Shown here piece after piece: positions 1 through 46,418 of a stretch of DNA of 46,418 nucleotides. The stretch's first letter is position 1; every line of letters starts with the position of its first letter. Below the pieces are notes generated by a model, which saw nothing but the letters and a program-made list of their open reading frames with translations, made no database searches and had not been told where the DNA came from. The position numbers and the translations under genes were made by a program. Source of the stretch: a virus; IMG/VR virus record IMGVR_UViG_3300040809_000068, positions 1-46,418 of that record; one strand, given 5' to 3'.

Positions 1-2
1 TG

Positions 3-116
3 AAGGAACTAGTAGAGGCCGCTGTAGAGAAGAAGCGTTACCGCAAGGGTGGCGATGGCAACCGTTCCCTTGGTGCTTTGATAGACCTGAGGGAACTAGT
101 TGAGTTCAAAGAGTAA
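3..116 (+). CDS. Hypothetical protein, cut by the left window edge
   Basis: An open frame runs from the window edge to a TAA at 114-116 and encodes 37 visible residues, beginning KELVEAAVEKK and ending ELVEFKE. Bases 1-2 are TG, so if the preceding base is A the ATG would lie exactly across the edge and the gene would be nearly complete; otherwise it is 5'-truncated. The peptide is charged, has a helical appearance and contains a glycine-rich turn (KGGDGNRS). I do not recognise the family. It points the same way as the head genes and sits only 14 bases before the next small gene, so it probably belongs to the same transcription unit. Confidence 0.5.
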   Translation, partial: KELVEAAVEKKRYRKGGDGNRSLGALIDLRELVEFKE

Positions 117-130
117 CCATTGAGAAGTCA

Positions 131-280
131 ATGGCAGATGAGATTAAGAAACCAGACAAGAGATTAAAAGAAGAACGGAACAAGATGCTTCGCAAGAAAT
201 ACAATGAGACATCGTTTCAGAGATATGTCCAGCGAAACAGGGTTGTTCCTATTTATCCTGTGAAGAAGGAAGGGAAGTAA
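131..280 (+). CDS. Small basic hypothetical protein (49 aa)
   Basis: ATG at 131 opens a frame of 49 codons ending in TAA at 278-280. The product is highly charged: Lys/Arg-rich at the N-terminus, then an aromatic segment (SFQRYVQRNR), then a short basic tail. The stop overlaps the ATG of the MazG-like gene by one base (TAATG), which supports it as a real, translationally coupled member of the operon. The ribosome binding site is weak (GAG about 6 bases before the start). No family recognised and no membrane segment seen. Confidence 0.5.
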   Translation: MADEIKKPDKRLKEERNKMLRKKYNETSFQRYVQRNRVVPIYPVKKEGK

Positions 281-612
281 TGTTCATGGATTTTGCGAAG
301 TATCAAGAGAAAGCCCGTGCCACGGCAATCTACCCAGCGGAACACGCTGTAACCTACCCTACCCTTGGGCTGGCTGGAGAGGCTGGCGAGGTAGCGGAAA
401 AGGTAAAGAAGATTATCCGCGACAAAGGCGGCAAGTTCTCACAGGAAGACCGACTGGCAATCCGCAAGGAACTGGGCGATGTCCTGTGGTACATCAGCCA
501 GATTGCCTGTGACTTAGACATTACGCTTGAGAGTATCGCTATTGCGAACATCGAAAAACTCCGCGTCCGTCAGGAAAAAGGAACTCTGTCAGGGTCAGGT
601 GATGACCGCTGA
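280..612 (+). CDS. MazG-like nucleotide pyrophosphohydrolase
   Basis: A 110-residue all-alpha NTP pyrophosphohydrolase of the MazG/dUTPase superfamily. Such enzymes hydrolyse (d)NTPs to the monophosphate and pyrophosphate. The metal-binding signature is complete: GEAGEVAEK provides E34-x2-E37 and KELGDVLWY provides E64-x2-D67, the usual ExxE...ExxD arrangement separated by about 27 residues. The length fits a single-domain phage MazG. ATG at 280 overlaps the previous stop by one base; a second in-frame ATG at 286 (starting MDFAKYQ) is an equally possible start, with the purine-rich AAGGAAGGGAAG just upstream. Known phage relatives are thought to clean the nucleotide pool or lower (p)ppGpp during infection; which substrate applies here cannot be read from the sequence. 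Confidence 0.88.
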   Translation: MFMDFAKYQEKARATAIYPAEHAVTYPTLGLAGEAGEVAEKVKKIIRDKGGKFSQEDRLAIRKELGDVLWYISQIACDLDITLESIAIANIEKLRVRQEKGTLSGSGDDR

Positions 613-739
613 TTGTGCGGTGAACAGAGCATTAAACGCCGTAATGTATCATTTATGGCACAAAACCTATGCGTTGAAGCGCATAAAACTCAGATATGCG
701 CTGAAGCGTATATCATCCCGAAAGGGACGAATAGTTTAA
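602..739 (+). CDS. Possible small basic protein with a duplicated YALKRI motif
   Basis: A 45-codon frame starts at ATG 602, inside the last codons of the MazG-like gene, with AGG five bases upstream. Its product would be Cys/His-containing at first and strongly basic at the end. The segment YALKRI occurs twice, nine residues apart, and is encoded by the two tandem hairpins at 668-714. It fills an otherwise empty 170-base gap, which favours a gene in so compact a genome. The repeat could equally be an RNA structure that happens to be open in this frame. A shorter version would begin at ATG 644. No family is recognised. Confidence 0.3.
   Translation: MTADCAVNRALNAVMYHLWHKTYALKRIKLRYALKRISSRKGRIV
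668..714 (+). repeat. Two tandem imperfectly repeated hairpins
   Basis: Bases 668-685 form a perfect 6-bp stem (TATGCG/CGCATA) around the loop TTGAAG. Bases 693-714 form an 8-position stem (GATATGCG/CGTATATC) with one G-U pair in RNA, around the loop CTGAAG. The two units share TATGCG-nTGAAG-CG and lie about 27 bases apart. No U-tract follows, so they do not look like terminators. They may be an RNA processing or stability element, a protein-binding site, or the result of a duplicated coding unit. Confidence 0.55.
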
Positions 740-782
740 TTACACTAACAAATTGGTATTGATAGTACCGATGAGGATTAAA

Positions 783-1001
783 GTGGCAGACCGTTTCGAT
801 TTAGAAGAAAAAATAATGAGGGCATCGGTAATATTGGATGACATCGACTGCCTGAGAAACGCCCTCTGCTGTCGAGACATGACGCCAGACCAGATAGACA
901 ACTATCTGCTGGGGATGCATTCCATTTATATGGAGAAGTTTGAAGACCTTAATGACATGATGTGTCAGGTTTTCAATCTAAACCAATACAGAGAAAAATA
1001 G
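783..1001 (+). CDS. Hypothetical small helical protein (72 aa)
   Basis: I place the start at GTG 783 because GAGG at 773-776 sits six bases upstream; the longer readings from TTG 753 or ATG 771 have no comparable site. The product is 72 residues, predicted helical and acidic, with the pattern LDDIDCLRNALCCRDMTPDQ followed by LLGMHSIYMEKFEDL. Similar small proteins with a central LLGM.x.YxxKFE.L segment are, to my recollection, common and unnamed in marine phages. It lies just before a promoter-like sequence and the terminase, so it may be the last gene of the left-hand small-gene group. Confidence 0.65.
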   Translation: MADRFDLEEKIMRASVILDDIDCLRNALCCRDMTPDQIDNYLLGMHSIYMEKFEDLNDMMCQVFNLNQYREK

Positions 1002-1014
1002 GCATTAAGCCACA

Positions 1015-1044
1015 ATGACATGATATTTTGTATGTGTGGATAAT
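1015..1044 (+). promoter_or_regulatory. Candidate sigma70 promoter before the terminase
   Basis: ATGACA (1015-1020, five of six matches to the -35 consensus) is followed after 18 bases by GATAAT (1039-1044, five of six to the -10 consensus). Transcription would begin near 1051, some 14 bases before the terminase ATG. It lies in a 63-base intergenic gap at the start of the head operon, which is where a late promoter would be expected. Confidence 0.5.
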
Positions 1045-1064
1045 AACATCCCGCATCGGTGACA

Positions 1065-2576
1065 ATGGACGCATCCGCACAAGAATTACTTAAAAACATT
1101 GATAAACTTCCACCGCAACACTACGAGGCGGTTACCAAAGCCCTAGCAAAGTGGCATCAAGCCAAGCAGATTGACAAGGCGAAGGATAACTTTCTCGATT
1201 TTGTAAAGGTGGTATGGCCTTCTTTTATTGAAGGACCGCACCACCGCATCATGGCTGAGAAATTTCAAAAGGTAGCCGATGGTGAGTTGAAGCGTATTAT
1301 CATCAATATCGCTCCTCGCCACGGTAAGTCTGAACTTACCTCATGGCTACTGCCAGCTTGGATGCTTGGCAAAGACCCCAGCAAGAAGATAATCGCGGCT
1401 ACGCACACCGCTGACTTCTCTGTGAGGTTTGGTCGAAAGGTTCGTAACCTTCTCGACACCGAGTCATTCAAGTCGGTATTCCCAAATGTCTCTCTCAGGG
1501 CTGACTCAAAGGCCGCTGGTAGATGGGATGTTTCGGGCGGCGGCGAATACTTTGCCGTAGGTGTAGGTGGTGCCATGACTGGTCGTGGTGCTGACCTGTT
1601 AATTATTGATGACCCACACTCCGAGACCGCTGGTATCAGTCCATCCATAGACTACTTCGACAGTGTCTATGAGTGGTACGCCTCAGGTCCACGACAGCGT
1701 CTACAACCGGGTGGCGCAATTATTATCGTGATGACACGGTGGCATGAACTGGATTTGACAGGCCACATCCTTCAGTCATCGGAAGAACGCAAGGGTTCTG
1801 ACAAGTGGGAAGTTATTGAACTCCCAGCGTTATACGAAGATGGAGAACCTCTCTGGCCAGACTTCTGGAGTAAAGAGGAACTACACGCCCTCAAGGCAGA
1901 ACTGCCAATATCTAAATGGTCTGCCCAGTATCAGCAGAAGCCAACCTCTGAAGAAGGCGCACTGATAAAGAGGGAATACTGGAAGGAGTGGAGAAAGGGC
2001 AGTCCACCGCCGTGTGACTACATTATCCAGTCTGTCGATACCGCACACACTAAGAATGCGCGGTCAGACTACTCTGCGATTACAACATGGGGCGTGTTTG
2101 AACACCCAAACGATGATGGGCAGTTGGTGCCTAACATCATCCTGCTTGACGCTGTTAATGAGAAACTTGAGTTCCCTGAACTAAAGAACAGGGCATTGGA
2201 ACTATATTATGCTTACGAACCTGACGGATATCTTATTGAGGCTAAAGCGGCGGGTTTACCGCTTATTCAAGAACTTCGCGCTTCAGGTATTCCTGTCATG
2301 GATTACACTCCGAGTCGCGGTCAAGACAAACTGTCACGCGTTAATTCAATCACTGATATATTCGCCAACGGTATCGTATGGCATCCAGCAACTCGCTGGG
2401 CTGAAGAAGTGGTTGAACAATGCGCGTCTTTCCCTAACGGAGCGCATGACGACCTTGTGGACTGCACGACCTTGGCGTTGATGAGATTCCGCCAAGGCGG
2501 TTTCTTGAGTCTTTACAATGACTTTGAGGATGAGGAGCCAGAGTGGCGTCCTCGCCGACAGAACCCTTATTACTAA
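1065..2576 (+). CDS. terL: Terminase large subunit
   Basis: The DNA-packaging motor: an N-terminal ATPase that translocates DNA into the prohead and a C-terminal RNase H-fold nuclease that cuts concatemers. From ATG 1065 the protein is 503 residues. The Walker A-like motif is APRHGKSE (K88), the Walker B is LLIIDDP (D182, D183), and MTRWHELDLTG follows as the coupling region. The nuclease contributes SVDTAHT (D325) and AHDDLVD (D462, D463). This layout fits the family in which the C-terminal half is annotated as a phage terminase nuclease domain. An upstream GTG at 1059 would add two residues, but ATG is preferred. No small-terminase gene is recognised in the window; one may lie to the left. 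Confidence 0.96.
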   Translation: MDASAQELLKNIDKLPPQHYEAVTKALAKWHQAKQIDKAKDNFLDFVKVVWPSFIEGPHHRIMAEKFQKVADGELKRIIINIAPRHGKSELTSWLLPAWMLGKDPSKKIIAATHTADFSVRFGRKVRNLLDTESFKSVFPNVSLRADSKAAGRWDVSGGGEYFAVGVGGAMTGRGADLLIIDDPHSETAGISPSIDYFDSVYEWYASGPRQRLQPGGAIIIVMTRWHELDLTGHILQSSEERKGSDKWEVIELPALYEDGEPLWPDFWSKEELHALKAELPISKWSAQYQQKPTSEEGALIKREYWKEWRKGSPPPCDYIIQSVDTAHTKNARSDYSAITTWGVFEHPNDDGQLVPNIILLDAVNEKLEFPELKNRALELYYAYEPDGYLIEAKAAGLPLIQELRASGIPVMDYTPSRGQDKLSRVNSITDIFANGIVWHPATRWAEEVVEQCASFPNGAHDDLVDCTTLALMRFRQGGFLSLYNDFEDEEPEWRPRRQNPYY

Positions 2577-2585
2577 GGATTAGAT

Positions 2586-4934
2586 ATGGAAGAAGATGAA
2601 ATGGCAGAAGCCGCCGAAGACACATTGCAGATAGGCGTACTGAACCCAGAAGCCATCATCATTGACGATGATGAAGGTGGCGTTGTCATTGACTTTGACC
2701 CAATGTCCGATGAGGACAACATTCCTTTTGACGCCAACCTAGCGGAGCATATGGACGATGGGGATTTGAACTCCCTCGCCGCTGACTTGGTCGCCGCATA
2801 CGAAGAAGACCGCGCATCACGAGACGAGTGGGAACAGGCTTACATTGACGGCCTCGACTTGCTTGGCGTTAAGATTGAGGACAGAACTACACCGTTTGAA
2901 GGTGCCACTGGCGTAACACACCCCATCCTAAGTGAGGCTGTAATTCGCTTTGTCTCACAGGCGATGATGGAAATCTTCCCCTCTAACGGACCCGTAAGAA
3001 CTACGGTCATCGGCAATAAGACAGCCGAGAGGGACGAACAGGCGCGGCGCGTACAGGATTATATGAACTATCTCCTGACAGAGGAGATTGAAGAATACCG
3101 TCCATCTACAGAACAACTGCTGTTTAAGACGGCATTGGCTGGCTCTGGTTTCCGTAAGGTATACTACGACCCACAGCACAACAGGCCGGATAGCATCTTC
3201 GTTCCTGCCGAAGACTTCGTTGTTAGTTACGACACAACAGACCTGAAGTCTTCTACACGCTACACCCATGTCATGCGGAAAAGTGAAAACTTTGTGCGCC
3301 GTATGCAACTCAGTGGCTTCTACCGCGACATCGACTTGGGAGAAAATGCGAATGAAGGTAGTGATATACAAACAAAATACAACGAACTCACAGGAGTCAC
3401 AGAGGTCTCAGAGTCAGACATCAGAACACTCCTCGAAGTCTTCGTTGAACTCGACCTCGAAGGGTTTGAACACCTTGGACAAGACGGAGAGCCATCAGGA
3501 CTCAACCTCCCCTATGTCGTCACAATCGACTACGCATCAGGTTCCGTTCTATCAGTTCGCCGTAATTATGAAGAGGACGACCCACTAGCGGAGCCGCATC
3601 AGCACTTCGTTCATTATAAATTCCAGCCGGGGCTTGGATTCTATGGCTTCGGGCTTATACATCTCATTGGTTCTATCGCTAAGTCTTCCACTTCAATTCT
3701 GCGTCAACTCATTGACGCTGGGACACTCGCAAACCTTCCTGCCGGATTCAAGGCCAGAGGCTTGCGTATTAAAGGTGACGACAAGCCAATCGAACCCGGA
3801 GAGTTCAGAGATATTGACCTTCCGGGTGGGGCGATACGCGACAACATCTTACCCTTACCATTCAAGGAGCCGTCCCCTACCCTAGCCCAGTTGATGGGTG
3901 TGCTGGTTGAAGAGGGTCGCCGCATTGCATCAATCGCAGACTTGCAGATTGGCGAGGGCAACCAAGAGGCACCAGTCGGAACAACCATTGCCCTGATTGA
4001 ACGGTCAATGAAAGTCATGTCTGCCGTTCACGCAAGGCTACACAACAGTTTACGCCGCGAGTTCAAACTACTAGCGGCTATCATTAAGGATACTCTTCCT
4101 GAGTATCCATATGATGTTGGGGCAGATTCGTTAATAGCGAGGTCAGATTTTGATGACCGAGTTGATATCATACCTGTCTCTGACCCCAACGCCACATCGT
4201 TTGCACAGCGGATTATGCAACAACAGGCCGCATTGCAAACATCGGCGCAAGCACCACAACTATACGACTTGAGAAAACTGCATCGCTCTTTCCTCAAGAC
4301 CGTTGGTGTAGACGGTGTGGACGAAATCGTGCCAGACCCAACAGATGTCCCAGCGTTTGACCCAGTGTCAGAGAACGCACGGATGATGGCTGGCGCACCT
4401 GTCAAAGTCTTTTCCTACCAAGACCACGACAGTCACATCTCTGCCCACATGTCTCTCATGCAAGACCCAAGTCTTCAGCAGAACCCAATGGGCAAGCAGA
4501 TTACTGCCGCGCTGTCAGCGCACATCTCTGAACACATGGCACACAAGTACCGCAATCAGGCGCAGGAACTCATCGCTGATGAACTGCCGCCTCTCAACAG
4601 AGAGGCAGAGGGCGGCTTGACCGAGGACGAAGAGATGAGAATTGCCTCACAGGCCGCACAAGCGGCGGCACAAATGACAGGAAAGGCACAGCAACAGGCT
4701 GTTCTTGAACGACAAATGGCGGCGGCACAGGACCCAGTAATGCAACAACAGCAAGCAGAATTGCAAATCAAACAAGCGAAGGTACAGCAGGACGCACAGG
4801 AAGCACAGTTGGACGCACAGGTGGAACTCCAGAAGGCTAACATGCGTACCCAACTTGAAAGAGAACGACTCCAGCAACAAAGAGAAATAGCAACGATGAA
4901 GGTGCAAGCAGACCTGATGAAGGGCAGACGCTAA
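2586..4934 (+). CDS. Portal protein with long C-terminal coiled coil
   Basis: The dodecameric ring through which DNA enters and leaves the capsid. At 782 residues it is in the size range of P22-type podovirus portals. It begins with an acidic stretch, then a region typical of portals with the phrase ADLQIGEGNQEAPVGTT near the middle, a segment of the kind that packs around the DNA channel, followed by a long helical region. The last 110 residues or so are rich in Gln, Ala, Arg and Glu with heptad-like spacing, probably forming the coiled-coil barrel that extends into the capsid in P22-like portals. AAGGA lies seven bases before the ATG. It follows terL by nine bases, the normal order in a packaging module. 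Confidence 0.9.
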   Translation: MEEDEMAEAAEDTLQIGVLNPEAIIIDDDEGGVVIDFDPMSDEDNIPFDANLAEHMDDGDLNSLAADLVAAYEEDRASRDEWEQAYIDGLDLLGVKIEDRTTPFEGATGVTHPILSEAVIRFVSQAMMEIFPSNGPVRTTVIGNKTAERDEQARRVQDYMNYLLTEEIEEYRPSTEQLLFKTALAGSGFRKVYYDPQHNRPDSIFVPAEDFVVSYDTTDLKSSTRYTHVMRKSENFVRRMQLSGFYRDIDLGENANEGSDIQTKYNELTGVTEVSESDIRTLLEVFVELDLEGFEHLGQDGEPSGLNLPYVVTIDYASGSVLSVRRNYEEDDPLAEPHQHFVHYKFQPGLGFYGFGLIHLIGSIAKSSTSILRQLIDAGTLANLPAGFKARGLRIKGDDKPIEPGEFRDIDLPGGAIRDNILPLPFKEPSPTLAQLMGVLVEEGRRIASIADLQIGEGNQEAPVGTTIALIERSMKVMSAVHARLHNSLRREFKLLAAIIKDTLPEYPYDVGADSLIARSDFDDRVDIIPVSDPNATSFAQRIMQQQAALQTSAQAPQLYDLRKLHRSFLKTVGVDGVDEIVPDPTDVPAFDPVSENARMMAGAPVKVFSYQDHDSHISAHMSLMQDPSLQQNPMGKQITAALSAHISEHMAHKYRNQAQELIADELPPLNREAEGGLTEDEEMRIASQAAQAAAQMTGKAQQQAVLERQMAAAQDPVMQQQQAELQIKQAKVQQDAQEAQLDAQVELQKANMRTQLERERLQQQREIATMKVQADLMKGRR

Positions 4935-4946
4935 ATAACATCGGCA

Positions 4947-4975
4947 CTGACCACTAACATCATGTTATATATAAG
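4947..4975 (+). promoter_or_regulatory. Weak candidate promoter after the portal gene
   Basis: CTGACC (4947-4952) is followed after 17 bases by TATAAG (4970-4975) in the AT-rich gap after the portal gene. The start point would fall near 4982, inside the ribosome binding site of the next gene, which argues against it. Confidence 0.25.
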
Positions 4976-4990
4976 CTAAAGGAGTTCTAC

Positions 4991-5185
4991 ATGGACCCAC
5001 AAGTTCATGCATTTGCGGATGAGGTCCGCAAGACCTTACGGAACTATATGAACGAGTTAACTGATAATGTTGCACTCGGTTCCGCAAAATCATTTGAGGA
5101 GTACCAGCGAACTGTCGGTCAGATTGAAGGTCTGGCGATAGCAGAACGAGAACTTCTGAACCTCCTCAATCTCTCAGAAGACTGA
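4991..5185 (+). CDS. Hypothetical small helical protein (64 aa)
   Basis: A 64-residue soluble, mostly helical protein (MDPQVHAFADEV...LNLSED) with a strong AAAGGAG site seven bases before the ATG. It lies between portal and GroES-like genes, and small helical proteins in this place are frequent in marine podovirus genomes, where their role is not known. A head-assembly or portal-associated role is an inference from position only. Confidence 0.75.
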   Translation: MDPQVHAFADEVRKTLRNYMNELTDNVALGSAKSFEEYQRTVGQIEGLAIAERELLNLLNLSED

Positions 5186-5233
5186 GACTCGGCGTGGCTT
5201 GACCGCTAGGTAAGTAAGCTAACAGGAGAAAGT

Positions 5234-5611
5234 ATGTCGTCCGTATACAGTACGGGCGCGGTTGTCGTACCTGACAACCCGCCAAAACCTATGGGTTATC
5301 ACATTCTTATTGTGATGCCGAAGGTAGAAGAAAAAACCAAAGGTGGGGTAATCCTACCTACGGAAGCAAAGTCACGAGAAGATGTTGCTTCGATAGTTGG
5401 TAAAGTCATTTCTGTAGGGGAAACTGCGTACCCCGATACAGATTATCGTTTCGCTTCAGGGCCTTGGTGTCAGGAAGGCGACTGGGTGATGGTCAGTAAA
5501 TATGCCGGACATCGCTTTGAATATGACGGTTGTGAGATGCGTATTCTTAACGATGACGCAATCTTAGCAGTCGTTGATGACCCAACCAAAGTTTCGAGGG
5601 CAACAGCATGA
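5234..5611 (+). CDS. Phage-encoded GroES-like co-chaperonin
   Basis: A 125-residue protein that reads as a co-chaperonin 10: PMGYHILIVMPK for the first strands, then EEKTKGGVILP as the mobile loop with the hydrophobic V39-I40-L41 that would dock on GroEL, then GKVISVGETA, GDWVMVSKYAG and ILNDDAILAVVDD, which match the order of strands in GroES. It carries an extra N-terminal arm of about 18 residues and an inserted segment between the two halves. Known phage counterparts (T4 gp31, RB49 CocO) replace GroES so that the large capsid protein can fold in the GroEL cage. The position between portal and scaffold supports that job here. AGGAG lies five bases before the ATG, and the stop overlaps the scaffold start (ATGA). 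Confidence 0.82.
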   Translation: MSSVYSTGAVVVPDNPPKPMGYHILIVMPKVEEKTKGGVILPTEAKSREDVASIVGKVISVGETAYPDTDYRFASGPWCQEGDWVMVSKYAGHRFEYDGCEMRILNDDAILAVVDDPTKVSRATA

Positions 5612-6477
5612 GTGAAGAAGATATTAAGGATAATGATGAACTGGAAGTCGAACTGGAGGAGAATGAAGAAGAAACTCCGAAAGATGAAACGGAAGTTCAA
5701 GAGGATGATTCTGGGCAGGATTTAGAAGCCTCTGAAGACCAGCCAAAGAAATCATCCAAGTTCCAAAAGCGTATTGATGACCTAGTTCACAAACAGCGCG
5801 AAGCGGAACGACAGCGTGACGAATACTATCGCGTAGCCCAGAAGGCTATGGATGAGAACAACTCACTGCGTAAAGCGGCACAAGAGTTCTCTAATACATC
5901 CGTAACTGAGATGGAAGCGCGTATCAACGCTGACATTGAAAAAGCAAAGTCTGATTATAAAAAAGCATATGAAGACGGTGATGCTGACAAGATAATCGAA
6001 GCACAAGACCGCATGATTAAAGCGGCTTCCCAGAACACAAAACTGGAAGCAATGCGGACAAAGGCTTCGCCAGATAATTATCAGCAGTATGACCCGATTG
6101 CACCGCCACCAGATACTAAGGCGGTGGAGTGGGCTGGTCGTAATCCTTGGTTTAACAAGGACATGGTTATGACCAACGCCGCATACGCTATCCACGATGA
6201 CATTGTCAGAGGTGGGGTCGAGGCGAGTAGTGACAGATACTACGACATGATTGACCAGCGAATGCGCGAAGAGTTCCCACACAAGTTTCAAGGCGAGGCG
6301 CAGGACACGCCAAGCCGGACCCGAAAGGGTAACGCAACCTCTGTGGTTACGCCGGGAGGCAACGAAAGTGGCCGTTCCAAGAAAGTCCGACTCTCACCTT
6401 CACAGGTGGCCGTAGCGAAACGCTTGGGTGTTCCCCTTGAGGAATACGCAAAGCAGTTTGTTGCGCTTGATAATTAG
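5608..6477 (+). CDS. Head scaffolding protein
   Basis: A 289-residue protein with the composition of an internal scaffold. The first 50 residues are extremely acidic, residues 50-160 form a long charged coiled coil (KRIDDLVHKQREAERQRDEYY and onwards), and the C-terminus is basic (SGRSKKVRLSPSQVAVAKRLG), as in scaffolds whose helix-loop-helix tail binds the capsid subunit. It lies two genes upstream of the major capsid protein, the normal place. Its start overlaps the GroES-like stop by four bases. The protein would be expelled or degraded during maturation; no protease domain is visible in it. Confidence 0.85.
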   Translation: MSEEDIKDNDELEVELEENEEETPKDETEVQEDDSGQDLEASEDQPKKSSKFQKRIDDLVHKQREAERQRDEYYRVAQKAMDENNSLRKAAQEFSNTSVTEMEARINADIEKAKSDYKKAYEDGDADKIIEAQDRMIKAASQNTKLEAMRTKASPDNYQQYDPIAPPPDTKAVEWAGRNPWFNKDMVMTNAAYAIHDDIVRGGVEASSDRYYDMIDQRMREEFPHKFQGEAQDTPSRTRKGNATSVVTPGGNESGRSKKVRLSPSQVAVAKRLGVPLEEYAKQFVALDN

Positions 6478-6488
6478 GAGGCATTCAC

Positions 6489-6956
6489 ATGTCTGATACA
6501 GCAAAAGCATCCCGTACCCCTCGTTCAGTAGAGAAGCGTGAACAGGAGTTACGCCCCCAAACTTGGTCTCCACCTAACATGTTGCCAGACCCTCTTCCAA
6601 AAGACGGTTACACATTTAAGTGGGTTCGCATCGCTACTCAGGGACAAGACGACCCGATGAACTACTCTAAGAAACTCCGTGAGGGGTGGGAGGCAGTTCC
6701 TATCGAAGAGGCCCCTGAGATGGAACATCTTGTTCTAGACCCGAACCCTCGCTTCAAAGGCAACATCGAAGTAGGTGGTCTGCTTCTCTGCCGGATGCCC
6801 GAACATATGGCACAGCAACGCAACGAACACTATCGGCAACAGTCTACTGATGCCATCCACTCCGTTGACAATGCACTTATGCGGGAATCCAACCCACGGA
6901 TGCCGATTAACGCTCCAGAGCGTTCTAGTCGTGTGTCCTTTGGAAAAGGCTCCTAA
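6489..6956 (+). CDS. Hypothetical head-module protein (155 aa)
   Basis: A 155-residue hydrophilic protein with a disordered basic start (KASRTPRSVEKRE), a compact middle with WVRIATQGQDDPMNYSKKL, EGWEAVPIEEAPE and GGLLLCRMPEHMA, and an Arg/Ser-rich tail. This pattern (a tryptophan-containing beta segment followed by 'REGWE.V') is familiar from unnamed proteins beside scaffold and capsid genes in marine phages. AGGAGG lies seven to eight bases before the ATG. A minor head or assembly role is inferred from its position only. Confidence 0.75.
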   Translation: MSDTAKASRTPRSVEKREQELRPQTWSPPNMLPDPLPKDGYTFKWVRIATQGQDDPMNYSKKLREGWEAVPIEEAPEMEHLVLDPNPRFKGNIEVGGLLLCRMPEHMAQQRNEHYRQQSTDAIHSVDNALMRESNPRMPINAPERSSRVSFGKGS

Positions 6957-6999
6957 CACTCGGTTGGGGGCTATAATCTAACCTTTAGGGAGAGACATA

Positions 7000-7596
7000 A
7001 TGTCTGCTACTTCAGCCCCCCGTGGCCTGAAGCCGATTGCACTCCTTGGGGGTATGCCGTTTGCTGGCTCGACTCGTGAGATTCCAATCAAGTCTGGTTA
7101 CGCTACGGCTATCTTCAATGGTGATGTTGTCGGTTTCGCTGATGTCACAAACTCCACTGACGATGGTTACCTCGTCCGTGAGAGTGCCGCTGGTGAAGTT
7201 AACCCTGTCGGTGTTTTCATGGGTGTGTCTTACACAGACCCAAACACTGGTCAGGTAACTCACAAGCAATACTACCCCGGTGGTATCGCCGCTTCCGACA
7301 TTAAAGCGGTTGTTTCCATCAATCCTTTCACTCTGTACGAAGTTCAGGCTGACGGCGCAGTTGCACAAACTGCACTTGGTCAAACCATTGACCTTGTCCA
7401 GACTTCCGCTGGTAATACTACCACTGGTAATTCTGGCCTTCAGGCAGACGCATCAACAGCCGCTATCACTGGTGGTTGCTGGCGCATCGTAGACTTCGTA
7501 GACCGTGTTGGCTCTTCAGTAGGTGATTCATACACCGACATTGTCGTGATGATGAACCAGTCTGAACATGCCCTCATGGCCGCAAGCATTACCTAA
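7000..7596 (+). CDS. Putative capsid decoration or accessory head protein
   Basis: A 198-residue protein rich in Gly, Ser, Thr and Val, without charged clusters, beginning with the linker-like MSATSAPRGLKPIALLGG and continuing as beta-strand segments (GDVVGFADVTN, NPVGVFMGVSY, CWRIVDFVDRVG). It stands directly upstream of the capsid gene, 12 bases apart. Proteins of this kind and in this place are commonly structural. I read it as a head decoration or cement protein, but no specific family name can be claimed. GGGAGAG precedes the ATG. Confidence 0.65.
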   Translation: MSATSAPRGLKPIALLGGMPFAGSTREIPIKSGYATAIFNGDVVGFADVTNSTDDGYLVRESAAGEVNPVGVFMGVSYTDPNTGQVTHKQYYPGGIAASDIKAVVSINPFTLYEVQADGAVAQTALGQTIDLVQTSAGNTTTGNSGLQADASTAAITGGCWRIVDFVDRVGSSVGDSYTDIVVMMNQSEHALMAASIT

Positions 7597-7608
7597 GGGA
7601 GTTGTAAA

Positions 7609-8541
7609 ATGGCTATTGCACGCGCACAGCTAATGAAAGAACTCCTGCCGGGTCTGAATGCATTGTTCGGCATGGAGTACGCACGCTACCCAGAAGAATG
7701 GCGTAGCTGTTTCGAGGTTGAAAACTCAGAGCGTAGCTTTGAGGAGGAAACCAAATTAAGTGGCTTTGGAGCCGCGCCAGTGAAAGACGAAGGTGCCGCC
7801 ATCACTTATGATGACGCACAAGAGGCTTACACCAGCCGGTATACACACGAAACCATTGCAATGGGCTTCTCAATTACTGAAGAAGCGGTTGAAGACAACC
7901 TGTACGACAGCCTGTCTGCTCGTTACACCAAGGCATTGGCTCGTGCGTTCCAGCACACCAAGGAAGTAAAAGGCGCAGACCTGTTCAACTCTGGCTTCAC
8001 TGGCCAAGTTGGTGGTGACGGCGTGTCCTTGTTCAACACTGCACACCCACTGGTAAACGGTGCCACTAACGGCAACACACCAGCGGTTGCTGTTGACCTG
8101 AACGAGACTTCTCTGGAAGCCGCAATCATCGCAATCGGCAAATGGACAGACGAGCGTGGCCTCAAGATTGCCGCCCGTCCAACTAAGCTGGTTATCCCAT
8201 CAGACCTTCAGTTTGTTGCTGAACGCCTGATGAAGTCTGAACTGTCAACTATTGCTGGCGGTACTGCTGGTGCTGACTCATTCGCTAAGAATGACATCAA
8301 TGCCCTGCGGTCAATGTCTGCAATTCCGGGCGGGTACATGGTTAACCACTACCTGACCGATGTTGACGCATGGTTCCTCGGCACGGACATTCCGAATGGC
8401 TTTAAGCACTTCGTCCGCGTACCAATGAAGACCAGCATGGAAGGTGACTTCGAGACTGGTAATGTACGGTACAAAGGTCGTGAGCGTTACAGCTTCGGCT
8501 ATTCCGACCCGCTGGCCTACTACGGCTCACCGGGTGCCTAA
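7609..8541 (+). CDS. Major capsid protein (HK97-fold, Mu gpT-like)
   Basis: The 310-residue shell protein. It starts with a helical arm (RAQLMKELLPGLNALFGMEY), then a beta-rich segment with EWRSCFEVENSERSFEE, the long helix of the P-domain around EEAVEDNLYDSLSARYTKAL, the phrase LFNTAHPLVNG characteristic of gpT-like coat proteins, and RPTKLVIPSDLQ in the A-domain. It is followed at once by a strong terminator, so the gene lies at the end of a transcript, consistent with very high expression. There is no N-terminal delta domain or visible cleavage site; a separate scaffold is encoded upstream. GGGAG lies eight bases before the ATG. Confidence 0.93.
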   Translation: MAIARAQLMKELLPGLNALFGMEYARYPEEWRSCFEVENSERSFEEETKLSGFGAAPVKDEGAAITYDDAQEAYTSRYTHETIAMGFSITEEAVEDNLYDSLSARYTKALARAFQHTKEVKGADLFNSGFTGQVGGDGVSLFNTAHPLVNGATNGNTPAVAVDLNETSLEAAIIAIGKWTDERGLKIAARPTKLVIPSDLQFVAERLMKSELSTIAGGTAGADSFAKNDINALRSMSAIPGGYMVNHYLTDVDAWFLGTDIPNGFKHFVRVPMKTSMEGDFETGNVRYKGRERYSFGYSDPLAYYGSPGA

Positions 8542-8548
8542 CACTCTG

Positions 8549-8578
8549 GAGGGGCGGGGAAACTCGCCCCTCTTTTTT
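8549..8578 (+). terminator. Rho-independent terminator after the capsid gene
   Basis: A perfect 8-bp GC-rich stem (GAGGGGCG 8549-8556, CGCCCCTC 8565-8572) with an 8-base loop is followed by six T. It begins eight bases after the capsid stop. It probably uncouples the highly expressed head genes from the genes that follow. Confidence 0.93.
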
Positions 8579-8595
8579 GCTATTCGGAGGAACTA

Positions 8596-8880
8596 ATGTC
8601 AGACATTACCGCAACAACCGTTACCGCTGACGGTGTGGCCGTCAACCACGCGGCACGGGTGAAATCAATCTATTATATCCGCACATCCACGGCTGGTTCT
8701 GTAGTTCTGAAGGATGGCGGCGCAAGTGGGACAACTCTTCTATCGTTGACTGTACCCGCTACTGAGGCAGGGGAAGACGAGAGTAACACTCTTGCCATTC
8801 CATCTGACGGCATTCGCTTCTCGACAAATGTCTATGTCGATGTAACCAATGTTAGTTCAGTGACCCTGTTCCATGCCTAG
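8596..8880 (+). CDS. Putative beta-structured virion protein (94 aa)
   Basis: A 94-residue Ser/Thr/Val-rich protein with alternating hydrophobic strands (ARVKSIYYIRTSTAGSVVLKDG, IRFSTNVYVDVTNVSSVTLFHA). It is the first gene after the capsid terminator with a good GGAGG site six bases before the ATG. Its appearance resembles small decoration or head-completion proteins. Compare the 114-residue protein at 13249, which has the same general design (TTIIGLTVAN, LLEIT) but no obvious sequence identity. The name is inferred from composition. Confidence 0.65.
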   Translation: MSDITATTVTADGVAVNHAARVKSIYYIRTSTAGSVVLKDGGASGTTLLSLTVPATEAGEDESNTLAIPSDGIRFSTNVYVDVTNVSSVTLFHA

Positions 8881-9220
8881 TAAGTCAAAATACCCCGGCG
8901 TAAAGAGACTGCCATCAGGCGGCATTGAATACAGAGGCAAGAAGTTTGCTGGCTTTAACAAGCCAAGAACCTCAGACCGCCCCGGCAAAAAGGGCATGGT
9001 GCTGGCCAAGGAAGGCGACAAGGTTAAACTTATTCACTTTGGCGCAAAGGGTTACGGACATAATTACTCTTCAGCCGCCAGAAAATCCTTCAAAGCCAGA
9101 CACGCCAAGAACATCTCTAAGGGTAAGATGAGTGCCGCATACTGGGCAGACCGCAAGTTGTGGGCTGGACCCAGCGGTTCCAAGAAGTCACCCCCCAAAG
9201 GAAAGAAGGGGAAATACTAA
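8873..9220 (+). CDS. Highly basic protein, DUF6321-like
   Basis: A 115-residue Lys-rich protein. The central part reads KVKLIHFGAKGYGHNYSSAA, then RKSFKARHAKN, then YWADRKLWAG, matching my memory of the small DUF6321-type phage domain in which a 'lirFGd...rrksFraRH...yW' series is conserved. The tail is Lys/Gly/Ser rich (GSKKSPPKGKKGKY). The charge suggests that it binds nucleic acid, possibly inside the capsid, but neither point is shown. It overlaps the previous gene by eight bases, and its stop overlaps the next start by one base. Confidence 0.75.
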   Translation: MPSKSKYPGVKRLPSGGIEYRGKKFAGFNKPRTSDRPGKKGMVLAKEGDKVKLIHFGAKGYGHNYSSAARKSFKARHAKNISKGKMSAAYWADRKLWAGPSGSKKSPPKGKKGKY

Positions 9221-9417
9221 TGGAGCCAGTAGAGGTAACACTTGCCCGTTTAGAGGAACGAATAAAGACACTCTCTGACGAAGTGCGTCATGTTCACGAA
9301 GAGGTGTCAGACCTGAAAGCCCAAGCCAATAGGTGGAAGGGTGCTTTCTGGGTAATGGTAGCGTTGGGTGGATTGGTTGGAACATTCGCCCATATGTTCA
9401 CAGGATGGTTCAAATGA
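9220..9417 (+). CDS. Small coiled-coil membrane protein, holin or XhlA-like
   Basis: Sixty-five residues from ATG 9220 (TAATG overlap with the preceding stop). Residues 1-38 form an amphipathic coiled coil (ARLEERIKTLSDEVRHVHEE), and residues 42-62 form one membrane span (GAFWVMVALGGLVGTFAHMF). This plan is the same as in XhlA-type haemolysin/holin accessory proteins and in other small phage membrane proteins. The gene is far from the lysozyme gene at 41095, so a lysis role is uncertain; an envelope-associated adsorption or exclusion role is equally possible. Confidence 0.65.
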   Translation: MEPVEVTLARLEERIKTLSDEVRHVHEEVSDLKAQANRWKGAFWVMVALGGLVGTFAHMFTGWFK

Positions 9418-9581
9418 CAATGTCGAGGGCTAACATGTATAACCAAGTATCAAAACCACCAATGAAAAAGAAACCCGTCAAGGGTATGAAGTACGGCGGT
9501 AAGCCAAAGAAGATGAAGAATGGCGGTTCCTGTAAGGGTATGGGTGCGGCTTCACGAGGCGGTAATTACACCGTGTCTTAA
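9414..9581 (+). CDS. Small Lys/Gly-rich protein with GGSCKGMGAA motif
   Basis: From ATG 9414, which overlaps the previous stop by four bases (ATGA), the product is 55 residues. The C-terminal half consists of MKYGGKPKKMKNGG followed by SCKGMGAASRGG. I recall the motif (GG.C.GmGaa.RG) from many unnamed proteins in marine phages, always near the basic structural proteins, so it is a recognisable though unnamed family. It has a single Cys and no hydrophobic core, so it is probably disordered until bound to a partner. The stop shares one base with the next ATG. Confidence 0.65.
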   Translation: MTMSRANMYNQVSKPPMKKKPVKGMKYGGKPKKMKNGGSCKGMGAASRGGNYTVS

Positions 9582-9808
9582 TGCAACATGTCTTTTTACT
9601 TATGGTGTACCTCGGCACAGGTGACGCGAGGACGCTAGTAAGTAATGACATGTATTTTGAAGATGTTGACCGATGCAACTACTTCGCATCGCAAGTTACT
9701 AAAAGATATGGAAACTACCAGTACCACTCCTTACTAGACCCAAGGGATAGGGTTACTGCCTACTGTTTGCCGAAGCAAATAGAGAAAGGGTCTGTAACCG
9801 TATACTAG
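9581..9808 (+). CDS. Small secreted-type protein with two cysteines (75 aa)
   Basis: Seventy-five residues. The start (MQHVFLLMVYLGTGDA) looks like a short signal sequence or membrane anchor, although there is no basic n-region. The rest contains two Cys 31 residues apart (DRCNYFASQVT and TAYCLPKQ), which suggests a disulfide in the periplasm. A similar plan appears in the 67-residue protein at 40297 before the lysis genes. Function unknown; candidates are a spanin-like or entry-exclusion protein. It is coupled to the previous gene by a TAATG overlap. Confidence 0.6.
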   Translation: MQHVFLLMVYLGTGDARTLVSNDMYFEDVDRCNYFASQVTKRYGNYQYHSLLDPRDRVTAYCLPKQIEKGSVTVY

Positions 9809-9819
9809 GGGTGGAAACG

Positions 9820-10269
9820 GTGTTAGCTGAGTTAAGCGCGGCCAATGCCGCATTTGCGGTTATCAAGACAGCCGTACAAAATTCTGGTGATTTGCTTAAA
9901 GCCGGAAAGGCTATAGCGGATTTCGTTAATGCGAAAGACTCTCTTCACCAGAGGGCTAACAAGAAAAAGAACTCTCTGTTTGGCGACCCAAACAAAACTT
10001 CAGATATAGAGGAGTTCATAGCACTCGAACAGATACGGGAGCGTGAAGAGGAGTTAAAGCAGTATATGATTTACTGTGGAAGACCCGGCCTCTGGAATGA
10101 CTGGATTAAGTTCCAAGTGGACGCAAGGGTCGAGAGACAGCGTCAGAAGAAGTTGGCCGAAGAGAGGCGAGAAGAAATACTAGTGTGGGCAACAATAATC
10201 GGGGCCGTCATCTTGGCTTCAAGTTTGTTCATCTGGTTTATTTATATGTTCAAGTTTGCGGGGAACTGA
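9820..10269 (+). CDS. Helical protein with C-terminal membrane anchor
   Basis: From GTG 9820, chosen because AGGGGTGG lies five bases upstream (GTG 9811 would add three residues), the product is 149 residues. It reads LAELSAANAAFAVIKTAVQN, then KAIADFVNAKDSLHQ, DIEEFIALEQIREREEELKQ, MIYCGRPGLWNDW, a long basic helix, and a single span near the C-terminus (ATIIGAVILASSLFIWFIYMF). I know this family as a recurrent unnamed protein in marine T4- and T7-like phages. The topology suggests a long cytoplasmic helical part bound to the membrane. Its stop overlaps the next start (TGATG). Confidence 0.75.
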   Translation: MLAELSAANAAFAVIKTAVQNSGDLLKAGKAIADFVNAKDSLHQRANKKKNSLFGDPNKTSDIEEFIALEQIREREEELKQYMIYCGRPGLWNDWIKFQVDARVERQRQKKLAEERREEILVWATIIGAVILASSLFIWFIYMFKFAGN

Positions 10270-10670
10270 TGGCCACTAAGGGAACAGCGACAAAGCGTGA
10301 CCCAAAGAAATGGGCGGCGGCAAAGGCCAAAGCAAAAGCGAAGATGGGTGGCAAGCACTCAGCAAGAGCCATGCAACTGGCTGTTAAATACTACAAGGAT
10401 TCCGGCGGTTCTTACGCTGGCAAGAAGAAGTCTTCCAACAAGTTGTCCAAGTGGACAAAACAAAAGTGGAGAACGAAGAGTGGTAAGAACAGCACACTTG
10501 GTCCAAAAGCAACGGGTGAACGCTATTTGCCGGAGAAGGCAATCAAATCTCTTTCCTCAAAAGAGTACGCCGCAACATCAGCGGCTAAAAGAAAAGGAAC
10601 AAGGGCTGGCAAGCAATTTGTTAGACAGCCAAAAGGCGTAGCGAAAAAGACAGCCAAGTTCCGAAAATAA
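10269..10670 (+). CDS. Very basic protein, DUF5872-like
   Basis: From ATG 10269 the product is 133 residues, extremely rich in Lys, Ala and Ser. The start is a Lys/Ala helix (KWAAAKAKAKAKMGGKHSAR), followed by AMQLAVKYYKDSGGSY and the conserved run KWTKQKWRTKSGK, GERYLPEKAIKSLSSKEYA, then a basic tail. This corresponds to the DUF5872-type domain of large DNA viruses and phages. It may condense DNA or be packaged with it, by analogy with the charge of histone-like proteins; that is inference. It is a second strongly basic product within 1.5 kb of the one at 8873. Confidence 0.75.
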   Translation: MATKGTATKRDPKKWAAAKAKAKAKMGGKHSARAMQLAVKYYKDSGGSYAGKKKSSNKLSKWTKQKWRTKSGKNSTLGPKATGERYLPEKAIKSLSSKEYAATSAAKRKGTRAGKQFVRQPKGVAKKTAKFRK

Positions 10671-10673
10671 CAT

Positions 10674-10859
10674 ATGTGTTATCGCCGCGTCCGAAAAGCG
10701 CACAGACATCACAAACAAACATCGGTCTCTGAACAAGGTCGCCTTACCAAGATTAAAAGGCACCAAGAACGGAGAGAAGAAACTGCTTACGCTTTAGAAA
10801 GTATGAAAGAATGGCTACCTCTGGAACAGCTACATTCAATCTTGACATCCATGAAATAA
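10674..10859 (+). CDS. Possible small basic protein (61 aa)
   Basis: A 61-residue frame begins at ATG 10674, three bases after the previous stop, and overlaps the start of the adaptor gene by 49 bases. The first half is basic (CYRRVRKAHRHHKQTS, IKRHQERREE). It fills what would otherwise be a 140-base gap, and the codons up to about 10805 look protein-like. The ribosome binding site is poor and the last 16 codons are simply another frame of the adaptor gene, so it may be a spurious frame. Confidence 0.38.
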   Translation: MCYRRVRKAHRHHKQTSVSEQGRLTKIKRHQERREETAYALESMKEWLPLEQLHSILTSMK

Positions 10860-11491
10860 TCGAAGAAGCGTATGAACGCGCTGGTCTTGGCCGTGCATAT
10901 TCAGGAAGTGACTTCCGTACAGCACGCCGTTCCCTAAACCTCCTAGCCCAAGACTTTGCAAACCGTGGAATCAACCTATGGACTGTTGACCAAGCCACGC
11001 TTTCCCTCACCTCAGGCACAGCATCCTACACACTCCCAGCAGACACGGTAAGCGTACTAGACCACGCAGTTCGTGAAGGCACGGGTTCATCCCAAACTGA
11101 TTTGGCGATTACACGGATGAGCCTCGGTGAATACTCAGCACTTACATCAAAGAACACACAGGGCCGTCCTGTAAAAATATACATTGAGAGGTTAGTCGCC
11201 GCGCCAAGAATTACTGTTTGGCCAGTTCCTAACAACAACAACTACACTCTCGTGTATTACCGCATTCGCCGGATTGAGGATTCTGTAAAGGGTTCGGTCA
11301 CACAGTACGATGCCCCTACCCGTTTTCTTCCGGCAATCATTGCAGGGCTTGCTTATCAACTGGCGTTGAAAAACCCAGATGTGTCTGACCGCATTCCACT
11401 CCTGAAACAAGTTTACGAAGAGGACTTTGCGCTTGCGGCGACCGAAGACCGTGATAGGTCTGACTTTAGAATTATTCCTGCACTGGGGTAA
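10811..11491 (+). CDS. Head-tail adaptor protein (P22 gp4 / T7 gp11 type)
   Basis: A 226-residue protein resembling the adaptor ring that attaches the short tail to the portal. It opens with LDIHEIIEEAYERAG, a helical segment with RRSLNLLAQDFANRGINLW, and then the recurrent adaptor phrase LTSGTASYTLPADTVSV, followed by RPVKIYIERLVAAPRITVWPVP and a C-terminal helical bundle (PAIIAGLAYQLALKNPDV). The order 'helix, ANRG.NLW, SYTLPA.. , Y...R' is typical of podovirus adaptors. It stands before a second adaptor-like protein at 11776. The start has only a weak GAAAG site. Confidence 0.82.
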   Translation: MATSGTATFNLDIHEIIEEAYERAGLGRAYSGSDFRTARRSLNLLAQDFANRGINLWTVDQATLSLTSGTASYTLPADTVSVLDHAVREGTGSSQTDLAITRMSLGEYSALTSKNTQGRPVKIYIERLVAAPRITVWPVPNNNNYTLVYYRIRRIEDSVKGSVTQYDAPTRFLPAIIAGLAYQLALKNPDVSDRIPLLKQVYEEDFALAATEDRDRSDFRIIPALG

Positions 11492-11494
11492 CAA

Positions 11495-11773
11495 ATGGCG
11501 AGATATGCATCAGGTAAGAAGTCTGTAGCGGTATGTGACCGCTGTGGACTGAAGTACCCGTACAAGAGGTTGAAGGAAGAGATATACAACCGTAGGCCAA
11601 ATGGTTTGCGTGTGTGTTCATCCTGCCTTGATGACGACCATCCACAGTTGCAGTTGGGTCGCCACAAGATTTCAGACCCACAAGCATTACGCAATCCGCG
11701 TCCTGAGGACAAGGATGCGCCGACAAACAACACGGCATTTACCAGTCGTTATCCACATACTGCTGGAAGTTAG
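11495..11773 (+). CDS. Zinc-ribbon neck-region protein
   Basis: A 92-residue protein with an N-terminal zinc ribbon: CDRCG and CSSCLDDD supply two CxxC pairs 24 residues apart, separated by the basic stretch KYPYKRLKEEI. The following phrase DHPQLQLGRHKISDPQALRNPRPE is strongly familiar from phage proteins of the same size encoded between adaptor genes. The rest is polar and probably disordered. A structural role at the portal-tail junction is inferred from its invariable neighbours. It is separated by three bases from the genes on either side. Confidence 0.8.
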   Translation: MARYASGKKSVAVCDRCGLKYPYKRLKEEIYNRRPNGLRVCSSCLDDDHPQLQLGRHKISDPQALRNPRPEDKDAPTNNTAFTSRYPHTAGS

Positions 11774-11775
11774 AG

Positions 11776-12414
11776 ATGAATTACACAGACTTAGTTCAGA
11801 ACATTAAAGATTTTATGGAAGATGATGGCGCGGAGTTCTCAGCCGCAATCCCAACTTTTATTGACCTTACTGAACTGCGCCTGTCCCGCGACCTGAAGAT
11901 ACCAGCGTTTCGTAGACGCCAGACCTCATCACTAACAGCCAACGACCCATTCCTCACGATGCCAACGGACATGGTTTCACTAGAGAACCTACAACTTGTT
12001 CCGGGCTATACTTCTGGAAACACTGGAACACATCAAGTTCTGCTTCTCAGGTCTGATGAATTTATGATGGAGTTCTGGCCTGATAGAACTACAACGGGTG
12101 ACCCAGAGTATTACGCATACTTTGACGACCTCACCATTTATGTTGCACCAACTCCGGCGACTAACATCCCTGTTGAGATTAGTTACCGCCGCCGTCTCCC
12201 TGCCTTGTCAGCGGCAAACCTGACAAACTGGCTTACAGACAATGCAAGCGATGCGTTGCTGTACGGGAGTCTTATGGAAGCGTCAGCCTTCAATAGAAAT
12301 GCTGGCCTTCAAGAACGGTACATGGGTTTGTACCAAGCCGCTGTTCAGAAAATTACCGAAGAACAACAGGCGAGAAACTCAATCGACAACTTCTATATGA
12401 GAAACGAGGGTTAA
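11776..12414 (+). CDS. Second head-tail adaptor-like protein
   Basis: A 212-residue protein starting NYTDLVQNIKDFMEDDGAEF, with IPTFIDLTELRLSRDLKIP, LTMPTDMVSLENL, EYYAYFDDLTIYVAPTP and VEISYRRRLPALS. These segments correspond to the 'phage adaptor protein' family with a helical bundle holding a beta domain. Two adaptors in a row (10811 and 11776) plus the zinc ribbon between them form the neck module. The final helix (EEQQARNSIDNFYMR) is polar and exposed. Confidence 0.78.
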   Translation: MNYTDLVQNIKDFMEDDGAEFSAAIPTFIDLTELRLSRDLKIPAFRRRQTSSLTANDPFLTMPTDMVSLENLQLVPGYTSGNTGTHQVLLLRSDEFMMEFWPDRTTTGDPEYYAYFDDLTIYVAPTPATNIPVEISYRRRLPALSAANLTNWLTDNASDALLYGSLMEASAFNRNAGLQERYMGLYQAAVQKITEEQQARNSIDNFYMRNEG

Positions 12415-12417
12415 GAC

Positions 12418-12861
12418 ATGGCAACGACTAACGCCGCAACCACATATTTGGAGAACAAACTTCTTAGTTTCCTCTTCAAGAACAACGCTGGGAGTATCAC
12501 ATCCCCCGGCGATAGCATCTATATTGGACTGGCAACCGCTGTATCTGACGCAGAGGCTGGCACACTCACTGAGGTAAACACCACCTCAGAGGACGCCAAC
12601 TACACCCGTCAACAGGTAGCCGCCGCTGACTGGACACTGACCTCTTCATCGGCAGACCAGCAGACTGTATCCAACACTAGCAACATTGAATACTCTGCGT
12701 CATCTGGTGTGGCTAGTTACACCGTGACACATGCATTCATCACGGACGCCGCAACATCAGGCAACATCCTTTTTGTCGGTGCGCTTGATGTATCCAAGAC
12801 AATCGCGTCTGGGGATATCTTCCGTATCAACGCTGGTAACCTGACAGTCGAGTTGAAGTAA
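12418..12861 (+). CDS. Beta-structured tail or decoration protein (147 aa)
   Basis: A 147-residue protein of the Gp80-like tail-fibre type: NAATTYLENKLLSFLF, then GDSIYIGLATAV, NYTRQQVAAADWTL, VSNTSNIEYSAS, VASYTVTHAFITDA, and finally GDIFRINAGNLTVELK. The series IyiGLat, YtRq, W, I.Y.a, and GD.frI..G.L is shared by many small phage proteins of that family. It opens the receptor-binding block. GAGGG lies seven bases upstream, and the stop overlaps the next ATG by one base. Confidence 0.75.
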   Translation: MATTNAATTYLENKLLSFLFKNNAGSITSPGDSIYIGLATAVSDAEAGTLTEVNTTSEDANYTRQQVAAADWTLTSSSADQQTVSNTSNIEYSASSGVASYTVTHAFITDAATSGNILFVGALDVSKTIASGDIFRINAGNLTVELK

Positions 12862-13244
12862 TGGCTCTGGTTATTGCTGACCGCGTAAAGGAGACCACCA
12901 CAACAACCGGGACTGGGAGTTATACCCTTGACGGTGCTGTGGGTGGCTTTGAGACCTTTAATGAAGTCGGGGACGGCAATACCACATTCTACTGTTGCAC
13001 AGACGGTACGGACTTTGAGGTTGGGGTGGGGACTTACACCGCTTCTGGTACAACCCTCGCCAGAACGACAATACTCCAGTCCAGTAACTCAGACGCCGCT
13101 GTCAGTTGGACAAGCGGCACCCGTACCATCTTCTGCACACTACCAGCAGAAAAGGTCATTCACGGCGACAACTTCCAATCAACGGGGCTGACATACTTCG
13201 ACCCCGCTGGTGAGGCTGTCGCCCTGTCGATTGCGTTAGGATAG
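12861..13244 (+). CDS. Tail protein with RVKETTTTTG domain
   Basis: A 127-residue protein beginning VIADRVKETTTTTGTGSYTL, with GGFETFNEVGDGNTTFYCC, FEVGVGTYTASGTTLAR, TTILQSSNSDAAVSW and RTIFCTLPAEKV. This is a common standalone or N-terminal domain in phage tail proteins, all beta and lacking a known enzymatic role. It probably forms part of the tail tip or a fibre attachment site. The TAATG overlap couples it to the gene before. Confidence 0.8.
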   Translation: MALVIADRVKETTTTTGTGSYTLDGAVGGFETFNEVGDGNTTFYCCTDGTDFEVGVGTYTASGTTLARTTILQSSNSDAAVSWTSGTRTIFCTLPAEKVIHGDNFQSTGLTYFDPAGEAVALSIALG

Positions 13245-13248
13245 GACT

Positions 13249-13593
13249 ATGGCAAACTCATTCAAATCAAAAACGGACACGGCGATAGGAACATCAGCCG
13301 CTACCGTTTACACATGCCCATCCTCGACAGAGACCACGATTATTGGACTGACCGTTGCTAACATTGTGACAAGTCAAATCGAGGTTGATGTCCAGTTGGA
13401 TGCAAGCACCAGAACATCGGGCGCACAGGATAGCGTGTATGTCATCAAGAATGCACCAGTACCTGTTGGCTCGTCACTGGTTGTTATCGGTGGCGACCAG
13501 AAGGTTGTCATGGAACCGGGAGATACATTGAAGGTTACCAGCAACACAGCATCGTCTGCTGATGTTGCGGTGTCACTTCTGGAGATTACCTAA
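13249..13593 (+). CDS. Putative tail/virion protein (114 aa)
   Basis: A 114-residue all-beta protein (TSAATVYTCPSSTETTIIGL, VDVQLDASTRTSG, LVVIGGDQKVVMEPGDTLKV, VAVSLLEIT). The layout matches many small virion proteins found next to phage fibre genes. I see no catalytic motif. It is separated by four bases from the previous gene and shares one base with the long fibre that follows. Confidence 0.65.
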   Translation: MANSFKSKTDTAIGTSAATVYTCPSSTETTIIGLTVANIVTSQIEVDVQLDASTRTSGAQDSVYVIKNAPVPVGSSLVVIGGDQKVVMEPGDTLKVTSNTASSADVAVSLLEIT

Positions 13594-15692
13594 TGGGATA
13601 CATCGGCGCGGGTATATCACGCTTTAATACTGTAAACGGACTTAGCGTAAACGCAGACGGTCCTACCGTTACGGGCATTAAAGACGAAGACAACATGGCA
13701 TCTAACAGTGCCGTTAAACTCGCCACCCAGCAATCCATCAAAGCATATGTAGACAGCCAGATTGGTGCCAACAACGAACTGTCAGAGGTTCTTGCCAACG
13801 GAAGCACTACTGGCGGTAATGATATTTCCTTCGGTGATGCCGATAGGGCTTACTTTGGCGCGGGGAATGACCTAGAAATTTTCAGTGACGGCAATACTTC
13901 TTACATAAAAGAAAATGGTTCTGGTGACTTACGGATTTGGGCCGACAACCCAAACATTGCCACCGCTGGCGGTAATAAAATATTCTACGGTAACAACGGT
14001 GTTGCAGAACTTTATTACACAGGTGGAGTAAAACGCCTAGAAACCACCTCTGGCGGCATCAGCGTCACAGGCACGGTAGCCGCTACATCATACACAGGTG
14101 ATGGTTCCAGCCTCACAGGCATCAACACTGACCTAGTGTCTGACACCACCCCACAACTCGGCGGCAACCTTGACTTAAATAACTCGGATATTACTGGCAC
14201 TGGTGACATCAACATCACTGGCACTTTAACATCTACAGGTCTTGACTTAAACGGCAACGGCGATGTCAGTGGAAACCTTGTTGTTAACGGCCTACTCATG
14301 GCGGTCAACGGTGTTGCTAGAACAACAGCAAACACACAAGACGCGCTTGTGTTTACAACAGGCGAAGGCTTGATGAAGTTAAATGCGCGAGGGTCTATTC
14401 GTTACGATATAGACAACAACGCAAACGGAACGGGACAGTATCATGAGTTTACGACTAACGATGGTGGCGCAAGCCTGCTGAAAATGCAGGACAGCACTGG
14501 AGCAGTCTTTAACGAAACTGGTCAAGACTTAGACTTCCGTGTTGAGAGTAACAATAACACTCACATGTTGTTTGTCGAGGCGGGGACAGACCGTGTAGGT
14601 ATCAATCAAAATGACCCTGATGATACCTTTGAAGTAAACGGCACAATCCTTTCTGGAGTATCGGCTACTCAGGGTGGGCCGATACTTGCACAGAGGTATG
14701 GTGCGAATGGCCCAGTTGGGTCTGGTGATTACTTAGGCATTATTAGTTCCCATGCCAGTTCAGGTGCATTAAAAATCGGCTATGGTCTGATGGGGACTAG
14801 TTCTGAGAGCAATGCTAGTTCTTACGATAACTTTAGCGGTGGGCGTTCGGCAGTTGACTTCAACCAATCTACAATCACTTTCAGAAACGATACAGCGAAC
14901 TCTTCAACAACAGTTGGTACAGCAGTAACGACTCAGCGACTTTTACAGTTGGGTCGCTCTGAGGCCTCTTTTAATGACGATGGAAACGACATCGACTTCC
15001 GTGTTGAGAGTAACGGTAACGCCCACATGCTGTTTGTTGATGCGGGGAATAACAGAGTAGGTATTAGAAACTCTGGACCAGCAAGAAAGCTTGATGTTAG
15101 CGGGGATGACCTCAACGCCATGAGGATTAGAAGTGACACTAACGGTGGCTGGGCTGGCATTGAGTTTGTAGACAATCTACCGGGAATGTCTCAATTAGGG
15201 TATATAAGGCACTCACACAGCGATGCAAACACTCTAAGTGCAACAGGTCAGTCTGGCGGCGCGGCATTCTTGATAGGCTCCACGGAGAGTGAGACTGTTG
15301 TAGGGTTCAATGTCTCTATGGGTTCCTCAAGCAATGGAACTAGTTGTGGCTCTATTAAAGCAACAACATCAGGCACAACCTACAACACCACCTCTGACAT
15401 TCGCTTAAAGACCGACATCGCACCCATCTCAGATGCTACTGACAAGTTAATGGCTATGAATGCCGTTACGCACAAGTGGAAAGCAGAGCCAAACGCCGAT
15501 GCTGTTCACGGCTTTATCGCGCAAGAGATGGCAGAGATTGTCCCAGAGGCTGTGTCTGGCGACCCTGACAGCGAAGGCATGATGTCGATGGACTACGGGC
15601 GTATCACCCCTGTCATCGTAGCCGCGCTTCAAGAAGCAAACAAAAAGATTGCCGAGCTAGAAACTCGCATCAAGGAACTGGAGACTAAGTAA
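13593..15692 (+). CDS. Long tail fibre with peptidase S74 chaperone domain
   Basis: A 699-residue receptor-binding fibre. The N-terminus (MGYIGAGISRFNTVNGLSV) and residues to about 70 are a common virion-attachment region; then comes the GDGSSLTGIN...TPQLGGNLD module, a long beta-rich shaft with two near-identical units at residues 310-340 and 465-495, and a C-terminal intramolecular chaperone. The chaperone begins at TSDIRLKTDI, where S601 and K606 match the S74 self-cleavage dyad, and continues with HGFIAQEMAEIVPE, DYGRITPVIVAALQE and a short coiled coil. It should trimerise, fold the shaft, then cut itself off, releasing about 99 residues per chain. TAATG overlap at the start. Confidence 0.9.
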   Translation: MGYIGAGISRFNTVNGLSVNADGPTVTGIKDEDNMASNSAVKLATQQSIKAYVDSQIGANNELSEVLANGSTTGGNDISFGDADRAYFGAGNDLEIFSDGNTSYIKENGSGDLRIWADNPNIATAGGNKIFYGNNGVAELYYTGGVKRLETTSGGISVTGTVAATSYTGDGSSLTGINTDLVSDTTPQLGGNLDLNNSDITGTGDINITGTLTSTGLDLNGNGDVSGNLVVNGLLMAVNGVARTTANTQDALVFTTGEGLMKLNARGSIRYDIDNNANGTGQYHEFTTNDGGASLLKMQDSTGAVFNETGQDLDFRVESNNNTHMLFVEAGTDRVGINQNDPDDTFEVNGTILSGVSATQGGPILAQRYGANGPVGSGDYLGIISSHASSGALKIGYGLMGTSSESNASSYDNFSGGRSAVDFNQSTITFRNDTANSSTTVGTAVTTQRLLQLGRSEASFNDDGNDIDFRVESNGNAHMLFVDAGNNRVGIRNSGPARKLDVSGDDLNAMRIRSDTNGGWAGIEFVDNLPGMSQLGYIRHSHSDANTLSATGQSGGAAFLIGSTESETVVGFNVSMGSSSNGTSCGSIKATTSGTTYNTTSDIRLKTDIAPISDATDKLMAMNAVTHKWKAEPNADAVHGFIAQEMAEIVPEAVSGDPDSEGMMSMDYGRITPVIVAALQEANKKIAELETRIKELETK
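14526..15058 (+). repeat. Internal duplicated segment in the first fibre
   Basis: Two copies of a segment of roughly 65 bases start near 14526 and 14988. They include a 21-base identical run (14532-14552 and 14994-15014) and encode DFRVESNnNtHMLFVeAG..RVGI. The offset is 462 bases (154 codons), a whole number of codons. Confidence 0.7.
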
Positions 15693-16195
15693 TGGCTGTT
15701 AGTTTAGGTCCAAGCGGTCTGCAACTGAACGATGCTACCCATGATGATTTCGCCGACTTTCAGGGCGGCGGTAAGGTTTTGCAAGTTGTTCAGCACACCT
15801 TCTCCAATCAAAACACAAACACATCAAGCACATCCTTTGTATCAACTTGGATGACAGGTGCCATCACCCCATCGTCCACATCTTCAAAAATATTAGTTTT
15901 TGCAAACGCTTCTGCCCTGATTGACGCTTACTCAAACCAAGGTATCAACAGCGAATACGCCATCTTTAGAGGGGGTACGGAAGTCTATGCATTGGGTATT
16001 ACTTCTTGGACAGACTCAGGCAGTGGTGGAACATCAATCAATTTTATGGACAGCCCAAGCACGACATCCGCTGTGACATACAACATTCGTATCAGAAATG
16101 TATCTACCTACGGGGGGCAGAGACTCACCTCATGGAGATGTAATGTTTCCAGCGGCACGGACGCCAGCCTTATATTGATGGAGATTGGCGCATGA
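15692..16195 (+). CDS. Putative receptor-binding tail protein (167 aa)
   Basis: A 167-residue protein: MAVSLGPSGLQLNDAT at the start, then VLQVVQHTFSNQNTNTSSTS, SKILVFANASALID, EYAIFRGGTEVYALG, and RLTSWRCNVSSGTDASLILMEIGA at the end. The pattern Vlqvv..t........ts..f...tp.ts.SkILv..n...... ..f.i.RggT.i..g is a frequent terminal domain of marine phage fibres; here it stands as a separate protein after the S74 fibre. It may form the tip or a separate spike. Its start shares one base with the fibre stop, and its end overlaps the next start (ATGA). Confidence 0.72.
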   Translation: MAVSLGPSGLQLNDATHDDFADFQGGGKVLQVVQHTFSNQNTNTSSTSFVSTWMTGAITPSSTSSKILVFANASALIDAYSNQGINSEYAIFRGGTEVYALGITSWTDSGSGGTSINFMDSPSTTSAVTYNIRIRNVSTYGGQRLTSWRCNVSSGTDASLILMEIGA

Positions 16196-16521
16196 GTATC
16201 ATGGCTAGAGCCTTATTGGAATTAGCCCCCGGTGCCGAATGGACGACACACGGTGAGACAGTTGACGACATTATCTGGCATGACGAGGTCATCGCAAAGC
16301 CAAGCGATGAAGCGATAAGCACCAAGATAGAAGAACTGACAAATGGTGAACCGTTGCGGAAACTGCGGGTGGTTAGGGACACCAAACTCAGCCAAACAGA
16401 CTGGTGGGCATCGTCAGACCTGACAATGACAGAAGCGCAGACAGCATACAGACAAGCGTTGCGGGACATAACTCAGCACTATCAATCGCTGGACGAAGTC
16501 GTCTGGCCTGAGAAACCATAA
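16192..16521 (+). CDS. Phage tail (fibre) assembly chaperone-like protein
   Basis: A 109-residue protein with an N-terminal part around APGAEWTTHGETVDDIIWHD and a helical C-terminal part, LRVVRDTKLSQTDWWASSDL followed by AYRQALRDITQHY and a final VVWPEKP. The sequence 'R..kL..tDww...dl......yRqaLRdit' is the signature of the phage tail assembly chaperone family that accompanies fibres. It lies directly after fibre genes, so it probably assists their folding or attachment. GGAG lies eight bases before the ATG. Confidence 0.78.
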   Translation: MSIMARALLELAPGAEWTTHGETVDDIIWHDEVIAKPSDEAISTKIEELTNGEPLRKLRVVRDTKLSQTDWWASSDLTMTEAQTAYRQALRDITQHYQSLDEVVWPEKP

Positions 16522-16530
16522 GGAGTATCC

Positions 16531-16752
16531 ATGTCTCAGAATAATGTAATCACAATCAACGGTAAGGAATACGAAGAGTCAAACCTTGAACCGACTCAGA
16601 AGTACCTTATCCAGCATGTCCGTGACCTTCAGGCGAAGGCGGGACAGTTGCGGTTCCAGTTGGAACAGGTCCAAGTATCACTTGACCACTTCACGAAAGA
16701 ACTCATCGCCTCTGTCGAAGCGGAAGGCGAGGACAAGGCAGAGTCTGCCTAG
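16531..16752 (+). CDS. Small helical protein, DUF6447-like
   Basis: A 73-residue protein with a beta start (NVITINGKEYEESNLEPTQK) and a coiled coil (YLIQHVRDLQAKAGQLRFQL). The 'ItInGkeY...dL....k' opening followed by a helix is the DUF6447-type layout of small phage proteins beside fibre genes. Role unknown; a fibre-assembly accessory role is possible. The ribosome binding site AAGGAG is strong. Confidence 0.7.
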   Translation: MSQNNVITINGKEYEESNLEPTQKYLIQHVRDLQAKAGQLRFQLEQVQVSLDHFTKELIASVEAEGEDKAESA

Positions 16753-16762
16753 AGGATAACCA

Positions 16763-19261
16763 ATGGCATACATCGGTAAGACACCATCTCAGGCGGTGAG
16801 AAGCAGATACTTTTACACTGCGTCTGGGGGAGAAACATCATTCAGCGGCGCGGACGACAACGGCAATAGCCTTGTTTACACGGACGGTAACTATGTGGAT
16901 GTGTATCTCAATGGTGTCTTGCTGGTCGCCGGGTCAGACTACAATACTAATACGACAAACACAGTCGCAGGGGTTACCGCTGTAGCGGCCAGTGACATTG
17001 TAGAGGTTGTAGTCTACGACACATTCAGCGTGTTCGGCGGTGATGTCCTTGGCGACTTCACCATCTCTAACGGCAACTTCACAGCCAACAGCCTTATCTA
17101 CCCAACGGCTGACGGGACTTCAGGTCAGGTTCTGAAGACTGACGGTTCCGGCAATCTGTCCTTCGCAACAGTCAATACCAACTTGGTAGCAGACCTAACT
17201 CCCCAGTTGGGAGGGACGCTTGACGCCAATGGCAACAGCATCGACATGGGGACATACACCATTACCGATGCAAAGGTAGGACAGTGGGACACAGCATACG
17301 GCTGGGGTGACCACTCAACACAGAACTATGCCGTGACTACTGGCGACACTATGACTGGCGACTTAACATTCGGTGACGGTGTTAAGGCTGTATTTGGCTC
17401 TACCTCTGACGGCATTCAAATATACAACGAAGCCTCTGGTGACAAGCGGATTGTAGAGACAGGCTCTGGCAACCTGAAACTTCAGGCCGACAATATCTAC
17501 TTGCAAAACACGGCTGGCACCGCCAATCACCTCATTGGGATAACGGGCGCGGCTGTTACGCTTAACTACAATAACAACCCAAAGATAGCCACAACCAACA
17601 CAGGTGTCGATGTCACAGGCACAGTGACGGCTGATGGGCTGACGGTTGATGGTAATGCCACAATACAAAATACTGGCACTCCAACCTTAACATTAAGCGA
17701 CAGTGATGGCACGAATCAATATTTAAGATTTAGGCATAACGGCAATGAATCATATATTGATTCAAGGAATAACACGGGTCACGGTAATTTATATTTAGGT
17801 AGAACTGATGGGACTAGCAATTTACCTGCTATGAAGATTAGTTCAGGCGGCGATGTGTCGCTGTATGCGGATGATGGCACAACACAAGGCTTTTTCTGGG
17901 ACGCCTCCACACAGCGATTAGGGCTGGGAACAATCACGCCAGCGTCTGCTATCCAAATCTCTGGTTCAGATGCGGCTGGTGGCAGACTAGAGGTAACTAG
18001 AAGCGGCGTTAGTATGTATGTGGGTAGCACTGGTGGGGCTGGCTATATACAAACCCCCGGCGCACATTCTTTGGAATTTTATACAAACGGAACACCGCGG
18101 CAAACCATCTCATCAACTGGTTATCCTAGATTTATTGGTAACGGTGATGGCTATGCGTATCTTGAGATAGACACAAATACAGCCGATAAAGGTCAGTGGC
18201 GTTTTCAAGTAGATTCTAATCCAGCAACAGCAAAGTTTTACCTTCAAGATTATTCTGGCGGTGCGTGGAATACTAATTTGACGGTAGACCAAAACGGTCA
18301 GTTAGGTTTAGGAATTGAACCAGACCGCAAACTGCAAATAAAATCTACTGTGAATAATCCGGCTAACACAACAATAGGGCTTGCACCATCTACAAACGAC
18401 ACTGTTCAGGGCGGTCTAGGTGTTGGTTCTGGAGGTATTCTTAGTGTAAACGCTGTCAACACAGTTCAATTTAGAGTTGGAGGGGCTGATGGTGATGGCG
18501 CAAGCGAGGTTGCTAGGATTGATTCGTCAGGTAATGTTGGCATCGGCATAGTTCCCGGAAGTGCAAAATTATTTGTTGAAGGTGGCCAAACAATCCTACG
18601 AAATAACCACACCACCACAAGTTTAAGCGGAAACACAGATAAGACTGCATTTCCACACGCCCTGTCGGTGGCTAACGATAGTGGTGGTAGCACCACCAAT
18701 CTTGCGTCAATCGGTTTTTCGGTAGGCACAACAAGTTCTGTTTCAAACGGTGCTATTGTTGGACATAGCACTGCCGCTGGCACAATGGATTTGGCCTTTT
18801 ACACAGAGTCATCGAATGTAATCGCTGAACGGATGCGGATTGATAATACTGGCCGTGTCACGATGCCTTATCAACCGTTTTTTAGTGCTTACAAAAACGG
18901 GAATCAGGCTTTGTCAGCGCACACGCCAACAAAAATTACCTCTTGGTCTGTGCTGTATAATGTTGGAAGCGGTTGGGACGCCACCAACAACAGGTGGACA
19001 GCCCCGGCGGCGGGTTATTATTTAATCCATGTTTGCGCCCAAGCAAGTGTTCTGGGCGGTCTTCATGTGAGGTTGGATGTCAATGGGTCTGCGGGTTGGA
19101 ATGGTGACGCATACCTTGATGGCGGCGATGTAACTGGCCTTAACAATACTTATTTTGCAAACCTTTCCGCAAACGACTATGTGGACTTTTATTGTTATCT
19201 AACCTCCGCTGGAACCATTACCGCCAACCGAACAAGGTTTAGCGTGGTTAAGTTGGCATAA
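16763..19261 (+). CDS. Long tail fibre with C1q-like C-terminal domain
   Basis: An 832-residue fibre. The N-terminus (AYIGKTPSQAVRSRYFYTAS, then YVDVYLNGVLLVAGSDY) is the typical virion-attachment domain of marine phage fibres. It is followed by a TPQLGGTLDANGN module and a shaft of repeated beta segments such as GTPTLTLSDSDGTNQYLRF. Residues from about 700 to the end (FFSAYKNGNQALSAHT, NRWTAPAAGYYLIHVCAQ, RTRFSVVKLA) resemble a C1q/TNF-like jelly roll, a trimeric module that can bind surface polymers. No S74 signature is present, so maturation must differ from that of the fibre at 13593. The DNA of the middle part, about 17660-18350, is visibly richer in A+T than its flanks, suggesting an exchanged module. 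Confidence 0.85.
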   Translation: MAYIGKTPSQAVRSRYFYTASGGETSFSGADDNGNSLVYTDGNYVDVYLNGVLLVAGSDYNTNTTNTVAGVTAVAASDIVEVVVYDTFSVFGGDVLGDFTISNGNFTANSLIYPTADGTSGQVLKTDGSGNLSFATVNTNLVADLTPQLGGTLDANGNSIDMGTYTITDAKVGQWDTAYGWGDHSTQNYAVTTGDTMTGDLTFGDGVKAVFGSTSDGIQIYNEASGDKRIVETGSGNLKLQADNIYLQNTAGTANHLIGITGAAVTLNYNNNPKIATTNTGVDVTGTVTADGLTVDGNATIQNTGTPTLTLSDSDGTNQYLRFRHNGNESYIDSRNNTGHGNLYLGRTDGTSNLPAMKISSGGDVSLYADDGTTQGFFWDASTQRLGLGTITPASAIQISGSDAAGGRLEVTRSGVSMYVGSTGGAGYIQTPGAHSLEFYTNGTPRQTISSTGYPRFIGNGDGYAYLEIDTNTADKGQWRFQVDSNPATAKFYLQDYSGGAWNTNLTVDQNGQLGLGIEPDRKLQIKSTVNNPANTTIGLAPSTNDTVQGGLGVGSGGILSVNAVNTVQFRVGGADGDGASEVARIDSSGNVGIGIVPGSAKLFVEGGQTILRNNHTTTSLSGNTDKTAFPHALSVANDSGGSTTNLASIGFSVGTTSSVSNGAIVGHSTAAGTMDLAFYTESSNVIAERMRIDNTGRVTMPYQPFFSAYKNGNQALSAHTPTKITSWSVLYNVGSGWDATNNRWTAPAAGYYLIHVCAQASVLGGLHVRLDVNGSAGWNGDAYLDGGDVTGLNNTYFANLSANDYVDFYCYLTSAGTITANRTRFSVVKLA

Positions 19262-19273
19262 CAGGAGTAACAA

Positions 19274-19564
19274 ATGCCTAGCATTACAATAGAAATTACA
19301 GACACCGAATTAAAGTGTATGGAATACGCGGCACTCAGCCCTCAAGAGTGGGCAGACAACGCAGTAACAAACCGCGCCAGAATTGCTGGAAATGACATCG
19401 TTGCAAAACTGGTATCGCATTGTAACGAAAACGAAATCGCACTCGCAGTTGGCCGTGATGCACAGGTTGCACAAGCCTTTGAGTTGGGTGTGGTTGACAC
19501 AGCGGCAAACACCCAAGCCGCATTTGAAGCCGCGCAAGCGGCGCAGGAAATTCCTACGGAGTAA
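19274..19564 (+). CDS. Small acidic helical protein after fibre 2
   Basis: A 96-residue protein: ITIEITDTELKCMEYAALSP, then QEWADNAVTNRARIAGNDIV, and an Ala/Glu-rich tail (AAFEAAQAAQEIPTE). The phrase 'i..tdtE.k.l.....sp.eW..n...nrar.a...iv' is recurrent in small proteins near marine phage fibres. I infer a chaperone or attachment role for the adjacent fibre. AGGAG lies six bases before the ATG; the gap to the next fibre is three bases. Confidence 0.7.
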   Translation: MPSITIEITDTELKCMEYAALSPQEWADNAVTNRARIAGNDIVAKLVSHCNENEIALAVGRDAQVAQAFELGVVDTAANTQAAFEAAQAAQEIPTE

Positions 19565-19567
19565 CGG

Positions 19568-21865
19568 ATGTCACGGGCAAGAGACTTAGCAGACAGCGCA
19601 GATAAAGACATAGCCGGAACCCTGACGGTTGACGCTATCACTGCGTCTGGAACAATAGCGGCTAACTCCTATACAGGGGACGGCTCTAGTCTCACGGGTA
19701 TTAACACCGACCTTGTGGCAGATACAACGCCACAGCTTGGCGGCAATCTCGATACCAATGGCAACGACATCAATTTTGGCGACAACGACAAGGCCGTGTT
19801 TGGTGCTGGGTCTGACTTGCAGATTTATCATAATGGTACACAAAGCATTATTGAAGATGTAGGCACTGGACCACTACGCATTAGGTCAAACTCCATTTCA
19901 ATAGAAAATGAGTTAGGCACTGAAACGATAAGTGCTTTAACGCAAGACGGTGCGGTTATTATTTACTACGATGGTTCGCCAAAACTCGTCACCACCTCTA
20001 GCGGCATTGATGTCACTGGCAACATTACAGTATCTGGTACTGTAGACGGACGCGATGTGGCAACAGATGGCAGTAAACTTGACGGCATTGAATCTGGTGC
20101 AACAGCCGACCAAACTGCTAGTGAAATACTGACGCTGATTAAGACTGTTGATGGCAGTGGTTCAGGTCTAGACGCTGACATGCTGGATGGATATTCACGA
20201 GACTATTATAGGCAGACTGTCAACAGCACAAAGATTAACAGCACCTACAACCTTGATAATCTATCGGATGATGGCTGGTACTCATGGACATCAAGCAATC
20301 CAACAAATAGTCCGTGGGGCAGTTATGCAAATTTATTGCAGTTGTATGATGGCTCTCAAAAGATTCAACTTGCTTTTGGTAGTGCTAGTATTGGCCGACT
20401 TGCAGTACGCAGAGCAGATTCTGGCACTTTCTATGATTGGGCCAATTTCTGGAGTGAGGATAATGACGGGTCAGGTTCTGGCCTAGATGCTGATTTATTA
20501 GATGGCGTTGAGGGTTCAAATTATTTACGCAGTAACACCAGCGACACCTTTAACGGCATTCTTACAGTTAACGACAGTTGGGACTATCAAATTGAATTAA
20601 CATCTCCAGACACTTGGACGGGCATCAAGTTTAACGATAGCAACTCCAATAGCGATGTAATATGGCACAATGGAAACAACGGCACATTTGCTATCGGTGG
20701 TGGTGGCTCCAATGTTTCTGGCAAAAAACTTCATATTGATGGCGGGACCTCTATTGGTTCAGGCTTTGATGGCACGGCAGTCCCCACGAATGGCCTTTAT
20801 GTCCAAGGGGATATAAAGACAAACGGAGACATAACAATATCCGGTGCCGGAACATTGCGTGATGTAACAGGTGAATATGGTTCAATAGAAGTTGATGGCG
20901 GCGCAACCAATAATTGGGAGGGTTATAGCATCGGTGGTCAAGTGGTGTTTATGACCGATGGTAGCGCGGCTGGAATTTATAATGACTATAACAACCAATG
21001 GATGATAAGAGCTGAATTAAACGGAGAAACGGCACTGCGTCATGCTGGCTCTGAAAAACTCGCCACCACCTCTAGTGGTATTTCGGTAACAGGAAACATA
21101 TCCCTGACCGATGTCCTCTTGCTAGACCAGAACGCATCTAACCATTCCTCAACGACTGAAGGTGCTTTGTATTACAATACAGCAGACGATGCTATTCGGG
21201 TTTACGCTGGGGGAAGGTGGAACAACCTGTCAATGCTTCCAGCTGTAACTCCAGCGGCACTGAACTTTATGAATCACAACTACACAAGAAGTTCATACAC
21301 TGGGCAGGATGGATACACACGAACATACGGTAAGTTAACAAGCCCAACTCAAACATATGCTGGAAATACATTTGCCACCGCATTTGACGGTGCGTCAAAC
21401 CATGTTCTGGTGTTGAGGTTCTTAGCGTCTTCGGCGGCTTACATTGGTCTTGGTGTTTCTATCGCATCATCAATCACAGACGCACAAGCAGACAACAACC
21501 CCGGTAGTAGTTATTACGGATTAGGTGGTGACTGGACGGGTGCTTCTGGCGTAACCCACTATGGTGGATACTTTAATAGTTCCTCTACAGTTCCAACTCA
21601 CACCACTACAGACGGGTATGTTTATATTTATACTGAAGGCTCTGGGGCTTCAAGGACCCTGCAAATGAAGTTCTCCGCAGTATACTCAAGCGATTTCCTA
21701 AATACTGGCACTGAGTTGCAAGCTGGGGGTGACACACCCTCTGGTGGAACCAGAATTACTCAATCAATACTTCCAATCACCATTGGGACAAATGACCTTG
21801 CCTTGGCCATTGGTGAAGCATCAGACACCTACGAATGGCGAATTGAAAGATACGGGACATACTAA
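19568..21865 (+). CDS. Long tail fibre 3
   Basis: A 765-residue fibre. It begins MSRARDLADSADKDIAGTLT, then repeats the GDGSSLTGINTDL...TPQLGGNLD module and the KLVTTSSGIDVTGN unit seen in the first fibre. There follow the phrases GSGLDADMLDGY and GSGLDADLLDG that flank a putative sugar-binding insertion (NLDNLSDDGWYSWTSSN). The second half has a further KLATTSSGISVTGN unit and ends in a beta domain (SILPITIGTNDLALAIGEAS) that I do not recognise. No S74 domain is present. It differs in codon use between segments, as expected for mosaics. GGAG lies seven bases before the ATG. Confidence 0.83.
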   Translation: MSRARDLADSADKDIAGTLTVDAITASGTIAANSYTGDGSSLTGINTDLVADTTPQLGGNLDTNGNDINFGDNDKAVFGAGSDLQIYHNGTQSIIEDVGTGPLRIRSNSISIENELGTETISALTQDGAVIIYYDGSPKLVTTSSGIDVTGNITVSGTVDGRDVATDGSKLDGIESGATADQTASEILTLIKTVDGSGSGLDADMLDGYSRDYYRQTVNSTKINSTYNLDNLSDDGWYSWTSSNPTNSPWGSYANLLQLYDGSQKIQLAFGSASIGRLAVRRADSGTFYDWANFWSEDNDGSGSGLDADLLDGVEGSNYLRSNTSDTFNGILTVNDSWDYQIELTSPDTWTGIKFNDSNSNSDVIWHNGNNGTFAIGGGGSNVSGKKLHIDGGTSIGSGFDGTAVPTNGLYVQGDIKTNGDITISGAGTLRDVTGEYGSIEVDGGATNNWEGYSIGGQVVFMTDGSAAGIYNDYNNQWMIRAELNGETALRHAGSEKLATTSSGISVTGNISLTDVLLLDQNASNHSSTTEGALYYNTADDAIRVYAGGRWNNLSMLPAVTPAALNFMNHNYTRSSYTGQDGYTRTYGKLTSPTQTYAGNTFATAFDGASNHVLVLRFLASSAAYIGLGVSIASSITDAQADNNPGSSYYGLGGDWTGASGVTHYGGYFNSSSTVPTHTTTDGYVYIYTEGSGASRTLQMKFSAVYSSDFLNTGTELQAGGDTPSGGTRITQSILPITIGTNDLALAIGEASDTYEWRIERYGTY

Positions 21866-22176
21866 TGATTACTTACACTTGGAGAATAACTCCCCCGACA
21901 GTCCGTGATGAGGGTGAGTTTACAGATGTAATAAAATCTGTTGGCTGGTCTGTGTCTGCTGTGGACGGAGAACACAAAGCACTGATGTCTGGCACAGAAT
22001 ACTTCGGCACACCAACTAACCAAGAACTGTTTACACAGTTCAACTCTGTAACTCAGGACATCGTTAAGTCTTGGATATTGAACTCCCTCGGCATGACTGA
22101 AGCCCAAGTATTCAAAAAACTTGAGAGACAGATAGTTGCCGAACAATCTGAAGTTAAAGTCCCAGAGGGCTGGTAA
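21865..22176 (+). CDS. Tail-associated protein, DUF7936-like
   Basis: A 103-residue protein: ITYTWRITPPTVRDEGEFTD, VIKSVGWSVSAVDGEHK, YFGTPTNQELFTQFNSVTQD and VKSWILNSLGMTEAQVFKKL. The order tWri...., dVi..v.W...a.Dg, F..f..vt.div..Wi...lg is that of a small phage protein family generally located with tail or fibre genes. It shares one base with the fibre 3 stop and one with the next start. Probably an assembly factor or tail-tip component; the exact role is not known. Confidence 0.7.
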   Translation: MITYTWRITPPTVRDEGEFTDVIKSVGWSVSAVDGEHKALMSGTEYFGTPTNQELFTQFNSVTQDIVKSWILNSLGMTEAQVFKKLERQIVAEQSEVKVPEGW

Positions 22177-22955
22177 TGTTCGGGGAAGAGACATTTTCCA
22201 CTCGTAGTTACGCTGAACAAGGAATAGTTTTCACCGCCAGCCAAGGTCTTGTGTCTGCATTCACTGGCAGTCAGAACGGAAACTTAATAGCCTCTGGCTC
22301 GTCAGAGATGATAGGGACATCAAGTAAGTCATCGGTTGCTGTTGGCGTTCTGGTGGGGCTGTTCGAGGCGACAATGTCGTTTACACAGTCCTCTACGGGC
22401 AACTCAGTGCTGTCTGCCCGTGCGGAGGTCATATCTTCTGCAACGCAGTCTAGCGCGGCGAACATAGTTAAAGAGTCCTCCGTTGACCATGTGTCTAACT
22501 TTGTCCAGACATCTAACGGGATATACATAGCGTCCGGGGTTTCAGAACAGGAAACTTCGTTTATTAAGCAGTCAGTAGGAAACAAAGTTGTCTCCGGGTC
22601 TTCTGAACAGCAGTTCAACTTTACACAGTCCTCTGACGGAAACCTTGTTGCGGCTGGTTCTAGCGATATTGTTTCGGCATTCAGCCAAACATCCACTGGT
22701 ATTGCGATACTAGGTGGTGAACTAGATGTTGTGTCTGCCTTTATTAAGTCAGCAGACGCAAACGCAATCCTGTCTGGCGTCTCCCCGATTGAGGCGTTGT
22801 TTATCCAGACAACAGACGGAAACATCCTTTGGTCACTGCTGAACACGGATACCCCAGCAGAGACATGGTCTGCTATTACGGCGGGTTCTTCAGAGAACTG
22901 GTCGCCACTTGTGACCAATACTTCAGGCGAGTCTTGGAATAACTGGTCAAGATAG
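22176..22955 (+). CDS. Repeat protein with 20-residue QSS-GN units
   Basis: A 259-residue protein. Residues from about 8 to 220 consist of roughly ten imperfect units of 19-21 residues with the pattern F.QSs.GN.v.sG.Se.v: for example FTQSSTGNSVLSA, FVQTSNGIYIASG, FIKQSVGNKVVSG and FTQSSDGNLVAAG. Such spacing fits a beta solenoid or a stack of short hairpins. The C-terminus has four tryptophans at regular intervals (ETWSAIT, ENWSPLV, ESWNNW), a motif often found at the ends of phage tail proteins. I regard it as a virion protein at the tail tip or fibre base; the function is inferred from position. It is coupled to the preceding gene by TAATG and followed by a terminator. Confidence 0.75.
   Translation: MFGEETFSTRSYAEQGIVFTASQGLVSAFTGSQNGNLIASGSSEMIGTSSKSSVAVGVLVGLFEATMSFTQSSTGNSVLSARAEVISSATQSSAANIVKESSVDHVSNFVQTSNGIYIASGVSEQETSFIKQSVGNKVVSGSSEQQFNFTQSSDGNLVAAGSSDIVSAFSQTSTGIAILGGELDVVSAFIKSADANAILSGVSPIEALFIQTTDGNILWSLLNTDTPAETWSAITAGSSENWSPLVTNTSGESWNNWSR
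22230..22850 (+). repeat. About ten tandem degenerate 57-63 bp coding repeats
   Basis: Recurring DNA phrases such as TTTACACAGTC(C) at 22381 and 22620 and TTTATTAAG at 22559 and 22740 mark units of about 60 bases inside the gene at 22176. The units have diverged at silent positions, so the repeat is clearer in protein than in DNA. Confidence 0.65.
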
Positions 22956-23005
22956 TTCAGCCCTGCCAGTTAAGGGTATGATATATTAAACTAAGTCGAG
23001 ATGGG

Positions 23006-23030
23006 CCTCACGCTTTGCGTGGGGTTTTTT
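23006..23030 (+). terminator. Rho-independent terminator after the repeat protein
   Basis: An 8-bp stem (CCTCACGC 23006-23013, GCGTGGGG 23017-23024, with one G-U pair) around a 3-base TTT loop is followed by six T. It ends the fibre transcript 51 bases after the stop at 22955. The 90-base gap around it is the longest in the tail region. Confidence 0.92.
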
Positions 23031-23044
23031 ATTGAGAGGTTACG

Positions 23045-23794
23045 ATGCCATCAACCTACACTAACATTGGATTGGAAAAGCAAGGGACGGGCGAGAACGC
23101 CAACTCTTGGGGTGACATTACCAATACAAACTTTACGATGATTGATGAGGCTCTGTATGGCATTTATACAATTTCATCCAGTCTTACCACACAGACCGTT
23201 ACAGCCCCTGCCGATGGCACCGCTGGTGAGTCTGAACGCTATGCTACATACCGCTACACTGGTTCTCCAACTGGTGCGGTCACGGTAACACTCCCCTCTT
23301 CAGTTAAGAAAATCATCAATGTAATCAACGAGTACGGCCAGAACATTACCTTTCAGGTTGGGTCTGGCTCTGCAACGGCAACGGTATATGCCAACTCTTC
23401 AGGGATTATCCACACAGACGGTGTAAACAGCGTCTACTCTCTGTCTGAGGGTTCGGCTAACCAACTCCGCTACAACGGTATAACAAAAGCAGAAGCGGTC
23501 ACGGGTGGCGTAGATGTTACGGGTGACCTAACCGTAAGCCAAGACCTTACAGTTACTGGTACGATTACTGGTACAATTACATCCAGCGGTGCGATGAACG
23601 CTGGCTCCAACAACATCACGACAACTGGCACGGTCAACGCTGGGGTTGTTAGCCTCGGCACAAACGGATGGACTGTCCAGCAAGATGGTTCAAACAACCT
23701 GATGTTTGCCTACAACGGGACGGACAAGATGAAATTGGATTCATCTGGAAACCTGACCGTAGTTGGTAACATCACTGCATATGGGACTGTATAA
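23045..23794 (+). CDS. Short tail fibre or fibre-base protein (249 aa)
   Basis: A 249-residue fibre-like protein. The opening (TYTNIGLEKQGTGENANSWGDI and TNTNFTMIDEALYG) is the 'GE...tWG..tN.Nf..ideal' domain found at the base of many phage fibres. A beta domain with GAVTVTLPSSVKKIINVINE follows, and then a short collagen-free shaft of VTGDLTVSQDLTVTGTITG units. It ends with LDSSGNLTVVGNITAYGTV, again a fibre-shaft phrase. GAGAGG lies six bases before the ATG. It is the first gene after the terminator, so it should have its own promoter. Confidence 0.8.
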   Translation: MPSTYTNIGLEKQGTGENANSWGDITNTNFTMIDEALYGIYTISSSLTTQTVTAPADGTAGESERYATYRYTGSPTGAVTVTLPSSVKKIINVINEYGQNITFQVGSGSATATVYANSSGIIHTDGVNSVYSLSEGSANQLRYNGITKAEAVTGGVDVTGDLTVSQDLTVTGTITGTITSSGAMNAGSNNITTTGTVNAGVVSLGTNGWTVQQDGSNNLMFAYNGTDKMKLDSSGNLTVVGNITAYGTV

Positions 23795-24858
23795 TGACAC
23801 TGCAAGCGTCTGGGGCTATCAGCTTCTCAGACCTTCGGACTGAGTATGCTAGTAGCGGTTCAGTATCACTAGGTTCATATTATCGCGGTGGCGGTATTGT
23901 GCGTGGAAACTCAGGTGACAACCCATCCACTAACCTGTCGGCTAATGTTCCAACATCCGGCGGCATATCAATGGGTAGTTTCTACGGGCAAAAGAGAGCC
24001 TTCAAGTACACAGAGTCTACCAACAGAACAAACAAAGAAGCGTCTGACTATTTCGGCACTGACTCGTCTCTCGACTACCCAAAAGAGATTGTTATTAGTT
24101 CCACAGTAACCAATAACAATCAGAATGGTGTAGCACTGAACTTCGCTTCCAACTGGGACGGAGATACAACCCTAACTGTCAATGGGACAATTCGGAGTTA
24201 CAGCGGGTTTTGCATTAGAAATCAAAGTTCTCAAAGCATCACCGTTGACGGCACTGGTTCAATCAGGAAGAACAACAAGGACGCACTTGTCACTGCGTTG
24301 CAGAGTGTAAACGGTACGGTTGGGCTTTCTTTTAGTGCTGGCGGTTTTGGCGGTGCCTCTGGTGGTGGAGTTCGTCACAGTAGTGTTGCTGGAAATGCTA
24401 ACTTTCACTTTCTTCTGAAGCGTTCCGCTACCAATACATTTAGGTTTGAGTGGACATACAATGAGTGTGACTACGCCAACCTTGGTGGTGGCACTGAGAA
24501 CTTTCAGACAGCGGCGGCAAGCGTGATTCCGCTGGACTCTAGTGGAAACTATGACGACACCAATACTAACACATATGTATATAACGGTGGAACTGGCGCG
24601 GCAGGACGGGACTCAAGGGACTTTGCGGCGGCGTCAAAGATAATCAATGGGCAAAGAGAGTTCTGGTTCTGCACCAACAACAAGAGAACATGGCCAACCG
24701 ATATTGACGGTTCTGCAAATGCTTACACCCAGAACGGTCATGCATCGACAGGCTTGTCGGCGAGCAACAGCCGCAGGAGTTCTTTAATACAAACATTAAC
24801 TGGTGACCACACATCGGGAACATTCTCCATTAGTGGCCCTACGCTAACAACGGGGTGA
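23794..24858 (+). CDS. Glycine/serine-rich tail fibre (354 aa)
   Basis: A 354-residue protein whose start (TLQASGAISFSDLRTEYASSG and VSLGSYYRGGG) matches the 'SGaIsfsDir.E......lg.yy' domain used by marine phage tail proteins. The C-terminal two thirds are rich in Gly, Ser, Thr and Asn, with GLSFSAGGFGGASGGGVR. I do not recognise the C-terminal fold; it is likely a receptor-binding head. The TAATG overlap couples it to the previous fibre gene. Confidence 0.78.
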   Translation: MTLQASGAISFSDLRTEYASSGSVSLGSYYRGGGIVRGNSGDNPSTNLSANVPTSGGISMGSFYGQKRAFKYTESTNRTNKEASDYFGTDSSLDYPKEIVISSTVTNNNQNGVALNFASNWDGDTTLTVNGTIRSYSGFCIRNQSSQSITVDGTGSIRKNNKDALVTALQSVNGTVGLSFSAGGFGGASGGGVRHSSVAGNANFHFLLKRSATNTFRFEWTYNECDYANLGGGTENFQTAAASVIPLDSSGNYDDTNTNTYVYNGGTGAAGRDSRDFAAASKIINGQREFWFCTNNKRTWPTDIDGSANAYTQNGHASTGLSASNSRRSSLIQTLTGDHTSGTFSISGPTLTTG

Positions 24859-24861
24859 TGT

Positions 24862-26673
24862 ATGCCATTAGCTACTTTGAAATTTGCCCCCGGTATCGTT
24901 AAGGATGACACAAGTTACTCATCTGAGGGCCGCTGGATTGATTCAGACAAGATACGCTTCTGGAACGGCAAGCCTGAGAAACTCAAGGGCTGGCAGAAGT
25001 TAACACAAAACCAGTTCTCTGGTTCATGCCGTGGTCTTATTCAGTGGCGCGACAATGATGACAACGCTTTGATGGCTGTTGGCACTCACACACACCTCTA
25101 CATCCTCAAGGGTGGTGTGCTGTATGATGTCACTCCTGTCATTCAGTCAGGTAATCTAAGCAACGCATTCGATGTGACTAACGGCTCGACTGTTGTGACT
25201 GTTACATCTGCCGCGCATGGTATGGTTGACGGAAACCGCATTGTCCTTGGGGCGGCGAGTTTTAACGGCGTCTCTTGGGCGGCTAACACTGAGTTCCAGA
25301 TTACCTTCATCAACACGAACTCTTACAGTTTTGACGCCGCGTTGCCTCTGACAACTGGCGCGACACCATCTGGCGCGGCAACATCTACCGCTACTGGCGT
25401 TGGTGGCACGGTATCATATGAATACCTGTTGAACCCCGGTCAGCAATCGTCTGTGTTCGACTACGGTTGGGGTGTTGGGACATGGAACACCGCAAGAACT
25501 GGTGGCGGTTGGAATGTTCCGTCCAACGCACAGGGTATTGAGGTTGACGCCAGAACATGGGCGTTTGACATATTTGGTGAAGACTTGGTCGCTTCGGTTA
25601 TCGGCCAGACGCTAATCCAGTGGGATGCATCTGCTGGTGTGGGTAACAGGGCGTTTCTTATTAACGATGCATACACAGGTGACGCCGCTACGCCGAACAC
25701 CACGCGAGGCGTTATCGTATCAACACCTGACCGACACCTTGTTGCACTTGGCGCAGATGACCCCTTAACTGTGGCATTTGCATCACAAGAGACGACAAAC
25801 ACATGGACATCAGCCGCGACTAACACCGCTGGCTCTCAGCGTCTGACTGGCGGTTCTAGGATTATCGGCGCACGAAGAACACGCGGTCAGATTCTAATCT
25901 GGACTGACACAAGTCTGCACTCAATGACTTTCCGTGGACCGCCATACACATTTGGCTTCCGCGAACTCGCCACAGGCTGTGGCCTTGGTGGACCACTCGC
26001 CGCTGTAGAGGTGGGTGGCATTGTTTACTGGATGGGCATTAACCAGTTTTTTGCTTTTGATGGTTCTGTCCGTCCCTTAATTGGACCCGTCAACAACTTT
26101 GTATTTGAAGACCTTAACTCTGTTCAGGTTGAGAAGGTTGTTGCTGGGCTGGATAAAGAACACAACGAGGTGTTCTGGTTCTATCCACAGGAAAACACTA
26201 ACGAGAATAACAGGTATGTTAAGTATAACTATCGTGAGAATGTTTGGGATGTTGGCTCAATGCCAAGAACCGCATGGACGGATGCATCGACCTTCCCGAA
26301 CAACATCGGTGCGGGGACAAACGGATATCTCTACTCTCACGAAATCGGTGAGGATGATGATGGTGCGGCGATGGAGTCTTACATCGAATCCGCTGACATG
26401 GACATTGGCGATGGCCAAGAGGTTATGTTTATCAATCGTGCCTTGCCGGACCTCATCGTTGACGGAACAGCAGACATTACCTTCAGCACCAGAAAAGACG
26501 CTATGTCCAGTTTTACAAGTAAAGGACCATTTCCAATCACCAGTTCTACGACAAAAATTAACCCAAGGGTGCGCGGACGGCAACTGTCTATCAAAGTGGA
26601 GTCGGACACAGTCGGTACGAGTTGGCGACTGGGCCATACAAGAGTCGATATGCAACCAGATGGTGAAAGATAA
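24862..26673 (+). CDS. Tail hub / stabilisation protein (P22 gp10-like)
   Basis: A 603-residue protein beginning PLATLKFAPGIVKDDTSYSS, then GRWIDSDKIRFWNGKPEKLKG and GWQKLTQNQFSGSCRG. This opening is typical of the podovirus tail hub or 'phage stabilisation' family, which forms the ring below the adaptor and carries the spike or needle. The later part has the beta-propeller-like repeats expected for it (LVALGADDPLTVAFASQETT, GSRIIGARRTRGQILIWT, IVYWMGINQFFAFDGSV). Its position after the fibres and before the ejection proteins is normal. The stop shares one base with the next ATG. Confidence 0.85.
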   Translation: MPLATLKFAPGIVKDDTSYSSEGRWIDSDKIRFWNGKPEKLKGWQKLTQNQFSGSCRGLIQWRDNDDNALMAVGTHTHLYILKGGVLYDVTPVIQSGNLSNAFDVTNGSTVVTVTSAAHGMVDGNRIVLGAASFNGVSWAANTEFQITFINTNSYSFDAALPLTTGATPSGAATSTATGVGGTVSYEYLLNPGQQSSVFDYGWGVGTWNTARTGGGWNVPSNAQGIEVDARTWAFDIFGEDLVASVIGQTLIQWDASAGVGNRAFLINDAYTGDAATPNTTRGVIVSTPDRHLVALGADDPLTVAFASQETTNTWTSAATNTAGSQRLTGGSRIIGARRTRGQILIWTDTSLHSMTFRGPPYTFGFRELATGCGLGGPLAAVEVGGIVYWMGINQFFAFDGSVRPLIGPVNNFVFEDLNSVQVEKVVAGLDKEHNEVFWFYPQENTNENNRYVKYNYRENVWDVGSMPRTAWTDASTFPNNIGAGTNGYLYSHEIGEDDDGAAMESYIESADMDIGDGQEVMFINRALPDLIVDGTADITFSTRKDAMSSFTSKGPFPITSSTTKINPRVRGRQLSIKVESDTVGTSWRLGHTRVDMQPDGER

Positions 26674-26915
26674 TGCCGCTACCCCGCCCAATGGATGACA
26701 TGCGTTACTGGGGCGATGTCCTCGTTGACGAACTGGAAAACGAACTGGACAAGATAAATCAGGCGGCAAACACAGCCGACCCTGACGAGAGTTTCTCTGT
26801 GGCTAATTTTACACAGAAGAAAGACCTAGACGCCTCGACTGCAACTGTAGCGGATGTGGCGAATGTTTTAGCAACAGTCATTGAGGCGATGAGAAATAAA
26901 GGGACATTAGCATAA
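26673..26915 (+). CDS. Hypothetical tail protein (80 aa)
   Basis: An 80-residue acidic helical protein: RPMDDMRYWGDVLVDELENE, LDKINQAANTADPDES, and a C-terminal helix DVANVLATVIEAMRNKG. It lies between the hub and the internal virion genes, coupled on both sides by one-base overlaps. In P22-like phages a slender tail needle is encoded near here, but this protein is too short to claim that. No family is recognised. Confidence 0.68.
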   Translation: MPLPRPMDDMRYWGDVLVDELENELDKINQAANTADPDESFSVANFTQKKDLDASTATVADVANVLATVIEAMRNKGTLA

Positions 26916-27958
26916 TGTGTGTAGGGGCATCATCAGCAGGAAGTATCGGGGACTCGATTAGCAACACGGATGGCATCCGTGGTGCCATGCAGGACTCGTA
27001 TAACGCACAGACTGGGAACTATAACACAGGCAAACCTCAGGGTTCTAATAAGTCCTCTGGCTCTGTAAACACAGGAATTGATTGGGCTAACTCTGATGAA
27101 GAGGATTATGTAGATTGGGGTTCTGACTCTGCCGCCAACAAACTTGGGTATGACCTAACAGACCAGTCCAAGGATACAGGTGCACCTCGACCACAAGCGG
27201 GTTTGTCTCAGAAACAGATTCAAGAACTAGAGGAGCGAGACTCATGGCTTTCGCGCTCCATACTAGATGCACACAAAAATAAAACTGCATATAGTTTTGT
27301 TACAAACCCAAAGACTGGCAAGGTTGTCGGGTATACACACAAAGGTAAGATGCCGGGGTTAATGGGTGGCATTGCTAATTTTGTTGGCGATTTGTTTAAC
27401 CTTAGTCCTGAGGGAGTTCCCTTCAGCGACACTATGGAAGTTTACACAGGTCAGTCTGAGTTTGACCCCTTTAACGCTGACAATTTCAACAACACCAATG
27501 AGGGCGGTCAGGATGAAAAGAAAACTCCTCTAGACCCGTGTCCAGAAGGGTATGTTTACAGCGAAGAGACTCAGTCCTGTGTGAAGGTTGAGTCTGAAGA
27601 GACAACCGCGCCTACGATTGGGTCAAAATTTGAGATGAACGCATTGCCTGACTTAACCAACTATGGTTTGACTGGCGGCGAGTATAACTTCTTCAAACAA
27701 ATGCCGGGAATTATTCAGGCTAAGAATGGTATTCCTCGTGGTCCTCACGGGGAAATCCTTGGTGCTGGTGGGCCTAAGGATGATTTGGTTGGGCCGTTCA
27801 TGTTGTCCAGCCAAGAGTATGTAGAACCATACGAGCGTGTGCTTGACGAGGGAAATGGAAACTATGACCGTGGAATCCGCGTTCTTGAGAAGAAACGGAT
27901 GGCCGCATTAAGGAAGTACCGTGACCGAGTTAAGTCTGAGGAACGCAACAAAGCATGA
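26915..27958 (+). CDS. Putative internal virion protein with Cys loop (347 aa)
   Basis: A 347-residue hydrophilic protein. The first 130 residues are Ser/Asn/Asp-rich and probably disordered. The middle holds VTNPKTGKVVGYTHKGKMPG and a Cys pair in PCPEGYVYSEETQSCVKV, ten residues with the look of a small disulfide loop. The C-terminal part AGGPKDDLVGPFMLSSQEYVE is a variant of the 'GPGT.tsDsIpa.LS.GEyVi.a' phrase of phage virion proteins, followed by basic KKRMAALRKYRDRVKS. The gene overlaps the next one by 38 bases. A role in ejection is inferred from its position and the conserved phrase. Confidence 0.68.
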   Translation: MCVGASSAGSIGDSISNTDGIRGAMQDSYNAQTGNYNTGKPQGSNKSSGSVNTGIDWANSDEEDYVDWGSDSAANKLGYDLTDQSKDTGAPRPQAGLSQKQIQELEERDSWLSRSILDAHKNKTAYSFVTNPKTGKVVGYTHKGKMPGLMGGIANFVGDLFNLSPEGVPFSDTMEVYTGQSEFDPFNADNFNNTNEGGQDEKKTPLDPCPEGYVYSEETQSCVKVESEETTAPTIGSKFEMNALPDLTNYGLTGGEYNFFKQMPGIIQAKNGIPRGPHGEILGAGGPKDDLVGPFMLSSQEYVEPYERVLDEGNGNYDRGIRVLEKKRMAALRKYRDRVKSEERNKA

Positions 27959-28382
27959 TGACCAGTCAATATTAGAACTTCTTGTAGCCATGCACCGGGA
28001 AGCGGGCATGGGAACTATAAATAAGAAGAAAGTACGCAATGTCATCCGGCACTGCCGTGAGATGGGGTGTATAATAGTTGCAGAAATACAAGGAGTTCCT
28101 AAGGCGGTGATGGGTCTGAGACCTGACCGTTTCTGGTGGTCTGACGATATCGGCTTATTTGACCAGTTCACCTATGTCTCTCCTGAAGCGAGAAAGACTA
28201 GGGCGATATTTAAGATGGTCGAGGCCGCACGGAAGATGGCTGTAGATGGTGGTATCCCACTGGTGATAGCCAACTTCGGTCCAGTAAATACTGACGCTAA
28301 GTCAAGGCTATACAAGCGATTTGGCAGAGACCTTGGCACAACAGTCATAACGGGAGAGACAAGGAATTTCTTGTGGAGATAA
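27921..28382 (+). CDS. GNAT-like acetyltransferase fold protein
   Basis: A 153-residue protein. GTG 27921 is the start because AAGGAAG lies four bases upstream and the opening (LSLRNATKHDDQSILELLVA) is the first strand and helix of a GNAT fold. Then follow CIIVAEIQGVPKAVMGL (strands 2-3), FDQFTYVSPEARKTRAIFKM (strand 4 and the position of the acyl-CoA binding loop), and PLVIANFGPV. The usual R/Q-x-x-G-x-G/A loop appears as RKTRAI, so the pyrophosphate contact may be altered and the protein may not be an active enzyme. T7-like phages carry related GNAT proteins beside ejection genes. It overlaps the previous gene by 38 bases. Confidence 0.7.
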   Translation: MTELSLRNATKHDDQSILELLVAMHREAGMGTINKKKVRNVIRHCREMGCIIVAEIQGVPKAVMGLRPDRFWWSDDIGLFDQFTYVSPEARKTRAIFKMVEAARKMAVDGGIPLVIANFGPVNTDAKSRLYKRFGRDLGTTVITGETRNFLWR

Positions 28383-28385
28383 ATA

Positions 28386-29384
28386 ATGGGTTCTTTTTGT
28401 AAGTCGGGTAGTTCAACTACCACACAAACCACAGACATACCTGACTATATTAAAACGCCACTCAAGGAGAATCTTGATGTCGCGTCTAACCTAGTTAAAC
28501 AGCCATACCAGTCTTACACTGGCCCACGCATTGAGGGCTTTACGCAAGACCAACTTGACGCGATGAACGACATTCGCGCAATGATGGGTACTGGTCAGTC
28601 TGACCTTAACGCGGCGATGGCTGGTATTATGGGTCTGTCCCCCGTAACCACACAGAATGTCAACGCTTCAACATTCGACTCCGCAACAGCCGCGCAGTAT
28701 ATGAATCCTTACACAGACAATGTTCTGGACAAGGCAAGACAACGCATCTTTGATGCTGAAGATATTGCCGCGCAAAAGCGCGCCGCTGGTCAGGTAGCCG
28801 CTGGTGCGTTTGGCGACAACTCTCGCCGCTTCATTGAGAACGCCGAAGCGCAGTCTAACATGCAAGACCGCCTCGCTGACATGGAAGCAAAGCAACTGGC
28901 AAACGCATACTCAGAAGCGCAGAAGGCTTATGCCACTGACGCCAAGATGGACTTGACTGCACAGCAACTTAATCAGGCTACTGACCTCGCTGGCCAGAAA
29001 GTTGCTGGCTCTCAGGCCATTGCTAACGCACAGGGTATTGCTGGTCTTGTTGGTGCTGGACAGGGCCTTGGCTTCGACCAAGCGAATGCGCTTATGCAAA
29101 TTGGTTCTGCCAACCAGCAAATGGGTCAGGCTTCTAAAGACCTAGCGTACTCAGACTTCAAAGAACAACAGGCATATCCATACCAGCAAGTTGGTTTCAT
29201 GGCAGACCTTCTTCAGGGTGCGCCTATGGGTACTATCACCACGATGACACAGCCAACGCCGTCTCCGTTCCAGTCTATGGCTGGCTTGGGTCTTGCTGGT
29301 CTTGGCTTGTACGGACAGATGGGCGGCTTTAGCCCATACGGTTTTGGTGGGGTTAACCCAATGACTGGCAACCCTTACGCTTAA
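28386..29384 (+). CDS. DNA ejection / internal virion protein (P22 gp7-like)
   Basis: A 332-residue Ala/Gln-rich helical protein. It includes YSYTGPRIEGFTQDQ-like text (PYQSYTGPRIEGFTQDQLDA), FDSATAAQYMNPYTDNVLDK, and AAGQVAAGAFGDNSRRFIEN, a set of phrases common to podovirus ejection proteins. The C-terminal 40 residues are glycine-rich and hydrophobic (GLGLAGLGLYGQMGGF), suitable for membrane insertion. It belongs to the group that leaves the capsid first and forms the channel across the envelope. GGAG precedes the ATG, and 10 bases separate it from the next virion gene. Confidence 0.82.
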   Translation: MGSFCKSGSSTTTQTTDIPDYIKTPLKENLDVASNLVKQPYQSYTGPRIEGFTQDQLDAMNDIRAMMGTGQSDLNAAMAGIMGLSPVTTQNVNASTFDSATAAQYMNPYTDNVLDKARQRIFDAEDIAAQKRAAGQVAAGAFGDNSRRFIENAEAQSNMQDRLADMEAKQLANAYSEAQKAYATDAKMDLTAQQLNQATDLAGQKVAGSQAIANAQGIAGLVGAGQGLGFDQANALMQIGSANQQMGQASKDLAYSDFKEQQAYPYQQVGFMADLLQGAPMGTITTMTQPTPSPFQSMAGLGLAGLGLYGQMGGFSPYGFGGVNPMTGNPYA

Positions 29385-29394
29385 AGGTACGAAG

Positions 29395-31809
29395 ATGATA
29401 AATCCGGCACAATTCCAATCAGTTCTAGGTAAGGTTAACGATAACCAGTTGATGGAGATGCTGAAGCGTCCCGATAAAATCCCTACACAGTTTGTTGTTG
29501 CCGAGATTAACCGCCGTCAGGCAATGCGTCAGGGCGCAAAAGCACAGCAAGTGGCTATGGCAAACAGAACTCCTGTCATGCCTCAGGCTTCTCAGCAAAT
29601 GCCACCAATGGGACGGCCTCTACCCCAGAAGCAACAAGCCCCTCAACCGCAAGGGATGTATGATGGTGGCCTACCTCTCCCCAAACCAACGCTTGGCGAG
29701 AGAAACAAGAACCCACTAAATATTCGTCCCAACTCTGACTTCTTTGGCTATGCGGGGCAGAACGATGGGTATGCTGTTTTTGACAGTGACCTTGCTGGCT
29801 TACGCGCTGGCGCGGTACTAGCAGACTCATACGCCAACATGGGTATAGATAATGTAAATGACTTTATTGACCGCTATGCACCAGTTGGGGACAACTCATC
29901 CGCCTCTAACGCCAACTACAAGCGACATGTTGCTGACGCATTGGATGTTGGTCTAGCGGATAAGATTGACTTTACAGACCCAGATGTGAAGAAGCGTCTC
30001 ATGAGGGCGCAGATTACATTTGAAAATGGGCGCAACAATTACTCTGACGACATGATTGACGAGGCCATTACTCTTGCAAAGGATAAAGAAAACAATCCTT
30101 TTGGCGTAACAGCGCGGAGAGTTAGCACAGTTAATCCTAACTCTCAGACATCTTCCCGCCCTAAAATCTTTGATACGATTGACCAGTTAGCACAGTCCGG
30201 GGACCGGGCAAGTCTACAAGCATTAGCCACTGACCCGTCAGTGATTGACACTTATGGCAAGGATGCAGTCCTTTACGCTAGAAACGCGCTTGGCAGGATG
30301 ACTGCAAACAAACAGCCTCGCAGTGTCATGGGAGACCTTGATGTTCAGCAAGGCATCGCGGCTGGCAAACGCATCAGCGATATGGAAGACCGATACGGCT
30401 ACAATGTAGATGACTTGGGAAATGCACCGACATTCAAGCGCGAGACAAACCCAGCTAAGTTGGCAAACCAAGACCAGCTATCCCGTGTTACACGAACTAC
30501 CAACGCAACAAGGCCGGACAATGGTCTCTATAGCCTGAACAACCCTGCGTATATGCAACGCTTGCAGGATGATGCAAAGCGATATGACGACAGATACGGC
30601 GATAGTAATGACGATTTGCTCGGTAACACCACAAAGGAAAAAACCCTCTTCGACAGAGCGATGGATAACATAGAGAAAGCCAAATCCCGCCCCGGACCGG
30701 GTGCGGACCCACTGAACCTTGCTGGAAAAGGTGGCAAGGGAACTGGTATAACAAAAGACACATTTCCGTCTAACCCATATATTAGCATGGGTGCAGATAT
30801 TCCAGCAAAGGATGAAAACAAAACTGGATACAACTCAGAAAATGATTATGGCTTGGGTTACTACGGTGATATTGGTGATACCAAGCCAATCAATCCAATT
30901 ATAGGTGCTGGAAACAGGAAGGCAGAACAGTTTGGTGAACGCGCCACTTATGAGGCTACCCTCAAGGCCACAGGCAACAACAATGCCGCTGACGCATTGA
31001 GTAGTGCGGTTGGTGATGCCGCTAATGACAAGAGTGGTTTGGGTGACATGAACCTCAAGCAGATTGGCGACCTCGGCTTCTTCAAGACAGAGATTGGAAA
31101 TCTTCGTGATGACCAAAAGAAACTACTGGATGCCTACAACGATGGCACAGCCGAACTAATTACCAAGCGTAAGGAACTTATGGATATGATGGATACGCAA
31201 CGCCGTACCCCTCAGAACATGATGTTCCAAGCATTGATTGACTTTGGTCTGGAATTGGCGGCAAGCCCAGAAGCTAACTTCATGAGGGCTGTGGCCAAGG
31301 CTGGGCAGAAAGGCATCTCTTCTTTCCGCAACCTCGGCAAGCAAGACCAAGAACAACTCTTCCAGAAATACAAGATGGCTTATGACATCGCGGCCACAGA
31401 GTTTGAACACAAGATGAAGGGTCAGAAGATGGCTTTGGATATGAATGTCCAACTGCTGAATGTTGCTGACACACTGTCTCAGGTAGGGCTTCGCTCTTCT
31501 CAAGCGGCATACTATGACCGCAGTGATGGCAAGGGTAGCAAAGGCACATTGAAGCCATCTACATCCACATACAACGCCGTACTGGGTATGTTTAAGGACA
31601 GACTTGCCGACCCAACATCTCGTCTAGACCTTGCTGTTGAACTTGGCCTTATCAAGCAAGATGAGGCAGAGAATATGCAGGACTACCCGTCTACAGCGTT
31701 GATGCCAATCCTCTCTCAACTCGCACTACAACAGGCAACCATAGCCGGGGGTCTAACTGGTTCTAACACAGAAGAGCCAGCGTCCATCGGCGATATTCTG
31801 AATCAGTAG
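29395..31809 (+). CDS. Virion-associated peptidoglycan hydrolase / ejection protein
   Basis: An 804-residue protein. After a Gln/Met/Pro-rich N-terminus, residues 100-225 hold a lysozyme-like domain: R103-NKNPLNIR, GYAVFDSDLAGLRAGAVLAD, DFIDRYAPVGDNSSASNANY and VKKRLMRAQITFENG. The 'rn.NPgNir...F....G.rA......Y......ti...i..yaP..dN....Y' series is that of cell-wall-degrading domains in phage ejection proteins. The C-terminal half is helical with ALIDFGLELAASPEANFMRA and KYKMAYDIAATEFEHKMKGQ. It would locally open the murein during DNA entry, as T7 gp16 and P22-type proteins do. It is distinct from the endolysin at 41095. Confidence 0.8.
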   Translation: MINPAQFQSVLGKVNDNQLMEMLKRPDKIPTQFVVAEINRRQAMRQGAKAQQVAMANRTPVMPQASQQMPPMGRPLPQKQQAPQPQGMYDGGLPLPKPTLGERNKNPLNIRPNSDFFGYAGQNDGYAVFDSDLAGLRAGAVLADSYANMGIDNVNDFIDRYAPVGDNSSASNANYKRHVADALDVGLADKIDFTDPDVKKRLMRAQITFENGRNNYSDDMIDEAITLAKDKENNPFGVTARRVSTVNPNSQTSSRPKIFDTIDQLAQSGDRASLQALATDPSVIDTYGKDAVLYARNALGRMTANKQPRSVMGDLDVQQGIAAGKRISDMEDRYGYNVDDLGNAPTFKRETNPAKLANQDQLSRVTRTTNATRPDNGLYSLNNPAYMQRLQDDAKRYDDRYGDSNDDLLGNTTKEKTLFDRAMDNIEKAKSRPGPGADPLNLAGKGGKGTGITKDTFPSNPYISMGADIPAKDENKTGYNSENDYGLGYYGDIGDTKPINPIIGAGNRKAEQFGERATYEATLKATGNNNAADALSSAVGDAANDKSGLGDMNLKQIGDLGFFKTEIGNLRDDQKKLLDAYNDGTAELITKRKELMDMMDTQRRTPQNMMFQALIDFGLELAASPEANFMRAVAKAGQKGISSFRNLGKQDQEQLFQKYKMAYDIAATEFEHKMKGQKMALDMNVQLLNVADTLSQVGLRSSQAAYYDRSDGKGSKGTLKPSTSTYNAVLGMFKDRLADPTSRLDLAVELGLIKQDEAENMQDYPSTALMPILSQLALQQATIAGGLTGSNTEEPASIGDILNQ

Positions 31810-31816
31810 GTATATA

Positions 31817-34800
31817 ATGGCTACAGTAAGAATGCCTGATGGTCGTCTCTATGACACCACTGGCTACTCACAAGAAGATATTGACAAGGCGCGAGGCATT
31901 ATCCTTGAGAGAATGACTGGTCAATATGGGATTGAGGAAGAACAAGGTTTCTTTGGCCGCACTGGCGACCTACTCGAACTCGGTGGCCGTGAATTATTAA
32001 GTTCAGGCTCAGAGGGTATAGCCACCCTCTCCGATATGGCGTTTGGAGATAGCACTGATTCATTTGAACAGGGTCTGCAATCCTTTGCCCAAGGTCAACG
32101 GGACGCCGCGTCAGAAATAGAGGGTATCAAGCCAATCCAAGAGGCAGAAGGCATCGGTGATGTCCTTACCTCTGCTGGCTCTTACCTTGTTCAGTCTATA
32201 CCTGAGATGGCAACAGTGTTTGCAGGAGCCGCCGCCGGACAGTTGCTTATACCAATTCCAATCGTTGGTGCCTTGGTTGGCGGTACACTTGCTGGCATTA
32301 TCCCTTTCCTTGGCCGCAACACTCAAGAGTTCAAAGAGGTTAATGGTCGCGCCCCAACCGCTGAAGAAGGTGTCGCGCTTTTAGGAACCGCCACTGTTCA
32401 GTCCGGCCTCAACACCCTTATCACACGACTTGTCCCGTTCAAGGGTAGCACACGCATCACCCCTAATATGATTAAGAAGGGTCTCGCTGGTACTGGTCTA
32501 GAGGGGTCTACCGAACTTTCACAAGACCTCTTGCAAGTTCTCGCCGCCAACAACTTTGACACCAGCGTCCTACAAGACCCAGATGTTCAGTACCGCCTGA
32601 CAGAATCCTTCCTTGCTGGTGCGGCAACTGGTGGCGGTATCGGTGTAACAACAGCACCATTCACAACCGAAACTCCCCCCTCTCCTATTGACCCAGAACT
32701 CGCCACAGCCGCGCAAGATTTTGTCACTGGTCGTCCCCGTCAAATAGAAGGCCGTGAAGCCGTACCTCAGATAGGCTTTGACGGTGGCGTAGAAACACCA
32801 GAAACGACTGTTGGTGAGGTGACATCCCGTGATGGTACACGCCGTCCTGCAATACTGACGGGCAATCAACAGTCTGCGCTTGAGTCTCGCCCAGAGACAG
32901 AGAACCCTCAATACGATGCCATGCGTTCAACGCTTGATGAGGCAATGAAACGGGCGCAAGCAGAAGGCAGAGACCCAAGAGAAGTATTCAACGACCCAGA
33001 GGTGGCTAAACAATTAGAAGACGCTGTTACTGGTGCGTCTACCACACCTATCAACATCGGACCATCAGCCGCCTCTCGCGCACAGCAAGAGACATCGCAA
33101 CTCACAGGCGAACAGATACTTGAGTTTGCCCGTAATAACAGGTCAGACCAAGTTATTGCCGACACTCTCAAGGCTGGCATCCCACTTAAGAGAAAAATTG
33201 AACTTCTGACCAGACGGTTTGCCGAACTAAATATCTCTCCCTCTACTGCACAAGAGGCTGGAGAAACTGGCTCTCCGATACTGCGTCCAACAGCGGAGAT
33301 GGCACAAGACCCAGAGGGTTTTGCTGACCGTGGAGTAGAGGCTGGAACCGTAGAGGCAACAGACATCGCTGGTCAGCCCCGTATGGAGTATGACGGCGAG
33401 ATGGGGCCACAACCTCTTGATGATGAGGGCGTGCAGAGGACTGTATCCCGTGAGGCCGTAGAGCCTGACGACAATGAGGGTCTACTGCGAACCCTACGCG
33501 CTATGGGGACAGAGGAGTCACAGCGCACAGCGGAAGATGGCAGTGTAGACCAAGCGGCAACAGACCAAAACCTGAACCGCTACAGCGGTGCGGTTAATTA
33601 CCTCAACGCGAGACTGAAGGAACTTTCTAACCGTGGTACACAGGGTAAGAAAGTTGCCGATAGTATACGCGGTCAGGTAATGAATGACCAGTCAATGGGT
33701 GCTAACGAGATTGTCGGTGCCTTCATGGCCGCTGACGCCATTGTTGACACACTTGGCGGTGCTGGTGTTGACGGCGGCGTTGACATCAACTTCCTCAAAT
33801 CCCTGCAAAACAAAAAGGGACACGCACTAAACGGCCTCAAGAGTTACAAGCCCACCACTGACGGCAAACTTCAGGCCGTCATCGACCTTGCGTTCTACAA
33901 CGACAGCCCAACACGAGTGGCACAGACTGCACAGCATGAGGCTTTCCATGTCCTTCAGGACTTCTACGAACAGCACAGCCCATCTGACGCAAAACTTCTT
34001 TCCAGTGTCTACAAATTAAAAGACGGTAAAGTTAACTACAAAGCACTGCCATCGTCTGTACGCAAACTGTGGAAAAAGTATGCACCACAGGAACACAAGA
34101 TGGCACTTGATGGAACCCTTCCTGTAATGGAAAGCCCATCTGAATTTCAGGCTATGACCTACGAGTTTTACCAACGCGCTAGACAGGCCGGAGATGAGAA
34201 CCCGCTGTCTGGTGCGTTTGGAAAATACTTTGACTTTGTCTCCCGCTTCCTACCCCGCCTCGCAAACTCACTTAGAGGCATGGGCTTCCAGACGGCAGAA
34301 GATGTATTCACTCGTGCGGCCAAAGGAAAGACTGCGCGTAAGATATCTGGCCGGGAAGTTACACCCCGTTCAGAAACTATTGCCAGTGAGGAGTCACGAG
34401 TTGTTCCAGTGCGGCGGGACAACGCGGGTATGCAAGGAAGGTTTGGAGTTGCTAACCCAGCAGAGGGTGGTAACTATGTGCAACTTGACGAGAACTTCAA
34501 CGCTGTTGCTGACATTACTGGCCAGACATTCACTGGCGCGACAATCATCATTGATGAAAAGGGTCGTCCTGACATGCAAGTCAGCGATGTTGAGACAGCC
34601 CTCACACCATCCACAAACACGACAGGTCAAGTTGGCCGTGTAGTCAACTTAGTTAACCCAAGTAAGTCCACAAAGAAACGGGCAAAGTGGGAGTGGCTTG
34701 ACAGAGACAACGAGACAGACCCAATTCACACGATTGTTTCTGTTACATCCACAAACAATCTATCCAGTGAGAATGGTGGCGCAACAAAGATTAAGAACCC

Positions 34801-37800
34801 AAGTGGAGACCATCTCTATGCGTTGGCTGTCAACATGGATGGTCCTGCTAAACTTGCAACATTCCCTGACTCCCCATCGGAGCCACGCCTTCGCCCTGTA
34901 ATGTATGCGGAACAGATGGTTAAAGGCCCTGTTATTGGCCGCATCAGAATGAAGGGACGCGATGGTGGTAAAGAACACCCAGTCTACGAATACATCAACT
35001 TGCGTAAGGAAGACCAAGTTGACAAGGCCGCATCGTCTGTTGGCTCGGAAGAAAGCCTACGCGCTATATTCGATAACTACCAGCAAGTTCTCGATAGTAC
35101 GGATATACAACCTAGTGGGTTTACTAAAATCTACTCCTACCAAGAATTTAAGTACGAAGCAGTATCACCCCCAGTATATGATTTCTATAGACTCAATGAT
35201 GCACAGTCGGTAGCGGACGCTGTAGTAGACATATTCCAGAACAAGCCTGACTCGTCAGAGGCTAAACTTTTAAGAAGTTACATGCCAGCAGACTTCTTTA
35301 AGTTTCTTAAAGAGGGTGAGATTGGTCAGGCAAAAGATGAGGTAATGTTCTTCAATGACATCATTAGTTTTGGTGATGCAGAAGCCAATATCGCAACAAT
35401 GCATGTCATTCGTTCTGCAAACTTGGCTTACGATGCGGCTAACAACGCACTCAGAAAGGTTGACACAAGGGGGTATCTACCGTCATCGGACAACATCCCG
35501 TTCATCCTCATGGTTAAGACCACTGACGGCGACATCTCCTTTGAAAAATTTGAACATCAACACTACGACCTTAACAACGGTATGCCGTACATGGCAGACG
35601 CCATCAAAGCCGCCAAGCCAATACTGAAAAAGATTACGCCGGACAGCCCAAAGCGTTTTAGTAGAGACCTCACTGTTATAATGGATAACCAGCAGTTCTA
35701 TATTGAGGACTTGCCTGATTCAGTCAGAGGGCTTGACCAATATAAAGACAAGGCTGGAGACTCAGTCAACTTTATGAATGTGGACTTCAAAGTGGATGAC
35801 CGCTTTGATGCTATGACTGGTGATGTTCCCATTACCCCACAGGCACTGTTTGAAATGTTTGGCAGAGTTGTGGCATCTGTCCGCAAGGGGCTGGACTACG
35901 CAAGAGATAACGGCATACGCGTTGACGGTGTAAAGTTTGCTGGCAACAGTGAACAGAAGCAACGCATTTATAATAAGTTGGCTAACTCTGAACGCTTCAA
36001 GCAGGAGTTCCCTGAACTTGGCGATGCTGTAAAATACTACGACTCATCCTTTGTTGTTAAGAAGCCGGAGAAAACTGAACCTGTCCAAATGGATATGTTT
36101 AACGAGGCGTCCATTCGTCTTGACCGAGTTCAAGACCTGAATGATGTCGCACCCATGAACAGAAACAACAACGCCATTGCTGACCAGTTCGGCTTTGATG
36201 AGGGTATGCGTAAGCGTTCCTCAATGGATGTTCTTTATAATCCAAACTTTGACCCACAACTTCCTGATGCAGACAATGCTAAAGGTAAGGATGGGAAGAA
36301 GCGCACCGCCGGACGAAATGTATCTGAGGCTGGGCGCATGTTGCACAACAGAAGTCTCAGTGTTCTAGAAGAACCCCTGAACTATACCAACAGAACACCA
36401 GAGAGTGACGAAAAACTGTCCCGCATTCTTGCGGCAGAGACAGTGGCGGCACGACAAAACAACCCAGAGAACAATGCAACCAACTGGTACACGGCAAATA
36501 TTCAAGCGGCCATTGATTCTGTCGCTGAGATGTACCCAGAGGTAGCCACCGACAGAGAACACCGTTCCGCATTTTCTCTTGCACTTGCTATAACATCACA
36601 AGGTATTGTTGTGTCCCGTAACTCACGCCTTGGTCTGGCGGCTTATGAGTTCTGGAGAGACAACGGACGCTTCCCAGTATTTGGTGAGGGCAAGTCATCT
36701 CCTGCGATTGAGAAAAACTTTATTAACGCAAACATATTGCTTGATGTGTTCAAGGAAAAAAACGAGTCATTCTATCAGTTCCTAGACACCCAGTTTACAG
36801 TTGGCGAATTGAAGCAAGCACTTCAAGACATCGGGATTAAAGTCGGTAAGGGTGGAGTTACTCTTAGCGGTGAACAAGTTAACACAAATGTTTATGGCTC
36901 ATTTATGTTTGGCCCAAAAATTGGGCAGGGCTTTTACCAAAACCTCATGGGTAACTATGACCCAATCACCATTGACCTTTGGTTCATGCGTACATGGGGA
37001 CGCTTGACTGGCACACTTGTTGGAAACAAGAAGGCTTTTGAAAACAACCTTCAGGAGATGCGCGTTGAGATGCGTAATGAAGGTGTGCAGTTTGATGAAG
37101 ATTTGTTTGGCACGGATGAACAATACACATTCGATTTGATTACAGAACAAAACGAAATCGGCGAGGCTTACTACGATAGCCAGCGTGACGCTGGTGTACC
37201 TAAGGCAGAAATCAAAAAGACACAGTTGATGCGGTCTGCCGCCAACGCCCTTACCAATGGGGTAAAGCCTAAAGACACACCATCTGGTGGTCAACAGCGT
37301 TCTTTCATACGAGATATTGTGAGTCGTGCAAGGGAGATACTTGCAGAGAACGGCCTCAATCTTACATCAGCAGACATGCAAGCAATCCTCTGGTATCCAG
37401 AGAAAGACCTGTATGCAAAACTTACAAACGGTGGTTTGGAAGAAAGGCTTAACGAGTCATACGAAGATGCATTTAAGGAGATTATGAATGGCAAAACAGG
37501 GTTACGCTCCGTGGACGGAACAGCCCGACCAGACTCTGTCCGAGCAACTATCGACAAAGCAGATGCAGAGTCTAGCGGAAAGGCTGGTCGAACTATACAA
37601 GGCGAAGAAGAGTCAGTCCGATTCGGAGCAGGAGACTACAGAACAACCGATGGCATGAGGGCTATCATGGCAGACCCGAATGCGCGGTCTGTCAGTGCCA
37701 AGGTTTACAACTTCATTCGCAAGTTCACCACAAAGGAAGGGCGTGCGGCATCAAGAGAAAAGTTCGTTAACGAGTTTATCCACGGACTTGCACCAATCGC

Positions 37801-40294
37801 ACGCAGAGAACTTGAACTAAACTATCGAAGGACTGGAGAACGCCGCTATCTTCCATTCGCACAAGGTGCGTTCAAGATTACAGAGATTGCACAACAACTC
37901 TCCGGCAAGATGGAGATGTTCACAAAGTTGGGTGCGCCTAAACTTAACGCAGACGGGACGGTCTCCATCGTTGAAGGCACGCGGGGTTTACGGGATATCT
38001 TTGAACCTATTGGAACTGGAGATAAGTATGCCAAGTTCCAGATGTATGTGTATGCACAACGCGCACAGCGTCTAAAGGCAGAAGGCAGAGAGAACCTACT
38101 GACCGATGAACAGATTGCAGAGGGTATGCGGTACGGCGCAGAGAACCCTGAGTTCAACGAGGTATTCAATCAATACAAAAACTTCAATGAAAGTTTGATG
38201 CAGTTCCTTCAGGACACTGGCGCGATTGACCAAGAGACTAAACAAAAACTTATTGGCACTGCCGACTATGTACCATTCTACCGTGTCATCGAAGAAGAAC
38301 ACTACACTGAAGGGTTCATGGGTCAGGTTCGCAGGGCAAGCACTTACGCGCAGAACACCACATCTGCATTCGATAACCCAGACGCCCGTATCAAAGATGT
38401 TCTTCGCAAACTAAAGGGTGGCGAGGAAAAGATTGGCGACCTGTATGAAAATGTATTTCAAAACACACAAGCCATTGTCTCTGCCGGATTAAGAAACCTA
38501 GCCACACAACGCACCGTAGGTGTCATTGAGGAGTTAAAGGCTACTGGATTTTATGACGGTGTGCAGGCCCCTCGCCGCATCTCTTCGACTGAAGCGCAAA
38601 ACAACAACAACCACTTCACTCTGAGGGAAAATGGCAAGACCGTGTTCTACGATGTCGGGTCTGACGGCGAACTAATCACGGCGATGAGAACATTCACGCC
38701 AATGCAGATGAATGGCTTCCTTCGCACCATGCAACAAATTGGCCGCTTCTTCCGTAACATGATTACGATTACCCCATCATTTATGGAAGCCAACCTTATC
38801 CGTGGTGATATGGCTGGTGTCGTAACGGTGGACGCACCTCTCCGTCCGATGGTTGATACAATGATTGGCCTGAAGAATGCGCTGGCTGATGCTGAAACAG
38901 TCCAAGAGATGAAGACAATCGGTGGCTTTGGTGGTTACACATTCGGCGAAAGCAACACAGAATTTGCCAAAAAGATGAAGCGGTTTTACCGCAGACATGA
39001 AGGTTACACTATTGTGGACACCCCACAGAAACTGTCCGACATGTTCATGGGTCTTGTAGACAAGGTGAATACGGTGGGTGAGGCAACGGAAATGGCAACA
39101 CGAGAAGCCATCTTCCGCAGAATGTTGGAACAGGGTGCTGAGAAAGGCGATGCCGCATATGAGGCACTCAACCTTATCAACTACTCTCGCAAGGGGAATC
39201 CGCAAGGTGGAGCCGCGCAAACCTTTGCGATGCTACTTCCCCTAGTTCCCTTCCTCAACGCCCGTGTGCAGGGCTTATATCGCACAGGAACGGCGTTTGG
39301 GACAGAGGCTAATGCCAAGCGGACAGCGATGAAGGGGCTTACCCTTATGGGTCTGTCGATGGGGCTGTATGCAATCATGTCCCAAGAGGATGACTGGGAA
39401 CAGGAGCCGCTGTATCGCAAGTTGAATTACTACATCATCTACGCTGGCGATAAGAAGTTCCTGATACCAAAGCCGTTTGAGATTGGCGCGGTGTTCTCAA
39501 CAATACCTGAGGTGTTCCTTGACGGCATCCGTCAGAGGGATGGTGAGTATGTTGCTGAAGCGGTCAGTCAGATATTCCTAAACAACTTCAGTTTCAATCC
39601 GATACCACAGGCCGTCCGTCCTATCGTAGAGGTTGCTACCAATCAGGACTTCTTCCGTGGCAGAGAACTGGAAAGTCTTGGGGTTCGCGGCTTGCCTACA
39701 GCAATGCGTTCCTATTCAACCACATCTGAGTTTGCAAAACTCATGGGTGATGCAACCGCCCTCGCTGGTATCAGCCCGATTGAGTTTGAACAGTTGGTGA
39801 ACGGCTACCTTGGTTCTCTTGGTGGGCTGTTCCTTGGTGGTATGGACAGCATACTTGGCACATTTGGCACAATCCCATCGAAGCCAGCGGGACTGTTTGG
39901 CAGTGGCTTGAGTGATGTCGCCGCCAGAAACCTTGGCCTCACAAGATTTGTTAAGGAACGGGGCAATGACCCCGCAAATAGATTCCTCTCTGAGTTCTAC
40001 GAACTCAAGCGGGAAGCGGATGAAATCAATCGTGGAATAAACAGGCTCCGTGAAGAGGGCAACTATGAAGAAGCGATGGAGATGCGCCGCGACAACCGTT
40101 CACTACTTGGCGTAAGGAAGCAACTCAACAAGAAGTACCAACAGTTGAACGAACTTAATGACAGGATTCAGGGAATCAAAACTAGCGGCATGTCGCCTGA
40201 AGCGAAGAAGTCTAGAATTGACCAACTCATCCGTCAAAGAAACCGTCTTGTCTCTGATATGGCGAGACTAAAGAAAAGAATAAGGGACGACTAA
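31817..40294 (+). CDS. Giant polyvalent virion/ejection protein (2825 aa) with zincin site
   Basis: At 8.5 kb it takes 18 per cent of the window. Residues 110-180 include glycine-rich hydrophobic stretches (FAGAAAGQLLIPIPIVGALV, GGTLAGIIPFLG) fit for membrane insertion. A metalloprotease-like site follows: HEAFH at 707-711 with a possible third ligand E776 in SEFQA. Residues of about 1550-1720 resemble the DUF7178-type domain (NWYTANIQAAIDSVAEMYPE, SQGIVVSRNSRLGLAAYEFW). The region from about 1950 to 2500 is an LPD38-like polyvalent-protein domain, ending in LINYSRKGNPQGGAAQTFAM and LVPFLNARVQGLYRTG. The last 100 residues are a coiled coil. Giant proteins of this sort are injected with the DNA. 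The exact functions of its parts are inferred. Confidence 0.85.
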   Translation: MATVRMPDGRLYDTTGYSQEDIDKARGIILERMTGQYGIEEEQGFFGRTGDLLELGGRELLSSGSEGIATLSDMAFGDSTDSFEQGLQSFAQGQRDAASEIEGIKPIQEAEGIGDVLTSAGSYLVQSIPEMATVFAGAAAGQLLIPIPIVGALVGGTLAGIIPFLGRNTQEFKEVNGRAPTAEEGVALLGTATVQSGLNTLITRLVPFKGSTRITPNMIKKGLAGTGLEGSTELSQDLLQVLAANNFDTSVLQDPDVQYRLTESFLAGAATGGGIGVTTAPFTTETPPSPIDPELATAAQDFVTGRPRQIEGREAVPQIGFDGGVETPETTVGEVTSRDGTRRPAILTGNQQSALESRPETENPQYDAMRSTLDEAMKRAQAEGRDPREVFNDPEVAKQLEDAVTGASTTPINIGPSAASRAQQETSQLTGEQILEFARNNRSDQVIADTLKAGIPLKRKIELLTRRFAELNISPSTAQEAGETGSPILRPTAEMAQDPEGFADRGVEAGTVEATDIAGQPRMEYDGEMGPQPLDDEGVQRTVSREAVEPDDNEGLLRTLRAMGTEESQRTAEDGSVDQAATDQNLNRYSGAVNYLNARLKELSNRGTQGKKVADSIRGQVMNDQSMGANEIVGAFMAADAIVDTLGGAGVDGGVDINFLKSLQNKKGHALNGLKSYKPTTDGKLQAVIDLAFYNDSPTRVAQTAQHEAFHVLQDFYEQHSPSDAKLLSSVYKLKDGKVNYKALPSSVRKLWKKYAPQEHKMALDGTLPVMESPSEFQAMTYEFYQRARQAGDENPLSGAFGKYFDFVSRFLPRLANSLRGMGFQTAEDVFTRAAKGKTARKISGREVTPRSETIASEESRVVPVRRDNAGMQGRFGVANPAEGGNYVQLDENFNAVADITGQTFTGATIIIDEKGRPDMQVSDVETALTPSTNTTGQVGRVVNLVNPSKSTKKRAKWEWLDRDNETDPIHTIVSVTSTNNLSSENGGATKIKNPSGDHLYALAVNMDGPAKLATFPDSPSEPRLRPVMYAEQMVKGPVIGRIRMKGRDGGKEHPVYEYINLRKEDQVDKAASSVGSEESLRAIFDNYQQVLDSTDIQPSGFTKIYSYQEFKYEAVSPPVYDFYRLNDAQSVADAVVDIFQNKPDSSEAKLLRSYMPADFFKFLKEGEIGQAKDEVMFFNDIISFGDAEANIATMHVIRSANLAYDAANNALRKVDTRGYLPSSDNIPFILMVKTTDGDISFEKFEHQHYDLNNGMPYMADAIKAAKPILKKITPDSPKRFSRDLTVIMDNQQFYIEDLPDSVRGLDQYKDKAGDSVNFMNVDFKVDDRFDAMTGDVPITPQALFEMFGRVVASVRKGLDYARDNGIRVDGVKFAGNSEQKQRIYNKLANSERFKQEFPELGDAVKYYDSSFVVKKPEKTEPVQMDMFNEASIRLDRVQDLNDVAPMNRNNNAIADQFGFDEGMRKRSSMDVLYNPNFDPQLPDADNAKGKDGKKRTAGRNVSEAGRMLHNRSLSVLEEPLNYTNRTPESDEKLSRILAAETVAARQNNPENNATNWYTANIQAAIDSVAEMYPEVATDREHRSAFSLALAITSQGIVVSRNSRLGLAAYEFWRDNGRFPVFGEGKSSPAIEKNFINANILLDVFKEKNESFYQFLDTQFTVGELKQALQDIGIKVGKGGVTLSGEQVNTNVYGSFMFGPKIGQGFYQNLMGNYDPITIDLWFMRTWGRLTGTLVGNKKAFENNLQEMRVEMRNEGVQFDEDLFGTDEQYTFDLITEQNEIGEAYYDSQRDAGVPKAEIKKTQLMRSAANALTNGVKPKDTPSGGQQRSFIRDIVSRAREILAENGLNLTSADMQAILWYPEKDLYAKLTNGGLEERLNESYEDAFKEIMNGKTGLRSVDGTARPDSVRATIDKADAESSGKAGRTIQGEEESVRFGAGDYRTTDGMRAIMADPNARSVSAKVYNFIRKFTTKEGRAASREKFVNEFIHGLAPIARRELELNYRRTGERRYLPFAQGAFKITEIAQQLSGKMEMFTKLGAPKLNADGTVSIVEGTRGLRDIFEPIGTGDKYAKFQMYVYAQRAQRLKAEGRENLLTDEQIAEGMRYGAENPEFNEVFNQYKNFNESLMQFLQDTGAIDQETKQKLIGTADYVPFYRVIEEEHYTEGFMGQVRRASTYAQNTTSAFDNPDARIKDVLRKLKGGEEKIGDLYENVFQNTQAIVSAGLRNLATQRTVGVIEELKATGFYDGVQAPRRISSTEAQNNNNHFTLRENGKTVFYDVGSDGELITAMRTFTPMQMNGFLRTMQQIGRFFRNMITITPSFMEANLIRGDMAGVVTVDAPLRPMVDTMIGLKNALADAETVQEMKTIGGFGGYTFGESNTEFAKKMKRFYRRHEGYTIVDTPQKLSDMFMGLVDKVNTVGEATEMATREAIFRRMLEQGAEKGDAAYEALNLINYSRKGNPQGGAAQTFAMLLPLVPFLNARVQGLYRTGTAFGTEANAKRTAMKGLTLMGLSMGLYAIMSQEDDWEQEPLYRKLNYYIIYAGDKKFLIPKPFEIGAVFSTIPEVFLDGIRQRDGEYVAEAVSQIFLNNFSFNPIPQAVRPIVEVATNQDFFRGRELESLGVRGLPTAMRSYSTTSEFAKLMGDATALAGISPIEFEQLVNGYLGSLGGLFLGGMDSILGTFGTIPSKPAGLFGSGLSDVAARNLGLTRFVKERGNDPANRFLSEFYELKREADEINRGINRLREEGNYEEAMEMRRDNRSLLGVRKQLNKKYQQLNELNDRIQGIKTSGMSPEAKKSRIDQLIRQRNRLVSDMARLKKRIRDD

Positions 40295-40296
40295 CC

Positions 40297-40500
40297 ATGT
40301 TCGCCGCCTCTGTATTCTTCTGCTTCCTATCGGTCAATGGCGTACAGTGCCTGATAGCAGAAGATAATAGAGGTCCTTACAAAAATGAGGCGCAGTGCCA
40401 CGAGCGTATTGTTGAAATGTCCGAAGCGATTGTAAGAACATTTCCTTACCCACAGATTCGCGGTGTTCGCTGTGCAAAACCAGAAGGAGCAAGTATCTAA
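40297..40500 (+). CDS. Small secreted-type protein before the lysis genes (67 aa)
   Basis: Sixty-seven residues with a hydrophobic start (MFAASVFFCFLSVNGVQC) like a short signal sequence, then a charged part with Cys residues in NEAQCHERIVE and GVRCAKPEG, 26 residues apart. The layout repeats that of the 75-residue protein at 9581. Its stop shares one base with the next start. The position at the head of the lysis cassette suggests an outer-membrane or spanin-like role, but there is no clear lipobox and the family is unknown. Confidence 0.6.
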   Translation: MFAASVFFCFLSVNGVQCLIAEDNRGPYKNEAQCHERIVEMSEAIVRTFPYPQIRGVRCAKPEGASI

Positions 40501-40880
40501 TGTGGACTGCACTCATAAGTCCTATCGCTAACCTCGCAGGAAGTTTCCTAGAGGGACAGGCAAAGAAGCAACAGGCGAAGGCTAACCTAGCACTGACTGA
40601 GGCCGAAGCCAAAGCGGAGATAATGAAGACCGCCGCAACCCACGACAGCAAGTGGGAAATCATTATGGCACAGGGAACGCAGGGTTCATGGAAAGACGAA
40701 CTCGTTACAATAGTTATTCTAATCCCTTGCATACTAGTCTTCATCCCCGGCCTAGATGGAGTGGTCAAGACAGGATTTGAAAGACTAAACGAACTGCCGG
40801 ATTGGTATCAATATCTCCTGTTCTTGGTTTGTTCCGCCGCACTTGGCATCCGTGGATTGGATAAGTTCAGGAAGAAGTGA
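40500..40880 (+). CDS. Holin-like membrane protein (GTA-holin/3TM type)
   Basis: A 126-residue protein: MWTALISPIANLAGSFLEGQ, a charged helical region (AEAKAEIMKTAATHDSKWE), then IIMAQGTQGSWKDELVTIVI and two hydrophobic spans (TIVILIPCILVFIPG and YLLFLVCSAALGIRG) separated by FERLNELPDWYQ. This is the layout of a marine phage holin family related to that of gene transfer agents. It would make the membrane holes through which the endolysin passes. It lies in the order small secreted protein, holin, second membrane protein, lysozyme, with one-base overlaps at each junction. Confidence 0.78.
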   Translation: MWTALISPIANLAGSFLEGQAKKQQAKANLALTEAEAKAEIMKTAATHDSKWEIIMAQGTQGSWKDELVTIVILIPCILVFIPGLDGVVKTGFERLNELPDWYQYLLFLVCSAALGIRGLDKFRKK

Positions 40881-41095
40881 TGGCAGAATATACTATGGAG
40901 CGCATCCTCAAGTGGCGCATTTTGCCGCGACTGATGATGCTTACAATGACAGTTATGAGTTGGCGTGTTGTGGAGTGGTTCATGGCATTGCCTGACCCCA
41001 GCCCCAGCCAAGCAGGACTGGTATCCGTTGTTACGGGTGCCATGACAGGCGCGTTTGCTGTGTGGCTTAACTCAGAGAAGGTGAGTACCAAGTAA
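40880..41095 (+). CDS. Second small holin-like membrane protein (71 aa)
   Basis: From ATG 40880, sharing one base with the stop of the upstream gene (TGATG), the product is 71 residues. Two hydrophobic segments (LPRLMMLTMTVMSWRVVEW, GLVSVVTGAMTGAFAVWL) are connected by the loop FMALPDPSPSQA. The pattern 'wfmalp.Ps..Qa.fvsvv.Ga.tgafg.w' is familiar from small membrane proteins next to phage endolysins. It is either the holin, with the upstream protein as its partner, or an antiholin. A GTG three bases earlier is a less likely start. Confidence 0.75.
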   Translation: MAEYTMERILKWRILPRLMMLTMTVMSWRVVEWFMALPDPSPSQAGLVSVVTGAMTGAFAVWLNSEKVSTK

Positions 41096-41547
41096 TGGAT
41101 ATTAACTTGTTAAGGGAAGAACTTACTATTGACGAAGGGATGAAGGAGGAAATCTATCTTTGTTCCGAAGGCCATCCAACATTTGGTATTGGCCACTTAA
41201 TAGTTCGCGGAGACCCAGAGTACGGCAAAGATGTTGGCACAAAGATTCCATTCGACAGAATCAAACAGGCGTTTGAACAGGATGTAGCAAACTGTGTGGC
41301 TGACTGTATGCTTATCTTCAAGGGGTGGGACAACTATCCTGAGGACGCACAGAGAGTATTTGCCAACATGTGCTTTCAATTAGGAAGACCGCGCCTATCC
41401 CAGTTCAAGCAGTCTATTGCCTATGCTGAGAACGGCGAGTGGGAAATGTGTGCGACAGAGATTCTTGATTCGCGTTGGGCAAAACAGACCCCGAACAGGG
41501 CGAAGCGTTTATCCGACAGGTTACTCAAACTTGCCGTGCCTATGTAA
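41095..41547 (+). CDS. Endolysin, T4-type lysozyme (GH24)
   Basis: A 150-residue N-acetylmuramidase that cuts the glycan chains of murein at lysis. The catalytic region IDEGMKEEIYLCSEGHPTFG aligns with T4 lysozyme as E14, C23 and T29. These three have the E-8-D/C-5-T spacing, with Cys in place of the T4 Asp20; cysteine here is known to be tolerated in T4 lysozyme and occurs in other GH24 endolysins. The remaining helical domain has FANMCFQLGRPRLSQFKQ and DSRWAKQTPNRAKRLSD, both typical. No signal or anchor sequence is present, so it needs the holin. Its ATG shares one base with the stop of the gene before. Confidence 0.95.
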   Translation: MDINLLREELTIDEGMKEEIYLCSEGHPTFGIGHLIVRGDPEYGKDVGTKIPFDRIKQAFEQDVANCVADCMLIFKGWDNYPEDAQRVFANMCFQLGRPRLSQFKQSIAYAENGEWEMCATEILDSRWAKQTPNRAKRLSDRLLKLAVPM

Positions 41548-41549
41548 GG

Positions 41550-41700
41550 CTAGACAAAACCTAGACAAGTGGCAAGTAAGTAACTGTTTATATTGAGAGG
41601 TCATGGCGGGAGTGAAGTCTAATCTCAACAAATAAAACAATTACTTACAAGCCGTACTGTATAATTTAGTGTACCTGTGTGTATCACAGTGTATCAGGGT
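41550..41700. other. Candidate phage attachment site (attP) region
   Basis: This 150-base non-coding stretch separates the convergent lysis and integrase genes. It contains the direct repeat CTAGACAA at 41550 and 41561 (11 bases apart, one helical turn), the inverted pair GTAAGTAA 41576-41583 / TTACTTAC 41641-41648 with 57 bases between, and the hairpin-type CTGTG-TGTAT-CACAG at 41675-41689 followed by a second GTATCA. Repeats of this kind next to an integrase gene are usually arm- and core-type binding sites. The crossover core itself cannot be named without the host junctions. Confidence 0.5.
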
Positions 41701-41705
41701 AACCG

Positions 41706-42755
41706 CTATTGTATAACCCGTAGTTTCTCCCCAGAGATAAGACTAGAACCCACCTCTGATGAGCGTTCCATAAAGTCTGGTGAGAACTTAGCGTAGTGCT
41801 TCTGAGTTATTTCGACACTCTTGTGACCTAGATACTTTGACACTTCATATATAGGGACGCCATTCTTTACCATATGCACGGCACATGTGTGACGCATGAC
41901 ATGCGGCGTTACACCTTGAAGACCAGCCCTCTGTGCTGTTTGTATGAACTCGCCGTATATATTCTTCATCGGCTTGCCGTCCCTCTCCACAACATACCCG
42001 CTAACAGACTTGTTCACCGCATCCACCAAGTATGGACGCAAACCCTGTGGCATTTTAATTGTTGAACGAGGCTTGTGCTTGCCCTCTATTGTGGGGTCTC
42101 TGAAGTCTATGATGTTATCATCAAAGCGAACACGGTCACATGTGAGACTGAGAATAGCACCACTCCGCGCCGCCGTAGATAGAGCAATCAATGTCCACAA
42201 TTTCATGTGGTATGATTCGCAAGCATCAAGCAACTTGTTAATCTCTTCCTGTGAAAGGAAGCGTTCACGAGGGACGCCTTGAACATTCTCAAATCTGAAC
42301 GGTGTCCACTCTATTAGTTCTTCATCCTTACAATAATGCAAAGCCGCACTGAGGACATCCAATTCACGGGATGCGGTCTGTGGCTTTACATCACGACTGC
42401 GGATGTATTCCTTTGTCATTCGCTTGTTGAGGGTTCTGAAGTCAATGTCACCCATGTGACGGAGAAGCATACGCACTATGCTATAGTGTCGTTGCATGTT
42501 TCTCATGGCTGTCTTTCTGTTGATTAGTTCAACAGTGTATTCTTGCAGTACCTCAGATATATTATATAAGGCATTGCCTCTTACATCTGTGGTGCCATTG
42601 ACGAACCCGTTGAAGAACTCTTCAGCCTTCTCTTTGTCGTCCGTCCCCGTTGAAAGCCATTTTGGAACTGTCTTGAAACTCTTTCCCCGTGGAACTCTCT
42701 CGTACCACATGACTTCCCACTTTCTTCCTTTTCTTTTGACGAGTCGATACTCCAT
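41706..42755 (-). CDS. int: Tyrosine-type site-specific integrase
   Basis: A 349-residue recombinase that inserts the phage DNA at attB and, with an excisionase, removes it. It has an N-terminal arm-binding region (KRKGRKWEVMWYERVPRGKS), a SAM-like core-binding domain to about residue 160, and a catalytic domain with the conserved residues R197 (TAARSGAIL), H285-x2-R288 (HVMRHT), H311 (LGHKS) and Y321 (HYAKF). ATG 42755 is preceded by a purine-rich GGAGTAATAG. Its 5' part overlaps the excisionase-like gene by 175 bases in another frame. It ends six bases from the candidate attP, which is the standard arrangement. Confidence 0.95.
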   Translation of the reverse strand: MEYRLVKRKGRKWEVMWYERVPRGKSFKTVPKWLSTGTDDKEKAEEFFNGFVNGTTDVRGNALYNISEVLQEYTVELINRKTAMRNMQRHYSIVRMLLRHMGDIDFRTLNKRMTKEYIRSRDVKPQTASRELDVLSAALHYCKDEELIEWTPFRFENVQGVPRERFLSQEEINKLLDACESYHMKLWTLIALSTAARSGAILSLTCDRVRFDDNIIDFRDPTIEGKHKPRSTIKMPQGLRPYLVDAVNKSVSGYVVERDGKPMKNIYGEFIQTAQRAGLQGVTPHVMRHTCAVHMVKNGVPIYEVSKYLGHKSVEITQKHYAKFSPDFMERSSEVGSSLISGEKLRVIQ

Positions 42756-42919
42756 CCTATTACTCCTTCCTCGTAATTACGGACAGACTCAGGGTCAAAC
42801 CTGAGTGATGACCCTATTTTATAGACCTTCAAATCTCCTTTGTCGATTATTCTGTAGATGGTGGCGCGTGAAACCTTCCAGCGTTGCATGATTTCTTTCG
42901 CAGTTAAAAGACTCTCCAT
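42581..42919 (-). CDS. Excisionase-like HTH protein overlapping the integrase gene
   Basis: A 112-residue protein. Residues 1-50 are a MerR/excisionase-type winged helix domain (LLTAKEIMQRWKVSRATIYR, IDKGDLKVYKIGSSLRFDPE), the 'HTH_17' pattern of proteins that bend DNA at attachment sites. After that, from about residue 55 on, the frame runs inside the integrase gene for 175 bases, and the tail is polar, Ser/Arg-rich and featureless. It probably acts as Xis or as an integrase regulator. GGAAGG lies eight bases before the ATG. A real C-terminal extension is likely because no stop appears earlier. Confidence 0.78.
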   Translation of the reverse strand: MESLLTAKEIMQRWKVSRATIYRIIDKGDLKVYKIGSSLRFDPESVRNYEEGVIGWSIDSSKEKEESGKSCGTREFHGERVSRQFQNGFQRGRTTKRRLKSSSTGSSMAPQM

Positions 42920-42962
42920 CTCTATTACCTTCCATCTTTATTGTATATACACCAATAACTGT

Positions 42963-43442
42963 CTATCTCTGTTTCAGAGACTCACGGAACTCATTTACGA
43001 GTGTGTCCATCTGAAATCTTACAGCGTCATTATGAACAGCCCCCAACTCAGAACGGCTATCAAGCCCCAGATAAGTTCGCAAGGCATTCGATGTCTCCCT
43101 CTCTGGTGTGTCCATACCCCAGTCATAAAAACCTTCCTCTGATGCGCGGCGTTCCATATATTTTTGGAAGCGTTCATCCTTGCACAGCATCACTGACCGT
43201 TGAATGTATCTCTTGTTTGGGTTCTCCTGCTGTTCTGGTTCTTGAGGATTGTCATAGTCCAGAGCCTTCAGACCTATAGCCAGCGGCATACCTGTCGGCG
43301 CGAACACAAGCCAGTCTGCTGTACCAAACTCGTGGATGGTGAGGGTCAGTTGCCACAGCCCATCAGTCGTCTGACGAATGGCGTGTTTCTTCGCTTCAAA
43401 TCCGCTGACTTCCTCAAAAGCCTTTCGTGGTACGGGCTTCAT
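42963..43442 (-). CDS. Conserved hypothetical protein of the recombination operon (159 aa)
   Basis: A 159-residue protein with a beta-rich first half (HAIRQTTDGLWQLTLTIHEF, ADWLVFAPTGMPLAIGLKAL), then a polar linker and a helical second half (KDERFQKYMERRASEEGFYD, SNALRTYLGLDSRSELG). The phrase 'lw.Ltl.ih......wl..ap.gt....gl...' with a late 'aLr...gv.SRsEL' is familiar from phage recombination regions, with no known function. It sits between the RHH and excisionase-like genes, and its ATG overlaps the previous stop by four bases (ATGA). Confidence 0.7.
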   Translation of the reverse strand: MKPVPRKAFEEVSGFEAKKHAIRQTTDGLWQLTLTIHEFGTADWLVFAPTGMPLAIGLKALDYDNPQEPEQQENPNKRYIQRSVMLCKDERFQKYMERRASEEGFYDWGMDTPERETSNALRTYLGLDSRSELGAVHNDAVRFQMDTLVNEFRESLKQR

Positions 43443-43618
43443 TCCATCTCCTCATAATACAGTGCTTTGTATGCCTCTCTAATAAGGTGTCCGACAGAGA
43501 TAAATTTACCTTGCAATTTTGACTCTTCATGTGAAATTTTCGATAACACACGCCAGTCCCTCACGGGCATTAACAAGTTATATGTCTTCGTTTCGGGTGC
43601 TAGTTTCGGCTTTCCCAT
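43439..43618 (-). CDS. Small ribbon-helix-helix protein
   Basis: I choose ATG 43618 because GGAGAG lies eight bases upstream; the product is then 59 residues. It reads KTYNLLMPVRDWRVLSKISH, then KLQGKFISVGHLIREAYKAL. A first strand 'tYnLLmPv', a helix, 'iSV..lIreA' and another helix is a ribbon-helix-helix (CopG/Arc) fold, a DNA-binding dimer. It could regulate this operon. An upstream in-frame ATG at 43657 would add 13 residues and lacks a ribosome binding site. It overlaps both neighbours. Confidence 0.68.
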   Translation of the reverse strand: MGKPKLAPETKTYNLLMPVRDWRVLSKISHEESKLQGKFISVGHLIREAYKALYYEEME

Positions 43619-43904
43619 TTGTTTCTCTCCACAAATCTTTAGCCACTTGCATTGCATCTACACCCTCGAACACCCAGAACAGGCGTTCTCCTTCCTTCGT
43701 TGTATGCAAGTTGTGATGGCATATCCCGCATAGCGGTACTGTCCACTGGTCACCCACCTTCTGACTTAGACCACGATGTTCTGAGAACTGTATGTGGTGT
43801 GCATGGTTAGGTGGTGGGTTCCCACATACAAGGCAGGGGCGTTGACGCACCCTGCCAAGATGCGAGGAAGAACGAATCTTCTTTTCCTTAAAATGGGATT
43901 TCAT
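43578..43904 (-). CDS. HNH-type nuclease-like protein (DUF968/Ref-like)
   Basis: From ATG 43904 the product is 108 residues; ATG 43907 is equally possible. RQRPCLVCGNPPPNHAHHIQ gives the first CxxC and the HH catalytic pair; QWTVPLCGICHHNLHTTKEG gives the second CxxC, and HHNLH provides the terminal metal ligands. These are the expected elements of a beta-beta-alpha metal finger nuclease of the DUF968/Ref type, which in phages occurs with recombination genes. The C-terminus is polar (WRETNGKAETSTRNEDI). It overlaps the preceding gene by 17-20 bases and the following RHH gene by 41 bases. Activity has not been demonstrated. Confidence 0.8.
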   Translation of the reverse strand: MKSHFKEKKIRSSSHLGRVRQRPCLVCGNPPPNHAHHIQFSEHRGLSQKVGDQWTVPLCGICHHNLHTTKEGERLFWVFEGVDAMQVAKDLWRETNGKAETSTRNEDI

Positions 43905-44145
43905 CATCCATCGAAGAAGAAGAATGGTTAGCCTGTGATGGCATAGGCGCGGCACCCTGTGGCTGTGGCACAGACAAAGAGATACTCATGTACGCCTGAC
44001 CCTTTTGGGACTTACGCATCCATCCGGCCATGTTATACTTCTGGCCTTCAACTTCTACATTACCTGTGTAGTCAGGGTGCTTTTCGGTTTCCTTGCGGTC
44101 ATTCTTGAACAAGGCACCACGAAGGTTGTTATCATACTCAGCCAT
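43888..44145 (-). CDS. Small OB-like or SSB-like conserved protein (85 aa)
   Basis: From ATG 44145, with AGGAG seven bases upstream, the product is 85 residues: AEYDNNLRGALFKNDRKETE, then HPDYTGNVEVEGQKYNMAGW and RKSQKGQAYMSISLS, and an acidic end (SSSSMDDEIPF). The series 'YDN..rGaLFkNdrk...hPDyTG...v.G..y..aaW.k.s..g..Ym.lsl' recurs in small proteins beside phage annealing proteins. The acidic C-terminal tip resembles that of SSB proteins, which attracts partners. The identification as single-strand DNA binding is an inference. Confidence 0.68.
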   Translation of the reverse strand: MAEYDNNLRGALFKNDRKETEKHPDYTGNVEVEGQKYNMAGWMRKSQKGQAYMSISLSVPQPQGAAPMPSQANHSSSSMDDEIPF

Positions 44146-44821
44146 TAAGATTCTCCTTATTCTCGGCTTTGTTTGGCAAGGCATCTCTGTAATCTGTGAC
44201 TTGCTTCTTTAGTTCTAAGAAGTCCATCTCTGATTCCGACTTGAGTTTGTCAAAGAAAACCTTTTCACTGATAAGAAGGCTGTTGACATCATCTTTTGTC
44301 TTGGACTTTACGAGGACTTTTAAGAACTCTTCCACGGTCATGTTAGTTGTTTGCTTCTTTGAAGGCCGCAACTCCACAACCTTTTGGGCTTTCATAGCAG
44401 AGTCCACCTCTTCCGCAGAGGCCATCACCCCACCATGAACCCCAAGTACCGCAAGCATTCTACCAACGGCACTGGTCTCGCTATTTTCTACAGCACTTGT
44501 CTTGTTAATCATGCTGGCCTGTCTGTCTTCCTCTGATGTTCCGACAGACTTTACATTCTTCATCTGGACAATCTCTTGTCCCTCTTCGTTGATGATTACA
44601 TCAACCTCTTCGGCTAGATATGCACGAGTAACAACTCTGTCCTCGTACATCTCAACCCGTGTAAATATAGATGTCAGGTTGGCAACATCACCAGCATCCA
44701 ACTCGCGGCGAAACAATTCAACACGAAGGGGTACAGTTGAATACTCCTTCCCCCTGATGTCTGCCTTCCCAGTATCCGACTGGGACAGTTTCTTCTGTAG
44801 GTCTGATATCTTATTTGCCAT
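44138..44821 (-). CDS. Candidate single-strand annealing protein (Erf/Rad52-like)
   Basis: From ATG 44821 (GGAG ten bases upstream), a 227-residue protein. Its core is GKEYSTVPLRVELFRRELDA, VTRAYLAEEVDVIINEEG, and SMINKTSAVENSETSAVGRM with LAVLGVHGG. The 'sa.EnaETSAvGRaLa.lG..g' signature is shared with phage proteins linked to RecB-like nucleases and related to the Erf/Rad52-type annealing proteins. The C-terminal 100 residues are helical and charged. With the nuclease at 44811 it would make a two-component recombination system analogous to Exo/Bet of lambda: resect DNA, then anneal. The start overlaps the end of the nuclease gene by 11 bases. Confidence 0.6.
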   Translation of the reverse strand: MANKISDLQKKLSQSDTGKADIRGKEYSTVPLRVELFRRELDAGDVANLTSIFTRVEMYEDRVVTRAYLAEEVDVIINEEGQEIVQMKNVKSVGTSEEDRQASMINKTSAVENSETSAVGRMLAVLGVHGGVMASAEEVDSAMKAQKVVELRPSKKQTTNMTVEEFLKVLVKSKTKDDVNSLLISEKVFFDKLKSESEMDFLELKKQVTDYRDALPNKAENKENLNG

Positions 44822-45668
44822 CTGACAATATCTCCTTGGTAAATAGTTCTGACTGATACTGGTCGCAGAATGGTGCAACCTCACAGAACCGCTGACACCT
44901 TATTGGTTCAGACTCGCGCCTCTCAATGGTGACTGGTGTTTTGGTTTGGTAGTCGATTGCTTGTTGTTCACTGTCAAAAAGTCTGAGGGTCTTCCCAGTT
45001 TTTTGAGATACAACTGCAAACCTTGGCGAGGACATCCATCTTTCTTCATCCGTGCAGAGTGGTAATTCTTCTGCAAAGTGTAGGGCAAGTCTCTCTCTAA
45101 CATAATCTTCCACCTCTTCTGGTTTCCACATGGGAAGTTCAAAGACAGGGAACATTGTGTCAGGGTAGTTGCCACCAACCTTCTTGTCAGACCAGTCACG
45201 GATGATGCCACTTATATATAAGCCCTCAGGGTTCATATCATTCTGTCGGAGAAGAAAGGCATAGATATTCAACTGAGCCTCAAACTCTTTGAGTTCAGTC
45301 TGTGCCTTATAAGATGTCATCAACTTGTAGTCCCAGATGTTGACACCTGTAGCGGTGGGTTCTATCGCATCAATGGCACCAGAAATAATCCTGCCATCTA
45401 TCTGTGCGTAGAACCTCTCCTCGCACACCCAGTCCTCTGGGGCATACTTATACATATAGTCATGCCAAGCCTCGCCGAGTTTGGCGAAACCGCGCTTTGT
45501 ATAATCAATAGTAATTTGACTGGCATATTCCTTAAACAGGCGATTAACGCGAGGCGAGTCCTTCAGCCTCGTGGCACTTATATCTGTAGGCACAGAGCCG
45601 CTGTCGTAGTTTTCGCTACGCAGATAATTGTCTAATGACCTTGGTAATACTGTCTTATCTAACTTCAT
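44811..45668 (-). CDS. RecB-like PD-(D/E)XK nuclease with C-terminal Cys cluster
   Basis: A 285-residue nuclease of the RecB/Cas4 type. The motifs are in order: H69 in GEAWHDYM, SGAIDAIEP (D100), IWDYKL (D113-x-K115), and EAQLNIYAFLLR (Q132, Y136). The C-terminal part carries CQRFCEVAPFC together with an upstream Cys in ELPLCTDEERW; four such cysteines could hold an Fe-S cluster, as in AddB and Cas4, although one ligand is further away than usual. It probably works as a 5'-3' exonuclease for the annealing protein. No Shine-Dalgarno site is present; the ATG lies at the predicted transcription start (see the promoter entry), so it may be translated from a leaderless mRNA. Confidence 0.85.
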   Translation of the reverse strand: MKLDKTVLPRSLDNYLRSENYDSGSVPTDISATRLKDSPRVNRLFKEYASQITIDYTKRGFAKLGEAWHDYMYKYAPEDWVCEERFYAQIDGRIISGAIDAIEPTATGVNIWDYKLMTSYKAQTELKEFEAQLNIYAFLLRQNDMNPEGLYISGIIRDWSDKKVGGNYPDTMFPVFELPMWKPEEVEDYVRERLALHFAEELPLCTDEERWMSSPRFAVVSQKTGKTLRLFDSEQQAIDYQTKTPVTIERRESEPIRCQRFCEVAPFCDQYQSELFTKEILSDGK

Positions 45669-45693
45669 ACAGGTACTATCTCATTCCTGTATG
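45666..45693. promoter_or_regulatory. Inverted repeat over the -10 region and the start codon
   Basis: CATACAGG (45666-45673) and CCTGTATG (45686-45693) are perfect 8-base reverse complements separated by 12 bases. The repeat covers the -10 element and the ATG of the nuclease. A bound repressor would block this promoter. It also contains one copy of ACTATCTCA. Confidence 0.65.
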
Positions 45694-45703
45694 GGATTGT
45701 CAA
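45675..45703 (-). promoter_or_regulatory. Early promoter of the leftward recombination/integration operon
   Basis: On the minus strand TTGACA (45703-45698, a perfect -35) is followed after exactly 17 bases by GATAGT (45680-45675, four of six to -10). Six bases further lies the A of the nuclease ATG (45668), the expected start point, so the RNA would be leaderless. Confidence 0.75.
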
Positions 45704-45711
45704 CATATAAT

Positions 45712-45727
45712 TGAGATAACTATCTCA
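45712..45727. promoter_or_regulatory. Perfect dyad TGAGATA-N2-TATCTCA
   Basis: A 7-bp inverted repeat with a 2-base centre, 9 bases upstream of the -35 element. Its right half contains the stop codon of the repressor gene. The half-site ACTATCTCA recurs at 45675-45683 over the -10 element, 44 bases away, so the repressor may bind both and loop or cooperate. Confidence 0.65.
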
Positions 45728-46405
45728 GAAATCTGCACCCTTTCGATAAACAATACCAGCAAACAAAACCTGTTCCTCTTCAAGTTCTACACAATCTTGT
45801 TGTAAAACATCTGTCGATACGCGCAACTTTGAATTGCCAAGCGGTCTGTCAATCCATCGCATATATGACTTTCCATTCACACCTATGTTATAGATACCCT
45901 TCTTTGTGAAGCCACTTACTACTTCAAGAAAAGCATAAGCGTTCACTCCCTGCAAGGCATCGCACTGTGTTGACTTGATATAGTGACCCCAAGGATTTGT
46001 TCTTCCTTCTATATTGAATTTGTGAACAACCTCAAATCTCTTGAATGTTTTATTGGTCTCGCAGTATTCAGGTTGCCATTCGGCACCCTCGCTGTGTTCA
46101 TAGTAAGGAAGTGTAATCATATCGGTAAGGTCGATGTCGTTTGGCACAACCTCTTTTCTTTTGGAAAGCCCAAACAAATAATTCAGATTGACATTAAACT
46201 TCTCACCTATGTCACGCAGTAACTGCAAGTCAGGATGCGTTGGTCCAGCGACAACATGATTAAATGTACGCGCATCCATGCCGACAATTTCAGCGGCTTT
46301 GGTCTGAGTTATATCCAAATCTAGAATGACATCCCTCAATCTGTTTCTGAAGGGTTCATAGTCTCTCTTCACTCTTGTTATTTTTGGCTTAGTTAATGTC
46401 GCCAT
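45725..46405 (-). CDS. CI-like repressor (XRE HTH with S24-like C-terminal domain)
   Basis: A 226-residue regulator. The N-terminal domain is an XRE helix-turn-helix (residues 15-70: NRLRDVILDLDITQTKAAEI, GMDARTFNHVVAGPTHPDLQ). The C-terminal half has the strand order of an S24/LexA-like domain (GIYNIGVNGKSYMRWIDRPL, KLRVSTDVL). The usual catalytic Ser of 'GDSM' and the Lys of 'vKRl' are not apparent: the equivalent places read STQCDAL and MRW. The protein may therefore be non-cleavable. AGGAG lies nine bases before the ATG, at the window edge; its promoter lies outside. It is read in the same direction as the recombination operon. Confidence 0.8.
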   Translation of the reverse strand: MATLTKPKITRVKRDYEPFRNRLRDVILDLDITQTKAAEIVGMDARTFNHVVAGPTHPDLQLLRDIGEKFNVNLNYLFGLSKRKEVVPNDIDLTDMITLPYYEHSEGAEWQPEYCETNKTFKRFEVVHKFNIEGRTNPWGHYIKSTQCDALQGVNAYAFLEVVSGFTKKGIYNIGVNGKSYMRWIDRPLGNSKLRVSTDVLQQDCVELEEEQVLFAGIVYRKGADF

Positions 46406-46418
46406 ATCTGCATCTCCT

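What the first reader, a model, noticed from the sequence alone, without database searches (positions are those of the whole stretch)
31817..40294. 2825-residue injected-type protein combining a hydrophobic entry segment, zincin site and LPD38-like region
One gene takes 18 per cent of the window. The sequence shows glycine-rich hydrophobic stretches at residues 110-180, an HEAFH site at 707-711 with a candidate third ligand E776, a DUF7178-like region and an LPD38-like region. Known polyvalent proteins of large ejection systems carry effectors into the host with the DNA. A protease that reaches the host cytoplasm or periplasm at the moment of entry is a plausible early weapon against host defences. 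The protein is not an N4-type RNA polymerase as far as I can see.
Basis: partly seen in the sequence, partly recalled or inferred. Interest (0 to 1): 0.72.

Follow-up and report, generated by a model that had tools for sequence, protein, structure and literature searches.

The report
Giant multi-enzyme phage entry protein
A virus of bacteria carries one very large protein, probably packed in its particle and sent into the cell with its DNA, that holds a real zinc-protease site, an acetyltransferase-like fold and what looks like a DNA-repair enzyme domain; its kind is already known, but the DNA-repair-like part has not been described before in anything I could search.

Summary
One ORF at 31817-40294 (+) encodes 2825 aa with a hydrophobic Gly/Ala stretch (aa 131-167), a zinc site H707-E708-x-x-H711 with third ligand E776, a DUF7178-like region and a C-terminal LPD38 region. 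H707, E708, H711 and E776 are the only invariant residues in 17 diverse homologues and are kept in 36/36 rows of a wider alignment; AlphaFold2 gives the zincin core at pLDDT about 90. The protein belongs to the known class of phage polyvalent proteins: variable cargo before a constant LPD38 module. An LPD38 giant of similar gene order (Burkholderia podovirus JC1 gp69) is in virions by mass spectrometry. In that class self-processing is a better default for the zincin than attack on host defences. That assignment is suggestive, not proven: the hairpin segment alone is not significant and PDB searches did not find the fold. Verdict: new variant of a known kind.

The parts
31817..40294 (+). whole gene: 2825-aa polyvalent, probably ejected protein
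   Evidence: single ORF; GTAGG about 8 bases before the ATG
32207..32317 (+). aa 131-167, hydrophobic Gly/Ala stretch (candidate membrane or entry segment)
   Evidence: Kyte-Doolittle peak 2.13; similar stretches in relatives L018-L020, L097, L262
33614..34366 (+). aa 600-850, zincin-type metallopeptidase (MPTase) domain
   Evidence: alignment A4, A9; AlphaFold2 pLDDT about 90 with three strands, active helix, glutamate helix
33935..33949 (+). HEAFH 707-711, metal-binding histidines and general-base glutamate
   Evidence: invariant; inside predicted helix 698-720
34142..34144 (+). E776, third metal ligand
   Evidence: invariant; at the start of predicted helix 774-790
34526..35086 (+). aa 904-1090, all-beta domain ('v1'), unknown function, widespread in phage contigs
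   Evidence: A5; 167 candidate stretches encoding a relative in viral contigs; all-beta in the model
35558..36061 (+). aa about 1248-1415, GNAT-fold domain ('v2'); enzymatic activity not shown
   Evidence: Foldseek PDB: TacT3, KacT, TacT, AtaT, prob 0.75-0.99, E 0.017-0.2; strand/helix order of a GNAT
36299..37531 (+). aa 1495-1905, DUF7178-like domain, proposed HhH-GPD DNA-glycosylase-like
   Evidence: A7, A11; hhalign segments; diagonal ranks; all-alpha model
36917..36919 (+). K1701, candidate catalytic lysine of the HhH hairpin
   Evidence: invariant in 45 sequences
36974..36976 (+). D1720, candidate catalytic aspartate, N-cap of the next helix
   Evidence: invariant in 45 sequences; predicted helix starts at the next residue
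37379..37393 (+). Q1855-A-x-x-W1859, C-terminal motif resembling the end of OGG-type glycosylases
   Evidence: invariant; segment match to archaeal Ogg C-terminus P 3.9e-4
37859..40267 (+). aa 2015-2817, constant C-terminal LPD38 module (Pfam LPD38 itself aa 2524-2681)
   Evidence: model fits many viral large polyvalent proteins
28386..29384 (+). small DNA ejection protein (332 aa)
   Evidence: phrog_4287 DNA ejection protein, 2.3e-19; JC1 gp64 is also 332 aa and in virions
29395..31809 (+). 804-aa protein with a virion-type endolysin/tape-measure region (aa 98-235), partner ejection protein
   Evidence: phrog_873, 8e-25 and phrog_2276, 7e-16

Best explanation
The gene encodes a polyvalent ejection protein of a temperate podovirus-like phage. 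The C-terminal 800 residues (LPD38 module) are the constant part that builds the protein into the virion and ejection machinery; the N-terminal hydrophobic stretch probably helps membrane passage. Between them lie exchangeable cargo domains: zincin protease, beta domain, GNAT fold, and a DUF7178 domain that resembles an HhH-GPD DNA glycosylase with AP-lyase-type Lys/Asp. The most likely sequence is: packaging with the DNA, ejection at infection, cutting of the long chain by its own zincin during assembly or entry, and release of the acetyltransferase-like and DNA-acting domains in the host. Shown by sequence and predicted structure: the domain order, the zincin site, LPD38, the GNAT fold. Inferred by analogy: virion location and ejection. 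Inferred only: self-cleavage and the DNA-glycosylase activity.
For: Zinc ligands invariant in 36/36 rows and in the right predicted elements: three strands, helix 698-720 with HEAFH, helix 774-790 beginning near E776. Foldseek's zincin-type hits (lethal factor prob 0.33, ulilysin 0.38) are weak but agree with the published link of this class to lethal factor. Gene order TerL, portal, coat, fibres, GNAT gene, 332-aa ejection protein, lysozyme-type protein, giant resembles JC1, whose giant LPD38 protein is the second-ranked virion protein. The LPD38 end is constant while the upstream part varies from about 220 to 2600 residues across 58 complete homologous ORFs, and zincin carriers are longer (p about 1e-4, uncorrected for kinship). 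The order MPTase - (v1) - (v2) - DUF7178 - LPD38 recurs in dozens of loci. HhH-GPD likeness: the N segment matches the Nth/MutY profile, P 3.7e-5, score 29 against a best of 13.8 in 34 background windows; the C segment matches the archaeal Ogg C-terminus, P 3.9e-4, 22.1 against 13.8; the Lys block ranks 24 of 86,658 diagonals with Ogg and the Asp block 27 of 84,744 with Nth; K1701 and D1720 invariant in 45/45.
Against: No virion proteomics for this phage. Self-cleavage sites are unknown; N4's zincin-bearing protein is packaged uncut (PMC5512222). The hairpin segment of DUF7178 is not significant on its own against either glycosylase profile, its N segment does not match the archaeal Ogg profile, PDB profile searches and Foldseek with the two-domain model found no glycosylase, and Pfam HhH-GPD does not match. 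The GNAT domain lacks an obvious R/Q-x-x-G-x-G/A acetyl-CoA motif, so it could be inactive. LPD38 giants without any HExxH exist (20 of 58), so the zincin is not needed for ejection as such.
Confidence: 0.62

Rival explanations
1. The zincin is itself an effector that, after entry, cuts a host protein such as a defence protein.
For: PMC5512222 lists this as a possibility for such domains. The protein is probably delivered at entry (by analogy).
Against: No host target or specificity signal found; the domain sits in the middle of a multidomain chain and occurs with longer cargo, which fits processing better. Its profile matched no solved protease by sequence.
Confidence: 0.17
2. The whole chain is a structural ejection-conduit protein; zincin, GNAT and DUF7178 domains serve assembly or are relics, with no enzyme action in the host.
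For: Other LPD38 proteins manage without these domains.
Against: Strict conservation of catalytic-type residues (36/36 zinc ligands; 45/45 K1701 and D1720) argues for selection on chemistry.
Confidence: 0.17
3. The DUF7178 domain is not a DNA glycosylase but an unrelated all-helical domain whose Lys, Asp, Gln and Trp are conserved for another reason (a rival to one part of the best explanation only).
For: The hairpin segment alone is not significant; no hit in Pfam HhH-GPD, PDB profile or PDB fold searches.
Against: The similar segments (N with Nth, Lys/Asp block with both, C with Ogg) lie in the same order in all, and two beat every background window.
Confidence: 0.42

Closest known systems
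Phage polyvalent proteins with zincin MPTase and LPD domains (Iyer et al. 2017, PMC5512222)
   Same: Giant chain with several unrelated domains, zincin with HExxH plus Glu on a second helix, LPD38 found only in phage-type members
   Different: The paper's text names no DNA glycosylase or base-excision domain, and DUF7178 has no mention in the paper library
DarB-like giant protein of Burkholderia podoviruses JC1/Bcep22 (gp69/gp75)
   Same: Last large gene after similar small ejection proteins; LPD38 near the C-terminus; in virions by mass spectrometry
   Different: 4515 aa; carries helicase/methylase-type and LT-like domains instead of the zincin-GNAT-DUF7178 cargo; there the transglycosylase-like domain is inside the giant, here a lysozyme-type region is in the neighbouring gene
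N4 virion RNA polymerase
   Same: Giant ejected phage protein with a zincin domain
   Different: No RNA-polymerase family match here
HhH-GPD DNA glycosylases (Nth, MutY, OGG)
   Same: Collinear N, Lys/Asp and C segments; Lys-Asp spacing 19 against 18 in Nth and archaeal Ogg
   Different: About 410 aa with long inserts, no significant hairpin match, not recognised by Pfam PF00730
GNAT toxins TacT/KacT/AtaT
   Same: Best fold matches of aa about 1248-1415
   Different: No sequence match; no antitoxin; acetyl-CoA motif not evident; GNAT folds are shared by many enzymes of other function

Membership tests
Phage polyvalent protein (Iyer 2017) | two or more unrelated enzyme-type domains in one large chain | tested here: met
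   zincin, GNAT fold; activities untested
Phage polyvalent protein (Iyer 2017) | encoded by a phage or mobile element, with LPD domains | tested here: met
   virus record; LPD38
Phage polyvalent protein (Iyer 2017) | delivered with the DNA at infection | not testable with these tools
   only by analogy with JC1 gp69
Zincin MPTase of polyvalent proteins | HExxH on one helix | tested here: met
Zincin MPTase of polyvalent proteins | third-ligand Glu on a following helix | tested here: met
   E776 invariant, predicted helix 774-790
Zincin MPTase of polyvalent proteins | three-stranded sheet before the active helix | tested here: met
Zincin MPTase of polyvalent proteins | protease activity | not testable with these tools
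   needs an assay
HhH-GPD DNA glycosylase | Lys and Asp of the bifunctional active site at the right spacing | tested here: met
   K1701, D1720, invariant 45/45, 19 apart
HhH-GPD DNA glycosylase | recognisable helix-hairpin-helix segment | tested here: inconclusive
   hhalign not significant; Lys block ranks 24 of 86,658 with Ogg but 2222 of 85,371 with Nth
HhH-GPD DNA glycosylase | match to the Pfam model or to solved glycosylases | tested here: not met
   so it is not filed as a member, only as a likely distant relative
GNAT acetyltransferase | GNAT fold | tested here: met
   Foldseek prob up to 0.99, E 0.017-0.2
GNAT acetyltransferase | acetyl-CoA binding motif | tested here: inconclusive
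   no obvious R/Q-x-x-G-x-G/A read in A6
N4-type virion RNA polymerase | single-subunit RNA polymerase domain | tested here: not met
   no match in Pfam, PHROGs, NCBIfam

The most novel reading that the evidence does not exclude
DUF7178 is a new branch of the HhH-GPD DNA glycosylase/AP-lyase superfamily, and these phages carry it into the cell at infection as part of a self-cleaving entry protein, so that a base-excision enzyme acts on host or incoming DNA at the first moment of infection, for example in counter-defence, damage repair or attack on the host chromosome.
Probability: 0.35. Interest if true: 0.74.

Novelty: new variant of a known kind. Interest (0 to 1): 0.5.

Why it matters
It gives a testable function to a domain family of unknown function (DUF7178) that recurs in dozens of giant phage proteins from metagenomes, and would add base excision to the known list of enzymes sent in with phage DNA. 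It also shows a clear plan, with a constant LPD38 end and exchangeable cargo, that lets such giants be read as delivery protein plus payload.

Tried and rejected
N4-type RNA polymerase: no family match. Zincin region in plasmids: only Rhizobium stretches at E 0.1 without HExxH and one short Azospirillum piece; the Rhizobium ones were treated as chance. PDB profile searches for LPD38, zincin and DUF7178: only chance-level or irrelevant hits. Foldseek PDB with the DUF7178+LPD38 model: noise, best E 0.27, probably because two domains were searched as one chain. The genome-contig scan gave one locus, in an archaeal MAG, so the host stays unknown. The A3 scan failed for lack of conserved stretches. 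Alignment A10 was discarded because split v2 rows misaligned; A9 was used. PADLOC hit PDC-M09B at aa 130-166 lies in the hydrophobic stretch and was taken as chance. Lytic relatives by terminase (023Pt_psg01, HTVC027P) hold 1386- and 1342-aa proteins in this slot, in which the LPD38, zincin and DUF7178 profiles found nothing, so they do not serve as a minimal form. AGOG family: only two sub-threshold matches, not usable as a profile.

Full report
WHAT IS THERE. The ORF at 31817-40294 (+) is a single 2825-aa reading frame, 18.3% of the 46,418-base window, which is itself a virus record. The surrounding genes are those of a temperate phage with a podovirus-like ejection block: large terminase 1059, portal 2586, coat 7609, fibres 13593-21865, a 603-aa virion structural protein at 24862, an acetyltransferase gene at 27921, a 332-aa DNA ejection protein at 28386, an 804-aa protein with a virion endolysin/tape-measure type region at 29395, the giant, a phage lysozyme at 41095, and on the minus strand an integrase, an exonuclease and a repressor. 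The nearest terminases are from marine phages 023Pt_psg01, DSL-LC04 and Pelagibacter HTVC027P/HTVC023P, at 52-57% identity. The window shows no tRNA and is shorter than those relatives (58-62 kb), so it may be a fragment.

C-TERMINAL CONSTANT MODULE. Pfam finds only LPD38 (aa 2524-2681, 5.8e-35). tblastn finds 54 named phages, all rows shown matching only within aa 1881-2821. An 11-phage alignment shows conserved blocks over 800 residues, and a viral-contig scan gave 581 confirmed candidate stretches with the limit reached. In 58 complete homologous ORFs the module ends the protein, while the part in front varies from about 220 to 2600 residues. AlphaFold2 on 65 rows gave pLDDT 86 for aa 1485-2680, and BFVD matches are large polyvalent proteins.

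ZINCIN. In 17 homologues the only invariant columns are H707, E708, H711 and E776; in the second alignment all 36 rows with the domain keep them, as HExxH and an E-x-x-A type motif. The AlphaFold2 model of aa 585-1478 has pLDDT about 90 over aa 585-800, falling towards 825; strands 656-660, 673-679 and 685-692 precede helix 698-720 (with HEAFH), and helix 774-790 begins two residues before E776. That is the published core of this class: three-stranded sheet, HExxH helix, Glu helix (PMC5512222). Foldseek lists lethal factor (prob 0.33) and ulilysin (0.38), weak but consistent. Pfam does not recognise the domain in this protein.

FUNCTION OF THE ZINCIN. The 2017 survey calls it the most common domain of polyvalent proteins and proposes processing of the chain as its main role, with host attack as one option. 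In the set here, LPD38 proteins with an HExxH in front of LPD38 are longer (median 2739 against 2281 aa, p 7e-5); this test is not corrected for kinship and the loci were chosen by similarity. I therefore prefer self-processing, as inference.

GNAT FOLD. The model region 664-831 (aa about 1248-1415) has the strand-helix order of a GNAT, and the best PDB matches are the tRNA-acetylating toxins TacT3, KacT, TacT and AtaT (prob 0.75-0.99, E 0.017-0.2). The Foldseek output does not print the aligned range; I place it here from the secondary structure. A CoA-binding motif was not evident, so activity is open.

DUF7178-LIKE DOMAIN. aa 1495-1905 is shared by 123 ORFs among the fetched loci (some loci overlap). 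Pfam DUF7178 matches this protein at E 0.018 and 15 of 45 relatives at E <= 1. Invariant residues in 45 sequences include G1699, K1701, G1703, F1706, N1709, D1720, W1722, R1725, R1729, Q1855, A1856, W1859 and E1862. The K1701-D1720 spacing of 19 suggested the Lys/Asp pair of HhH-GPD glycosylases (Nth K120/D138; OGG1 K249/D268, from general knowledge). I tested this with profiles made from E. coli nth and mutY plus archaeal HhH-GPD proteins and from 24 archaeal Ogg proteins. The N segment matches Nth/MutY at P 3.7e-5, score 29.0, against a best of 13.8 in 34 windows of other parts of the same giants. The C segment matches the Ogg C-terminus at P 3.9e-4, score 22.1, against 13.8. The hairpin segment is not significant in hhalign. 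In a diagonal ranking the Lys block is 24th of 86,658 with Ogg and the Asp block 27th of 84,744 with Nth; joint ranks are 21 of 74,074 and 25 of 72,853, and the leading diagonals printed are the C segment (Ogg) and the N segment (Nth) in the same order. Against it: no match in Pfam PF00730, PDB profile searches or PDB folds with the two-domain model. About ten segment comparisons were made, and the K/D positions were chosen after seeing the invariance, so the stated ranks are somewhat optimistic. I put homology at about 0.58.

VIRION AND DELIVERY. Not tested for this phage. In Burkholderia podovirus JC1, gp69 (4515 aa, LPD38 at 4195-4401) follows a similar set of genes, including a 332-aa protein and an acetyltransferase, and gave 51 unique peptides from CsCl-purified virions (PMC9144972). 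Several named relatives place the LPD38 giant after a run of smaller genes, annotated in HTVC034P as internal virion protein and in Palmer as peptidoglycan-degrading.

NOVELTY. The class, the zincin and LPD38 are known. DUF7178 has no paper in the library, the 2017 survey's text has no glycosylase, and searches for a virion-delivered phage DNA glycosylase found nothing relevant. The library lacks most subscription papers. I rate the whole a new variant of a known kind.

Noticed in passing
L097 (PBGS01000048.1): A contig binned in a MAG called Euryarchaeota encodes a close relative of this giant (65% over the LPD38 region). Probably a mis-binned phage contig, but an archaeal host was not excluded.
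   Followed up: partly
L328 (PQ492659.1), 6313-15690: Limnohabitans phage DC33 is filed as Inoviridae, yet it is 39 kb and has a 3125-aa protein with the DUF7178 domain; the taxonomy looks wrong.
   Followed up: no
window 34526-35086: The all-beta domain v1 (aa 904-1090) has 167 confirmed candidate stretches in viral contigs, often directly before DUF7178; function unknown.
   Followed up: partly
L009 2413-10104: Prochlorococcus phages P-SCSP1 carry a related zincin in a 2563-aa protein without an LPD38 match.
   Followed up: partly
L013, L014: Thalassomonas BA3 and Vibrio VvAW1 giants have a different HEMAHYLD-type HExxH, probably another zincin clade.
   Followed up: no
L022 216-10394: A 3391-aa relative has three HExxH-type motifs, one being HEGRH.
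   Followed up: no
L264 36196-40356 and L265 31892-35920: In the nearest phages by terminase, the giant's slot holds 1386- and 1342-aa proteins with no detectable LPD38, zincin or DUF7178 match.
   Followed up: partly
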